From positions 1 to 43,981 of IMG/VR virus record IMGVR_UViG_3300027851_000051: a DNA stretch of 43,981 nucleotides; one strand, 5' to 3'. A model generated the notes under the pieces. The model was not told the DNA's origin, made no database searches, and worked only from the letters and a program-made list of their open reading frames with translations. Each line of letters opens with the position of its first letter. Within the stretch, counting starts at the first letter, position 1. Position numbers and translations under genes: made by a program. The DNA is from a virus. This document shows, piece after piece, positions 1 to 43,981 of this stretch.

Positions 1-116
1 AGCCGGGGCAGGGCGGGGCACCGCAGGGCGGCGGCTGGCAACAGGGCGGGGCCGCTTCGGGCGGCTGGCAACCCCCGGCGGGCGGCAACGCGGGCGGGCC
101 TTGGGGCCAACGCTAA
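1..116 (+). CDS. DUF669-type protein, C-terminal end (partial)
   Basis: This open frame enters from the window edge and stops with TAA at 114-116. It encodes a Gly/Gln/Trp/Pro-rich tail. The composition and Gly-Gly-Gly-Trp-Gln and Gln-Pro-Pro-Ala motifs match the C-terminus of the gene that runs off the other end of the window at 43308-43981. Merging the shared agcc at the two ends puts both parts in one frame and gives a protein of 261 residues. The join is inferred; the match of frame and composition is seen directly. Confidence 0.85.
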   Translation, partial: PGQGGAPQGGGWQQGGAASGGWQPPAGGNAGGPWGQR

Positions 117-126
117 TGCGGTCTTC

Positions 127-155
127 GGCGGGGGTTTCGGCCCCCGTCGTCTTTT
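127..155 (+). terminator. Rho-independent terminator or attenuator after the DUF669-type gene
   Basis: Five G (130-134) and five C (141-145) form a stem, extended by C129-G146, around a six-base loop, and a short T run (152-155) follows. It lies between the stop at 116 and the ribosome-binding site of the next gene (AAAGGA near 158). It may trim transcription within the replication operon rather than end it. Confidence 0.55.
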
Positions 156-173
156 CGAAAGGATAGGGCCGAA

Positions 174-671
174 ATGCGGTCAACACTAACGGGCGAAATT
201 CCCGTTCCCGACCGTTGCCATTCTTGCGCGTCGGATAGAATACGGAAGACAGCCGTAAGGGAAGAAAAATTAGCTTGGATTTGTGACGACTGCGGGGCGT
301 TCGTCACTTGTCACGACGGAACCGAAAACCCCGTTGGATACATGGCGGGAAAGAAAACCCGAAACCTTCGCAAGAAGGCCCATTTCGTTTTTGACAGGCT
401 TTGGAAAGAACGCCTTATGTCGCGCGACAAGGCGTATTTTTGGCTTTCTGTTGCGCTTGGTATCAACCGAAACGAAACGCATATTTCTTGGCTAACCGAC
501 GACCAGCTTTTGAAGGCGATTTCGGCAAGCGAAGACTTTTACAACAATTCCGCCGAAGCCCTTCGAAAGCGCAAGGCGAAAAACGACGAAAAAAGGGGCA
601 AACGCCATGCAAGACAAAACGCCGAAGAACGTCGAAAAATCGCAGAACGTAAGCGCAACAACCGACCTTAA
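174..671 (+). CDS. DUF3268-like zinc-finger protein
   Basis: The 165-residue product begins with two Cys pairs (Cys-x2-Cys near residues 15-18 and Cys-x2-Cys near 37-40), a likely zinc ribbon. A Pro-Val/Leu-Gly motif follows, then an Arg-Lys-Lys-Ala-His segment ending in Phe-Asp-x-Leu-Trp. This order is typical of the DUF3268 zinc-finger family common in phages, whose function is unknown. The C-terminal third is very basic (Lys/Arg-rich), consistent with nucleic-acid binding. AAAGGA lies about 10 bases before the ATG. Its end overlaps the next gene by 65 bases. Its place between the DUF669-type gene and the nuclease suggests a replication or recombination role, which is inference. Confidence 0.7.
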   Translation: MRSTLTGEIPVPDRCHSCASDRIRKTAVREEKLAWICDDCGAFVTCHDGTENPVGYMAGKKTRNLRKKAHFVFDRLWKERLMSRDKAYFWLSVALGINRNETHISWLTDDQLLKAISASEDFYNNSAEALRKRKAKNDEKRGKRHARQNAEERRKIAERKRNNRP

Positions 672-1590
672 CATGCCAGGGATTGCCAAGCTTCTTGCGA
701 AGCGGGTTCTTGACGATATAAACGAATATTGTATCGAAGCTTACGACGACGGGTATCGTTGGCATTTGGGCGCTTCGCTTATCGGGCAAGAATGCCTTCG
801 GGCCGCTTGGTATTCGTTCCGTTGGGCCGGGGTTATGACCTATTCGGGTGCGACCCCCGAAGAACGCCGCGCCAATCATGGCCGAATGCAACGCCTGTTT
901 CAGCGTGGGCACCTTGAAGAATTTCGCTTCGTTGAATATCTGCGGGGCACGGGCTGGCAAGTCTTCGAATACGACTTGTCGAAACCGAAGAAAGAAGACG
1001 GGTCAAGCCCACAATTTCGCGTATCGGGGTTCGGCGGTCACTTTGGCGGGTCGCTTGACGGTATCGGCATTCCCCCGGCCCGATACGGCTTCCCCGAAGG
1101 AACGGCGTTCTTGCTGGAATTTAAGACGAACGGCACGGGCGCGGGTTTCCAGAAGTTGAAGGAAAAGGGCGCAGCGATTGCCAAAGAACAACACTTCGCC
1201 CAAATGTCAACTTACGGAAGCGACCCGGCGTATCGGCTTGAATGGGCGCTTTACCTGAATACATGCAAGAACGACGACGACTTGCATGTTGAAATCGTCA
1301 AGCTTGATTGGAAACTTGGCGACCAAATGCGAAGCCGGGCCGAACGAATTATCACGTCGCAAGAACCGCCGTTGCGCCTGTCGGATAACCCGACGTTCTG
1401 GAAATGCAAAAGCTGCGATTACTTCAAGCAATGTCACGAAAACGGCCCATTGCCGAAGAATTGCCGAAGCTGCAAGTTCGCGAAGCCTGTTGACGGCGGC
1501 GAATGGAAATGCGAACTTGTCGGTCAAATCATCCCCCGCGACTTCGTTCCGCAGGGTTGCAACGAATGGCGAAGCGTAAACAATGTTTGA
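607..1590 (+). CDS. PD-(D/E)XK exonuclease, Cas4/RecB-like
   Basis: The 327-residue product has the RecB/Cas4-type nuclease order: a conserved Cys in the N-terminal third (63), Gly-His near 101, an Asp in Ser-Leu-Asp-Gly (151), Glu-Phe-Lys (171-173) and a Gln-x3-Tyr element (199-203). The C-terminal part has clustered cysteines (Cys-x2-Cys-x5-Cys near 268-277, with more after), which could hold an Fe-S cluster or zinc as in Cas4/AddB-like enzymes. The ATG at 607 is preferred over one at 673 because AAGGGG lies just upstream. It is probably a DNA end-processing nuclease working with the helicase encoded next; the two genes overlap by 8 bases. Confidence 0.8.
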   Translation: MQDKTPKNVEKSQNVSATTDLNMPGIAKLLAKRVLDDINEYCIEAYDDGYRWHLGASLIGQECLRAAWYSFRWAGVMTYSGATPEERRANHGRMQRLFQRGHLEEFRFVEYLRGTGWQVFEYDLSKPKKEDGSSPQFRVSGFGGHFGGSLDGIGIPPARYGFPEGTAFLLEFKTNGTGAGFQKLKEKGAAIAKEQHFAQMSTYGSDPAYRLEWALYLNTCKNDDDLHVEIVKLDWKLGDQMRSRAERIITSQEPPLRLSDNPTFWKCKSCDYFKQCHENGPLPKNCRSCKFAKPVDGGEWKCELVGQIIPRDFVPQGCNEWRSVNNV

Positions 1591-3232
1591 AAGCCGTTGG
1601 TATCAAGACGAAGCCGAATACGCAATATTCGATTACTTCGCGAAAGGCAATCGGGGGAACCCGGTTGTTGCCATGCCGACAGGAACCGGGAAGTCGGTTG
1701 TTATTTCGCGCTTTGTTAAGCGGGCGTTCGAACTGTTCCCCGGTCAACGAATGATAATGCTTACGCATGTCAAAGAATTGATTGAACAGAACGCCGACAA
1801 AATGCGGTCGATTGCCCCGAACATTCCCGTCGGAATTTATAGCGCGGGGCTAAAAGAAAAGTGTTCGTTCGGTTCGCCGTTGATATTCGGCGGCGTTCAA
1901 TCTGTCGCGCCCGCAATCAAAAAGGCAATCGAAGCTTCAACCGCGCTTGCGGGGTTCCCGCATTTCGGGCACCGCGACTTGTTGCTTATTGACGAATGCC
2001 ATTTGCTTTCCCCAAGCGACGACACGACGTATCAGTTCGTTTACAACGAACTTCTAAAAGTGAACCCTTTTCTAAAGGTCGTCGGATTTACCGCGACGCC
2101 GTATCGCCTAAAGCAAGGCATGATTACCGACGGGGGCGTTTTTACGGATATTTGTTACGACCTAACGACGATTGACAGTTTCAACCGTCTAATCGCCGAA
2201 GGATACCTTGCCCCCCTGATACCGCGCCCGACGAATACGGTTATCGACGTTTCAAACGTCGGCATTGTCGCGGGCGAATACAACAAGAAGCAACTTGAAG
2301 AAGCCGTTGACAACGACGAAACGACGTTCGCAGGCGTCAAAGAAATAGTCGAACTTGGGGCCGACCGCGCTTGTTGGCTAGTGTTCGCTGCGGGCGTAAA
2401 GAACGCCGAAAAAATCGCCGCAATGCTGAATTATCTTGGCGTTCCTGCGGCGGCGGTTCATTCTGACAACAGCGCGGGCGAAAACGACCGTCGAATTGCC
2501 GCGTTCAAGTCTGGCGAACTTCGGGCGCTTGTCAACGCGAACAAGCTTACGACGGGCTTTGACCATCCCCCGATTGACCTTATCGGCATGTTCCGACCGA
2601 CGCTTTCGCCGGGGTTGTGGGTTCAAATGCTAGGTCGCGGAACCCGCCCAAGCCCGAAGACCGGGAAAACGAATTGCCTTGTTCTTGACTTCGCCCGCAA
2701 TACGCCGCGACTTGGCCCAATCAACGACCCGCGCATTCCTGGGCGACCGAAGCCCGGTCAAACTGGCGACATGCCCGTTCGGATTTGCGATTGCTGCGGC
2801 GTCTATAATCACGCCGGGGCGCGGTTCTGTATCAACTGCGGAACCGAATTTACCTTCGAAAACAAGTTGTTTACGACCGCCGGAACGCAAGACCTTATCA
2901 GGGGCGACGCGCCCGTAATCGAAACGTTCCCGGTTCGAAAGGTCATTTACAATTTGCACGAAAAGCGCGACGCAAACGGAAGCTTGACTTCGCCGCCAAT
3001 GATTAAGGTAAGTTATTTCGCAGGGCTGCAAACTTTCAACGAATACGTTATGCTTGAACATGGCGGGTTTGTCGGAAAGAAGGCGCGGCAATGGTGGCAA
3101 CAACGACACGCGGAAGACCCGCCCGCGACGACTTACCAAGCGTTGCAGCGCGTCGCCGAACTGCGGCAACCCCGTTCAATCCGGGTTTGGCTTAACAAGA
3201 AATACCCCGAAATTCTGTCTTGCGAATGGTGA
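1583..3232 (+). CDS. Superfamily 2 DNA helicase with C-terminal zinc ribbon
   Basis: The 549-residue product has Walker A Pro-Thr-Gly-Thr-Gly-Lys-Ser (32-38), DECH box (137-140), motif III-like Thr-Ala-Thr-Pro-Tyr-Arg (170-175) and motif VI Gln-Met-Leu-Gly-Arg-Gly-Thr-Arg near 350. These mark an SSL2/RecQ-like superfamily 2 helicase. After the helicase core, Cys-x2-Cys and Cys-x2-Cys pairs (about 402-421) form a zinc ribbon. The ATG overlaps the 3' end of the nuclease gene, suggesting translational coupling and a nuclease-helicase partnership. It probably serves replication restart, recombination or origin unwinding; which one cannot be told from sequence. Confidence 0.88.
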   Translation: MFESRWYQDEAEYAIFDYFAKGNRGNPVVAMPTGTGKSVVISRFVKRAFELFPGQRMIMLTHVKELIEQNADKMRSIAPNIPVGIYSAGLKEKCSFGSPLIFGGVQSVAPAIKKAIEASTALAGFPHFGHRDLLLIDECHLLSPSDDTTYQFVYNELLKVNPFLKVVGFTATPYRLKQGMITDGGVFTDICYDLTTIDSFNRLIAEGYLAPLIPRPTNTVIDVSNVGIVAGEYNKKQLEEAVDNDETTFAGVKEIVELGADRACWLVFAAGVKNAEKIAAMLNYLGVPAAAVHSDNSAGENDRRIAAFKSGELRALVNANKLTTGFDHPPIDLIGMFRPTLSPGLWVQMLGRGTRPSPKTGKTNCLVLDFARNTPRLGPINDPRIPGRPKPGQTGDMPVRICDCCGVYNHAGARFCINCGTEFTFENKLFTTAGTQDLIRGDAPVIETFPVRKVIYNLHEKRDANGSLTSPPMIKVSYFAGLQTFNEYVMLEHGGFVGKKARQWWQQRHAEDPPATTYQALQRVAELRQPRSIRVWLNKKYPEILSCEW

Positions 3233-3246
3233 AAGGAACCTAGCAA

Positions 3247-4476
3247 ATGAACAACCAAGTTCAAACGCCGCCCGACGACGTTCTAGCGGCTGCGGCAACC
3301 GCCCCGACCCCCGCCCCGGCAAGCGCAGCCAAGCCCAAGCGAACCCGCGCTAAAGCCGCAGTCGCCGCCAAAAGCAAAGCCGGGCCAAATCCTGCAACCG
3401 GGCTTATCGCGGCAATCAAATTCGTTGCGTTGGCCCAATCGAAAAACGGAACCGTCGCCGAAACGTTTTGCCATTTGGCGAACCATTGGGCCGCAGCGTC
3501 GAACGGGGTTCTTACCATTGCGACCCGAATTGAAGAAGACTTGAACGCTTGCCCACAAACTGCGACGTTTCTTGACGCCTTGGGCCGGGTCGAAACCGAC
3601 TTGTCAATAACCCAAATTTCGCAAGGTTTCCTGTCGGTCGCGTCGGGCGACTTTCGCGGCGTTGTGCCCTGCGCCCCGTTCGAACAAGTTCCGATTTCCC
3701 CGCCCGACGACCCGGTTGCAGTCATTGACGACCGCTTGAAGCAAGCCTTCGAAGCCGTGTTGAAGGTTCCAAACGAACTTTCGCCCCTGCCCCATATGGC
3801 GGGCGTTCTGTTGCAGTCGGGAAGCGTCGTCGCGACAAACGGGGCAATCATTATCGAATATTGGCACGGTATCGACCTTCCGCCGAACATGCTTGTTCCG
3901 AAGGTCGCGTTGCAAGCCGTGTTGAAATCGGGGAAGCCGCTTGTTCGCTTTGGCTTTTCGCCGACTTCGGTAACGTTTTGGTTCGAAGATCAATCGTTTA
4001 TCAAGTCGCAAACGTTCGCCGGGCAGTTTCCCGCTTATCAAAACGTCGTGCAATGCGATTACGGGCTTATGTGGCCCGTTCCGAACGACTTCTTCAAGGC
4101 GGTCGCTGCGGTCGCAAGCTTTAGCGACAACGCCGCCGTTTACTTCAAGGGCGGGCAAGTTGTATCGAACCTTAACGACGAAACGCCGTCGTTCTATAAG
4201 GTCGAAGGTTTGCCCGAAGGCGTCGGCTTTGACGGCAAGCTTTTGGCCCTTATTGCCGACAAGGCTTCGCGCTTCCTGTTCACCGAACAAGACCCGTCGG
4301 GGCGAAACGAAATCCCGCGCCTGTTCTTTGTGGGCGAAAACCTTCGGGGCGTCGTTGCAGGGCTTGAAAACAAAGCGCCCGCCGTGTATCGTGACAACGC
4401 CGACGATTGGGCAAACCCCGGTTACGCCCAAGAAGGCGGGCGCTATTTCGACCCCGACGACGAAATTCAGTTCTAA
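3247..4476 (+). CDS. Sliding-clamp-like (DnaN-type) replication protein, putative
   Basis: The 409-residue product starts with a low-complexity Ala/Pro/Lys linker (about residues 5-55). The region from about 155 on resembles bacterial beta clamps: an Ala-Thr-Asn-Gly strand where clamps have Ala-Thr-Asp, a Phe-Pro-Ala-Tyr-Gln-Asn motif recalling the clamp Phe-Pro-Asp-Tyr element, and alternating beta-strand patterning. It lies 14 bases after the helicase gene and 9 bases before the DNA polymerase gene, which fits a processivity factor. AAAGGAAC precedes the ATG. The assignment rests on weak local motifs and context. A single-strand-binding or other replication accessory protein is the main alternative. 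Confidence 0.55.
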   Translation: MNNQVQTPPDDVLAAAATAPTPAPASAAKPKRTRAKAAVAAKSKAGPNPATGLIAAIKFVALAQSKNGTVAETFCHLANHWAAASNGVLTIATRIEEDLNACPQTATFLDALGRVETDLSITQISQGFLSVASGDFRGVVPCAPFEQVPISPPDDPVAVIDDRLKQAFEAVLKVPNELSPLPHMAGVLLQSGSVVATNGAIIIEYWHGIDLPPNMLVPKVALQAVLKSGKPLVRFGFSPTSVTFWFEDQSFIKSQTFAGQFPAYQNVVQCDYGLMWPVPNDFFKAVAAVASFSDNAAVYFKGGQVVSNLNDETPSFYKVEGLPEGVGFDGKLLALIADKASRFLFTEQDPSGRNEIPRLFFVGENLRGVVAGLENKAPAVYRDNADDWANPGYAQEGGRYFDPDDEIQF

Positions 4477-4485
4477 GGAAAGCGA

Positions 4486-6522
4486 ATGTTGAAGATTGAC
4501 CAAAACGGAAACGTCTTGCCGAAGGGGCAGAAAGACGAAGGCGCGTTGACGCGGGGCGTAATTGAAATGCGCCCCGTCGAATACATGACCGACGCCGAAC
4601 TTGCCGAAACGCCGACGGGAAGCGTTTTCGTTTATGACATTGAATGTTATCGAAACTTCTTTTACATCGCTTTCAAATGCATAAAAACGAACAAGGTTGT
4701 TGACTTTGAAATAAGCCCCGATTGCAATATGAACCGCGATAAGCTGCGCTTTATGCTTTGGCGGTATTGTTTCGTCGGGTTCAATTCGAAGAAATACGAC
4801 ATTTACATGTTGCTTCGGGCGTTGAACGACCCATTCGTTACGAACGAACAACTTAAAGATATGTCAGACGACATTATTAAAAACGAATTGTTCGGGTTTG
4901 CCGTCGAAAAGAAATACAAGATTGACGTTCCGAATGTCAATCATATTGACCTTATCGAAGTTGCGCCCCTGTCGGCGTCGTTGAAGACTTACGGCGGTCG
5001 GCTGCATTGCGAAAGAATGCAAGATTTGCCTTTCCCCGAATGGCAACTGTTGACGCAAGAAGAAGCGCAGTTCGTCAAGAACTATTGCGCGAACGACCTT
5101 GACGTTACGGCGCTTATGTTGTTCGAACTGCGGGAACAACTTTCGCTTCGCGACGAAATGTCGAAAGAATACAACATTGACTTGCGGTCGAAATCCGACG
5201 CCCAAGTTGCCGAAGCGGTTATCGGGAAAGAAATTGCCAAGCTTGCGGGCGCGTATCCCCGGAAACCCACAATTCACGCCGATAGCCTGTTTCGTTATCA
5301 TGTTCCCGATTATGTGAAGTTCAAGACGCCGGAACTTCAAGCGGCGGTCGAAGCTATCGGGGCCGCGTATTTCAAGCTTGGGGCGACAGGGGAACCGCTA
5401 TGGCCCGACGGGTTAGGCGTTCAAGAACGCAACAAATCGGGCAAGTTGGTTTGGACAATCAAAATCAAGATTGGCGACACAACGTATAAAATGGGAATGG
5501 GCGGGCTGCATTCGCAAGAAAAAAGCGTTTGCCATATTGCAACCCCCGACGTTATCATTTCCGACCATGACGTTGAAAGCTATTACCCCCGGATCATTCT
5601 AAACCAAGGGCTTTACCCGTCGCACCTTGGCCCGGCGTTCTTGCAAGTTTACGAAACGCTTGTTAACCGCCGGGTTGCAGCGAAGCGCAGCGGCGACAAG
5701 ATTACCGCCGACAGTCTGAAAATCACAATCAACGGAAGCTTCGGCAAATTGGGGTCGAAGTATTCAATTCTTTACGCGCCAGACTTGCTGTTGCAAACGA
5801 CAATTAGCGGGCAATTGACGCTTCTAATGTTTATCGAAAAGTTCGAAATGAACGGCATTCCCGTTATTTCGGCTAATACCGACGGCATTGTTGTTAAAGC
5901 GCGCAAAGATCAAATCGCGCTTCGCGACGCGCTGATTAAAGAATTTGAAGCCGAAACCCGCTTCGTTACCGAAGAAACGCGCTATCTTGCGGTTTATTCC
6001 CGCGACATTAACAATTATATCGCAGTCAAGCAAAAACAAGACAAAGAAACAAAAGCTTGGCTTAATGAACCCGACGGTTGCAAGTTTAAGGGCGCGTATT
6101 CGAACCCTTGGGCCGACCCGAAATCGGCGATTTTCAGGTTCCACAAGAACCCCGAAGTTACGATTTGCATTGAAGCCGCCGCAGCCTATTTGACCAAAGG
6201 AACCCCAATCGAAGAAACCATTACCAACGACCGCGATATTCGGAAGTTCGTTAAGGTTCGCAACGTCAAAGGCGGCGGGCAGAAAGACGGCGTTTATCTT
6301 GGCAAGGTCGTTCGTTGGTATTATGCCGAAGGCGACATGACGGCGATTCATTATGTGGGAAGCGGTAATAAAGTTCCGACAAGCGAAGGCGGTTCGCCGA
6401 TTATGGATATGCCGCAGCATTTCCCGAACGACGTAAACGTTTCTTGGTATATAAAAGAAACAGCCAAAATCCTAACGGAAATCGGCTGTTTCGCGAAACG
6501 TGAAAGCGCGTCGTTGTTCTAA
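4486..6522 (+). CDS. DNA polymerase, family B-like, with 3'-5' exonuclease
   Basis: The 678-residue product has exonuclease motifs Asp-Ile-Glu (51-53), Asn-x4-Asp (100-105) and Tyr-x3-Asp (200-204). A Gly-Gly motif follows near 339-340, then polymerase motif A Asp-Val-Glu-Ser-Tyr-Tyr-Pro (362-368), motif B Lys-x3-Asn-Gly-Ser-Phe-Gly (412-420) and motif C Asn-Thr-Asp-Gly (464-467). In motif C the first Asp of the usual Asp-Thr-Asp is Asn. It is short for a cellular family B enzyme and near the size of compact phage family B polymerases. AAGGAAA precedes the ATG. It ends the rightward operon, and its stop abuts the stop of the convergent tail gene. Confidence 0.9.
   Translation: MLKIDQNGNVLPKGQKDEGALTRGVIEMRPVEYMTDAELAETPTGSVFVYDIECYRNFFYIAFKCIKTNKVVDFEISPDCNMNRDKLRFMLWRYCFVGFNSKKYDIYMLLRALNDPFVTNEQLKDMSDDIIKNELFGFAVEKKYKIDVPNVNHIDLIEVAPLSASLKTYGGRLHCERMQDLPFPEWQLLTQEEAQFVKNYCANDLDVTALMLFELREQLSLRDEMSKEYNIDLRSKSDAQVAEAVIGKEIAKLAGAYPRKPTIHADSLFRYHVPDYVKFKTPELQAAVEAIGAAYFKLGATGEPLWPDGLGVQERNKSGKLVWTIKIKIGDTTYKMGMGGLHSQEKSVCHIATPDVIISDHDVESYYPRIILNQGLYPSHLGPAFLQVYETLVNRRVAAKRSGDKITADSLKITINGSFGKLGSKYSILYAPDLLLQTTISGQLTLLMFIEKFEMNGIPVISANTDGIVVKARKDQIALRDALIKEFEAETRFVTEETRYLAVYSRDINNYIAVKQKQDKETKAWLNEPDGCKFKGAYSNPWADPKSAIFRFHKNPEVTICIEAAAAYLTKGTPIEETITNDRDIRKFVKVRNVKGGGQKDGVYLGKVVRWYYAEGDMTAIHYVGSGNKVPTSEGGSPIMDMPQHFPNDVNVSWYIKETAKILTEIGCFAKRESASLF
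6450..6492 (-). terminator. Terminator for the leftward virion operon, inside the polymerase gene
   Basis: A perfect 9-base inverted repeat (6457-6465 and 6484-6492) encloses an 18-base loop. Read leftward, the hairpin is followed by TTTTATAT. It lies within the last 70 bases of the DNA polymerase gene, just past the last leftward tail gene, so it can end leftward transcription where the two operons meet. Confidence 0.6.
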
Positions 6523-7725
6523 TCAGGGCCAAGCGGCGGGCGTAACAGGGTTGTAAATCTTGGCGTTTTCGCCCCCGGTTCCGATTGCAAAAACGGTAAC
6601 GGGTTCCGAAGTGAAAATCAACATTTCGAAGTCGCCCGTCGTTCCGTTGCTTGTCGTTTCGCCGACAAAATCCCCGGTAGCCGAATGGTAAGCCCGAACA
6701 ACACGGGCGACAGGGTTCGACGCGGCGTCGGTCACGTTCCCGGCAAGCTTGCGCGGAACCGTCAACGGCGACGGGTAAGCTTGACCGACCGCAGACGAAA
6801 AACCCCATTCAGTATAAGCGACACAAGCGCCGGTGACAACGTTGTGAATAGCACAACTGTATTCGTTCGAAACAAATACATGGTCGTTCCCAATCCAACG
6901 AAGCGAACGGGGTGAAGAAACACCGTAAGGTTGCCCGGTTGAAGAAATATCGACAAACGCCCAAGTCGAAGTATTGTAAATTCGGATATACCGCGACCCG
7001 ACGACATGCAAGCTAGCAAGTCGCGCCCCGTCGGGCGAAAATTCGACCGCATAGTTATCGGTTGACGTGTCGATAAGCGCCGATGTTCCGGCGGGGTAAT
7101 TCCAAACCCTAACCCCTTGCGAAGAAGCAGGGGTTCCGGCGGTCGCAAGAAGGGTTCCGGCGGGGTTCATTGCAATGTCAGAAAGCGCCGCAGCCGGGGC
7201 AGAAACCGCAGGCGTAAAGCTGTCTTTCGTCATGGTGGCGACGTTGTAAACTTCAATCCAAGGCGAAGCGTTGATTGCAAGCGCAAGCTTCGTATCGCCC
7301 CCGCCGTAAGAACAAGCAACAACGCCCGCAATCGGGGGAACATCCGGGCCGACTTGTTGAACGAAGCCGGGGTAAGAATAGCGCAGCAAATAAGGGGCAG
7401 ACGCGACCCCAACCGCAAATTCGTTACCAGCCGACGAAAACATAATGTCGTCGGCCCGCGAACCGGGAAGCGAAACAATGGGCGTAACCCAAGCTTCCGC
7501 AGCAAAATCAACAACGCGCAAAAACGGCGAAGCGTTTGAACCGACAAGCCCGTAAAGACCTTCGGGGGAAATGGCAAGCCCCGACGTATCCGTTCGGGTT
7601 ATCGAAGTTGAAGTATTCAATAGCGCGTTTCTAATCGACTTCTTTGCAAAGTTTCCGCGCATTACTTGATTTCGGCTAGTGCCGGGCGTAAACAGAAATT
7701 CACCGCCGATAAGCTTGTTACCCAT
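6523..7725 (-). CDS. Beta-propeller (WD40-like) tail protein
   Basis: The 400-residue product has repeated blades of about 40-45 residues with recurring patterns such as Ser-Pro-Asp-Gly/Ala-x-x-Leu-Ala and Ala-Met-Asn-Pro-Ala-Gly-x-x-Leu-Ala, each followed by a Val-x-Val-(Trp/Tyr)-Asn strand. This is the look of a WD40/YVTN-type beta-propeller. The last 80 residues resemble a carboxypeptidase-like or fibre-head beta-sandwich (Gly-x-Val-Thr-Asp-Ala-Ala pattern). As the last gene of the tail operon, directly after the tail-tip protein, it probably forms a distal tail or receptor-binding component. Only the fold is supported; the role is inferred from position. Confidence 0.65.
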   Translation of the reverse strand: MGNKLIGGEFLFTPGTSRNQVMRGNFAKKSIRNALLNTSTSITRTDTSGLAISPEGLYGLVGSNASPFLRVVDFAAEAWVTPIVSLPGSRADDIMFSSAGNEFAVGVASAPYLLRYSYPGFVQQVGPDVPPIAGVVACSYGGGDTKLALAINASPWIEVYNVATMTKDSFTPAVSAPAAALSDIAMNPAGTLLATAGTPASSQGVRVWNYPAGTSALIDTSTDNYAVEFSPDGARLASLHVVGSRYIRIYNTSTWAFVDISSTGQPYGVSSPRSLRWIGNDHVFVSNEYSCAIHNVVTGACVAYTEWGFSSAVGQAYPSPLTVPRKLAGNVTDAASNPVARVVRAYHSATGDFVGETTSNGTTGDFEMLIFTSEPVTVFAIGTGGENAKIYNPVTPAAWP

Positions 7726-7727
7726 GA

Positions 7728-9995
7728 TTAAGCCCCCATTTCGAAGTTGATTACGCCACCTGTGGGCGGGGTTGTGGTATCGGTCATATCGAACACAAGC
7801 GTTCCGCCGTCAATGCCCGACGAAATCTTAATTTCGACATAATACCGTTGCATACTTTCAAAACCATCGCGAACGCTAAAGACTTCAACGAAAATCTTTT
7901 CGTCAAGCCCTGCAAGAAGCGTCGGGGTTATCGTGAAAGAACTTCCAGAAATATCGGTTTCAGAATGAACAAGCCCGCCGAACTTATCATAAACCCGAAG
8001 CGTTGTTGTTTGCCCGCTTTCCGGCGTCAAAGCGGCGTCTTCAAAACCGACCAAAGTTCCGCCCGTTTGCAAGACGCGATTTCGGTTGTTCCAAGCGACA
8101 ACGATTGAACCGCCAAATTCGGTTGACGGGTAATAACTGCCGTTGAAGCGCAGCGCCCCCGGCGGGAATGGTCTTGCCGCCCTGCCCACAACATCGACGG
8201 TCATTTCAACGGCGCTTGCCAGCGGATAGACGCCCGACCCGTTCGCAGCCGTAAGCTTGACCGCGACGCTATCGGAAGCGACGTATTCGGTCGGGTCGGT
8301 CGCTGCGAAACCATCCCAAAACAGAACTTCGGCCCCGGCGGTATGCAGCGCGGGCAGGGTATCCAAAACGCCCCGCTTAACGGTCAAAGTGTTGCCGACA
8401 AGGGAAACGACTGCCATAAGTTCCGACCCGATTTGCAGCCATTCCCCGGCGTCAACAAGCGACAAGCTTGAACCCGAAAGAAGATCAAATTCGGTTGTCA
8501 GATAGTCCAAATCGTCGGCAATGACCGCGCCCGCGCAAAAGTCGGTTTGGGCGACTTCTTCATAACCCGAACCGTCGTCGGAATGCATAAGCGCGTTGAT
8601 CGCAGCCCCCGTCGGCGCAGAACATGCCGCGCCGACGTAACCGACATAAGGGTTCGACGCAAGCGAACTGTCAACGACCGATTGCCCGTTGTCGCGAACA
8701 AGTTCGAAGTAAGGAAGTTCGAACGCCTTTTGAATAACAACCGGGCCGGGCGGGCCGATAGGGTCAACCCATCCCGACGGGGGCTTTGTAACGAAAGCGT
8801 CTTCGGGATACGAAAAAACGTCTTGGGCGCATTGAATGCGAACCCTTCGCGTTTTGCCGTCGCCGTAAGCAATGCCCGTAACCCGCATTACGACGCTTTC
8901 AATCTGATAGTCAGGCCAAGACAGAATAAACACGTCACCGATATTCAGATTGCGGGCAACTTTCGTCGTGTAAATCGTGCAAGTAATCAACGGCGTCGAA
9001 AGAGACTTTAGGTCGCGCTGCGCCGCCCGCGAAGCTGTCGCCGGATCAATGAAACCTTCGTAAGTTACCGTTGTGTTGTTTTCGCCGCCCTGTTCTTGTG
9101 CAAGGGCAATATCTTGAACGGTAACGCTTCCGGCTTGGTCTTTTGAACCGTCCCAATAGTTAACAGTAATTGAATTGGCAAGTTCGCCAAATGCCGGGCG
9201 CTTGAAATCTTCGATTTTGTCGATATTTGACGGGTCAAGAACAATCAAGTCGCCTTCGTCGTAACCACCACGAATAAGCTTCAAGACGAATTGGCCTGTC
9301 TTGCGGTCAACGTAAAGCGAAGCGTCGATATGTTGAAGAATAATCTTAACAAATTCTTCAATTGAAGTTTGCGTATCCCAAAGAAGGGCCATGCCCATTT
9401 TTTCGTTGAACAGCGCAATTGCAGCCGACAAAAACGTTGCGTCGTTAATGTCGCCGTCGTTGTAACCCATGCCCCAAAGCTTGTTGGTCAAACATTCGCG
9501 GATAATGTGGGCAGGGTTCATTGCAGCAAGTGAAATGGGTTCGCCTTCGTCGTCGTAAACAGTCACGTCGATTTGCGCGTAATCGTCTTCCCATTGCGCC
9601 GACCCGTCTTGTTGAACGTGTATCCGTTGAACCGTGAAACCCCATGTTTTAAGGTAAGGGTTCATTGACAGATACATTTGACGAAGAACGACCGAAACAA
9701 CCCCGCGAAACGCCGGAACAAGCGAACCAAGTTTCGAAACAAGATAGTCGTTCGGAAGCTGCGCCCCGTGCCCGGTCATAAAGTCAAGGGTTCCCGAAAT
9801 GCCGCCTTCGCGGCTGTCGCCGCCGAACATGTCGCTTTTATCAACCGTAATTGCGCCGCCCGTGTTCGACCCTGCCCACAATTCCTTTTCGTCAACAACA
9901 ATGCGGGTAATCTTGTCAATCGGCCCGTGACAAAGAACCATATGCATTCCGGCGAAGTATTTGTAACCAATGGTTTGTTTACTACTTCCGCCCAT
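7728..9995 (-). CDS. Tail tip (J-like) central baseplate protein
   Basis: The 755-residue product begins with a Gly-rich segment leading into Tyr-Phe-Ala-Gly-Met-His, as seen in phage tail-tip proteins of the lambda gpJ/TipJ group. The first about 420 residues read as a tail-hub core, including the segment around Thr-x-Tyr-Glu-Gly-Phe-Ile-Asp-Pro-Ala that recurs in such hubs. The rest is beta-rich, with fibronectin-like or fibre-type strands. It lies downstream of three small tail-assembly genes in the order typical of siphophages with a BR0599-type protein. Its start follows the previous stop as TAATCATG. Confidence 0.78.
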   Translation of the reverse strand: MGGSSKQTIGYKYFAGMHMVLCHGPIDKITRIVVDEKELWAGSNTGGAITVDKSDMFGGDSREGGISGTLDFMTGHGAQLPNDYLVSKLGSLVPAFRGVVSVVLRQMYLSMNPYLKTWGFTVQRIHVQQDGSAQWEDDYAQIDVTVYDDEGEPISLAAMNPAHIIRECLTNKLWGMGYNDGDINDATFLSAAIALFNEKMGMALLWDTQTSIEEFVKIILQHIDASLYVDRKTGQFVLKLIRGGYDEGDLIVLDPSNIDKIEDFKRPAFGELANSITVNYWDGSKDQAGSVTVQDIALAQEQGGENNTTVTYEGFIDPATASRAAQRDLKSLSTPLITCTIYTTKVARNLNIGDVFILSWPDYQIESVVMRVTGIAYGDGKTRRVRIQCAQDVFSYPEDAFVTKPPSGWVDPIGPPGPVVIQKAFELPYFELVRDNGQSVVDSSLASNPYVGYVGAACSAPTGAAINALMHSDDGSGYEEVAQTDFCAGAVIADDLDYLTTEFDLLSGSSLSLVDAGEWLQIGSELMAVVSLVGNTLTVKRGVLDTLPALHTAGAEVLFWDGFAATDPTEYVASDSVAVKLTAANGSGVYPLASAVEMTVDVVGRAARPFPPGALRFNGSYYPSTEFGGSIVVAWNNRNRVLQTGGTLVGFEDAALTPESGQTTTLRVYDKFGGLVHSETDISGSSFTITPTLLAGLDEKIFVEVFSVRDGFESMQRYYVEIKISSGIDGGTLVFDMTDTTTPPTGGVINFEMGA

Positions 9996-9997
9996 GA

Positions 9998-10213
9998 TTA
10001 CGCTTCCTTCGGCTTGTTATAGTGTTGGCGGGCTGCGCTGCAAACTTGGCGCGACATTTCGCAGTCAATCGCCTCAAGTTCTTCAATCGGGAACCCTTCG
10101 CGAATGAAGCGGTCGTAATCAAGACCCCGCAGGCGGAACCATCCTTGAACGCCGCGCCCGCACATAAGCGCCCGGCGAATATCAGGCATACGAATTTGAA
10201 TACCCGAAGTCAT
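9998..10213 (-). CDS. Small tail-region protein of unknown function
   Basis: This 71-residue reading starts at the ATG that overlaps the stop of the preceding gene (ATGA at 10210-10213), which I prefer over a longer in-frame upstream start. It contains Gly-Trp-Phe-Arg-Leu-Arg-Gly-Leu-Asp-Tyr followed by an acidic helix and a C-terminal basic end, with two Cys. I do not recognise a family. Sitting directly before the tail-tip gene, it is probably a tail assembly or tip component. Confidence 0.7.
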   Translation of the reverse strand: MTSGIQIRMPDIRRALMCGRGVQGWFRLRGLDYDRFIREGFPIEELEAIDCEMSRQVCSAARQHYNKPKEA

Positions 10214-10431
10214 TTTTTGCCGCCTTTCTTCTTGACGGCTTCGCTTCGAATGTCGCCATACCAAACGACGTTTACCGCTTTGATTTGGCGGGTGCCGAAC
10301 AAGACCGGGATTGCGCGCCCTTCTTCGGCGGTCGGGCTTTCGACCGTTCCAAGGGCCGGGCCTTTGGGCTTCGGCATGGTCGCGTAAGCAACCGCGAAGA
10401 CGACAAGGAAAGCGACTGCAAACCAAAACAT
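10210..10431 (-). CDS. Small membrane-anchored tail-assembly protein
   Basis: The 73-residue product has one hydrophobic segment at residues 2-18 with nothing charged before it. A soluble part follows with a Gly-Arg-x-Ile-Pro-Val-Leu-Phe-Gly-Thr motif, an Asn-Val-Val-Trp-Tyr-Gly-Asp motif and a Lys-rich end. The same motif pair occurs in proteins encoded just before tail-tip genes in related siphophages, whose role is unknown. AAAGGAAC precedes the ATG, and its stop overlaps the next start by ATGA. Confidence 0.75.
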   Translation of the reverse strand: MFWFAVAFLVVFAVAYATMPKPKGPALGTVESPTAEEGRAIPVLFGTRQIKAVNVVWYGDIRSEAVKKKGGKK

Positions 10432-10441
10432 GCCAGTTCCT

Positions 10442-11230
10442 TTACACGATTGACGAACCGCCGAAGGGGTTCTTTCCGGGGATAAACGGGAAACCCCCGT
10501 AATTGTTCAAGTTATCGAAGCGGTTCTTGCAAGTCGTCGTCGTTCGGTCGCAGCCGGGGAAAATACGACACGCAATCGGGTATCCGTTCGCGTTGGCATA
10601 ATTGATAAGGTCGTTCATTGGCCGAATAAGGGTCAATTGCGAACCGACATGCGACAGAATGAAGCGCAGATTTCCGGCGTTGTCTTCGAAGATACCCGAC
10701 GAAAAGTAACCGTCGGCGAAGCCCGCCGCAGCCGGAACTGTAACGACGGCGTTCGTTACGTTGGTAACGCTTCCCGCCGTGTCGAAATCGTTTTTTTCAA
10801 GGTTGCAGCCGCGCCCGTAAAGGGCATGGGGGCAAGTAATTTGGTAACGTTGACGAAGCCCCATTCGGCGCATTGACGTAAACACGCTTTCGAACGTAAA
10901 TTCGATAACGCTTTTCTTCGGCGAAACCGACGCAAGGCGACCTTTCCATTCGGTTTCTGTTTCGTCGTCGGTTTGGCTAAAAATGGTCAACGTAAGCGGG
11001 AAGTCAAGCGACGAAAGAAACCATTTGCGGGCGACGGGGTTTTGCAACGAAAGCGAAACCTTGATATTATCGCGGGCCATTTCGCCCTTACTTTCAACTT
11101 CGTCGCGACCGATTGCAACGGGTTCATATGTTTCACCGGAATACACCGCTTGAACGTCGGCGCTTGTGACCGTGTAAATAAAGGCGCTGTCGCCTTCAAC
11201 AAAACGGTAAAGTTCTTTCGTCGCGGTCAT
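10442..11230 (-). CDS. BR0599/DUF2163-type tail protein
   Basis: The 262-residue product matches phage BR0599/DUF2163 tail proteins. It has an N-terminal tail-hub-like domain, then Thr-Cys-Pro-His-x-Leu-Tyr-Gly-x-Gly-Cys near residue 133. The diagnostic C-terminal block follows: Phe-Pro-Gly-Cys-Asp, a Cys-Lys-x-Arg-Phe element, then Asn-Tyr-Gly-Gly-Phe-Pro-Phe-Ile-Pro-Gly. The conserved cysteines may bind metal. Proteins of this type sit at the tail tip between the tape measure and the J-like hub, as here. Its ATG overlaps the stop of the vWA gene (ATGA). Confidence 0.85.
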   Translation of the reverse strand: MTATKELYRFVEGDSAFIYTVTSADVQAVYSGETYEPVAIGRDEVESKGEMARDNIKVSLSLQNPVARKWFLSSLDFPLTLTIFSQTDDETETEWKGRLASVSPKKSVIEFTFESVFTSMRRMGLRQRYQITCPHALYGRGCNLEKNDFDTAGSVTNVTNAVVTVPAAAGFADGYFSSGIFEDNAGNLRFILSHVGSQLTLIRPMNDLINYANANGYPIACRIFPGCDRTTTTCKNRFDNLNNYGGFPFIPGKNPFGGSSIV

Positions 11231-12954
11231 GGGTTCAATTCCAGCATGTTAACGCTTGTTTCGGCGCAACTGTTACCGACGTAACTTATTTCAAAGCGGT
11301 CGGTATCGAAGCGGGCTTTCCCCATATAACAAACCCGTTCGATAAACTGCAAGCCCTTTTGAATGGGCTTTTCAAACGTCACTTCGTAACCGCCGAAAAG
11401 CGTTGCTTCGACTGCGCTAATTCCGACCGTTTGCCAAGTGTCATCAACGAAACGAATTGCAATTTCCGTTCGACCGTCAAAGTATTCGGCGAAATCGTCG
11501 TTTTCGATAGAAGCTGAAAGCATGTCGCCAGCAAATGACGAAATGTGAATGTCGTGTTCAAATGTGGGCAGATAGAACGCGCCTTGTTTTCCCGACCGAC
11601 GATAAACAAACCGCTTGAAGTCTGCCAATTCGTCAAGCCCGTCGATAAAGAACCCGTGATTTGAACTAACGCGGGAATTAAGCCAAGGCGACAGGGTTTC
11701 AAACCGCCCAAGGTCGAAGTCAACATTGTCTTCGATTTTGGCAATCGACTTCGAAATTGAACGCGAACCAATCGGCATTGCGGTTACGACTTCAAACCCC
11801 TTGTGTTGCTTTCCAATAATCGGTTCAATCGCCGCAATAAAGCGGTCAAACATCGCCGTAGGGTTTGCCGAATTAACAATCGCAATCTTTCCGTCGGAAG
11901 CGTTGTCAACTTTCAAAGCTTGCGTAATATTTGTTTCTTCAATGTTGATTGCGTAAATATCAACGTCTTTCGGGTATGCGAACGGGGCGACCCGCGTAAC
12001 CATCGCCAAAGCTTCGGCGCGGGCCGCATCGGTGTTCGCCGAAGCGCCGGTAATTAAAAACATAATGTCTTTGCGGTCGCCGGGATTTGGCGAAATGGTT
12101 CCGAAAAACAGGTTTGCGAATTGAAACGGAAGAAGCGGGGTCGTTCCGTCTGTTGCCGTTGCTGCGGCAATAACTCCAAGGGCTTCGTCAAAATCGGCTT
12201 CGGTTGCATCGGGCCAAGAATAGTTGACAGCGACAGTTGACCAAAGCGAAATTGCCAAATCAACTTGAACGTGCGAATTGATTGCCGCGCCTTTAAGGGC
12301 TTCGACAATATCGTAAAGTTCGGCTTTCGCGTTTTCAAGGCGGGTTCCCGCCATTGACCCCGAAACATCAAGCGCAAACAATGGCGCAATCTTGGTCGGA
12401 AACGGCTTCGGGTCAAGAACGTCGTAAAGCAAGCCGTAAACCGACTGATACCCCGAAGCTTCGTTTGAAATTTCGCCGCGAACAATCCCCGACGCGATAG
12501 GCGCGACAATCGCGTTCCGCATAAGTGAAACCGACGGCGTAACGACAATCCCAGAACCGCTAACGGCGAGAATTTGCACAACTTGCCAAACGCGGTTATT
12601 CTGAAAAACGATTGCCAAACCATCAACGCGAAAATCGGAAAGGGTCGGGTCGCAGGCAATTGACGTTCCTAACACCGTGCCCACAACTTGCGCTTCGTGC
12701 CAAAATGGAACCGCCCAATCGCCCCGAATATTTTGCAAAGCCAAGTTGAACGGCGATTGCCGATTTAGCAAGTCGGTTCGAACTTGGAACGAAAGCGATT
12801 GCCGGGCAATTTCCCTGTTCCGGGTTCGGTCTTCGCTTCCGTTATGGGTCAAAACAATGTCGGTCAAAAATTCAAGCGTTTCCGTTCCCATTACGAAAGG
12901 GGGATACGGAATAAACGAATGATCTTCGAAGCCTGCAAACGAAAGCTTAACCAT
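11227..12954 (-). CDS. Tail protein with embedded von Willebrand A domain
   Basis: The 575-residue product has an N-terminal tail-type region (about 1-185). A von Willebrand A domain follows at about 190-385, with MIDAS start Asp-x-Ser-Gly-Ser (196-200) and a later Asp-Gly-Thr-Thr loop. A C-terminal region (about 395-575) is rich in aromatic and beta-strand patterns like distal tail proteins. The third MIDAS position, often Asp in a Leu-Ser/Thr-Asp-Gly turn, reads Ile-Thr-Gly-Ala here, so metal binding may be altered. It lies between the tape measure and the BR0599-type gene, where distal tail proteins are encoded, and overlaps both neighbours by a few bases. It may mediate adhesion at the tail tip; that is inference. 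Confidence 0.8.
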   Translation of the reverse strand: MVKLSFAGFEDHSFIPYPPFVMGTETLEFLTDIVLTHNGSEDRTRNREIARQSLSFQVRTDLLNRQSPFNLALQNIRGDWAVPFWHEAQVVGTVLGTSIACDPTLSDFRVDGLAIVFQNNRVWQVVQILAVSGSGIVVTPSVSLMRNAIVAPIASGIVRGEISNEASGYQSVYGLLYDVLDPKPFPTKIAPLFALDVSGSMAGTRLENAKAELYDIVEALKGAAINSHVQVDLAISLWSTVAVNYSWPDATEADFDEALGVIAAATATDGTTPLLPFQFANLFFGTISPNPGDRKDIMFLITGASANTDAARAEALAMVTRVAPFAYPKDVDIYAINIEETNITQALKVDNASDGKIAIVNSANPTAMFDRFIAAIEPIIGKQHKGFEVVTAMPIGSRSISKSIAKIEDNVDFDLGRFETLSPWLNSRVSSNHGFFIDGLDELADFKRFVYRRSGKQGAFYLPTFEHDIHISSFAGDMLSASIENDDFAEYFDGRTEIAIRFVDDTWQTVGISAVEATLFGGYEVTFEKPIQKGLQFIERVCYMGKARFDTDRFEISYVGNSCAETSVNMLELNP

Positions 12955-15900
12955 TGCTCACAACCTGTTTGATTACACCGGGGTTCCGACTGATAACGTT
13001 GACGATAGCGGTTTCGCCTTCGGGCGACGCCATGTAATCGCCGAAAAGCGCCGGGTCGATAACGTTGACAATCTTGTTGTTCAAGGTCGCGCCTGCGGCT
13101 TGCCCTGCGGGGGCAGGGGCGGGGTTCGCCGATACCCGTTGCCCGGCCCCTGCGGCTTCGCTGTCGGGCCGTTGCACGGTCGCAGCGCCCCGGCGCAGGG
13201 CGTTAAGGTCGTCAACCCCAATGCGGCTTGTTGCAGCCGCGTCTAGGACGTATTCCCGGCCATGAACGGCCCCGGCGACTTGGTTCCGCGCCCCGTCGCC
13301 CGTATAGCCGCCCGACATGTAACCCGCGCCCGTGCTAGTCGATTGGGCGCGAATGGCAGCAACGTTCGCCATGCCCGCAGCGACCGCAGCCGCAGCCGCA
13401 GCAATGCCCAAGGCGGGGCCGATAACCGGGATACCCGCCATTGAAGCGTAAGCCGCCGTTGCCGACTGATACGTTTGAATTACGGTTTGCGTAATCGCCG
13501 CAGCTTTGCCAATTCGGGCAAGCTTTTCGTTTTCAGACGAAGCAAGTTGCGCGATACCCCCGAAGAAGTTCGCGAATACGTCGGTCTTTGCTTTTTGTTC
13601 TGCGGCCCAAATCTGCATTTTTGCAGCCGACGCCGAACGTTCGGAAATCAAGTCGGCGTCGCGCAACATGTTTACTTGTTCATACATGTATTTGAATTGT
13701 TCAATGCGGGCATTGACCATTTCGGGCAAATGTTCAAGATACGCGCCGATTTCCGTTTGCGCCAATTGGTTAAGCGCGTCGGCGTTCGTAAACCCGCTTT
13801 CCGGGTTCGTCAACAGGTTTTGAATTGCCTGCAACTGTTGAATGTATTCTTCGCGCTTGTAAACGGTCGCGTTCATAAGCGCCGCTTCTTGTTCGGCAAC
13901 CGCGTTCGCTTCGCGCAAAGCTTCGGTTTTGGAACGAAGCAATTCGATTTCCGCAGCCGACAAGCTAATTCCTTGTTCTTTAAGCTTGTTTACTTTTTCC
14001 ATAACGGCGGCTTCGATTTCGCGTTCTTTTGGAAGGGCTTTCAAAAGTTCCATTTCCCTATCCATTTCGTCAAGATACTTGCTAAGGCTTTCGGTTGCAC
14101 CACCCGAACCCCCTCCGCCTTTACCGCCTTTACCGCCGCCCGTTCCGCCGCCCGTTCCGCCGCCCGTTCCTGCGGTCGGTTCTGTTGCCCCGCGCAACGT
14201 TGTATCAAGTTCACCAGCCGCTTTATTTGCGGCTTCGGTTTCGGCCCGTGCCGTTGACATACCTTCGCTAAACACGTCAAGAGGATTTTTCAAATCGGCA
14301 AAACGGTTGCCCATGCTTGAAAAAGCGGCGTCGGCGCGGTTCGCCAAGTCTTCGGCGCTTGCCGCGCCGTCATTGGCGGCTTTGATATAGCCTTCGGCGA
14401 AGTTGGTCGTTTCAATACCAAGCCCTTTCATTGACGCTATTACTTCGCCCGTAAAGGGGTTCGTAACGTCAAAAGTAAAAGCTTCGTTCAACGACGTAAT
14501 CATTGTGTTGACCCCGCCTTGAATTGCCGACATAAGGTTAGCAAAGCCCTGTTGAATTGATGCCCAAAGCGACGTAAAGACCGCGCCAATCGTAAGGCAG
14601 ATTCCGTTGAAAGCGTCAATCATGGCGTAACCGCCCGCGATAACCCAATCTAGCGCAGCCTTGCCCGTTGCGCCCATGATTTCAAACATGCGACCAACGC
14701 CGCCGACTTCGCTAGAAGCTTCGGCAAAGCGGTAAATCAGTTCGCCAACAAGAACGATAAGCGCGCCGATACCCGTTCGAATAAGCGCGCCACGAAGAAT
14801 AACAAGCGCGGCGGAAAGCCCGCCCGTCGCGACCGCAGCCGCGATAAGACCGTAAACGTAAGCCCCGGCGAAGACTGCCGCCGCTGTTGCGGCGTAAGTT
14901 GCGAAGCGACCAATATTGTCGGCAAGGAAAAGAATTGCCTGTGCAAGCCCGTTCGTCAACCCGGTCGCGTTGTTAAATTCGCCGAAAAATTGCGTTGCGC
15001 TGTTTCGCAGAACGACAAACGCTTGTGCCATTGTGGGCACAGTATTTGCAAACGAAGCGTCAACTTCGGCTTCGATAAGGTCAAGCGCGGCAATCAACTG
15101 GTCAGACGTAATTTTGCCTTCGGAACCAAGTTCTTTCAAAGCCCCGACGGGAACACCCATTGACCGCGCCAAGGCGTCAAGAACAATCGGCATGTTTTCA
15201 GAAACGGCCCTAAATTCGTCGCCATTCAAGCGGCCCGAATTGAAAGCCTGCGAAAGTTGCAACAGCGCCGACGCGCTTTCTTGGGTCGTCGCGCCCGAAA
15301 TAATCAACGCTTTGTTAATTGTTTCGGTCAATCGAATCGTGTCGTCTTGCGACCGACCAAGCCCCATCATTGCGCGGTCGAAACGAACAAACGCTTGGGT
15401 CGTCGCGCCAACTTCCGAACGGGTTCGGTTCGCAAGATCGAACATTTCGCTAGTCAATTCGTTGACTTGCGCCTGTGAAGTCGCGACGACTTGAAGCTTG
15501 TTTTGCAACGTCGTATAGGCGTCGCCCATGCCCACAATTGCGCCCGCCGTGACCGATACGCCCGCGAAGGCAAGGGCGGTTCGAACGGCGTTCATTGCCC
15601 CGGCATAGCGCCGCGCCTGCGCCGCGCCCCGCGCCTGCGCCTGTTCAAGCCGAAGCGCAGCCGCAGCCGCCCGCGATTGGGCCGCAGCCGCTTGGGCCGC
15701 AGCGGTCGCCGTTCGTTGCTGTTCCGTCGTAAGGCGCTGCGCCGCCGCAGCCGCTTGCGCTGCGGTCGTTGCCGCCCGGCCTTGGGCGGTCGCCGTCTTC
15801 TGTTGTTCGGTCGCGACGCGCTGCGCTGCGGCGGCGGTTCGCTGTTGTTCCGTTGCCAGCCGTTGCGACGCCGCAGCGGTTCGGGCTTGTTCGGTCGAAA

Positions 15901-16126
15901 GGCGTTGCGACGCTTGGGCCGCTTTCAACGTTTCGGTATTGACGTTTCGCATTTCGGTTTGAAGCCGGGTAAGCGGGTTCGACTTGCCAAGGGCGGCAAG
16001 CGACGCTTTCAACTTGTCAACTTGGGTTTGCGAAGTTCGCGCTTGGGTTCCAATGTCGCGAAGCTTCTTCGCAATCGCGGGGGAAACCTTGTCAGTAATT
16101 TCAACAACAATCGGGGCGTCGGACAT
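12947..16126 (-). CDS. Tail tape measure protein
   Basis: The 1,059-residue product is the longest in the genome. Residues about 55-175 are a repetitive Ala/Gln/Arg/Thr coiled coil with recurring Arg-Leu-x-Thr-Glu-Gln units. A tape-measure domain follows (about 190-400) with the Gly-x-Leu-Asn-Gly-Asp-Glu-Phe-Arg-Ala-Val-Ser-Glu-Asn segment typical of the family. Hydrophobic membrane-like segments follow at about 400-470, then a Gly/Lys/Ser-rich linker near 655-680 and a helical end. At about 0.15 nm per residue the tail would be near 160 nm. It follows the tail chaperone and connector genes, as expected. The 3' end overlaps the vWA gene by 8 bases. Confidence 0.95.
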   Translation of the reverse strand: MSDAPIVVEITDKVSPAIAKKLRDIGTQARTSQTQVDKLKASLAALGKSNPLTRLQTEMRNVNTETLKAAQASQRLSTEQARTAAASQRLATEQQRTAAAAQRVATEQQKTATAQGRAATTAAQAAAAAQRLTTEQQRTATAAAQAAAAQSRAAAAALRLEQAQARGAAQARRYAGAMNAVRTALAFAGVSVTAGAIVGMGDAYTTLQNKLQVVATSQAQVNELTSEMFDLANRTRSEVGATTQAFVRFDRAMMGLGRSQDDTIRLTETINKALIISGATTQESASALLQLSQAFNSGRLNGDEFRAVSENMPIVLDALARSMGVPVGALKELGSEGKITSDQLIAALDLIEAEVDASFANTVPTMAQAFVVLRNSATQFFGEFNNATGLTNGLAQAILFLADNIGRFATYAATAAAVFAGAYVYGLIAAAVATGGLSAALVILRGALIRTGIGALIVLVGELIYRFAEASSEVGGVGRMFEIMGATGKAALDWVIAGGYAMIDAFNGICLTIGAVFTSLWASIQQGFANLMSAIQGGVNTMITSLNEAFTFDVTNPFTGEVIASMKGLGIETTNFAEGYIKAANDGAASAEDLANRADAAFSSMGNRFADLKNPLDVFSEGMSTARAETEAANKAAGELDTTLRGATEPTAGTGGGTGGGTGGGKGGKGGGGSGGATESLSKYLDEMDREMELLKALPKEREIEAAVMEKVNKLKEQGISLSAAEIELLRSKTEALREANAVAEQEAALMNATVYKREEYIQQLQAIQNLLTNPESGFTNADALNQLAQTEIGAYLEHLPEMVNARIEQFKYMYEQVNMLRDADLISERSASAAKMQIWAAEQKAKTDVFANFFGGIAQLASSENEKLARIGKAAAITQTVIQTYQSATAAYASMAGIPVIGPALGIAAAAAAVAAGMANVAAIRAQSTSTGAGYMSGGYTGDGARNQVAGAVHGREYVLDAAATSRIGVDDLNALRRGAATVQRPDSEAAGAGQRVSANPAPAPAGQAAGATLNNKIVNVIDPALFGDYMASPEGETAIVNVISRNPGVIKQVVSNG

Positions 16127-16130
16127 GGTT

Positions 16131-16565
16131 TCAGACCTTGATTTTTGCTTCGCGAATTGTCTTGCCGCCTAGAAGTTCGGCGCGTTCGACAAACCCGGCG
16201 GGCGCTTGTTTTGAATGCCCGTCGTTAAGGGCGCGGATATAACGAAGGTTATTCGTTAAGAAGATTGATTGACCGGGTTTCGCCCCGCCAATCGTGTTCA
16301 TTGCGTCGGCTAATGCCGCCGACATTGAAGCGCCCCGCGTCGAACCCCCGCTTCCCGGCGAATGCGCCAAGATACTGTAATTCGCCTGCGCCCCAATCGT
16401 TGCCAGCCAATTAGACAACGCCCGCGACGTATCAACGGGCGTTGTCGAAATCAGGCTTTTTGCAATGACCGTCGCCGCCTTCTTCTTAACCGCGTTCGCT
16501 TGTTCCGCCAAGTTATCGGCGGCTTTGTCTAGGCGGTTTGCTAGGGCGTTTAGTGTTCGGGCCAT
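16131..16565 (-). CDS. HK97 gp10-like neck or tail completion protein
   Basis: The 144-residue product has an N-terminal amphipathic helix, then Thr-Pro-Val-Asp-Thr-Ser-x-Ala-x-x-Asn-Trp and a Tyr-Ile-Arg-Ala-Leu-Asn-Asp-Gly-His-Ser-x-Gln-Ala-Pro-Ala-Gly-Phe block near residue 115. This block is characteristic of HK97 gp10-like proteins that join head and tail. Unusually it lies after the tail chaperones and directly before the tape measure, rather than next to the other connectors at 19.6-21.0 kb. Its start lies 53 bases inside the end of the frameshifted chaperone frame. Confidence 0.8.
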   Translation of the reverse strand: MARTLNALANRLDKAADNLAEQANAVKKKAATVIAKSLISTTPVDTSRALSNWLATIGAQANYSILAHSPGSGGSTRGASMSAALADAMNTIGGAKPGQSIFLTNNLRYIRALNDGHSKQAPAGFVERAELLGGKTIREAKIKV

Positions 16566-16902
16566 GCTTCATTTTATCCTTTAACCGCTTTCCAAGTCGT
16601 TTCAGGTGTTCGCCGTCAAGAATACGAATGAAATAAAGAAGGTCTTCCGACTGTTCTTCGTCTAGTTCGTAATCGCGGGCGTATTCCCTTATTTTAGAAG
16701 ACGGTATCGGGTTAAGCGTTTCGTTGTGGGTTCGTTCGCTATCCAATTCGAAGAACGCTTCGATATAGAGTTGCAAACCGGGTCTTAGTTCTGGCGCATT
16801 TGCAAACGTTTCGGGTAATTCGACCCCTGCCCGCAACATTTGTTTTGCAACGTTGTTTTGAACAGGGGCCAAATCGAACAAATACGCAAGAACTTCTGTT
16901 AG
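16513..16902 (-). CDS. Tail assembly chaperone, T-like extension reached by -1 frameshift
   Basis: This open frame carries 129 residues and has no good start of its own: the first in-frame candidate is a TTG at 16881 without a ribosome-binding site. It lies in the -1 frame relative to the gene upstream and is entered exactly at a GGGAAAC heptamer just before that gene's stop. The expected fusion product has 268 residues (139 plus 129), like lambda gpG-T. The segment is acidic, then ends in a basic Lys/Arg-rich tail. The gene pair just upstream of the tape measure is the classical site of this frameshift. Confidence 0.82.
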   Translation of the reverse strand, partial: LTEVLAYLFDLAPVQNNVAKQMLRAGVELPETFANAPELRPGLQLYIEAFFELDSERTHNETLNPIPSSKIREYARDYELDEEQSEDLLYFIRILDGEHLKRLGKRLKDKMKHGPNTKRPSKPPRQSRR

Positions 16903-17318
16903 TTTCCCGCGTCGGCTTCGTTGGCTTCTTCGCGGAACAGCGCAGCCGACCGCGCCTTGTCTTGCAAGTCGTCGTAAAGGTCGGGAAGCGCCTTCAAGAC
17001 AAGCATTGCGTTTTCGGGCGTAAAGGGAAGGTCTTTGCCGTCGCGACCGCGAACGTTTTTCCAGCCCTTCAAGACGGTCTTGACGAAAACGCCCATGAAC
17101 AGATTTTCGGCGGTTTCTTCGGCCAACGTGCCAAGTTGCAGTTGTCGGGCGTAAGGCTTCGAAGCCTTGTCAAGCGCCTTCGAATACTTCTTGTTTGCCT
17201 TCCCCATGCGGGAAAGAATGAACGTCGGAACCGTGCCGTCTTTGTTCGGCGCGTATTGAACTTCAACGCCTTCGGCTTCTTTTTCGGCGTTGGTTTCGAA
17301 TTGGTCGAAAAGCGACAT
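16899..17318 (-). CDS. Tail assembly chaperone, G-like
   Basis: The 139-residue product is helical and charged, begins near a Phe-Asp-Gln-Phe motif and contains a Pro-Thr-Phe-Ile-Leu-Ser-Arg-Met-Gly-Lys-Ala-Asn segment. It has the size and position of the siphophage G-type chaperone: after the major tail protein and before the tape measure. It ends Ala-Gly-Asn-stop, with the last codons forming the slippery site. Most ribosomes should end here, while a fraction shift to make the long G-T product. I rely on position and the frameshift more than on residue conservation. Confidence 0.82.
   Translation of the reverse strand: MSLFDQFETNAEKEAEGVEVQYAPNKDGTVPTFILSRMGKANKKYSKALDKASKPYARQLQLGTLAEETAENLFMGVFVKTVLKGWKNVRGRDGKDLPFTPENAMLVLKALPDLYDDLQDKARSAALFREEANEADAGN
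16902..16908 (-). promoter_or_regulatory. Programmed -1 frameshift slippery heptamer GGGAAAC
   Basis: Read leftward, the zero-frame codons are GCG GGA AAC TAA, giving an X-XXY-YYZ heptamer G-GGA-AAC whose second codon directly precedes the stop. Slipping back one base gives GGG and AAA pairing and opens the next frame at CTA (16902-16900). Downstream, CCCCTG near 16868 can pair with CAGGGG near 16827, a possible stimulatory structure; I have not folded it. Confidence 0.82.
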
Positions 17319-17345
17319 GTCGATTTTCCTTTGCTTGACATGGAA

Positions 17346-17371
17346 ACGGGGGCGGAATTAACCGCCCCCGT
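17346..17371 (-). terminator. Hairpin after the major tail protein gene
   Basis: A perfect 10-base GC-rich inverted repeat (17346-17355 and 17362-17371) has a six-base AATTAA loop, 32 bases past the major tail protein stop. No long T run follows. It probably gives partial termination or mRNA 3'-end protection, so that the abundant tail tube protein is made in excess over the chaperones downstream. Confidence 0.65.
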
Positions 17372-17403
17372 ATCGTAATCAATCGCCGGGCAAAAGCCAA
17401 GCC

Positions 17404-19617
17404 TTATTGCGGCATTGCCGCGTCGGGCAGATACGGGAAGAACTGGTAAAGCAAGGTGTAACCCGCCGCGCTTTCGACCGCCGAATTTTCAATCGGAATC
17501 ATAATCGCGGCGTCTTTTTCCACCGTCAACCCGCCGCCCGAAAGCGTCAAAAGCGGCATATCGAAAACGAAGCCCGCGTTGTCGTAACCGCCGATAACGT
17601 TGAAACTGCAATCGGCGTCGTCTTTGACGTAACGGGCCGTTTTCACGTCGTAAAAATACGCCGTGAGGCTTCCCGAAACTTCAAAATCGCCGAATTGGAA
17701 ATCAAGCGCGCCAAGAACCGCAAGCGCCTTGTTCGGCGAAGCGTTGTTCGTCAAGGTCAAAGACCCTTCGGAAACAAAACCCACAAGAGGCAGAAGGTTC
17801 GCGGTCGTCGCGTCGTTAATTGCGATACGCATACGGTAAAGGTCGGAAGTCGTGTTGTAAACTTCACCCCCTTCCGCTTCGAAGCGGTCGCCGTCTTTCA
17901 GTTCGTCGCCGGGTTCGCCCGTGCGGAACGAACGCGAAGCCGCAACAAAGGTAAGGTCGGCTGCAATCTTGTCTTCCGACGGAAATTCCATCGAAAATTC
18001 GTTCGCAATCGCGCCTTCAAGGTATTCGGCTTGCGCCGACGTGTCGCCTTGCCCAAGGGTCCGTTCAAGCTGATACGAACGTTGCCTGATAAGCGAAGCC
18101 GCCTTTTCGTTTCGAATGATCGGGCCGCAGAAAACGCGAATGGTCTTGCCCGTGCCCGCTTCCGTAACCGGGGTAAAGGTCACGTCGTCAAAGACAACGG
18201 CGTTTGCCGAAACCGACTTGATACGGGCGTAACCTTGGTTATTCGCGAAAGCGGTTGTCGAAGCGTCGCCGCCAATGAACAGCCAAGCCCCCGGAATGAA
18301 GTTCGGAAGCGCGGTAAAGTCTTGCGCGACCGAAATAAGCGCCGGAATGCCCGAAGTCACGGTAAGCGAAACGTCACCGCTTGCGAACTGATACCCGCAG
18401 GCTTCAACGTGCTTGTCGGCCCCGCCCGCTTCGTCAACGCAAGCCGGGGTAACTTGAACGGTCTTGTCGTAAGTCGTCGCGCCGACGGCGGTAACGACTT
18501 TCAAGCCATTGTTCGAAGCGTTGTCGAAGCCCGAAGCAAAGACCATTTGCCCGGCGGCAAAAGCCGCGTCGGTTTTGATCTGATACCCGGCGGCAAGCGT
18601 CGCGTTTTGAAGCTTGTCGATACCGACGGCCCGAACAAGGCTTTTCGTCGTGGGCAATTCGCGGGCGTCGGCGAACATGAAACCTTGCAACAGGCGGTTC
18701 AACGAAGTCTTCGTAAAGTCGGTATTGAAACCGCCCGCCGCTTCTTCGCCGACCGTGCGACCCTTTTTGCGTTGGCGCGAAGGCGAAATGAACGAACGAA
18801 CAGCTTTCGTCAATTCCGACCCGAAGTCGCCGAAGCTATTCGGTTCGGTCTTGAACCATTGCGCCCCCGGAACACCTTCGACGCCGCCCGCAAGGGTCGC
18901 CCCTGAAACCGCAACGTTCGCGCCCGTCTTGGTCAGGGTGTAAAGGTTGCCGTCTTCGCCGCCGACCGCCGCCGAAATGGTGACAACGTCCGCCGCCGAA
19001 GTCGCGTTGAACAGCGAAAGCGCGTCGATTGCCGCCGCAAGGTTCGTTGCCGCCGTCGTGACCGAAGCCCCGATAAGAACTTCGCCCGCGCCCGGCGCGG
19101 AAGCGACGAACGAAAACACGTTGCCGTCAATCGTGACCGAATGCGCCGCAGCCCCGCCCGTCAAGGTCGCCCCCGAACGGGTAATCGAAGCGGGGTTCGA
19201 CGGGTTCGCAAGCGCAATACTGTTTCCAGCCGTGCCGGGGTCTTCGGCGGTAATCGTAACAACCGAACCCGCCGCCGTCGCGTTAACGCCCGCAAGCCCC
19301 GTAACGGCAATCCCGATTGCCGTTGCCATTGCGCTTGTTCCGGCGGCAATGGTGATTTGATCCCCCGTCGCACCCGAAGCAACGAACGTAAAAGTCGTGC
19401 CATTCACGCCGATAGTCTCGCCTGCGGTCGGCGTCGCAACAACGGTCAGGGTTCCCGAAGCGGCGACCGCGTCAAGCGCCGTTGACGAAATCGTAACGGT
19501 TCCCGTCGCCGCAACAGCGGCTTCGCCTTCGGGCAGTTGACGAAGGCATTCTTCTTCCGCGAACGAAAGTTCAACTTCGTTGCTGTCGCGGCTGTTCTGT
19601 TCACAAATGGGCGGCAT
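17404..19617 (-). CDS. Major tail (tube) protein with N-terminal repeat modules
   Basis: The 737-residue product is long for a tail tube protein. Residues about 49-158 form a beta-rich module with Gly-Thr-Thr-Phe-Thr-Phe-Val-Ala-Ser-Gly-Ala and Ser-Gly-Ala-Thr-Leu-Thr-Gly-Gly. A second, diverged copy follows (about 159-245) with Phe-Ser-Phe-Val-Ala-Ser and Ser-Gly-Ala-Thr-Leu-Ala-Gly-Gly. The rest, from about 250, has the look of siphophage tail tube proteins. The gene sits between the tail terminator and the chaperones and has a strong hairpin after it, as expected for an abundant virion protein. The modules would decorate the tail surface; that is inference. Confidence 0.8.
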   Translation of the reverse strand: MPPICEQNSRDSNEVELSFAEEECLRQLPEGEAAVAATGTVTISSTALDAVAASGTLTVVATPTAGETIGVNGTTFTFVASGATGDQITIAAGTSAMATAIGIAVTGLAGVNATAAGSVVTITAEDPGTAGNSIALANPSNPASITRSGATLTGGAAAHSVTIDGNVFSFVASAPGAGEVLIGASVTTAATNLAAAIDALSLFNATSAADVVTISAAVGGEDGNLYTLTKTGANVAVSGATLAGGVEGVPGAQWFKTEPNSFGDFGSELTKAVRSFISPSRQRKKGRTVGEEAAGGFNTDFTKTSLNRLLQGFMFADARELPTTKSLVRAVGIDKLQNATLAAGYQIKTDAAFAAGQMVFASGFDNASNNGLKVVTAVGATTYDKTVQVTPACVDEAGGADKHVEACGYQFASGDVSLTVTSGIPALISVAQDFTALPNFIPGAWLFIGGDASTTAFANNQGYARIKSVSANAVVFDDVTFTPVTEAGTGKTIRVFCGPIIRNEKAASLIRQRSYQLERTLGQGDTSAQAEYLEGAIANEFSMEFPSEDKIAADLTFVAASRSFRTGEPGDELKDGDRFEAEGGEVYNTTSDLYRMRIAINDATTANLLPLVGFVSEGSLTLTNNASPNKALAVLGALDFQFGDFEVSGSLTAYFYDVKTARYVKDDADCSFNVIGGYDNAGFVFDMPLLTLSGGGLTVEKDAAIMIPIENSAVESAAGYTLLYQFFPYLPDAAMPQ
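19144..19473 (-). repeat. Beta-rich module, copy in the major tail protein gene
   Basis: Encodes residues 49-158 of the tail protein. By hand alignment about two thirds of residues are identical to residues 69-176 of the protein at 21024-21593, including an unbroken run of 14 at the C-terminal end. A weaker second copy follows it within the same gene. Confidence 0.8.
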
Positions 19618-19635
19618 GGTTAGCCCCTTTCAAGG

Positions 19636-20079
19636 TTAGACGGTTTCGTTATATTCGTATTCGGCGACGACGTTCAAGCGCAACATTTGGTCTTCGGGGT
19701 CAAGATCGTTGATACGGGCGTTGCGAAACCATACCCGCCCCGGCAGGTTAGCGCCCCGAAAAGCGGCCCTTGCGATTTGGGCGAACTTGTCTTGTTGTTC
19801 CCCCGCTTCGACTTCGGAAATCGGGCCGAACAATTGCACAAAAACAAGCCCAATTTCGTTGTATTTCTTCTTTCCGTTGCAGCCGAAGGCGACTTGTTCA
19901 GAATTGACCGTTTGCAACGACAACCGCCCCCAATGAACCGAAGGGTCAATCGGGGTTTTGTAAACGATACGCGGAAAGCGAATTTCGGGGATATAGCCCA
20001 CAATTCCGGCGGCGTTGGCTTGCCAATGCGCGTCAAACCGTTCGCAAATTTGGTCGCGGGCCGTGACAAAATCGACCAT
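19636..20079 (-). CDS. Tail terminator or tail completion protein, putative
   Basis: The 147-residue product starts at the ATG one base after the previous stop (TAAGATG), rather than at longer upstream options. It has an N-terminal Ala-Arg-Asp-Gln-Ile helix, a central Val-His-Trp-Gly-Arg and Glu-Ile-Gly-Leu-Val-Phe-Val-Gln-Leu-Phe-Gly segment, and a C-terminal Val-Val-Ala-Glu-Tyr-Glu-Tyr strand. The pattern and its place directly before the major tail protein fit tail terminator proteins, which cap the tail and join it to the head. Confidence 0.7.
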   Translation of the reverse strand: MVDFVTARDQICERFDAHWQANAAGIVGYIPEIRFPRIVYKTPIDPSVHWGRLSLQTVNSEQVAFGCNGKKKYNEIGLVFVQLFGPISEVEAGEQQDKFAQIARAAFRGANLPGRVWFRNARINDLDPEDQMLRLNVVAEYEYNETV

Positions 20080-20080
20080 C

Positions 20081-20497
20081 TTAGCCCCCTGCAACAACTG
20101 CGGATTTGAAAACGATTTCGTAAAGAACCGCGTCGCCATTGGGCGCGATTACGTCAATCGTTTCAATCGGCATAAGAATGCCCGCCCGCAAAACCGCGTC
20201 TTTCTGCGACGGTTCGAAATCGACCGCGCCCATATACCCCATTTGCGCCCCGGTTGTCAGTTCGACGCCCATTGCCCGCAGGCTTTCGAACTTTTCTTTC
20301 GTAATGGGGAAGAAGACGATTGAAACCGGGCGGTCGTCAGGGGTTCCAGCCGGAACGGCTTTCGGTCGCCATTTCGTCGCGCCCGCGACTTCGCCCGCGT
20401 CGGTCGTTCCTTCGGCACGAATGCGCCAAGACACGGCCTGCCCGCGCTTGGCGATAAGCTTTTTCGCGCTTGCAATTTGGCGTTCGTATCCGGCCAT
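20081..20497 (-). CDS. Head-tail connector region protein, putative
   Basis: The 138-residue product starts at an ATG one base after the preceding stop (TGAAATG). The N-terminal part is a basic helix, then beta-rich with a Val-Ser-Ile-Val-Phe-Phe-Pro motif. It ends Val-Leu-Tyr-Glu-Ile-Val-Phe-Lys, a pattern common in head closure (stopper) proteins. The order capsid, adaptor, this gene, tail terminator, tail tube supports a head-closure role. Family assignment is tentative. Confidence 0.6.
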   Translation of the reverse strand: MAGYERQIASAKKLIAKRGQAVSWRIRAEGTTDAGEVAGATKWRPKAVPAGTPDDRPVSIVFFPITKEKFESLRAMGVELTTGAQMGYMGAVDFEPSQKDAVLRAGILMPIETIDVIAPNGDAVLYEIVFKSAVVAGG

Positions 20498-20498
20498 T

Positions 20499-21011
20499 TC
20501 AAACCCGAACCGTTCGAAGCCCGATACCGGGCGAAGCGCAGCGACCGAACAACGGCGCAAGCGCCGCGTCAACCGCGCCAAGTTTCGGCCCCATTCCGAC
20601 AAGAACGGGGTCGGCGAAGGTCGTTTCAAGCGGCCCGACCTTTTCCTTTACGACGTAATCGCCCGCAACAAAATTCGGCATAATGTCAATGCCGTTCGAT
20701 TGCGCGATAACAAGTTGCGATTGCGCCGCAAGAAGAAGGTTCGGAATGCTGTCTTCGGCAATTTCGACGCCGTTGATTACGACGCCGATACGGGGAAACG
20801 CGCTTTCCGCATAAACCCGTTCGCCTTGAAATTCGCATTCCTTCGTTTCGATATAGTCGAAACCCCGGATAAGCTGCGCCGAAACAACGTCGTCGTCAAC
20901 CGAAAGCGTAAACCCCCGGTTCGCCGCGTATTGACGAACGGTTTCGACCGACATGTAAGAATTTGCGTCGGCGACGCCCGTTCCGTCTTCGACAATAACG
21001 ACAATCGGCAT
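20499..21011 (-). CDS. Head-tail adaptor protein
   Basis: The 170-residue product begins Met-Pro-Ile-Val-Val-Ile-Val-Glu-Asp-Gly-Thr-Gly, then Ala-Asn-Ser-Tyr, an Ala-Ala-Asn-Arg-Gly segment, and later a helical Leu-Ile-Arg-Gly-Phe-Asp-Tyr-Ile-Glu. These features mark the common phage adaptor proteins that databases often call DnaT-like ssDNA-binding. The structural role is supported by the order: it follows the capsid-linked genes and precedes head closure and tail terminator genes. Start and stop are tightly coupled to its neighbours. Confidence 0.72.
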   Translation of the reverse strand: MPIVVIVEDGTGVADANSYMSVETVRQYAANRGFTLSVDDDVVSAQLIRGFDYIETKECEFQGERVYAESAFPRIGVVINGVEIAEDSIPNLLLAAQSQLVIAQSNGIDIMPNFVAGDYVVKEKVGPLETTFADPVLVGMGPKLGAVDAALAPLFGRCASPGIGLRTVRV

Positions 21012-21023
21012 TTCGGCGCTTCC

Positions 21024-21593
21024 TTATGTGGGCGGGTTTTCGGGGTCGAATGTGGGATAACCGCCCGCAGCCGCGCCCCCGGTAAGGGTCGCCCCCGACC
21101 GCGTGATTTTCGCGCCATTTCCGACAAGCGCAATCGCGTTGCCTGCGGTTCCGGCGGTCGCTGCGGTAACGGTCACGACCGCGCCAACGGCGGCGGCATT
21201 GACCGAAGCAAGCGCGTTGACTGCGGTTGCAATCTCAGTCGCGGTTGCCGACGCCGACGCCCCGATATTGATTTGATTTCCCGTTGCGCCCGATGCGACG
21301 AAAGTAAAAGTCGTTCCGGCAACGGAAATCGTTTCGGTCGCGGCGGGGTTCGTAACGACGGTAAGCGTTCCCGTCGCGGCGACTGCGGCGAAACTGTCGG
21401 GGTATGCGTCGGGCGGCGTTCCTGCAACATAGTCGGTCGCTTCGGCCCCGGCCCCGTAATTGGGCGAAGCGACGCCGTTGCGAACCCGCAGTTCGTAAAC
21501 GGGCGCAATCGCCGCTTCAATCGCGTCGATTTCGGCTTGTTCTTCTTCGGTCACAATCGACCCGGCGGTAAAGAAGGTGATGCGCTGCGGCAT
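21024..21593 (-). CDS. Head-region protein carrying the module shared with the tail protein
   Basis: The 189-residue product starts at the ATG preceded by GAAAGGG, not at a longer upstream start. Residues 1-68 are unique, with an acidic helix (Thr-Glu-Glu-Glu-Gln). Residues 69-176 are the beta-rich module also found in the major tail protein. The protein ends in a short Pro-rich tail. Its position between the capsid-linked 134-residue protein and the adaptor suggests a head decoration or connector role. The function is not recognised. Confidence 0.72.
   Translation of the reverse strand: MPQRITFFTAGSIVTEEEQAEIDAIEAAIAPVYELRVRNGVASPNYGAGAEATDYVAGTPPDAYPDSFAAVAATGTLTVVTNPAATETISVAGTTFTFVASGATGNQINIGASASATATEIATAVNALASVNAAAVGAVVTVTAATAGTAGNAIALVGNGAKITRSGATLTGGAAAGGYPTFDPENPPT
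21066..21389 (-). repeat. Beta-rich module, copy in the head-region gene
   Basis: Encodes residues 69-176 of the head-region protein and is the counterpart of the copy at 19144-19473. Each copy carries one of the roughly 16 CTC/GAG words found in the genome (21234 here and 19417 there). Confidence 0.8.
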
Positions 21594-21617
21594 GGTTTCG
21601 GCCCTTTCAAGGCTTGG

Positions 21618-21652
21618 CCCCTGCCCACAATAGGCGGGCAAGGGCGCAGGGG
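21618..21652 (-). terminator. Hairpin between the 134-residue and 189-residue genes
   Basis: CCCCTGC (21618-21624) can pair with GCAGGGG (21646-21652), with a smaller TGCCC/GGGCA pairing inside. One GCCCACAA octamer (21623-21630) overlaps the stem. No T run follows, so it may stabilise or attenuate rather than terminate. Confidence 0.4.
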
Positions 21653-21653
21653 G

Positions 21654-22058
21654 TTAGGCGTTGGGTTTCCAGCCCGCCGCAGCGCCCGCAGGGGCCGCAG
21701 GCGCAGCCGGGGCGGGGGCTTGGGCAGGGTCGGCGGGCTTCGTCGCCGGGGCGGCTTCCTTGGCCCCCTTGGCGGGCGTTTCCGCCTTCTTCGGGGCGGG
21801 TTCGTCGCCGACCTTGGCCGACAGGGCCGCAAGCTTCTTGGCGCGGGCTTCAAGGGCCGCCGAAGCGGCGGGGAATTTGGCCGAATAGAACGGCGGGGCG
21901 TCACCCGCAACGCCGTCGCATTCTTCAAGCGGGGATTCCGACGAAATCGCAAGCGCGTTGCGGAAACAAACGTTCGCGTTCAAAGCGTTCGCTTCTTCGT
22001 ATTGGGCGGGCGAAGGCGCAGAGCCGCGAACGAAGTAAAGAATTTTCAGGGCTTTCAT
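21654..22058 (-). CDS. Capsid-linked Ala/Pro-rich protein of unknown function
   Basis: The 134-residue product has an ordered first half with an Asn-Ala-Asn-Val-Cys-Phe-Arg-Asn-Ala segment and a Tyr-Ser-Ala-Lys-Phe-Pro element. The second half is low complexity, rich in Ala, Pro and Lys, and ends Gly-Trp-Lys-Pro-Asn-Ala. Small proteins of this form are often encoded directly after major capsid genes. It follows the capsid gene and its hairpin, so it may be a minor capsid or decoration protein; the evidence is positional. Confidence 0.65.
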   Translation of the reverse strand: MKALKILYFVRGSAPSPAQYEEANALNANVCFRNALAISSESPLEECDGVAGDAPPFYSAKFPAASAALEARAKKLAALSAKVGDEPAPKKAETPAKGAKEAAPATKPADPAQAPAPAAPAAPAGAAAGWKPNA

Positions 22059-22091
22059 GGGGTCTTTCTTTCGTTGAAGTTGAAGGGAAAA

Positions 22092-22116
22092 GCCGGGGCG
22101 AAGTTATCGCCCCGGC
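22092..22116 (-). terminator. Strong hairpin after the major capsid gene
   Basis: A perfect 10-base GC-rich inverted repeat (22092-22101 and 22107-22116) has a five-base loop, 8 bases past the capsid stop. No T run follows. As at the major tail gene, it fits partial termination or protection of an abundant message. Confidence 0.7.
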
Positions 22117-22124
22117 CCCGTCAC

Positions 22125-23105
22125 TTACGCCGCAAGCGCGGTCAACACGACGCCCGCAAGGTCTTTCGGGTCGGTCGCGTATTTGTCCCAATTCGCCGAA
22201 GCGAAAAGGGCCGCGTCGTTCGGCGATTTGCCGCCCGTCGTCTTATCCCAAGCGAAGCCCTTGACGCCGACGTTGTAAGTCCATTCGGCTTGATAGGTGC
22301 GAACGATATTTTCGTTCCCGTTCTTCGCTTCTTCGTTCGCGTCGAAGTCGTTGTTCTGCCCGATGATAACCGCGCCCGGCGTCAAGCCAAGAACGTGGTA
22401 TTTGTCGGGCGACCCGGCGGTAACAAGCTGCGGGCTGTCGGTCATAACCAGCAGCTTGCCGAAGGGGTCGCGAAGAACGTTGACCGTGCCGTAAGTGAAC
22501 AGCCGTTCGCCGTTGGTCAAGTTGTTGCCGTAAAGCGAATGCATGGGCGTGGAATGCATGATCCATACGCCGATGCGGGCCGAACGGTCGCCGAACAACG
22601 CTTGCGCCTTGTTCAAGTTCGACCAAGTGACGTTGGCAAGCGCCCCGGAAAGGCCCGAAGCGTCAAACACAACATCGCTTTCTTGCGCCAGCGCGGTATA
22701 AGCGCAGCCCAAGCCCGTATTCAGCATGTCGGCCATTTGGTCAACGGCGATTTGTTGACCAAGAACCGCGCCCGCAACCTGCGGGTTTTGCTGAATCCAA
22801 GTGAACTGCCCCCGGTCAATCCGAATGGGCGGCGTTCCGGCGGCGACTTTCACCGAAACGTCTTCAAGTTGGGAAAGGGTCTTTTCAGCGACCGAACCCG
22901 AACCATAGGCGTTCCGACGGCGAACCGTGCCCCCGGCGATTTTGGCGAAAAACGCCTGTTGCGAAAAGTCGCCTTGGTTCGCAGCCGAAGACAGAACCAA
23001 AGCCCCGCCCGTTGCCGCGTTGAACAGTTCGACTTGCTGTTGCAACACTTCGGTAAACGAAGCGTATGCATATTCCGAATATACTTGAAGATCAGAAAGG
23101 GCCAT
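22125..23105 (-). CDS. Major capsid protein
   Basis: The 326-residue product starts at the ATG at 23105; the 21 residues upstream in frame are Lys/Arg-rich and unlikely. It begins Met-Ala-Leu-Ser-Asp-Leu-Gln-Val-Tyr with a tyrosine-rich helix. It has a Val-Arg-Arg-Arg-Asn segment, a Gly-Gln-Gln-Ile-Ala-Val-Asp-Gln-Met helix and a Trp-Ile-Met-His-Ser-Thr-Pro-Met-His motif typical of phage capsid subunits. The gene follows the scaffold gene and has a strong hairpin downstream. Size, order and motif agree. Confidence 0.9.
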   Translation of the reverse strand: MALSDLQVYSEYAYASFTEVLQQQVELFNAATGGALVLSSAANQGDFSQQAFFAKIAGGTVRRRNAYGSGSVAEKTLSQLEDVSVKVAAGTPPIRIDRGQFTWIQQNPQVAGAVLGQQIAVDQMADMLNTGLGCAYTALAQESDVVFDASGLSGALANVTWSNLNKAQALFGDRSARIGVWIMHSTPMHSLYGNNLTNGERLFTYGTVNVLRDPFGKLLVMTDSPQLVTAGSPDKYHVLGLTPGAVIIGQNNDFDANEEAKNGNENIVRTYQAEWTYNVGVKGFAWDKTTGGKSPNDAALFASANWDKYATDPKDLAGVVLTALAA

Positions 23106-23121
23106 TTGAAGGCTTCCCCTA

Positions 23122-23841
23122 TTAGGTTTCGGTTGCAGCCGCTTTCTTGGCTTCGATATGGGCCGCAAGGTCTTTGGGGTTCATCGAAGCAAGGTCGGCG
23201 GGTTTGTCGGCGTTTCCGCCGGGGTTCGCAGGGGCACCGCCGCCTTTAGCTGTCGGCTTCCCGGCACCGCCGGAAGCCTTCGACGCGATAATAATATCAG
23301 CGTAATCGGGATTTGCAACAAGTTCTTTCTGCAAATCTTCAAGCGTCAACGCCGAAGGTTTACCCGCAGCGTCAAGAACGCGGGTCGTCGGTTCGTCGCC
23401 TTCGAAATCGACCGTCAAGCGGTCTTTGATAACGCGGGCAAGCAACGTCGGAACTTTCGAAATCTTCGTTGCAATTTCAGTCGCCTTGGCGTCAACAAGG
23501 TTCTTCTTGAAGACGCCTTGAAACTTGTCTTTCGTCGCGGCATGGGCCGACTGTTCCGCTTCAAGTTTGGCTTTCCAAGACTTTTCAAGCGTTTCAATGT
23601 CACCCTTTTTGCGGGCGTCGTCGCTGCCCAAAGCGTCAAGCTGTTCTTGCGCTTCTTTCAACTTCGCTTCGGCGTCTTTGCGAAGCTGCGCTTCCCGGTC
23701 TTTCGCCCGCTTCAACGCGCCCGTGTCTTCTTCGCCGTCAACATCAAGACGAAAGCCGTCGCCGTCTTCGATATATTCGGCTTTGAAAGCGTCGTTCAAC
23801 TTTTCGTATTCCGCTTTCGTGATTTTCTTTTTCAAGGCCAT
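23122..23841 (-). CDS. Capsid scaffolding protein
   Basis: The 239-residue product is highly charged and helical. Residues about 40-110 are a Lys/Glu/Ala coiled coil, then a short ordered core, a Gly/Ala/Pro/Lys linker near 190-215 and a basic Ala-rich end. This composition and its place directly before the major capsid gene are typical of siphophage scaffolds (minor structural GP20 or DUF4355 type). No protease motif is visible, so it is probably not a protease-scaffold fusion. Confidence 0.8.
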   Translation of the reverse strand: MALKKKITKAEYEKLNDAFKAEYIEDGDGFRLDVDGEEDTGALKRAKDREAQLRKDAEAKLKEAQEQLDALGSDDARKKGDIETLEKSWKAKLEAEQSAHAATKDKFQGVFKKNLVDAKATEIATKISKVPTLLARVIKDRLTVDFEGDEPTTRVLDAAGKPSALTLEDLQKELVANPDYADIIIASKASGGAGKPTAKGGGAPANPGGNADKPADLASMNPKDLAAHIEAKKAAATET

Positions 23842-23887
23842 TTTAGGAACTTCCTTCGGTTAGGGCAAAACACCGTTTCGCCGGGGG

Positions 23888-24937
23888 TTAAGACAGGATA
23901 CGCGCAAGCTTGCTTTCGTATTGGGCCAAAGTCAACGGTTGCGACGTGCCGCCGTCAAAATCCTTTTGCACGGGTTCCGGCTGCGACGCAAGCCAAGAAC
24001 CAAGCGAAGCCGCAGCATACGCCGCCCCGGTCTGGGTCAACGGCGTAATGTGGGAACGGCAACGCATATGCGCGGGCGGTCGCGGCCCTGTCGCAAATTC
24101 GAAAATCTTTCCGTCGCGGTGTCGGCAAATATCGGTCGTCGCGCTGTCGATAATGCTGTTCCAAACGTAACGGTTGAAGAACGCCGAAGCAACCGCCGCA
24201 GAAACGCCAGCCGCGACGAATTGAACAACGGTATCAATTACGGCCCGACCTTGGTTTTTGATACGGTCAACTTGCGACGACGAACCTTGTTGAACGCCGC
24301 CCAATACTGCGCCCGGCTTTCCGACCAAAACCGCAACAAGTTCTTCAACGCTTAGACCGTTTGCCCAAGCTTGCTTTACAATGTTTTCGATTTGGCCTTG
24401 CGCCGAATTTCCGAACGCCTTTACGAAGTTCGCGACAAGAACGCCGTTTGCAGGCATGGGAAGGTTTTTCAACCGTGCCCACAATGCAGCCCCGCTCCCC
24501 GTGATAGCGGCAACCCCGAAAACGGGCGTCGTTTGGTTCGCGTCAATGAACATCGCAATAAAGTCAGCCGCGTCTTCGTCGCTTTGAACGCCGTCGTTAT
24601 CGACGCCCGGCGGGTGAAAGAACGACCCGAACATTCGTCGGTTGACGACAAGACTTGCGTTCATAAACGCTTCAATTTGCTTGACCAACTGCCCGGCGTA
24701 ACTTCCGAAGATGCGGTATTGAACGCGACGAAGCCGAACAAGAAGCGCGTTCAACTGCGCCTTATTCAGCAAGTCAAGGCTTCGATATTTCATTCGCCCG
24801 AAAAGGTCTTGAAGTTCCTTCGACAGTTCGGCAAGCATTCTTTGAAAGTCAAGGAACATTCCCCCTTTGACGCCTTCAATATACAATTGGTTTCGCGTCG
24901 TAATGTCGAAAAGTCGGCGGTTATCTTGCATTGTCAT
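23888..24937 (-). CDS. Head morphogenesis protein, Mu gpF-like
   Basis: The 349-residue product has a long helical N-terminal half. Its C-terminal half carries the conserved minor-head motif Thr-Asp-Ile-Cys-Arg-His-Arg-Asp-Gly-Lys (about 285-295) followed by Pro-Pro-Ala-His-Met-Arg-Cys-Arg-Ser (about 304-312). This Cys/His/Arg pattern marks the Mu gpF or SPP1 gp7 minor head family, which is packaged with DNA and assembles at the portal. The gene overlaps the end of the portal gene by 4 bases, its usual place. Confidence 0.88.
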   Translation of the reverse strand: MTMQDNRRLFDITTRNQLYIEGVKGGMFLDFQRMLAELSKELQDLFGRMKYRSLDLLNKAQLNALLVRLRRVQYRIFGSYAGQLVKQIEAFMNASLVVNRRMFGSFFHPPGVDNDGVQSDEDAADFIAMFIDANQTTPVFGVAAITGSGAALWARLKNLPMPANGVLVANFVKAFGNSAQGQIENIVKQAWANGLSVEELVAVLVGKPGAVLGGVQQGSSSQVDRIKNQGRAVIDTVVQFVAAGVSAAVASAFFNRYVWNSIIDSATTDICRHRDGKIFEFATGPRPPAHMRCRSHITPLTQTGAAYAAASLGSWLASQPEPVQKDFDGGTSQPLTLAQYESKLARILS

Positions 24938-26505
24938 TTGCCGCCCCCGTCGTTATTGGCTGCGGGGGCTTTCTTCGGAAGCGGGTCGCCGTTGGCGTCA
25001 AGCCCGTCGCCCATTGCTTCGGCGGCAAGCTTCAAAGCGTCGGCGGCGTCGTTTGCAATCTTTTCTTTCGCCTTGGCGTCGTCTTCGGTCGCCGTGCCCG
25101 ACTTGCGAAGAACGGTTCGCATTTCTTCGAAAGTGATTGCGCCTTTTTGCCATTCTTCGATTGTTTGGCGGCGTTCTTCGGGCGACATGTTCATAATGTC
25201 AAAATCGGTGTTCAACGTAACCGCGTCGTCGGTTGCGGTCGCGCCTGCGAAGAATGCAGCGACGCCGACGGCCCAATTGTAAGCCGCTTGAACGTTCAAG
25301 GTCGCCGACGACAGGGTTGACACTTCCGAAGCCTTGTCTTGCTTCGCTTCGGTAGCAGTTCGTTGCACGGCTTTTTGTTCGACAAGCTTTGCCCCAAGGG
25401 CGACCATTTGCCTTTCTTTGGTTTCCATCGCTTCTTTAATCATGGTGTTTTCGGAAGCCTGCAACAGTTCGGCGGTTGCACCCTGCGGAAGCGGAATGCC
25501 GCCCCGCGAACCGAACTTGACGACGCCGCCCATTACGTCTTTAAGCCATTCTTCCGTAAGCCCGGTAACAACGGGCGTCGGTTGACCGACAATAAAGCAA
25601 CTGTCTTCGTAATCGGCGCTGTTCCGATAATGCGCCATGTTCAACGACGCAAGGTCGTAAAAATTCGGGTTGTCGGGCGAAGCGTCGTTGTTGTCGGAAC
25701 CGACGAACATAAACGGGATATAATCAAGCGGCTTACCATCCGGCCCGGTCGGGGTAAAGGTTTCGTGTTGCTTGAAGTTCTTTCCCTTCGGCACCTTGGT
25801 TCCGTCGAAAGCGGTCGGCTGCGGTTCGCGCCAAACTTCTTGAACATAAACGCCATTGACAAGGCGCAGAACGCGGAATTGCGCGGCGTTCTTGATTTCA
25901 AAGCCGTCGTCGGCGGCGATATAGCTTTCAAGCAAAACGACAAGCGAAAGCTTTTCTTCGGCCCCGTCTTCGGTCATTCGCCAATTGACGATTTCAAGCG
26001 GCGAATAAAGGTTGATTGTCGGGCGAATGCGGTTCGCCTGAATATCGGCAACCGTGACAACCCCGTTTTCGCCGTCGGCTGCGGCGGTCGTCGGGTAATC
26101 GACATGCAACCCGCAGCGCGAAAACGCGACCGTAAAGTTCAAAGCCTTCTTCGCCTGTTGAACCAAGGTCACGCCAGAACCCGAAACGTTCTTTTCAAGA
26201 ACGGCAATTTGCGCGGGCAACTTCAAAATCGGGTCTTTCGAAAAGACTTGCCCGACAAGACCGTTCAAGGTTCGGCGGGTCACGTTGTAAAAGACCGCCC
26301 GCAAAAGGTAATCGTCGTAACGGGCTTGATTTTCCGGCGATTTGTCAAGCTTATCGGGCTTTGGAAGATACGCCGTTTTCGCCGCCTTTACGGCGACTTC
26401 GCCCGCGATTGCGTCGCGGATAAGGTAATATTGCGGCAAAATCGCGGCAAGCGCGGGGTTGATAAACGCAACGTTTGCCGCTTGGGTCGAAAGGTTCGGG
26501 GCCAT
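24934..26505 (-). CDS. Portal protein, DUF4055-like
   Basis: The 523-residue product has an N-terminal Tyr-Tyr-Leu-Ile-Arg-Asp-Ala-Ile-Ala-Gly region and a Tyr-Leu-Pro-Lys-Pro segment. An Arg-Arg-Thr-Leu-Asn-Gly-Leu-Val-Gly-Gln-Val-Phe block near 78-89 and a Cys-Gly-Leu-His-Val-Asp-Tyr-Pro strand follow. These are hallmarks of DUF4055 portals. The C-terminal third is helical and acidic with a Lys/Ala/Gly-rich end. It lies between the large terminase and Mu gpF-like genes, the standard order, and would form the dodecameric DNA channel. Confidence 0.88.
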   Translation of the reverse strand: MAPNLSTQAANVAFINPALAAILPQYYLIRDAIAGEVAVKAAKTAYLPKPDKLDKSPENQARYDDYLLRAVFYNVTRRTLNGLVGQVFSKDPILKLPAQIAVLEKNVSGSGVTLVQQAKKALNFTVAFSRCGLHVDYPTTAAADGENGVVTVADIQANRIRPTINLYSPLEIVNWRMTEDGAEEKLSLVVLLESYIAADDGFEIKNAAQFRVLRLVNGVYVQEVWREPQPTAFDGTKVPKGKNFKQHETFTPTGPDGKPLDYIPFMFVGSDNNDASPDNPNFYDLASLNMAHYRNSADYEDSCFIVGQPTPVVTGLTEEWLKDVMGGVVKFGSRGGIPLPQGATAELLQASENTMIKEAMETKERQMVALGAKLVEQKAVQRTATEAKQDKASEVSTLSSATLNVQAAYNWAVGVAAFFAGATATDDAVTLNTDFDIMNMSPEERRQTIEEWQKGAITFEEMRTVLRKSGTATEDDAKAKEKIANDAADALKLAAEAMGDGLDANGDPLPKKAPAANNDGGGK

Positions 26506-26518
26506 GTTGTCGGATTCC

Positions 26519-28126
26519 TTATGTGGGCAGGGTCATTTTGACTTTAGCGGCAAGGCGGTTCGACCCCTTCAATACACGATAACGGATCATGTCGTAAGGG
26601 TGATCTTCCGCCGAAGTGTCAACGTCGTCGGGCTTCTTGCTGTCGCGGGGCAGAACGGGCAACAGGGCAATCGTTGCCCGGCAATTTTCCATAACGTAAA
26701 AGCCGGGGTCTTCGCCTGTCAACGACGCTTCAAGACGGTCGCGAAGAAGCTGCAAGCCCACAATACGCGAACCGGGCGACTTGTCCGACGTTTCCCATTT
26801 GACACCTTCTTTCCTCATAATGTCTTCGGTTGTTTCAAGTTCCTTGTCGATAACGTTTCGAATGCGGTTATCGGCGGGGCCGGGCTTCGGCTGTTCCGAA
26901 ATCCAACCGTTTGCCATAAGCGAAACTTCGCGGTCGATAATGCCTTTCGCAATGTTGCGGGCCGACATTTTCAAACCCTTATTCGTTCCGATTGACGGTT
27001 GACCTGTTGTTTCGTCAATTTCTGCGCCATACCATTCGAAGAACTGAATAATCGACTTCGGGGCAGGGCAGAACTTTTCCCATTGCCCCGTTGCCGGGTT
27101 CAATACGTCGGCTTCGGTTCCGTCGGCTTCGGCGAACCATCCGACCGCGAAAGGATGCGACGAACCGTCGTCGTAAGCCCTATCAATTTTCCAGCTTGGC
27201 GGAATGACGAAGCGCGGCAAGACATGCTTCGACGCTTGCCAAACGTCGTCAAGCGCCCCGCCTGCGATAATATCCCAAGAACCTGTAAGCCAAGCTTTCT
27301 TTCGGTTCTTGTCTTTTTCCTGCGAAAGCGTCGCGATATATTCGGGTGTCAAGTAAATGTTTTCGACATACGACCCGAAGATTGCAACTTGTGTCTTTTC
27401 GACCGTTTCTTTCGCTTTGGTTCGCGGGTTGATTACGTCAATCTTTGTCGTAACAACTTTGCCGTAAGGCGCGGGGTCGATAAAGCGACGCTTAACCCAA
27501 TTGTGCCCCGGCCCGTAAGGGTTCGTTGTGCTGAATACCTGCAACTTGATTTCGGGAAGCAACATCGGAACCGCGTCTTTGTGCTTTGGGTGAACTTGAA
27601 CTTGCTTGCCGTAATCGCGGTAAATCGGCCCGTTGATATAAACGGGGTAATCTTGCGGGCGAAACGAAGTTCGGTTCGTTGACATAAACATGTCGTAAAG
27701 GTCGGCGGTCGGATACTTCGTAAGTTCGTTCCAGCCGATAAACGGGTATTCGTGCCCGTGATAATCCCAATAATCTTTTTCGTCGGTTGCGGAACGAAAC
27801 AACAGTTCTTCGCCTGTCGGCCAAACCCATTTAAGCGCCGACGTTGACGACATGAATTTAGCGCCGTCGTTAAATTCGGGAAACCAACGACGCGACTTCA
27901 ATATAAGGTCGTCAAGGTTCTTATATTCGCGGTCAATGATAATTCCGCGCCAAAACGGCCCGTAACCTTGGCCGACGCCTTGGCGGAACTTAAACAATTG
28001 CGTATCTGTCTTCCCCGGCCCCCGCGTTCCCGTGTAAAGGGTATGGTCGCAAGTCGAATACAACGCGACTTCTTGCGACGTTTTCGGGATAGCTTGCCAG
28101 ACGGCTTTAGTTGATAGTTCGAACAT
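26519..28126 (-). CDS. terL: Terminase large subunit
   Basis: The 535-residue reading starts at the ATG at 28126, 20 bases inside the end of the small subunit gene. Walker A is Gly-Thr-Arg-Gly-Pro-Gly-Lys-Thr (33-40). The Walker B region is Pro-Phe-Ile-Gly-Trp-Asn-Glu-Leu (128-135), with Gly in place of the usual Asp before Trp-Asn-Glu. The C-terminal half should hold the nuclease, where Asp residues appear in Tyr-Asp-Asp-Gly and later segments. ATPase motif, size and position before the portal support the call. The packaging mode (cos or headful) cannot be told. Confidence 0.92.
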   Translation of the reverse strand: MFELSTKAVWQAIPKTSQEVALYSTCDHTLYTGTRGPGKTDTQLFKFRQGVGQGYGPFWRGIIIDREYKNLDDLILKSRRWFPEFNDGAKFMSSTSALKWVWPTGEELLFRSATDEKDYWDYHGHEYPFIGWNELTKYPTADLYDMFMSTNRTSFRPQDYPVYINGPIYRDYGKQVQVHPKHKDAVPMLLPEIKLQVFSTTNPYGPGHNWVKRRFIDPAPYGKVVTTKIDVINPRTKAKETVEKTQVAIFGSYVENIYLTPEYIATLSQEKDKNRKKAWLTGSWDIIAGGALDDVWQASKHVLPRFVIPPSWKIDRAYDDGSSHPFAVGWFAEADGTEADVLNPATGQWEKFCPAPKSIIQFFEWYGAEIDETTGQPSIGTNKGLKMSARNIAKGIIDREVSLMANGWISEQPKPGPADNRIRNVIDKELETTEDIMRKEGVKWETSDKSPGSRIVGLQLLRDRLEASLTGEDPGFYVMENCRATIALLPVLPRDSKKPDDVDTSAEDHPYDMIRYRVLKGSNRLAAKVKMTLPT

Positions 28127-28691
28127 CGCTTGCCGCCAATTCAATAAGGTTCCCGTTAAGTTCGCTTTGTTGCTTGAAAGCAAATTCGGCGAATTGGTCG
28201 GGGTTCATTGGGGCAAGGCGGTGTTGAATTACGCCCAAGATTTTGCCCGCGTCTTCGTCAATCTTCGGCTTTTCGTCAAGGTTCAACGACTTCGACAGGC
28301 GGTCGAAGGCTGCAATTCGGTCTTTGCTTTCGGCAACGGGGTTCTTCATAATATCCCGCATTGCCTGAATACCTTCGAACTTGACAAGCGCCTTAAAGTC
28401 GTCGGTTGCCATTGCTTGCGCTTCAACCAACTTTTCGGCTTGCCGTTCGGCTTCGGCTTCTTGGTCAACGTCGGCAAGGTATTGCAGAACGTCGGGGTCT
28501 TCGTGCCATTTGGCGGCATGGGCAACCCACAAGGCGCGGGGCAACTGCCCGTTGTCTTCGTTCCATACCGTAAGCGCAGCGCGGAAGGGGTCGGGCTTGA
28601 ACGGCGAACGGGCGCGTTCTGCAACGAAGGCTTCGGCGAAGGCTTGCTTCGCGGCTGGCAGTTCGTCGGCCTTGAAGGGGGTTACGTTCAT
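28107..28691 (-). CDS. Terminase small subunit, putative
   Basis: The 194-residue product starts at the ATG at 28691, which has AGGA nine bases upstream; the next upstream ATG has no spacer. The N-terminal part is a helical region with Trp-Val-Ala-His-Ala-Ala-Lys-Trp. A long acidic helix follows, then an Arg-Asp-Ile-Met-Lys-Asn segment and a Ser-Lys-Asp-Arg-Ile-Ala-Ala-Phe-Asp-Arg motif that recurs in small terminases. The call rests on this motif and on overlap with the large subunit gene. Confidence 0.78.
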   Translation of the reverse strand: MNVTPFKADELPAAKQAFAEAFVAERARSPFKPDPFRAALTVWNEDNGQLPRALWVAHAAKWHEDPDVLQYLADVDQEAEAERQAEKLVEAQAMATDDFKALVKFEGIQAMRDIMKNPVAESKDRIAAFDRLSKSLNLDEKPKIDEDAGKILGVIQHRLAPMNPDQFAEFAFKQQSELNGNLIELAASDVRTIN

Positions 28692-28746
28692 TGCGGGCAT
28701 TCCTAATTCAGCTTCCGCTAAATATAGGGGAAGCCCGCGCCGAATG

Positions 28747-28947
28747 CTACCAACATTTGAAGTTGCGACCGTGTTCGTAATGGGAAACAATGCCTTCAAG
28801 CGCCGGGCGGTCTTTGGCGTCAAGGTAAACTGCGGTTTCGTCGGCAATCGTTATCGGTTGCCAGCCAGCGCAATATTCAGGGTTTCCGCACGACGCCAGA
28901 ACGGCGGGCACGGTCAAGCAAATCAGTATCCGAAGCGACTTCCGCAT
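28747..28947 (-). CDS. Outer-membrane spanin lipoprotein (Rz1-like)
   Basis: The 66-residue product starts at the ATG at 28947. It has a basic N-terminus, a hydrophobic signal and a lipobox Leu-Ala-Ser-Cys (17-20). The mature part is short, with two more Cys and a Cys-x-x-Trp-Gln-Pro-Ile motif, ending Asn-Phe-Lys-Cys-Trp. The first 71 bases overlap the end of the inner-membrane spanin gene in another frame, the arrangement of Rz/Rz1 pairs. The pair should fuse inner and outer membranes in the last step of lysis. Confidence 0.78.
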   Translation of the reverse strand: MRKSLRILICLTVPAVLASCGNPEYCAGWQPITIADETAVYLDAKDRPALEGIVSHYEHGRNFKCW

Positions 28948-29110
28948 TTGTCTTCGCCCTTTCTTCAAGCGCATTCGCCGAAGCTTTGGCGCGTTCAAGT
29001 TCCAATTCGCGACGGGCTGCGGCTTTGCCGCGAAAGAAAAGAACGACGCCCGCCAAGACTAAAAGCCCGGCGAACGCCAATACCGCTTGAATGCGGCGAA
29101 GCAACGTCAT
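28877..29110 (-). CDS. Inner-membrane spanin (Rz-like)
   Basis: The 77-residue product has an N-terminal membrane segment (about 9-26) followed by a charged helical periplasmic part rich in Ala, Glu and Arg that could form a coiled coil. It ends in a basic tail. Its ATG overlaps the stop of the endolysin gene (ATGA), and its 3' end overlaps the lipoprotein spanin gene. It is shorter than lambda Rz but matches small i-spanins. Confidence 0.75.
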   Translation of the reverse strand: MTLLRRIQAVLAFAGLLVLAGVVLFFRGKAAARRELELERAKASANALEERAKTNAEVASDTDLLDRARRSGVVRKP

Positions 29111-29763
29111 TCCGAAAGCGCCTTCAAGCGCCGACGGAAGATATACGCCATTGCGCCGACGCCGATAACGAAGGCAACAACGGCGATAATTTGGGCGGTC
29201 GGCGACAACGCCCCAAGGCTGGAAACCATGACGCCCGCGCCTGCAACCGAACCGCCCCCGCCGACAATCGCGGCAACCGCCGACTTGTCTTCTTTCAGGG
29301 TTTCGGGGGCCGCTTTGCGTTCAACGGGAAGCCCCGTCGCGGTCTTCGGGAAGCGGTCGCCCCATTGGCGCGAAGGGCCAATATCGGCATGAATGAAGTT
29401 AGATTTCGGATAGAAGCCGAACCCGGTAAAGCCGACCGAACGGGCGTCGGCTTCGTATTCTTCGGGGTTATGGTTCGACATGGAAACGTCGAACGCTTCG
29501 GCGGTCAAATGCTTCGAACCGGGGGCACCGTCAACGGCCCGGTTGTGTTCGGCGCTGCGGAAGGCGCTGTTGACAATCAACGGGCGATTGCGACGAACCC
29601 GTAGGGCTTGCAGCTTGTCCATTGCTTCGAAGTTGAACGCGACCTTGCCAGTTCCCCGGCAAGCGATTTCGGAAGGGTGAAAGTTCGGCCAACGCGCTTG
29701 AAATTCAGCAAGCGGAACGGCGGAAACGTTCGGGTAAATATGCGGATACGCCTTCAAGGTCAT
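29107..29763 (-). CDS. Endolysin, peptidase M15 family, with C-terminal membrane segment
   Basis: The 218-residue product is a zinc-dependent peptidoglycan peptidase of the M15 type. Ser-Ala-Phe-Arg-Ser (66-70) precedes the zinc ligands His85 and Asp92 (His-x6-Asp) and His125 in Phe-Ile-His-Ala-Asp. These are the D-Ala-D-Ala carboxypeptidase-like residues. A linker and a membrane segment (about 175-205) with a Arg-Arg-Arg end follow, unusual for an M15 endolysin and suggesting membrane tethering. The ATG overlaps the holin-like stop (ATGA), which decides the start. Confidence 0.87.
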   Translation of the reverse strand: MTLKAYPHIYPNVSAVPLAEFQARWPNFHPSEIACRGTGKVAFNFEAMDKLQALRVRRNRPLIVNSAFRSAEHNRAVDGAPGSKHLTAEAFDVSMSNHNPEEYEADARSVGFTGFGFYPKSNFIHADIGPSRQWGDRFPKTATGLPVERKAAPETLKEDKSAVAAIVGGGGSVAGAGVMVSSLGALSPTAQIIAVVAFVIGVGAMAYIFRRRLKALSE

Positions 29764-30017
29764 TTCGTGAACACCCCGTTTTTGATTGCGACAACTGCGG
29801 CGACAACCGCGCCCAACGTAAGAAGCCCTTTGACCGCCCAAGAAACGACCCATTGCCCCTTTTCGGAAACGTCAACAAGCGCCGAAAGCTTTTCGACCAT
29901 TGACAGTTTTTCCCCGATTTGGGGCTTGAAAAACGCGCTATGGATTTCGGAAATCTGCCGTTCCATCGCTTCGAAGCGCCTTTTTTCTTCTTCGGTCATT
30001 CCAAGCCCTTCGGTCAT
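29760..30017 (-). CDS. Holin-like protein with one membrane segment
   Basis: The 85-residue product has an acidic amphipathic helix with Met-Glu-Arg-Gln-Ile-Ser-Glu-Ile-His, then one membrane segment (about 57-78) and a short Lys-ending tail. This resembles XhlA-type hemolysin/holin accessory proteins, though one membrane segment is little evidence. It is first in the lysis cassette and overlaps the endolysin gene by ATGA. An alternative ATG at 29999, preceded by GAAGGG, is equally good and would remove six residues. Confidence 0.62.
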   Translation of the reverse strand: MTEGLGMTEEEKRRFEAMERQISEIHSAFFKPQIGEKLSMVEKLSALVDVSEKGQWVVSWAVKGLLTLGAVVAAVVAIKNGVFTK

Positions 30018-30175
30018 TATTTCGCCCTGCCCGTTAACGTTTGTGCAACCCTAACACAACCCGAAGCGGAAAGGGAACCCCTAGATAAGCCACAGCCCCC
30101 GCCGTTGTGGGCAGGGGCAGGGTTTGAACGCGGGCAGGGTAACACGGTTCCCCCGACAGGGCAAGGGAAGGGCTA
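30018..30175. other. Intergenic segment upstream of the lysis and virion operon
   Basis: This gap holds several G/C-rich inverted repeats, one GCCCACAA octamer (30105-30112, reverse orientation) and no convincing gene. A leftward -10-like TATCTA follows the octamer by 17 bases, and a weak TTGTGT/TTAACG pair lies nearer the holin-like gene. If the late operon has its own promoter it should be here, but I cannot point to one with confidence. Confidence 0.35.
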
Positions 30176-30197
30176 GGGGGCACGTTTCCGCGCCCCC
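30176..30197 (-). terminator. Hairpin after the 218-residue unknown gene
   Basis: GGGGGC (30176-30181) pairs with GCCCCC (30192-30197), with further partial pairing in the 10-base loop. It lies 9 bases past the stop at 30206, read leftward. No T run follows. It separates the accessory region from the lysis and virion operon. Confidence 0.55.
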
Positions 30198-30205
30198 TTG
30201 ACGGC

Positions 30206-30862
30206 TTACGCCGTGCGAACGACCCAAGCGCCGGGCGCAGCGCCGGGCTTCGACGGAACAAGCTTGAAGACGCGGGTATTCCGCATTTTCTTGCGGGTAA
30301 CTTCGGCTTCGCTTTCGACAACGAAATGCCCTTCGGCGTCTTTCACGCGCTTGCCGTCTTCGCCCGTCGCATAGGTCTTGACGATAACGGTTTCGTCTTC
30401 GTCGGTTTCTTCGGCGTAACGGGCCGTCGCGCTGGAAACGGTCGAAGCAAGCGACTTCGCGGGTTCCGGCATTTTTTCGGTCGCCGGAACGAAGAAGCCC
30501 TTGCCGACTTCAAGCGCGTCGAAGGGGTATTTTTCGCCGCCCGAACGACCCGCCCGGCGCTTTTCGGAAGCGGCGGAAAGAATGTCGTCGGGAACGTCGC
30601 CGATTTCGAAGGCGGTCGAAGCGGTCGCAACCGGGGTCGCAGCGCCCGAACCTTCGGCAATCTTGGCGATACCCGCAGCGGTCGCGCGAACGGCGACGTT
30701 GCCGTTTTCGTCGGTCATTGCCGGGTTGATTTCGACAAGGCCCGCAGCGGCAAGACCGCTGATTTCAACGGCGGGGGCGTAAGTTCCGGCTTCCCCGGCA
30801 GCGACGATTGCAGCAAGCGCAGCCATGTTCAGGGCGACGGCGGTATTCGGGCGTTTTGCCAT
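30206..30862 (-). CDS. Unknown 218-residue protein
   Basis: The start at 30862 follows GAAC-rich sequence downstream of a good promoter. The N-terminal third is Ala/Gly-rich. The middle has Lys-Tyr-Pro-Phe-Asp-Ala-Leu-Glu-Val-Gly-Lys-Gly-Phe-Phe-Val-Pro, a motif that recurs in small phage proteins of unknown role. The end is basic, with Arg-Lys-Lys-Met-Arg-Asn-Thr-Arg-Val-Phe. It has its own promoter and terminator-like hairpin, so it is a single-gene unit, possibly strongly expressed. Function not recognised. Confidence 0.78.
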   Translation of the reverse strand: MAKRPNTAVALNMAALAAIVAAGEAGTYAPAVEISGLAAAGLVEINPAMTDENGNVAVRATAAGIAKIAEGSGAATPVATASTAFEIGDVPDDILSAASEKRRAGRSGGEKYPFDALEVGKGFFVPATEKMPEPAKSLASTVSSATARYAEETDEDETVIVKTYATGEDGKRVKDAEGHFVVESEAEVTRKKMRNTRVFKLVPSKPGAAPGAWVVRTA

Positions 30863-30913
30863 TTCGAAAGTTCCTTGTTTCTTCGGGCGACGACCATCGC
30901 GGCCCATGTTTCG

Positions 30914-30942
30914 AATTTAAGTTCGGTCTTCTGGAAGGTCAA
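30914..30942 (-). promoter_or_regulatory. Sigma70-type promoter
   Basis: Read leftward, TTGACC (30942-30937), a 17-base spacer and TAAATT (30919-30914) precede the gene starting at 30862. The -35, spacer and -10 pattern is shared with seven other promoters in the genome. Confidence 0.65.
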
Positions 30943-30968
30943 GCGAAAACTTCGCGAAACTTTGCTTT

Positions 30969-31127
30969 TTATTGCGCGTCGTAAGCTTCGCAGAAACCTA
31001 GCCAATCGGCGGGCACGGGCGGCGGGCAGTTCGGCCCGGTCGAAGCCCATACTGAAACAATGCCCACAACCCCGGCGACGCCTAGCACAAGCGCAAGCCC
31101 GGCAAGGGTGAAGTCAACGACGCGCAT
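30969..31127 (-). CDS. Small membrane protein
   Basis: The 52-residue product has one membrane segment (about 7-28), then a short Pro/Cys-containing tail with Cys-Pro-Pro-Pro-Val-Pro and a second Cys. The start is the ATG inside the end of the upstream gene. Not recognised. Confidence 0.6.
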   Translation of the reverse strand: MRVVDFTLAGLALVLGVAGVVGIVSVWASTGPNCPPPVPADWLGFCEAYDAQ

Positions 31128-31515
31128 TTGCAGCCCCCAACGACTTAACGAAAGCGTCAACGCCTTCGGTCGCGCAAGTCATAAGCGACAGGCAATCGCG
31201 TTCAATGTTGTCGTAATTCGTCAAGACGTATTGAACGCGGTCGCGGGTAATATGCCCGGCGGCAACTGCGGCTTCGATTTCGTCGGACATTGCCCGCATT
31301 GCGCCAGCGACACGGGAAAGCCCTTGATACATCAACGGCGCAGCCGCCAACAGATTTACGGCGTTCGCGTTGACGCCCCCGAAGGTAAACAGCAAGTCGG
31401 GAACGGGCAAGCTTCTTCCTGCGACGCCGTAACCGATATGCGGGGCCGTCGGGTCGGCCATGTTCGGAACCTTAAACGGAACAAGGGTCATAAGTTCGTT
31501 GTTACCCCAAGCCAT
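31114..31515 (-). CDS. Unknown 133-residue protein
   Basis: The ATG at 31515 has AAGGGG upstream, and longer in-frame starts lie in another gene. The N-terminal part is hydrophobic and Pro/Gly-rich without a clear signal peptide. The C-terminal part is helical with Ala-Met-Ser-Asp-Glu-Ile and three Cys. It overlaps the small membrane protein gene by 14 bases. No family recognised. Confidence 0.65.
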   Translation of the reverse strand: MAWGNNELMTLVPFKVPNMADPTAPHIGYGVAGRSLPVPDLLFTFGGVNANAVNLLAAAPLMYQGLSRVAGAMRAMSDEIEAAVAAGHITRDRVQYVLTNYDNIERDCLSLMTCATEGVDAFVKSLGAANARR

Positions 31516-31529
31516 GACATTTCCCCTTT

Positions 31530-31709
31530 TTATTCCGGTCGCGTCACAACACCGCGACCATTGCGAAACGCCCAAAAGCAATGCTTGCCAAGCCATTGCC
31601 TATCTTCGGCGTTGTTGTGGTCGATATGTTTGACGCTTTCGCATTCGTCGGTTTCGACGTTCCATGTTTCAACGCGAAGATTAAGCGGCTGTTTTTTGAC
31701 TTCGTTCAT
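31530..31709 (-). CDS. Unknown 59-residue protein
   Basis: AAGGGAAACGAA precedes the ATG. The product is Trp- and His-containing, with Val-Glu-Thr-Trp-Asn-Val, Trp-Leu-Gly-Lys-His-Cys-Phe-Trp and a basic end. It sits between two genes of the same unit with short gaps, and codon use (GAA for Glu) matches its neighbours. Not recognised. Confidence 0.6.
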   Translation of the reverse strand: MNEVKKQPLNLRVETWNVETDECESVKHIDHNNAEDRQWLGKHCFWAFRNGRGVVTRPE

Positions 31710-31721
31710 TTCGTTTCCCTT

Positions 31722-31976
31722 TCAATAATCATAGTCGTCTTCGTATCCGTCGCCCGCGTATTCGTTGCAGGCTTCAACGATACGTTCTTCGTCGGCTGCG
31801 GTCAAGCGCGACAAAATCCAATCGGTGTTTTTCTTGCGCTTTCCGTTAATGCCGACAATCGACCATTCGTCAACGCCCGCCGACATAATCCCAACGTCGG
31901 GTTCTGCGCCCGAAATCGTAAATTCAACATCGACCAAAAGACCGCCAAGAACGGAAACTTGAACTTCGTAAGCCAT
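31722..31976 (-). CDS. Unknown acidic 84-residue protein
   Basis: The product begins with a beta-rich Val-Gln-Val-Ser-Val-Leu-Gly-Gly segment and ends in a very acidic Tyr-Glu-Asp-Asp-Tyr-Asp-Tyr tail. AAAGG lies about 11 bases before the ATG, and a promoter at 32014-32042 reads into it. First gene of a four-gene unit. An acidic DNA-mimic role is possible but unsupported. Confidence 0.65.
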   Translation of the reverse strand: MAYEVQVSVLGGLLVDVEFTISGAEPDVGIMSAGVDEWSIVGINGKRKKNTDWILSRLTAADEERIVEACNEYAGDGYEDDYDY

Positions 31977-32013
31977 TTTGGAAACCTTTCGTTACGTTGC
32001 TTCGTTACGAAAG

Positions 32014-32042
32014 AAGATAGGGGCCGACGCTTGAAACGTCAA
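32014..32042 (-). promoter_or_regulatory. Sigma70-type promoter within nested inverted repeats
   Basis: Read leftward, TTGACG (32042-32037), a 17-base spacer and TATCTT (32019-32014). ATAGGGG (about 32017-32023) and CCCCTAT (about 32043-32049) form an inverted repeat around it, with a GACG/CGTC pair nested inside. Confidence 0.7.
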
Positions 32043-32057
32043 CCCCTATTTCGCGAA

Positions 32058-32297
32058 TTATTTCGGCTTTCGCTTCTTTTGGTCTTTGATCCAATCTTCG
32101 GCTTCGGCTTCGCTGTCAAATCCGGTCGATTGAACGACGTTGCGGGCGTTGACAACTTCCCATTCATCGCCGCTTCGGGTTCGTTGCGCCTTCAAGGGTT
32201 CGGGGTCTTTGGGCATGTCGGGGGCTTTCTTTGACTTTGGGATAAAGAACCGCCGCAAGGCTTCGCGGCGACGGGCGCAGCCATTGCAACGGATCAT
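32058..32297 (-). CDS. Small basic protein with N-terminal Cys pair
   Basis: The 79-residue reading starts at the ATG overlapping the previous stop (ATGA). It begins Met-Ile-Arg-Cys-Asn-Gly-Cys-Ala-Arg-Arg-Arg, half of a zinc-binding site. A Lys/Pro linker follows, then Glu-Trp-Glu-Val-Val-Asn-Ala-Arg and an acidic helix ending in Lys-Lys-Arg-Lys-Pro-Lys. A second ATG after the linker could also start a shorter protein. Not recognised. Confidence 0.6.
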   Translation of the reverse strand: MIRCNGCARRREALRRFFIPKSKKAPDMPKDPEPLKAQRTRSGDEWEVVNARNVVQSTGFDSEAEAEDWIKDQKKRKPK

Positions 32298-32545
32298 TCG
32301 ACAAGGTTTCCTTGCACGTCTTGAACGCCCAAGGCAACCGGGGGATGCGCCCCGCCGCAAACCGCAAGCGATATGCAGCCGCCTTGCACAAGGGCGCGGA
32401 TTTCGGCGACCGACGGTTTCCACAACGACACGAAACCCCGGTTCCCGCCTTCGTCAAACTTGACGGCGGTAAGAATGCCGCATTCGGGCATATCTGGGGG
32501 CGGGGTCAACACAACGTCGGGGTTTGCCAGTTCAACGGGTTTCAT
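32294..32545 (-). CDS. Unknown 83-residue protein
   Basis: The product has Thr-Pro-Pro-Pro-Asp-Met-Pro-Glu-Cys-Gly-Ile near its start, a Cys-Ile-Ser-Leu-Ala-Val-Cys-Gly-Gly-Ala-His segment and a compact beta pattern. It overlaps the gene before it by 14 bases and the one after it by 4. Not recognised; conserved-looking Cys and His residues suggest metal binding, which is speculative. Confidence 0.6.
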   Translation of the reverse strand: MKPVELANPDVVLTPPPDMPECGILTAVKFDEGGNRGFVSLWKPSVAEIRALVQGGCISLAVCGGAHPPVALGVQDVQGNLVE

Positions 32546-33005
32546 TGGTCAACGCCTTTGCAGCATGGGCAAAACCTTCGGCGGTTTCTTCGGCGGTAAA
32601 ACCAAACTTCGGCGAAGGCATGGGGTCGTCGGGAATGTCACACCGTTGTTTCGGCGGTGTCTTCGCCATGTATTCCGCAAGCGCCTTCGGGTCAATATTC
32701 GAAAGCCCGCCCTTAACGGTAACAGCCTGCGGCTTGTAAGAAGTCGCGGTTGCCAGTTCGGCCCCGCAAGCGGCATACCCGGCAAGGTCGGCCCAATTGT
32801 CGGCATGTTGCGGCGAAGCCTTGGCGCGAACGACCTTCAACCCGGCAAGCATAAGGGGAACTTGCCAAGGCTTGATTTCGAAGCCCACAATAACCGACCA
32901 TACAACGGCGGTGTCGGCAAAACTACTTTCGGGCGGGCCGTAAGTCGCCTGTCGGTTCTTCAAGACGGCTTCGGCTGCGGCGTCAAGGCATTCTTTGCGG
33001 TTCAT
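32532..33005 (-). CDS. DUF6378-like protein
   Basis: The 157-residue reading starts at ATG 33005, nine bases after AAAGGA; an in-frame GTG at 33011 is possible. It has Arg-Lys-Glu-Cys-Leu-Asp-Ala-Ala, Arg-Gln-Ala-Thr-Tyr-Gly-Pro-Pro-Glu, and Lys-Val-Val-Arg-Ala-Lys-Ala-Ser-Pro-Gln-His-Ala-Asp-Asn-Trp, then Gly-Tyr-Ala-Ala-Cys. This order is that of the phage DUF6378 family, which has a MazG/dUTPase-like helical look. Function unknown. Confidence 0.75.
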   Translation of the reverse strand: MNRKECLDAAAEAVLKNRQATYGPPESSFADTAVVWSVIVGFEIKPWQVPLMLAGLKVVRAKASPQHADNWADLAGYAACGAELATATSYKPQAVTVKGGLSNIDPKALAEYMAKTPPKQRCDIPDDPMPSPKFGFTAEETAEGFAHAAKALTNETR

Positions 33006-33007
33006 TG

Positions 33008-33508
33008 TCACTTATCCTTTAGTTGCAGGCTTGCGCCCGTGTTTTCGTAATACGACTGTATCAGGCGGGCGGCGTCTTGCCAATCGCGTTCAAAGGAAAA
33101 GGCGTAACCTTGGGCAAGCGCAAAGGTTCGAAATTCCTTTTGCGCGGGGCGTATCTGCCCGGTCGGCGTCTTCATTTCAATGTAAAGCCCGTGATACGGA
33201 TACTTCGGAACAGGAAAGAAAATGTCAGCGACGCCTTCGCGAACGCCTTCGGCTTTCATTGTTGCCCCGCGTATCGCCCGCGACTTCGCGTCGTCGCCCC
33301 GGCTTCCGCCGTTCGGGATTGCGTGTAACCATTGCATTGCAGGAATGCCGATTTTCTTCGACTTTTCGAAAACCTTTGCGTCTTTCGACAACGCCCATTC
33401 CCAAGCAACGGCGAACCCGTGATAAGTCACGACCGCAGCCCAAGCGAAGACGGCGGCTTGAATGCCGTGTTCGCTTCCTGTCTTCGCCAGAACGTCGGGG
33501 GTTATCAT
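33008..33508 (-). CDS. VRR-NUC domain nuclease
   Basis: The 166-residue product has Ile-Pro-Asn-Gly-Gly-Ser-Arg (about 63-69), then Gly-Val-Ala/Glu-Gly-Val-Ala-Asp-Ile-Phe-Phe-Pro (about 88-98) and Tyr-Ile-Glu-Met-Lys (about 107-111). This gives the Asp and Glu-x-Lys of a PD-(D/E)XK site, followed by Gln-x2-Phe. The pattern is that of VRR-NUC nucleases, which cut branched DNA in other phages. Its stop overlaps the next start, and its own start overlaps the previous gene by ATGA. Confidence 0.8.
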   Translation of the reverse strand: MITPDVLAKTGSEHGIQAAVFAWAAVVTYHGFAVAWEWALSKDAKVFEKSKKIGIPAMQWLHAIPNGGSRGDDAKSRAIRGATMKAEGVREGVADIFFPVPKYPYHGLYIEMKTPTGQIRPAQKEFRTFALAQGYAFSFERDWQDAARLIQSYYENTGASLQLKDK

Positions 33509-33717
33509 TCCAGAAACCCCGCCCGGTCAAGGTCGGAAACCAAATCGCGAAGCGCGGCCCCGTTGCATTTCGCCATGACGCGAACGGTCGAACGCGCAAC
33601 ATTGACTTCGATTGCACAACCAGAATGTTCGGTTTCGATTTGGTCAACGATTGCCGCAATCTTCGTAATTGCTGCGCTGGAATGCGACGGGGCGGTTGTT
33701 TCGATTTCGTGTTGCAT
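33505..33717 (-). CDS. Unknown 70-residue protein
   Basis: The start at 33717 has AAGGG nine bases upstream; longer starts would lie in the promoter. The product has a helical N-terminal half and a Val-Arg-Val-Met-Ala-Lys-Cys-Asn-Gly strand. It is the first gene of a unit running to 32058. Not recognised. Confidence 0.6.
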   Translation of the reverse strand: MQHEIETTAPSHSSAAITKIAAIVDQIETEHSGCAIEVNVARSTVRVMAKCNGAALRDLVSDLDRAGFLE

Positions 33718-33754
33718 GTCGGTTAGCCCTTCGGTGTTCGGTTTCGTTAAAAAC

Positions 33755-33797
33755 AACATATTTGTTCGCCGAAAGCCCGTCAAGACCTTCGGCGAAC
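33755..33797 (-). promoter_or_regulatory. Sigma70-type promoter with -35 in the loop of a perfect inverted repeat
   Basis: Read leftward, TTGACG (33783-33778), a 17-base spacer and TATGTT (33760-33755). A perfect 10-base inverted repeat (33764-33773 and 33788-33797) places the -35 in its 14-base loop. It could be an operator, or the terminator of the gene ending at 33808. Confidence 0.72.
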
Positions 33798-33807
33798 ATT
33801 TCGACGT

Positions 33808-34182
33808 TTATTTTCGCGGCTTCTTCGCAAACAACCCGACGACCGCAGAGACAAGCGCCCCTTGCATCTTGTCAAGCAACGACAGTTCGGGGAAGTCGGG
33901 CAACAGTTCGCCCGGCATAGCGATTTCGTCGTAAAGGTCGGGGGCATGGCGCTTCAAGAACTTTTCAGCTTCGAACCATGCTTCGCCGTCGTCGTCTTCA
34001 AGCATGTCGAAAATGCGTTCGCAGGCTTCGCGTTCCCGTTCGGCAACGACTGACATAATCGCGTTAATCGCGCCGTCGAAGCAAACGCCGCAATTCGCGG
34101 GATTCTTGCCGCTGTCGCCACAACCCCTTGAAAATTCCTTCACAATGCGGGCGACGGCTTCTTTCGTCGTTTCTTCGGTCAT
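33808..34182 (-). CDS. Unknown 124-residue protein
   Basis: The product begins Thr-Glu-Glu-Thr-Thr-Lys-Glu and has a Cys-rich middle (Cys-Gly-Asp and Cys-Gly-Val-Cys-Phe-Asp) that may bind metal. An Arg-Glu-Arg-Glu-Ala-Cys-Glu-Arg-Ile helix, an acidic Asp-Asp-Asp-Gly-Glu-Ala-Trp segment and a hydrophobic C-terminal stretch with Phe-Ala-Lys-Lys follow. It overlaps the MazG-like gene by 4 bases. Not recognised. Confidence 0.65.
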   Translation of the reverse strand: MTEETTKEAVARIVKEFSRGCGDSGKNPANCGVCFDGAINAIMSVVAEREREACERIFDMLEDDDGEAWFEAEKFLKRHAPDLYDEIAMPGELLPDFPELSLLDKMQGALVSAVVGLFAKKPRK

Positions 34183-34715
34183 TTGCCCAACCCGTCGCGT
34201 TCAAGCGCGTCGCGCATGGCTTCTTCATAGGCTTGCGCTTCGGATTCGGTTCGCAGCCCTTCGCCGCATTGGGCAAGTTTCGCGTCGAACGCTTCTGCGA
34301 AGTCGTCTTCGGCAACTTCTTCGTCGGTCGCAACGCCGTAATCAGGGTGACGCGGCGACAGTTCTTCAACCTTGTCGGCGCGGGCAATGGCTGCGGCGTT
34401 CGAATACGACCCGGCGGCGTAACGCTTCGAAAGCTTGGCGTTGTTGTGCAAAAGAATTTCGTCTTCGGTAATGCCAAGGCGGTTCATAAGCCCGGCCATG
34501 TAAAACCGAAGGTCGCCCAATTCTTCAACGACGTTTTCGCGGTCAAGTTCGCGCTTGTAAACGACATGCTTCTTGATTGCGTCAAGAAGTTCGCCAGCTT
34601 CGCCCGAAACGCCCGTTGCCATATGCCAAAGGTCGGCTTCGCTTTCGGTCAACTTGGCGGCAATTTCCGCGCCCGACTTCGACAAGTCTTGCGCCATTTG
34701 CTGAAACGACTTCAT
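34179..34715 (-). CDS. MazG-like nucleotide pyrophosphohydrolase
   Basis: The 178-residue product has Val-Ser-Gly-Glu-Ala-Gly-Glu-Leu (about 35-42), Asp-Ala-Ile-Lys-Lys, and Glu-Asn-Val-Val-Glu-Glu-Leu-Gly-Asp (about 58-66), the paired acidic motifs of MazG-type NTP pyrophosphohydrolases. The C-terminal part is an acidic helical extension. Such enzymes hydrolyse nucleotides, and in phages are thought to act on alarmones or unusual dNTPs. It overlaps both neighbours by a few bases. Confidence 0.8.
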   Translation of the reverse strand: MKSFQQMAQDLSKSGAEIAAKLTESEADLWHMATGVSGEAGELLDAIKKHVVYKRELDRENVVEELGDLRFYMAGLMNRLGITEDEILLHNNAKLSKRYAAGSYSNAAAIARADKVEELSPRHPDYGVATDEEVAEDDFAEAFDAKLAQCGEGLRTESEAQAYEEAMRDALERDGLGK

Positions 34716-34909
34716 TCTTGCGGTTCCTTCTTTCCGATAAAATCGCGCTGCGGGCGACTTTGGGGTTTCTGTTCAACGACGGCGGGCGCGGGGTTTTCAA
34801 GGGCTTCGACCCGTTTTTGCAAGTCGGCAATCTGCGCCCGTTCTTCTTCCCGCTTCTTTCGCGCAATTTCAATCTTGTCTTTGCGCGTAAACTTCTTCGG
34901 CTGTTTCAT
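34712..34909 (-). CDS. Small Lys-rich coiled-coil protein
   Basis: The 65-residue product starts at the ATG preceded by AAAGGAAC. It begins with Lys/Arg-rich Lys-Phe-Thr-Arg-Lys-Asp-Lys-Ile and forms a heptad-like helix (about 20-40), then a Pro/Gln/Lys tail. The longer frame upstream is not needed. Probably nucleic-acid binding; not recognised. Confidence 0.6.
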   Translation of the reverse strand: MKQPKKFTRKDKIEIARKKREEERAQIADLQKRVEALENPAPAVVEQKPQSRPQRDFIGKKEPQE

Positions 34910-34925
34910 GGTTCGGCGTTCCTTT

Positions 34926-35555
34926 CTATGCCAAAAGACGATAAACTTTTCCAGTTGTTCCGAAGTGTTGTTCTGCGAATGCTTCGGGAACTTCATAAAG
35001 TTTACCTTCCGAAACAAGTTCAGTCAACAGCTTTTTCAACAGCGCAGTTCCGCCGCCTTGCGACTTCCGAAACAAAGCAAGCGGAACAACCCGGCGACTA
35101 AGCATTGAATACGAAAACGCCCGTTCGTCTTGCCATTCCTTCGTAAACTTCGGTTCGTATGTCGCGAAGTCTTCCGGCGGCTTTTCAAAAAACCCGGCAA
35201 TCACTTGCATAACAAGCGCCTTCGGTTCAAGGGCTTCGTCGGTCGCCAGTTCTTCGGGTTTGCCCACATATGCGTAAAACCGCTTCGCGCTGCGGCCCGG
35301 CTGCAACCGTCGAACTTCAAAAACGGGCGGGTCGCCGTGTTCGAAGACGACAAGCGGCTTTTGCGCGGTTGACATGTCTTCGGCGATTTCGCGAAGCAAC
35401 TTCAACGAAAACCCGCTTTTCGGTATCGCGAAGGCTTCGTTCGGTTGCAGTTCAAGCGCAAGCCCCATTTCGACGTAATGGCGTTCAACGTCTTCGCCAA
35501 GGTTAGAAGCTGGAACAATGCGCGGGTTTCGCGCTTCAACGGGTTCGTCGGTCAT
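34926..35555 (-). CDS. Unknown 209-residue protein
   Basis: AAAGGAAAC precedes the ATG at 35555; a TTG six bases earlier is in frame. The product has Gly-Leu-Ala-Leu-Glu-Leu-Gln-Pro, a Lys-Ser-Gly-Phe-Ser-Leu-Lys-Leu-Leu segment and Glu-His-Gly-Asp-Pro-Pro-Val-Phe-Glu-Val-Arg-Arg. It ends with a helix-turn-helix-like region, Leu-Leu-Thr-Glu-Leu-Val-Ser-Glu-Gly-Lys-Leu-Tyr-Glu-Val, then Val-Tyr-Arg-Leu. It is first in a four-gene unit with its own promoter. A DNA-binding role is possible; family not recognised. Confidence 0.65.
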   Translation of the reverse strand: MTDEPVEARNPRIVPASNLGEDVERHYVEMGLALELQPNEAFAIPKSGFSLKLLREIAEDMSTAQKPLVVFEHGDPPVFEVRRLQPGRSAKRFYAYVGKPEELATDEALEPKALVMQVIAGFFEKPPEDFATYEPKFTKEWQDERAFSYSMLSRRVVPLALFRKSQGGGTALLKKLLTELVSEGKLYEVPEAFAEQHFGTTGKVYRLLA

Positions 35556-35583
35556 GGTCAAGTTTCCTTTTATTGTTCGGCGA

Positions 35584-35613
35584 AGTTTACGACGGTCAAA
35601 AACAGCCTGTCAA
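35584..35613 (-). promoter_or_regulatory. Sigma70-type promoter
   Basis: Read leftward, TTGACA (35613-35608), an 18-base spacer and TAAACT (35589-35584) precede the gene starting at 35555. A small ATTAT-CGCA-ATAAT hairpin (35619-35632) lies just upstream of the -35. Confidence 0.7.
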
Positions 35614-35898
35614 CCCCTATTATCGCAATAATCCATTATTTTACAAATCGAAGCCTGTTTCTGATAGCTAAGTTATTGAAAAATAAAGAATAAAATAAAT
35701 AAAATAAATAAAATGATATGTAAATATTAGTATAACGATAATGGGGCCTTTGGAACCTTGGGGCAAGCCCTCTCCCTACCCTTTGCCCCGTTATACCAAT
35801 ACCGACCCCCCATTTTATCCGTTTTACCTCATACAAATGAACAAAATCAATGACTTAGCTAGGGTTTTCAGTAAAATGGCGGTAAAATGCCTATTTTA
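35614..35898. other. AT-rich intergenic region, possible replication origin
   Basis: The only long gap without a gene. It has a 9-base tandem repeat AAAATAAAT at 35692-35700 and 35701-35709 with a partial third, and GTAAAATG at 35871-35878 and 35882-35889. Related 8-mers lie on the other strand near 35811. GGGGCAA (35760-35766) and TTGCCCC (35783-35789) form a hairpin, and TATAACG (35731) matches CGTTATA (35789-35795) inverted. Three of the genome's rare CTC words are here. It suits an AT-rich unwinding element with iterons. The hairpin and T-rich tract could also end the leftward unit starting at 36853. Confidence 0.45.
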
Positions 35899-36513
35899 TC
35901 AATGGCTTAGCGGCTTCCGCCTGCGGGTAACAGCGAAACCCGACGCTTTTCTTTGGTCGAAGCCCGGCAATTCGATTTCGGTAACATCGCGAACGCGCTT
36001 CATATATTCGCGGGCAGTCGCTTTAGATACGCCCAAAGCTTCGGCGACTTCGGCAACAACGGTCGTTCGCTGCATAATCAGGCGGCAAGCTTCGACACGT
36101 TCGACCGTTCGACCGTAAAGCTTGCCATTCATGGCAGGGCCGCGTTCACCTTTGACGATACGAACGCCGTAATCGTGGGCATACCTTCGAACGCTTGTAA
36201 CCGAATGACCAATTGCAACGGCAATTTCGGTTGCGTTCTTCTTGTCGGCGGCAAGCCTGCGGATTTCGGCAAGAACCTTAGCCCCGCGCTTCGACAGGTT
36301 GCGGCGACCCAAGGGTTCGGGCATGGGGCCGCGCATGTGCCCGTCGGCTATGGCTTGGCGCGTCATGGCGACCGCTAGGCGCTGTTCCGGCGTCGGGGCA
36401 GGGCGACCCCCGCCCTTGCGCGGCATGGTATGCCCACAAGCCCGACAGGCGGTCGCAGCAACGCCGCAGGGCGCTTGACAGGCGGGGCAGGGCTTAGACC
36501 GGGGCGGCGTCAT
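35899..36513 (-). CDS. Zinc-ribbon and helix-turn-helix DNA-binding protein
   Basis: The 204-residue product starts with a zinc ribbon, Cys-Pro-Ala-Cys (8-11) and Cys-Arg-Ala-Cys-Gly-His (about 23-28). A Arg/Pro linker follows, then two helix-turn-helix-like segments: Ala-Thr-Glu-Ile-Ala-Val-Ala-Ile-Gly-His-Ser-Val-Thr-Ser-Val-Arg (about 93-108) and Val-Ala-Glu-Ala-Leu-Gly-Val-Ser-Lys-Ala-Thr-Ala-Arg-Glu-Tyr (about 157-171). Two such domains suit a dimeric or two-site binder. It lies next to the AT-rich region and may bind there as an origin-binding protein or regulator; that is inference. Confidence 0.75.
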   Translation of the reverse strand: MTPPRSKPCPACQAPCGVAATACRACGHTMPRKGGGRPAPTPEQRLAVAMTRQAIADGHMRGPMPEPLGRRNLSKRGAKVLAEIRRLAADKKNATEIAVAIGHSVTSVRRYAHDYGVRIVKGERGPAMNGKLYGRTVERVEACRLIMQRTTVVAEVAEALGVSKATAREYMKRVRDVTEIELPGFDQRKASGFAVTRRRKPLSH

Positions 36514-36680
36514 GGGCGGGGCTTTCCTGCGGCTTCAAGCGCCCGGTTCATTTCGCGGGCCATGTTATGCGCGAACGCCAAAAGGTCGCGGCTGCGGGTC
36601 GATTGGTTCGGCATGGGCGAAACCCGCCAATAACCGCGACGCGACTTCGGGTAAACTTGCCAATAAATGCGGGGTTTCAT
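36510..36680 (-). CDS. Small basic protein
   Basis: The 56-residue product is Arg/Lys/Trp-rich (Tyr-Trp-Gln-Val-Tyr-Pro-Lys-Ser-Arg-Arg-Gly-Tyr-Trp), with a helical end. ATGA overlaps link it to the gene before (36677-36680) and the gene after (36510-36513). Not recognised. Confidence 0.68.
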   Translation of the reverse strand: MKPRIYWQVYPKSRRGYWRVSPMPNQSTRSRDLLAFAHNMAREMNRALEAAGKPRP

Positions 36681-36853
36681 TTCCCCGCCCTTTCGTTAAA
36701 GCGTTTCGCCGCAGCCTTCGCGGCTTTCATGCTTTCGTAATGCCCGATAACCGGGTTCAAGTAACCTTTCGGTTTGACCGCGACGAACGGGCGGGCGGTA
36801 TCCAAAACGGCGGCTTTGCGGTCAACGCGGTTGTCGTAAGCTTGGGCTTTCAT
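36677..36853 (-). CDS. Small basic protein
   Basis: The 58-residue reading starts at the ATG preceded by GAAGGAACC, since a start at 36883 would be at about the transcription start of the promoter upstream. It is basic, with Gly-His-Tyr-Glu-Ser-Met-Lys-Ala-Ala-Lys-Ala-Ala. First of a three-gene unit ending with the zinc-ribbon/HTH gene. Not recognised. Confidence 0.65.
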   Translation of the reverse strand: MKAQAYDNRVDRKAAVLDTARPFVAVKPKGYLNPVIGHYESMKAAKAAAKRFNERAGK

Positions 36854-36889
36854 TTCAACGGTTCCTTCGTTGTTCGTTTCCATGTCTTG

Positions 36890-36931
36890 AATATAGGTAA
36901 GCGCCGAACCCTTGTCAACAGGTTCGGCGCT
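36890..36931 (-). promoter_or_regulatory. Sigma70-type promoter with -35 in the loop of a perfect inverted repeat
   Basis: Read leftward, consensus TTGACA (36918-36913), a 17-base spacer and TATATT (36895-36890). A perfect 11-base inverted repeat (36900-36910 and 36921-36931) holds the -35 in its 10-base loop. Confidence 0.78.
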
Positions 36932-36964
36932 AATTTCGGAACAAACTTCGAAACAAATTTCGGC

Positions 36965-37240
36965 TTACGTCATGTCGGGCCAAGCGTCGGGGTCGTCGGC
37001 GCGAAGGGTTCGCCGAAGGCCCGCGTCTGGCGCTTCGACGCAACGGAACTGTCGCGGTATAAGCGTTCCGTCGTCGCTGTAAGCCAAAGGGTCGAAAGCC
37101 AAGGGTTCGTAAGGGTCATACATGGGAAGACTGGAAAGCTTGTTCGGGTCGCGTTCCTTCTTCGCCCATGCCTTCGGCTTAGGGGGTGCCCCTGCGCTTC
37201 TTGCCGGGGCTTTGCGTTGCCAAGGTCGAACGTTCGCCAT
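36965..37240 (-). CDS. Unknown 91-residue protein
   Basis: The product is basic and Pro/Ala-rich at first, then acidic with Asp-Pro-Tyr-Glu-Pro-Leu-Ala-Phe-Asp-Pro-Leu. Its ATG overlaps the previous stop by one base (TAATG). Not recognised. Confidence 0.65.
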   Translation of the reverse strand: MANVRPWQRKAPARSAGAPPKPKAWAKKERDPNKLSSLPMYDPYEPLAFDPLAYSDDGTLIPRQFRCVEAPDAGLRRTLRADDPDAWPDMT

Positions 37241-37458
37241 TATTCGACCTTCGCGATAAGACCGTTTTTCATGGTCACGCGGGCGAAGAATTCGCGGCCA
37301 TCGCGGTTATGCCCAAGCGCGGGCCGATGCGCGACCGAAAACGAACCGTCGGCTTTGTATTCTTCGCCGAACATTGACGTTTCAATGTATTTCGGCTTTT
37401 CGCCGACTGCGGCTTTCAGTTCTTTCTTGCTGGCGTATCCGGTAACAAGAAGGGTCAT
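37240..37458 (-). CDS. Unknown 72-residue protein
   Basis: AAGGAAACGAA precedes the ATG. The product has Ser-Lys-Lys-Glu-Leu-Lys-Ala-Ala-Val-Gly-Glu, a Met-Phe-Gly-Glu-Glu-Tyr segment and Arg-Val-Thr-Met-Lys-Asn-Gly near the end. Two-gene unit with the gene after it. Not recognised. Confidence 0.65.
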   Translation of the reverse strand: MTLLVTGYASKKELKAAVGEKPKYIETSMFGEEYKADGSFSVAHRPALGHNRDGREFFARVTMKNGLIAKVE

Positions 37459-37483
37459 TTCGTTTCCTTTCTTCGGGGTTGTT

Positions 37484-37501
37484 GCCGGGGTTGCCCCCGG
37501 C
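37484..37501 (-). terminator. GC-rich hairpin between two accessory genes
   Basis: GCCGGGG (37484-37490) pairs with CCCCGGC (37495-37501) around a four-base loop, 9 bases after the stop of the upstream gene. No T run follows. Confidence 0.55.
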
Positions 37502-37509
37502 GCTTTGTT

Positions 37510-37698
37510 TCAGCTTTCAATGGCGTAATATTCGGAATTGCGGGCGACAAGCTTGGCTTTTGCTTTTTCGGCCCCTTTTTCATCTTTGCAACTTGCTACG
37601 CGATGCGAAGGGAAGTTTTCGACTTGAAACCAAACTTCCCAAGGCTTGATTTCGCCGGTATTGGGGTTGTTTTCAATCCAAACTTTTGCGTTTTGCAT
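37510..37698 (-). CDS. Unknown 62-residue protein
   Basis: The start at 37698 lies downstream of a promoter and follows GAAGGAAC; the longer in-frame upstream region contains the promoter. The product has Val-Trp-Ile-Glu-Asn-Asn-Pro-Asn-Thr-Gly-Glu and a Lys/Ala-rich helix. Single-gene unit. Not recognised. Confidence 0.65.
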   Translation of the reverse strand: MQNAKVWIENNPNTGEIKPWEVWFQVENFPSHRVASCKDEKGAEKAKAKLVARNSEYYAIES

Positions 37699-37734
37699 TT
37701 CGGGGTTCCTTCGTTGCGTTGCTTCGATATAAAG

Positions 37735-37778
37735 AACATAAGTCTTCGCCGAAGAAAGGTCAACCCCCTTCGGCGAAG
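37735..37778 (-). promoter_or_regulatory. Sigma70-type promoter with -35 in the loop of a perfect inverted repeat
   Basis: Read leftward, TTGACC (37763-37758), a 17-base spacer and TATGTT (37740-37735). A perfect 11-base inverted repeat (37744-37754 and 37768-37778) holds the -35 in its 13-base loop. Its arms closely resemble those at 33764-33797. Confidence 0.75.
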
Positions 37779-37798
37779 ATTTCGAAGTTATTTTCGAT

Positions 37799-38506
37799 TT
37801 ATTCGCGACCTTCGCTTTCGGCAAACATTTCGTCGGCGGTCAACAAGCCCGTCGGGCGGTCGGTCAACGGGTCAAGCTTAAACTTCGCCCGCCAAGCGTC
37901 AAAGGTGCAATCGCCGTCAAGAACAAGGCGAATTGCCATTGTCGCAACTTGCACGGCTTCCTTGCGAACGTCGGCCCGGCTTTGGGAAAACGTCGCGGTT
38001 GCCAGTTCGCCGACTTCTTCGACAAGGGCCGCAAAGGTCACGTTGTCGCCGGGGAACTTGGAACGGGCGAAGCCAACTTGTTTGCGGATTTCGTCAAGGA
38101 TATGGTCAAGCTTCGGCTTCGACCCTTCGATTTCGAACATTTGTTCGTCGGTCTTCGCTTGCCAGTCGCTTTGCATGACCTTGGCAAGTTCGGCTTTCCG
38201 GCGGCTGTCTTGGTCGCGGTCTTTGCGGGCGTAAGCGTCAAGCTTGGCAACAGCAAGCCCGCGAATGTCGGGGTCAACGCTTGTGTCAAGGGTCGTCGCG
38301 ACAAGCTGTCGGCGAACCTGTTCAACAAGCGGGTCCGACGTGTCGATAACGACAAGCTTTCCGCCGACTTCGAACGTTTCGACGTTTCCGGCGTTTTCCA
38401 AGCGGTCAAGCCGTTCGCTGATTTCCGCGATTGCCTTGAACACGGTTTCAAGGTTGTTCGCGTTTGCAACCGCCAAATCGTAAGCGCGTTGTGCAAGGTC
38501 GGTCAT
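37799..38506 (-). CDS. Two-part protein with C-terminal MazG-like domain
   Basis: The 235-residue reading starts at ATG 38506, after GAAAGG; an in-frame GTG lies nine bases before. The N-terminal part (about 1-130) is a long helical region, including Phe-Lys-Ala-Ile-Ala-Glu-Ile-Ser-Glu-Arg-Leu-Asp-Arg-Leu. The C-terminal part (about 145-200) has Val-Glu-Glu-Val-Gly-Glu-Leu-Ala and Arg-Lys-Glu-Ala-Val-Gln-Val-Ala-Thr-Met, the acidic pattern of MazG-like phage proteins. The start overlaps one GCCCACAA octamer (38506-38513 reversed). Confidence 0.68.
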   Translation of the reverse strand: MTDLAQRAYDLAVANANNLETVFKAIAEISERLDRLENAGNVETFEVGGKLVVIDTSDPLVEQVRRQLVATTLDTSVDPDIRGLAVAKLDAYARKDRDQDSRRKAELAKVMQSDWQAKTDEQMFEIEGSKPKLDHILDEIRKQVGFARSKFPGDNVTFAALVEEVGELATATFSQSRADVRKEAVQVATMAIRLVLDGDCTFDAWRAKFKLDPLTDRPTGLLTADEMFAESEGRE

Positions 38507-38518
38507 TGTGGGCACCTT

Positions 38519-38665
38519 TCAGGGTTTGACAAACTTAGCCGAAAAGTCGGCAGTTCCGGGGTTGAAGATGATTTCGGCGGCGGTCTTAGCGCCAGTGCCG
38601 ACAACCGAAAAAGCGATAAGGGCACCGAACGCGATTGCAGCAAGAATGGCGGTATATTCCGACAT
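38519..38665 (-). CDS. Small membrane protein
   Basis: The 48-residue product is mostly one membrane segment (about 5-24) followed by a short polar end. AAAGGAAAGCCA precedes the ATG. Not recognised. Confidence 0.6.
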   Translation of the reverse strand: MSEYTAILAAIAFGALIAFSVVGTGAKTAAEIIFNPGTADFSAKFVKP

Positions 38666-38715
38666 TGGCTTTCCTTTCGTTCTTCGATTGTTACGTTGTG
38701 CCCGAAGATTTGGGC

Positions 38716-38741
38716 AAAATTAGGGCGGGGCCGAAGCCCCG
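38716..38741 (-). terminator. Rho-independent terminator
   Basis: Read leftward, CGGGGC (38741-38736) and GCCCCG (38731-38726) form a stem around a TTCG tetraloop. A spacer and a TTTT run (38719-38716) follow. It lies 4 bases past the stop of the gene at 38745. Confidence 0.72.
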
Positions 38742-38744
38742 AAC

Positions 38745-38960
38745 TTAGGCGTAAAGCGCGACCTTAACGGCGTCTTCGACATGGGCAACCCATTCTTCAA
38801 GCGACAGGGCGCGAAGCTGCGCCGAATAGACGCTAGGGATATGGTCGGCAAGGTAAGCTTCGCCCGTATCTGCGAAGTAAAAATAACCGTTGCCTTTGAC
38901 AACTTCGACGCCATGCTTTGCGATTTCGGCGTTGATCTTGGTAAGGGTTGCTGCGGTCAT
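38745..38960 (-). CDS. Unknown 71-residue protein
   Basis: GAAGGAACTTCCGAA precedes the ATG. The product has Val-Val-Lys-Gly-Asn-Gly-Tyr-Phe-Tyr-Phe-Ala-Asp-Thr-Gly-Glu, a segment seen in small phage proteins of unknown role, and a Glu-Glu-Trp-Val-Ala-His-Val-Glu-Asp-Ala helix. It is a single-gene unit between a promoter and a terminator, suggesting strong early expression. Confidence 0.72.
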   Translation of the reverse strand: MTAATLTKINAEIAKHGVEVVKGNGYFYFADTGEAYLADHIPSVYSAQLRALSLEEWVAHVEDAVKVALYA

Positions 38961-38996
38961 TTCGGAAGTTCCTTCGTTGCTTGCTTCGTTACAAAC

Positions 38997-39025
38997 AACA
39001 TAGGGGGCAACGGCGAACCAGTCAA
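38997..39025 (-). promoter_or_regulatory. Sigma70-type promoter
   Basis: Read leftward, TTGACT (39025-39020), a 17-base spacer and TATGTT (39002-38997) precede the gene starting at 38960. GG before the -35 is shared with the other accessory promoters. No long inverted repeat surrounds it. Confidence 0.7.
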
Positions 39026-39060
39026 CCCCCTTCGAACATAATTTCGAAATAAATTTCGGC

Positions 39061-41373
39061 TTAGATTTCGAACGCCGACGGTCTTTCAATCGCGTATGCA
39101 ACCGACGCCGAACCGTATTCTTTCGACATGACCGCCCGCGACATTTCGGCAAGGTCGCCGCGTTCGGTCAAGGTCTTCAACGCCCGCTTAATCGCTTGGG
39201 TCGCCCCTTGCCTGTCTTTTCGGAAAACCGCGACGGCGGCAAGCTTCCTATGCAAGAAGCTATAAGGAACAATGCGGGCCGAATGAAGGTTCGACGCCCC
39301 GTCGCCGGAATACTTCGCGACTTCGGGCCAAGGCGAAACAACGTAAGATTTAACAGCCTTCATAAGCGCGGCAAGTTGCTTCTGTTCTTCGTTGTCGATA
39401 CCGATTTCGCCAGCGTCGAACCGTTTCAACAGGTTTACCGCGTCTTCGTTGACAATCTTACGCGCCCATTCGCCGATTTCTTCGGTTATCATTGGCGCGT
39501 AAGGGTTGCAGCCGACGGCGACAATCGCCGCAAGCTTCATTGCCTTAACGTGACAACGCGACCAAACTTGACGAACAATGTCGCGGTCGGCGGCGTTTTC
39601 TTTCGCCGTGCAACGGATTTCGTATTGATCCATTGACGCTTGCGCTTCGGGGGTAAAGCCCACATTCTGCGCCATGCTTTGACTGTTCAAGCCTTGGCAA
39701 ATGGCGAACAAGCTTGCCAGCCGTTCGACCATATCGGGCGACGGAATGACGTTCGCATGATTGCGGTTAAGTTCGGGCTTTTTGCCGTGATACTCGATAA
39801 TCGTAAAGCGCGGAAGCAAGCCTTCCGACAACAAGCCTTCGTGCAAGCCTTCGTAAAACTTTTCGGGCGTGCTTTCGCCAAGCAAGGAAAAACCGGGGGC
39901 CGGAAATTCGGGCGTGTTCTTGTCGCGGTCGGAATAGATAGACGGGCGAAGCATGTTGCCTTGACCCGACTTGTTGTAAAGGTCAAGAATAAGCTTTCGC
40001 AGTTCGATAAGATGCGGGGGCGCGTTGTGCGAACCTAGTTGTTGCAGATACAAGCCAAATTCGCCGACAATTGAAACGAACGACTTCGGCCCTTTCGACA
40101 TGTATTTGATAAGCGCAGGCGAAGAAGCAATCGACCCCGGCCCCATAAATTCGTTAGCGGTCGGAACAGTCTTGATTACGGCGTTTACAAGCTTGTCGAT
40201 ACCCCGCGCCATTGCTTCTTTACCAACGCCAGTTGGCGCAAGAAGAAGTAAGTATTGATTAAGCCCGGTTGCCGACACGTTGAACGCCCGCCCCGTAATA
40301 CCCGCGACGAAGCCAAGCGCCCCGGCAATGGCGACTTCGGGAATTTGGCGCGGGGCTTGGGCGTAAATGAAGCGGGCAATTTCGCCGACAAGACCGGGCG
40401 GCACGGGGTAACGTTCGCTTGAAATCGTTACGTCGTCGCCCACAACTATCTTTGCGACAGGCTGATTTTGCGACTGTTCTTCGACGTGTTTTCGGGCTGC
40501 AATCGCGGCTTCGATTTGATTTCGCAAACCGTCAATGTCAACCGGGGGCAAGATACGGTCGAAGCATTTGTTTAACATGTAATTTATGTAATCGTCGCGC
40601 TTCGCCTTGTCGCGCTTCCCAAGTTCCGACAGGCGGAACATTCGCACGATTTGCGCCCGGTTTTGCGTATAGAACGCCAGAATATCGACAAGGGCAAAAT
40701 CAGCTTCGGATTGCGACGAATACATTCCTTCCCAACGCCCGGCCCAAAGTTCGCCGAACTTGTCGCCGTTCGCAGCGCGAAACGCCCGGTTGTAAACTTC
40801 TTCGTCGGTTTCGGTCGGTTCTTCAAGTCCTGCAAAGTAAGCCGTCGCAGCTTTCCCTTTGCCCAATTGTTCGAACAAGCTTGTCGCTAGTTCTTGCTGC
40901 GCCAAGACCGGGCCGGGGCGATAAACATTACCCGTCATTGTCATGTAACGCGCCGACGAATAGATTTCGATTTTGCCCCGGCGTCGGCCTGTCGGAATGT
41001 CAGCTTTCATAATGATATGCAGCCCTTTGCCCGACGGCGAAAGTTCGGCGTATCCTTGGCTTTCGTTGAAGATTACTTGTTGTTGCGCGAACGCTGCGGC
41101 GTCGCCTTCGGTATCGTCAAGGTCGGCAAACGCGAACGGGTCGCCCTTGGTCAATACGAAGCCCGCGCCCGCATACCATCCGGTTTGCAGAACGGCGAAC
41201 ACTTCTTCAAACGTGCCCCAAGTCGTCGGGTCGGTTACGGAAGCAAGGCGACCGCTTCGGGCGCAGTAAGGAACCTTCGTCGGCTTCTTCGCTTCAAGGT
41301 CTTCATACCGCCAAACAATCCATTGGGGCCAAAGCTTCATTTCGTCGGGAACGTTGTTAAGTTCTTCAAACAT
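39061..41373 (-). CDS. Primase-helicase, PrimPol-like N-terminus and DUF3987-like ATPase
   Basis: The 770-residue reading starts at ATG 41373, 8 bases inside the end of the GIY-YIG gene. The N-terminal part has Trp-x-x-Trp-Arg, Lys-Val-Pro-Tyr, Thr-Asp-Pro-x-Thr-Trp and Phe-Ala-Phe-Ala-Asp-Leu-Asp (about 81-87). Glu-Leu-Ser-Pro-Ser-Gly-Lys-Gly-Leu-His (about 115-124) follows, the NrS-1/PrimPol-like primase pattern. The second half has Pro-Thr-Gly-Val-Gly-Lys-Glu (about 373-379), a Walker A without the usual Ser/Thr, and later Leu-Gly-Glu-Ser-Thr-Pro, typical of DUF3987 phage proteins. It should prime and unwind DNA for the encoded polymerase. Confidence 0.85.
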   Translation of the reverse strand: MFEELNNVPDEMKLWPQWIVWRYEDLEAKKPTKVPYCARSGRLASVTDPTTWGTFEEVFAVLQTGWYAGAGFVLTKGDPFAFADLDDTEGDAAAFAQQQVIFNESQGYAELSPSGKGLHIIMKADIPTGRRRGKIEIYSSARYMTMTGNVYRPGPVLAQQELATSLFEQLGKGKAATAYFAGLEEPTETDEEVYNRAFRAANGDKFGELWAGRWEGMYSSQSEADFALVDILAFYTQNRAQIVRMFRLSELGKRDKAKRDDYINYMLNKCFDRILPPVDIDGLRNQIEAAIAARKHVEEQSQNQPVAKIVVGDDVTISSERYPVPPGLVGEIARFIYAQAPRQIPEVAIAGALGFVAGITGRAFNVSATGLNQYLLLLAPTGVGKEAMARGIDKLVNAVIKTVPTANEFMGPGSIASSPALIKYMSKGPKSFVSIVGEFGLYLQQLGSHNAPPHLIELRKLILDLYNKSGQGNMLRPSIYSDRDKNTPEFPAPGFSLLGESTPEKFYEGLHEGLLSEGLLPRFTIIEYHGKKPELNRNHANVIPSPDMVERLASLFAICQGLNSQSMAQNVGFTPEAQASMDQYEIRCTAKENAADRDIVRQVWSRCHVKAMKLAAIVAVGCNPYAPMITEEIGEWARKIVNEDAVNLLKRFDAGEIGIDNEEQKQLAALMKAVKSYVVSPWPEVAKYSGDGASNLHSARIVPYSFLHRKLAAVAVFRKDRQGATQAIKRALKTLTERGDLAEMSRAVMSKEYGSASVAYAIERPSAFEI

Positions 41374-41872
41374 CAAGCTTCTTCCCCGACAGGTATTCGT
41401 AAAGCGTTTCGACGCTGCAAACGCCGGGGTTTGACGTTTTACCCGTTGAAAACGTGCTGATAAACCCAAGCCCTAGCCCGGTTTCATCCGCGATTTGTGT
41501 TAAGGTCAAAGTTCGCCGACGACTGTTCAAAAGCTGCAACGTCACGTCGCGAAGCTTCGACCCCTGCGCGTCGGTATGCCGCGCCGTCGCAGGCGTCTTC
41601 CCCCGCTTGGCGTATGTATTCAACAAGGGCCTAAGCTTGTAAACAGCTTCGTTTTCGCGGTCGGAAAGCTGCGCTTCGGTCACGGGCGCAAAGTCAATGT
41701 GGGTTGCGTTGTTTGCGGCGAAGTCGGCCTTTTTGTTATGTTTGACGACCCGACGCCGAACGTTCTTCGAACTACCAACATATAGACATGTTGCGCCAGA
41801 ATACACAATATATAGCCCCGACGCGGCGGGAAGCTGATTTTCGTCGCCGTAACGAACTGTAAACTTTGACAT
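41366..41872 (-). CDS. GIY-YIG nuclease domain fused to helix-turn-helix domain
   Basis: The 168-residue product has the GIY-YIG order: Gly-Leu-Tyr-Ile-Val-Tyr (19-24), Leu-Tyr-Val-Gly-Ser-Ser (30-35), Arg-Arg-Val-x-x-His (about 40-45), Glu (about 74) and Asn (about 85) in the following helix. The C-terminal 60 residues read as an XRE-like helix-turn-helix: Leu-Thr-Gln-Ile-Ala-Asp-Glu-Thr-Gly-Leu-Gly-Leu-Gly-Phe-Ile-Ser. It lies at the head of the leftward primase unit, divergent from the replication operon, where phage regulators usually sit. It could cut DNA, repress its own region, or both. Confidence 0.78.
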   Translation of the reverse strand: MSKFTVRYGDENQLPAASGLYIVYSGATCLYVGSSKNVRRRVVKHNKKADFAANNATHIDFAPVTEAQLSDRENEAVYKLRPLLNTYAKRGKTPATARHTDAQGSKLRDVTLQLLNSRRRTLTLTQIADETGLGLGFISTFSTGKTSNPGVCSVETLYEYLSGKKLDV

Positions 41873-41902
41873 TTCTTTGACCGCCCCTTAAACTTGCCTT
41901 CG

Positions 41903-41930
41903 GTTATAGCGGCAAAAAAAATTTGCACAA
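41903..41930 (-). promoter_or_regulatory. Possible leftward promoter and operator
   Basis: Read leftward, TTGTGC (41930-41925), a 16-base spacer and TATAAC (41908-41903) precede the GIY-YIG/HTH gene. GCAAA (41912-41916) and TTTGC (41922-41926) form an inverted repeat within the spacer that could be an operator. Confidence 0.45.
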
Positions 41931-41943
41931 CAAAAAAATTCGT

Positions 41944-41972
41944 TTGACAACCCCTTTTGCCGCCCCTATGTT
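41944..41972 (+). promoter_or_regulatory. Rightward sigma70-type promoter of the replication operon
   Basis: Consensus TTGACA (41944-41949), a 17-base spacer and TATGTT (41967-41972). The same form as the leftward accessory promoters. A GTTCGAAC palindrome (41970-41977) overlaps the -10 and could bind a regulator. Confidence 0.82.
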
Positions 41973-42014
41973 CGAACTTGTGAACAGCAACCCAAGCCGA
42001 AAGGAACTAACGAA

Positions 42015-42527
42015 ATGCGAAGCTTTACTAGCCCGACGACGGGCGAAGTTGTCGAAATGACCGACGCGCAATTTGCGGCATTTCACGACGAAACGCTTGC
42101 CAAATGGGAAGCGTCGAAAACCGCGCTTGACGCCGCCAAAGAAGCCGAAATGACGCTTCGCAAGCTTTACGTCGCGTTGGCTTCCGACCCGACGAAACAA
42201 AAGGGAACGGAAAACATCGCCTTGAACAACGGTTACAAGGCAAAGGTCGTCAAGAAAATCAATTACGGCTTCGTCAAAGGGCCGGATGAAAAGACCGATT
42301 GGGAAGCCGTCATGTCGGCCCAAGACGAAATTGAAGCAACGGGCAACGAAGGCGCGTTTATCGCCGAACGCCTGTTCAAATGGGAAGCGACGCTTTCCGT
42401 TTCGGAATACAACAAGCTTGACGTTTCGAACCCGACGCAAGCGAAAATCAAGCAAATCGCCGACCGCGTGATTGTCACGACGGAAGGGGCACCGACGCTT
42501 GAAATCATCGCGCCGAAATCCCGGTAA
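42015..42527 (+). CDS. Unknown 170-residue protein, first gene of the replication operon
   Basis: AAAGGAAC precedes the ATG. The product is helical, with Thr-Gly-Glu-Val-Val-Glu-Met-Thr near its start, a Lys/Ala/Glu-rich helix (about 30-55), then a Gly-Tyr-Lys-Ala-Lys-Val-Val-Lys-Lys-Ile-Asn-Tyr strand and a Lys-Trp-Glu-Ala-Thr-Leu-Ser-Val-Ser-Glu-Tyr-Asn segment. Proteins of this form are often encoded just before the RecA/AAA-like ATPase of phage replication operons. Role unknown, and I do not assign a family with confidence. Confidence 0.72.
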   Translation: MRSFTSPTTGEVVEMTDAQFAAFHDETLAKWEASKTALDAAKEAEMTLRKLYVALASDPTKQKGTENIALNNGYKAKVVKKINYGFVKGPDEKTDWEAVMSAQDEIEATGNEGAFIAERLFKWEATLSVSEYNKLDVSNPTQAKIKQIADRVIVTTEGAPTLEIIAPKSR

Positions 42528-42530
42528 TAA

Positions 42531-42582
42531 GCCGGGGCCGTGCCGCAGCACGTTAAGCCGGGAAACTGCGGATAACCCCGGC
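42531..42582 (+). promoter_or_regulatory. Structured RNA element between the first two replication genes
   Basis: GCCGGGG (42531-42537) and CCCCGGC (42576-42582) can form an outer stem. Inside it, CGTGC-CGCA-GCACG (42539-42552) forms a tight hairpin, and CCG/CGG near 42558-42570 can form another. This may be a branched structure affecting mRNA stability or the balance of expression. No T run follows, so simple termination is unlikely. Confidence 0.45.
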
Positions 42583-42604
42583 ACAATTCAGGAAAGCCCA
42601 CAAC

Positions 42605-43288
42605 ATGCAAATGCGCGACCTTAAACCCGCTTCCGAACTTGCCCGAAAATTTGGCGTCAAATGCCTTATGTTCGGCGGGCCGGGGTCGGGCAAGACGCCG
42701 TTGATTTTGACGGCCCCGCGCCCCGTTCTTTGCGTCGTTGAACCGGGCATGTTGTCAATGCGACAGGCGACGAACATTCCGGCGTTTGAAGCTTACACGC
42801 CCGAACGTATCGAAGAATTTTTCGATTGGGCGTTTCGCAGCAACGAAGCCCGCAACTTCGATACGTTCGGCTTCGATAGTATTTCGCAAGTCGCCGAAAT
42901 CGTTCTAACCCAAGAACTGAAACGCAACAAAGACGGTCGCAAGGCTTACGGCGAAATGTCGCGTCGCGTTATGGATTGGGTCAACGGCTTGTATTTCTTG
43001 CCGAACAAGCATGTTTACTTGATTGCGAAACAAGCTTCGGTTGACGAAGGCGGGGTTGTTCGGCGGAAGCCGTATTTCCCCGGCCAAGACTTGAACGTTA
43101 AGGTTCCGCACCTTTACGACGAAATCTTGCATATCGGGCCGACGAACGTTCCCGGTATTCAGGGAACCCAAACCGCAATTCGAACGAAAGAAGCGTTCGA
43201 CATTATGGCGCGGGATAGAAGCGGCAAGCTTGCCGAACTTGAACCCCCGCACCTTGGCAACTTGTTCGCCAAGTGTATGCAAGACTAA
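42605..43288 (+). CDS. RecA/AAA-like ATPase
   Basis: The 227-residue product has Walker A Gly-Gly-Pro-Gly-Ser-Gly-Lys-Thr (24-31) and a Phe-Asp-Ser-Ile-Ser-Gln Walker B-like strand (about 90-95). It is a phage AAA_24-type NTPase often found with DUF669-type ssDNA-binding proteins in one operon, suggesting a recombinase or helicase-loader role. AGGAAA precedes the ATG, with a GCCCACAA octamer (42596-42603) in the gap. Confidence 0.82.
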   Translation: MQMRDLKPASELARKFGVKCLMFGGPGSGKTPLILTAPRPVLCVVEPGMLSMRQATNIPAFEAYTPERIEEFFDWAFRSNEARNFDTFGFDSISQVAEIVLTQELKRNKDGRKAYGEMSRRVMDWVNGLYFLPNKHVYLIAKQASVDEGGVVRRKPYFPGQDLNVKVPHLYDEILHIGPTNVPGIQGTQTAIRTKEAFDIMARDRSGKLAELEPPHLGNLFAKCMQD

Positions 43289-43307
43289 ACGCCAGAAAGG
43301 AAACCAA

Positions 43308-43981
43308 ATGGCCCAACTTATCCAACCGTTCAACGCGAACAATTACGACCCGACGCAAGGCGTCGGCGGTCTTCCCATCGGGAAACATCCTGTCGTTATC
43401 CAATCGTCGGACGTGAAAGCGACCAAGGCGAACGACGGCGGGTATCTGCAACTTGACCTTCTGATTATCGACGGCCCCCAAAAGGGCACGGTCGGCGCGT
43501 ATCGGATCAACCTTTACAATGCGTCGCAACAAGCCGTCGATATTGCAAACCGCCAAATGTCGGCGATTTCGCACGTTACCGGGGTCTTTATGATCCAAGA
43601 CACGGCGCAGCTTCACAATATCCCGTTTATTGTCGAAGTCGGGCCGCAGAAGAACGACCCGCAATATACCGAAGTCAAAAAGGTGTATGACATTCACGGG
43701 AACGAACCGGGCAAAGCCCCCGCAGGCGGCGGCGCAGCGCAGCCCCAAGGGCACGGCGGCGGCTTCGGCGGGCAACCCCAAGGCGGGCAACAGCAACAGC
43801 CCCCGGCGGGCCAATGGGGCGGCGCAGCGCAGCAACAGCAACCCCCGGCGCAGGGCGGCGGCTGGCAACCCCCGGCGGGTCAACAGCCCGACCCGAACGC
43901 GGGCCAAGCGCAGCCCCCGGCCAACGGCGGCGGGCAATGGGGCGGTCAACCGCAACCGCCGCAGGGCGGCGGGTTCCAGCC
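43308..43981 (+). CDS. DUF669-type ssDNA-binding-like protein, N-terminal part (partial)
   Basis: AAAGGAAACCAA precedes the ATG. The first about 130 residues have Gly-Leu-Pro-x-Gly-Lys-His-Pro-Val, Tyr-Leu-Gln-Leu-Asp-Leu-Leu-Ile-Ile-Asp-Gly and an Asn-Leu-Tyr-Asn segment, the pattern of DUF669 phage proteins, which often accompany AAA_24 ATPases and are thought to bind ssDNA. From about residue 135 it is a Gly/Gln/Pro/Ala-rich tail with Trp, running off the window. The tail continues at 1-116 when agcc is merged. Disordered tails of this type occur in ssDNA-binding proteins. Confidence 0.85.
   Translation, partial: MAQLIQPFNANNYDPTQGVGGLPIGKHPVVIQSSDVKATKANDGGYLQLDLLIIDGPQKGTVGAYRINLYNASQQAVDIANRQMSAISHVTGVFMIQDTAQLHNIPFIVEVGPQKNDPQYTEVKKVYDIHGNEPGKAPAGGGAAQPQGHGGGFGGQPQGGQQQQPPAGQWGGAAQQQQPPAQGGGWQPPAGQQPDPNAGQAQPPANGGGQWGGQPQPPQGGGFQ
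43717..43981 (+). repeat. Low-complexity GC-rich coding repeats at the window end
   Basis: Imperfect units encoding Gly-Gly-Gly-Trp/Phe-Gln-Pro and Gln-Pro-Pro-Ala-Gly-Gln recur here and continue at 1-113. Such repeats commonly break or shorten assemblies, so the true length of this tail is uncertain. Confidence 0.8.

Follow-up and report, generated by a model that had tools for sequence, protein, structure and literature searches.

Fusion of a GIY-YIG nuclease domain with a repressor-like HTH next to the Titanvirus primase gene: a possible endonuclease-regulator that does not account for the general shortage of GAG/CTC

I-TevI, according to the pertinent passages of PMC2988022, is both a nuclease and an autorepressor: it cleaves its homing site, and the operator from which it represses is similar to that site. 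Odn (Gp88) of the Vibrio phage ICP1 is a chimeric nuclease whose DNA-binding domain is borrowed and serves it in cutting the origin of a satellite; the sections describing it also name the catalytic arginine and glutamate of GIY-YIG nucleases (PMC8263062). The gp210 protein of phiPA3 is presented, in the relevant part of PMC11620839, as a homing endonuclease with a harmful effect on a co-infecting phage. For the gene considered here, Rapala et al. 2021 already printed two versions, as gene 36, in four Titanviruses (PMC8601537); the passages of that paper on the gene only name both versions, and what is described below on the HTH common to both versions, on the exchange of their control region and on selection goes beyond those passages. 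Our search of open-licence papers found no experimental study of gene 36.

The window, that is, the whole stretch of DNA analysed here (43,981 nucleotides, IMG/VR record IMGVR_UViG_3300027851_000051), belongs to a Titanvirus: the top phage records for positions 30001-43981, with 88-94% identity, are RcSpartan, RcTitan, RcHartney, RcThunderbird, and RcMotherGoose. The host of these five named Titanviruses is Rhodobacter capsulatus YW1, and Titanvirus phages are reported to be virulent in the portion of PMC8601537 that deals with their lifestyle. The features of the locus are collected in Table 1. The annotations of Pavpe01, KL1, Halfdan, IMEAB3, and PaMx42 likewise show a small gene preceding the primase gene; except in KL1, the protein that it encodes is a homologue of the fusion's HTH. 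Cumulative GC skew gave no clear signal of a replication origin at the nuclease-gene locus, and the search for repeats there came up empty in the matching stretch of record L004 and, in the window, found nothing beyond short imperfect ones.

Table 1. Features of the nuclease-gene locus in the window (dot, strand not applicable)
Feature	Position	Strand	Evidence or remark
Replicative primase/helicase gene	39061..41373	-	First 8 bases shared with the end of the nuclease gene
GIY-YIG + HTH fusion gene, 168 aa	41366..41872	-	ORF, ATG start; Pfam/PHROG; orthologous to gene 36 of RcTitan and RcThunderbird
HTH DNA-binding domain, about residues 107-168	41369..41554	-	phrog_6223; homologous HTH-only proteins in relatives
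GIY-YIG nuclease domain, residues 1-100	41573..41872	-	Pfam, PHROG, alignment, model, fold search
Exchanged segment, differing as a block between GIY-YIG-carrying and HTH-only Titanviruses	about 41387..41943	.	Six-phage DNA alignment
Candidate operator copy 1, AAGGGGcgGTCAAAgAAAT, at the nuclease gene start	41871..41889	-	Repeat search; inference
Candidate operator copy 2, AAGGGGttGTCAAAcGAAT, over the gp35 -35 region	41938..41956	-	Repeat search; inference; 67 bp from copy 1
Sigma70-like promoter for gp35, TTGACA-17-TATGTT	41944..41972	+	Promoter scan
Imperfect palindrome GTTCGAACTTGTGAAC just downstream of the gp35 -10 box	41970..41985	.	Unchanged in 6/6 phages; function inferred
gp35, divergent gene, function unassigned, 170 aa	42015..42527	+	ORF; phage record annotation

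The sequence-only reading had described the product of the fusion gene as a GIY-YIG nuclease domain joined to a repressor-like HTH, and this domain composition is confirmed. The protein matches PF01541 (GIY-YIG) with E=1.5e-5 and 25.6 bits, above the curated Pfam cut-off of 22.6 bits, as well as phrog_16880 ('endonuclease'; residues 20-92, E=2.9e-7) and phrog_6223 ('transcriptional repressor'; residues 114-150, E=1.6e-4); Pfam HTH matches to the C-terminal part are all below the cut-off. The GIY-YIG similarity as a whole spans residues 19-92. Eight residues (G19, Y21, Y31, G33, R41, H45, E73, and N85) occupy the expected GIY-YIG positions in the alignment and are identical in all three phages that carry the nuclease (the window, RcThunderbird, and RcTitan). 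Five of these, Y21, Y31, R41, E73, and N85, remain invariant when three distantly related GIY-YIG proteins are aligned, and we take them to be, by virtue of that alignment, the two catalytic tyrosines, the catalytic arginine and glutamate, and a conserved asparagine. The AlphaFold model of the protein has a mean pLDDT of 67, with 79-90 by block in the first 70 residues and 40-66 in the HTH part; an earlier model, from an alignment of 4, had a mean pLDDT of 55 and was set aside as too poor. When compared using VIA-align, the predicted model matches the GIY-YIG domains of UvrC (Z 10.6, rmsd 2.1, 79 aligned residues), T4 endonuclease II (EndoII; Z 8.4) and I-TevI (Z 7.0), and its HTH part weakly resembles TetR-type HTHs (Z about 5-6). 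Foldseek with the same model yielded no PDB match at E<=0.001, the best ones, at about 1e-3, being GIY-YIG domains.

Apart from copies of RcTitan and RcSpartan size, a scan of viral contigs found a single further HTH-only relative, and a scan of genome contigs with the window protein detected 0 relatives among 64 pattern stretches. A tblastn search of phages with the GIY-YIG part hit 9 records, 3 of them strongly (RcThunderbird and RcTitan, the latter twice), with E=0.09 for the best of the others. Among known defence families, PADLOC produced weak matches only (the best, PDC-S14, at E=0.0037), and these were not used.

Two alleles occupy the same position in the six Titanviruses, which are a small sample: the window, RcThunderbird, and RcTitan encode the GIY-YIG+HTH fusion, and RcSpartan, RcHartney, and RcMotherGoose encode an HTH protein of only 65 aa. 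The window protein is 96-98% identical over all 168 residues to its orthologues, the 'endonuclease' gene 36 products of RcTitan and RcThunderbird. The segment in which the two groups differ is sharp-edged and lies between conserved flanks; it holds the gene together with the adjacent half of the intergenic region, including the gene's own upstream control region. The HTH of the fusion shares 26 of 58 residues with that of RcSpartan and 31 of 57 with that of Halfdan; therefore, the alleles are old, and the fusion is not simply the sister allele with a nuclease recently inserted.

For residues 1-90, dN/dS is 0.053, 0.058, and 0.091 in the three pairs of nuclease-carrying phages, with 15-19.5 synonymous changes each; these values come from an NG86 script in which path averaging per codon yields a fractional or single non-synonymous count even without any residue change. 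The nuclease domain thus is under purifying selection and, because the catalytic positions are also intact in all three copies, it is probably active as a nuclease. In the same pairs, dS for residues 1-90 is 0.28-0.38, compared to 0.12-0.17 for the primase and 0.06-0.12 for gp35; the HTH part has a low dS of 0.04-0.09. The HTH-only ORF of RcMotherGoose (32274-32471) differs from that of RcSpartan by 3 of 198 bases and from that of RcHartney also by 3 of 198, and the first 300 bases of the primase gene show 63 and 68 differences, respectively. Judging from these comparisons, parts of the locus seem to pass from phage to phage separately from the sequences on either side, and the recently exchanged allele looks to be the HTH-only one rather than the one with the nuclease. 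The alternative is a strong constraint on the HTH-coding DNA itself, given that the HTH part of the nuclease-carrying copies also has a low dS. Both flanks of the near-identical HTH-only ORF differ by about 10-20% between RcMotherGoose and RcSpartan or RcHartney. The primase gene of RcMotherGoose is a mosaic relative to that of RcSpartan, with 23-40 differences per 150 bases in the first third and 3-24 in the rest.

The locus had also been pictured as a switch between divergent promoters. On the gp35 side, this picture holds, with a divergent gene and a sigma70-like site in front of it; on the other side, the promoter scan detected no sigma70-like site on the minus strand for the nuclease gene; a weak TTGTGC-16-TATAAC (minus strand, 41930-41903) can be spotted by eye. 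The term is not to be read as a lysogeny switch, given the reported virulence of these phages (PMC8601537, same portion). The repressor-like HTH at a divergent control region is supported, and regulation may be one of its roles, as had been suggested. The two candidate operators are copies of AAGGGGnnGTCAAA, and the motif AAGGGGnnGTCAAAnrAAT has its sole exact matches in the window in these two copies within the divergent control region, with 3 of 100 shuffles of the window also reaching 4 matches at up to 3 mismatches. Both copies have equivalents in RcTitan and RcThunderbird, where the sequences are near-identical, so that conservation says little; the HTH-only phages keep only the start of the gp35-side copy (AAGGGGTTGTCAA, with one base different in RcMotherGoose). 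As control sites, the candidate operators and the palindrome are suggestive only.

The explanation that we tentatively prefer, while giving it slightly less than an even chance, is that the gene product is a site-directed DNA endonuclease-regulator comparable to I-TevI and Odn. An intact GIY-YIG domain is fused in front of a small HTH regulator that is kept beside the primase/helicase gene in this phage group. The HTH most likely would bind the divergent control region at the two candidate operators and regulate its own gene, gp35, or both. The HTH would then supply the address, and the GIY-YIG domain would cut the DNA brought to it, most plausibly, that of a co-infecting relative or another competing element; the site of action would be the control region or a rival genome. 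Rather unlikely, in our estimate, is the elaborated scenario of a two-state regulatory locus in which one allele is a guided nuclease derived from the phage's own control-region-binding (or origin-binding) protein and directed against relatives with the other allele, the matching site being exchanged along with the gene so that the carrier is spared; this would be an Odn-like weapon among sister phages that is kept polymorphic instead of being fixed.

The window is nearly devoid of GAG/CTC, as had been noticed from the sequence alone: there are 20 sites versus 854 expected from dinucleotides under a Markov model that ignores codon use. The counts under the same model are 9/849 (observed/expected) in RcThunderbird and 10/867 in RcTitan, which carry the nuclease, and 3/899 in RcMotherGoose, 5/854 in RcSpartan, and 6/840 in RcHartney, which lack it. 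Among the relatives lacking the nuclease, KL1 (29/809), VCLv11 (31/792), PaMx42 (38/891), and Halfdan (66/722) are depleted 11- to 28-fold, with weaker depletion in Pavpe01 (139/770) and IMEAB3 (303/765); the hosts of the depleted relatives are Pseudomonas, Burkholderia, Variovorax, and Escherichia. PF01541 was found in only 2 of 11 related records, RcThunderbird and RcTitan. In 20-kb controls, the counts were 56/630 for RcHotPocket, 180/503 for RcCronus, and 501/639 for Kimberlium, and the unrelated R. capsulatus phages are also low in GAG/CTC. The 15 larger genes of RcMotherGoose contain 2 sites in 8259 codons, all frames considered, and the depletion is therefore a property of the DNA and not of codon choice only. 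The depletion is real, clade-wide, and broader than the nuclease-carrying allele, and the nuclease cannot be the general cause of the shortage. RcMotherGoose, KL1, and PaMx42 lack the word in their larger genes, whichever codon frame is considered. Other words are scarce as well: GTAC occurs 0-1 times in all six Titanviruses, with about 74-80 expected, GGAC and GATC are low, and GAATC is found 9 times in the window and 0 times in the five named Titanviruses. No report of a GAG/CTC shortage in the Titanvirus group was found in the open-licence papers searched.

These counts bear directly on the proposal, made in the sequence-only reading, that the enzyme cuts at GAG/CTC and so explains the missing word, which the phage would have shed as protection against its own enzyme. 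The near-absence of the word from the window is what this proposal would lead one to expect, but the sister phages without the nuclease have fewer sites than those with it, and relatives without it on other hosts are depleted, too. The pooled rate is 0.29 per kb with the nuclease and 0.11 per kb without it in Titanviruses, opposite to the prediction (p = 0.0008, or 0.05 without the window, a value not to be leaned on because the genomes are related). This account of the missing word is contradicted by the counts, and we regard it as hardly credible. A host-DNA-degrading enzyme similar to T4 EndoII, with relaxed or undefined specificity, is improbable as well: the predicted fold and the reported virulence (the passage of PMC8601537 cited above) are compatible with it, but sister phages on the same host do without the nuclease, and UvrC is the better structural match, with only 13% identity to EndoII in the structural alignment. 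T4 EndoII is also not known to have an HTH repressor domain, which counts against such a role.

Somewhat less improbable, albeit still doubtful, is a free-standing homing endonuclease, that is, a GIY-YIG+HTH gene that cuts the HTH-only allele and replaces it through repair (intronless homing). The sharp edges of the allele exchange among closely related phages, the presence of the nuclease at one locus in three of six near relatives, the intact nuclease domain under purifying selection, the annotation of a Sak4-like recombinase in Titanvirus records, and the frequent occurrence of GIY-YIG domains in homing endonucleases (an excerpt of PMC1564403) all speak for this possibility. However, the nuclease-carrying alleles are old, with a dS well above that of the primase, and the apparent recent mover is the allele without the nuclease, which weakens a simple homing story; furthermore, the protein shows no NUMOD match in Pfam, and its match to TIGR01453 (group I intron endonuclease) is far below the cut-off. 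One-way drive by a nuclease would not predict a recently exchanged HTH-only allele, so the pattern does not appear to favour one-way homing, and ordinary phage recombination alone could be sufficient to produce the two alleles. Unlikely, but deserving to be taken seriously, is a protein that is mainly a transcription regulator of the early region, with an accessory GIY-YIG domain that cuts rarely, if at all, in vivo. What the protein has in common with relatives in other genera is the HTH, three sister phages manage without the nuclease, and candidate operators lie at the start of the gene itself and at the promoter of gp35; nevertheless, the retention of all catalytic positions under a dN/dS of 0.05-0.09 suggests that the activity probably is used.

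The Titanviruses provide a clean natural allele pair, the same regulator with and without a nuclease, in cultivable phages with one laboratory host, which makes it directly testable whether phage regulators become competition weapons once a GIY-YIG domain is grafted onto them. At the same time, the simplest explanation for the near-absence of GAG/CTC is removed, and the shortage itself holds in most of the relatives examined, across several hosts.

T4 EndoII has the GIY-YIG fold in common with the window protein, which differs from it in the added HTH, the absence from sister phages, and the low structural identity; a PDB sequence search at E<=10 returned no EndoII chain among the matches. Calothrix plasmids resemble the window in combining a short GIY-YIG domain with a small DNA-binding domain on a mobile element (GIY-YIG with ribbon-helix-helix (RHH) or with HTH_31), and Sinorhizobium phage NV1.1.1 has a similarly small architecture, possibly, HTH_17 with GIY-YIG; HTH_31 and both NV1.1.1 domain assignments are below the Pfam cut-off. 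Identity to the window protein is 24-29% and confined to the GIY-YIG part, the binding domains being unrelated, and searches for relatives of two of these parallel small proteins found none. One Calothrix GIY-YIG+RHH fusion lies on a plasmid record (L018, 1453-1944), and in 4 of 7 Calothrix genome loci only the RHH (or the RHH and a short piece) was matched, a similar pattern of presence and absence of the nuclease. Odn, as characterized in the cited sections of PMC8263062, likewise combines a nuclease of the GIY-YIG superfamily with a DNA-binding domain, is one of two alternatives at its locus, and has a binding domain related to a protein at its target; unlike the window protein, it consists of a C-terminal T5orf172 nuclease and a RepA_N binding domain, and its target and function are proven. 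I-TevI has the same order of parts, with an N-terminal GIY-YIG domain and C-terminal DNA binding that includes an HTH (PMC2988022, domain description). In the window protein, by contrast, about 15-20 residues separate the domains in place of a long linker and zinc finger, no intron is known at the locus, and the HTH is a resident regulator of the phage.
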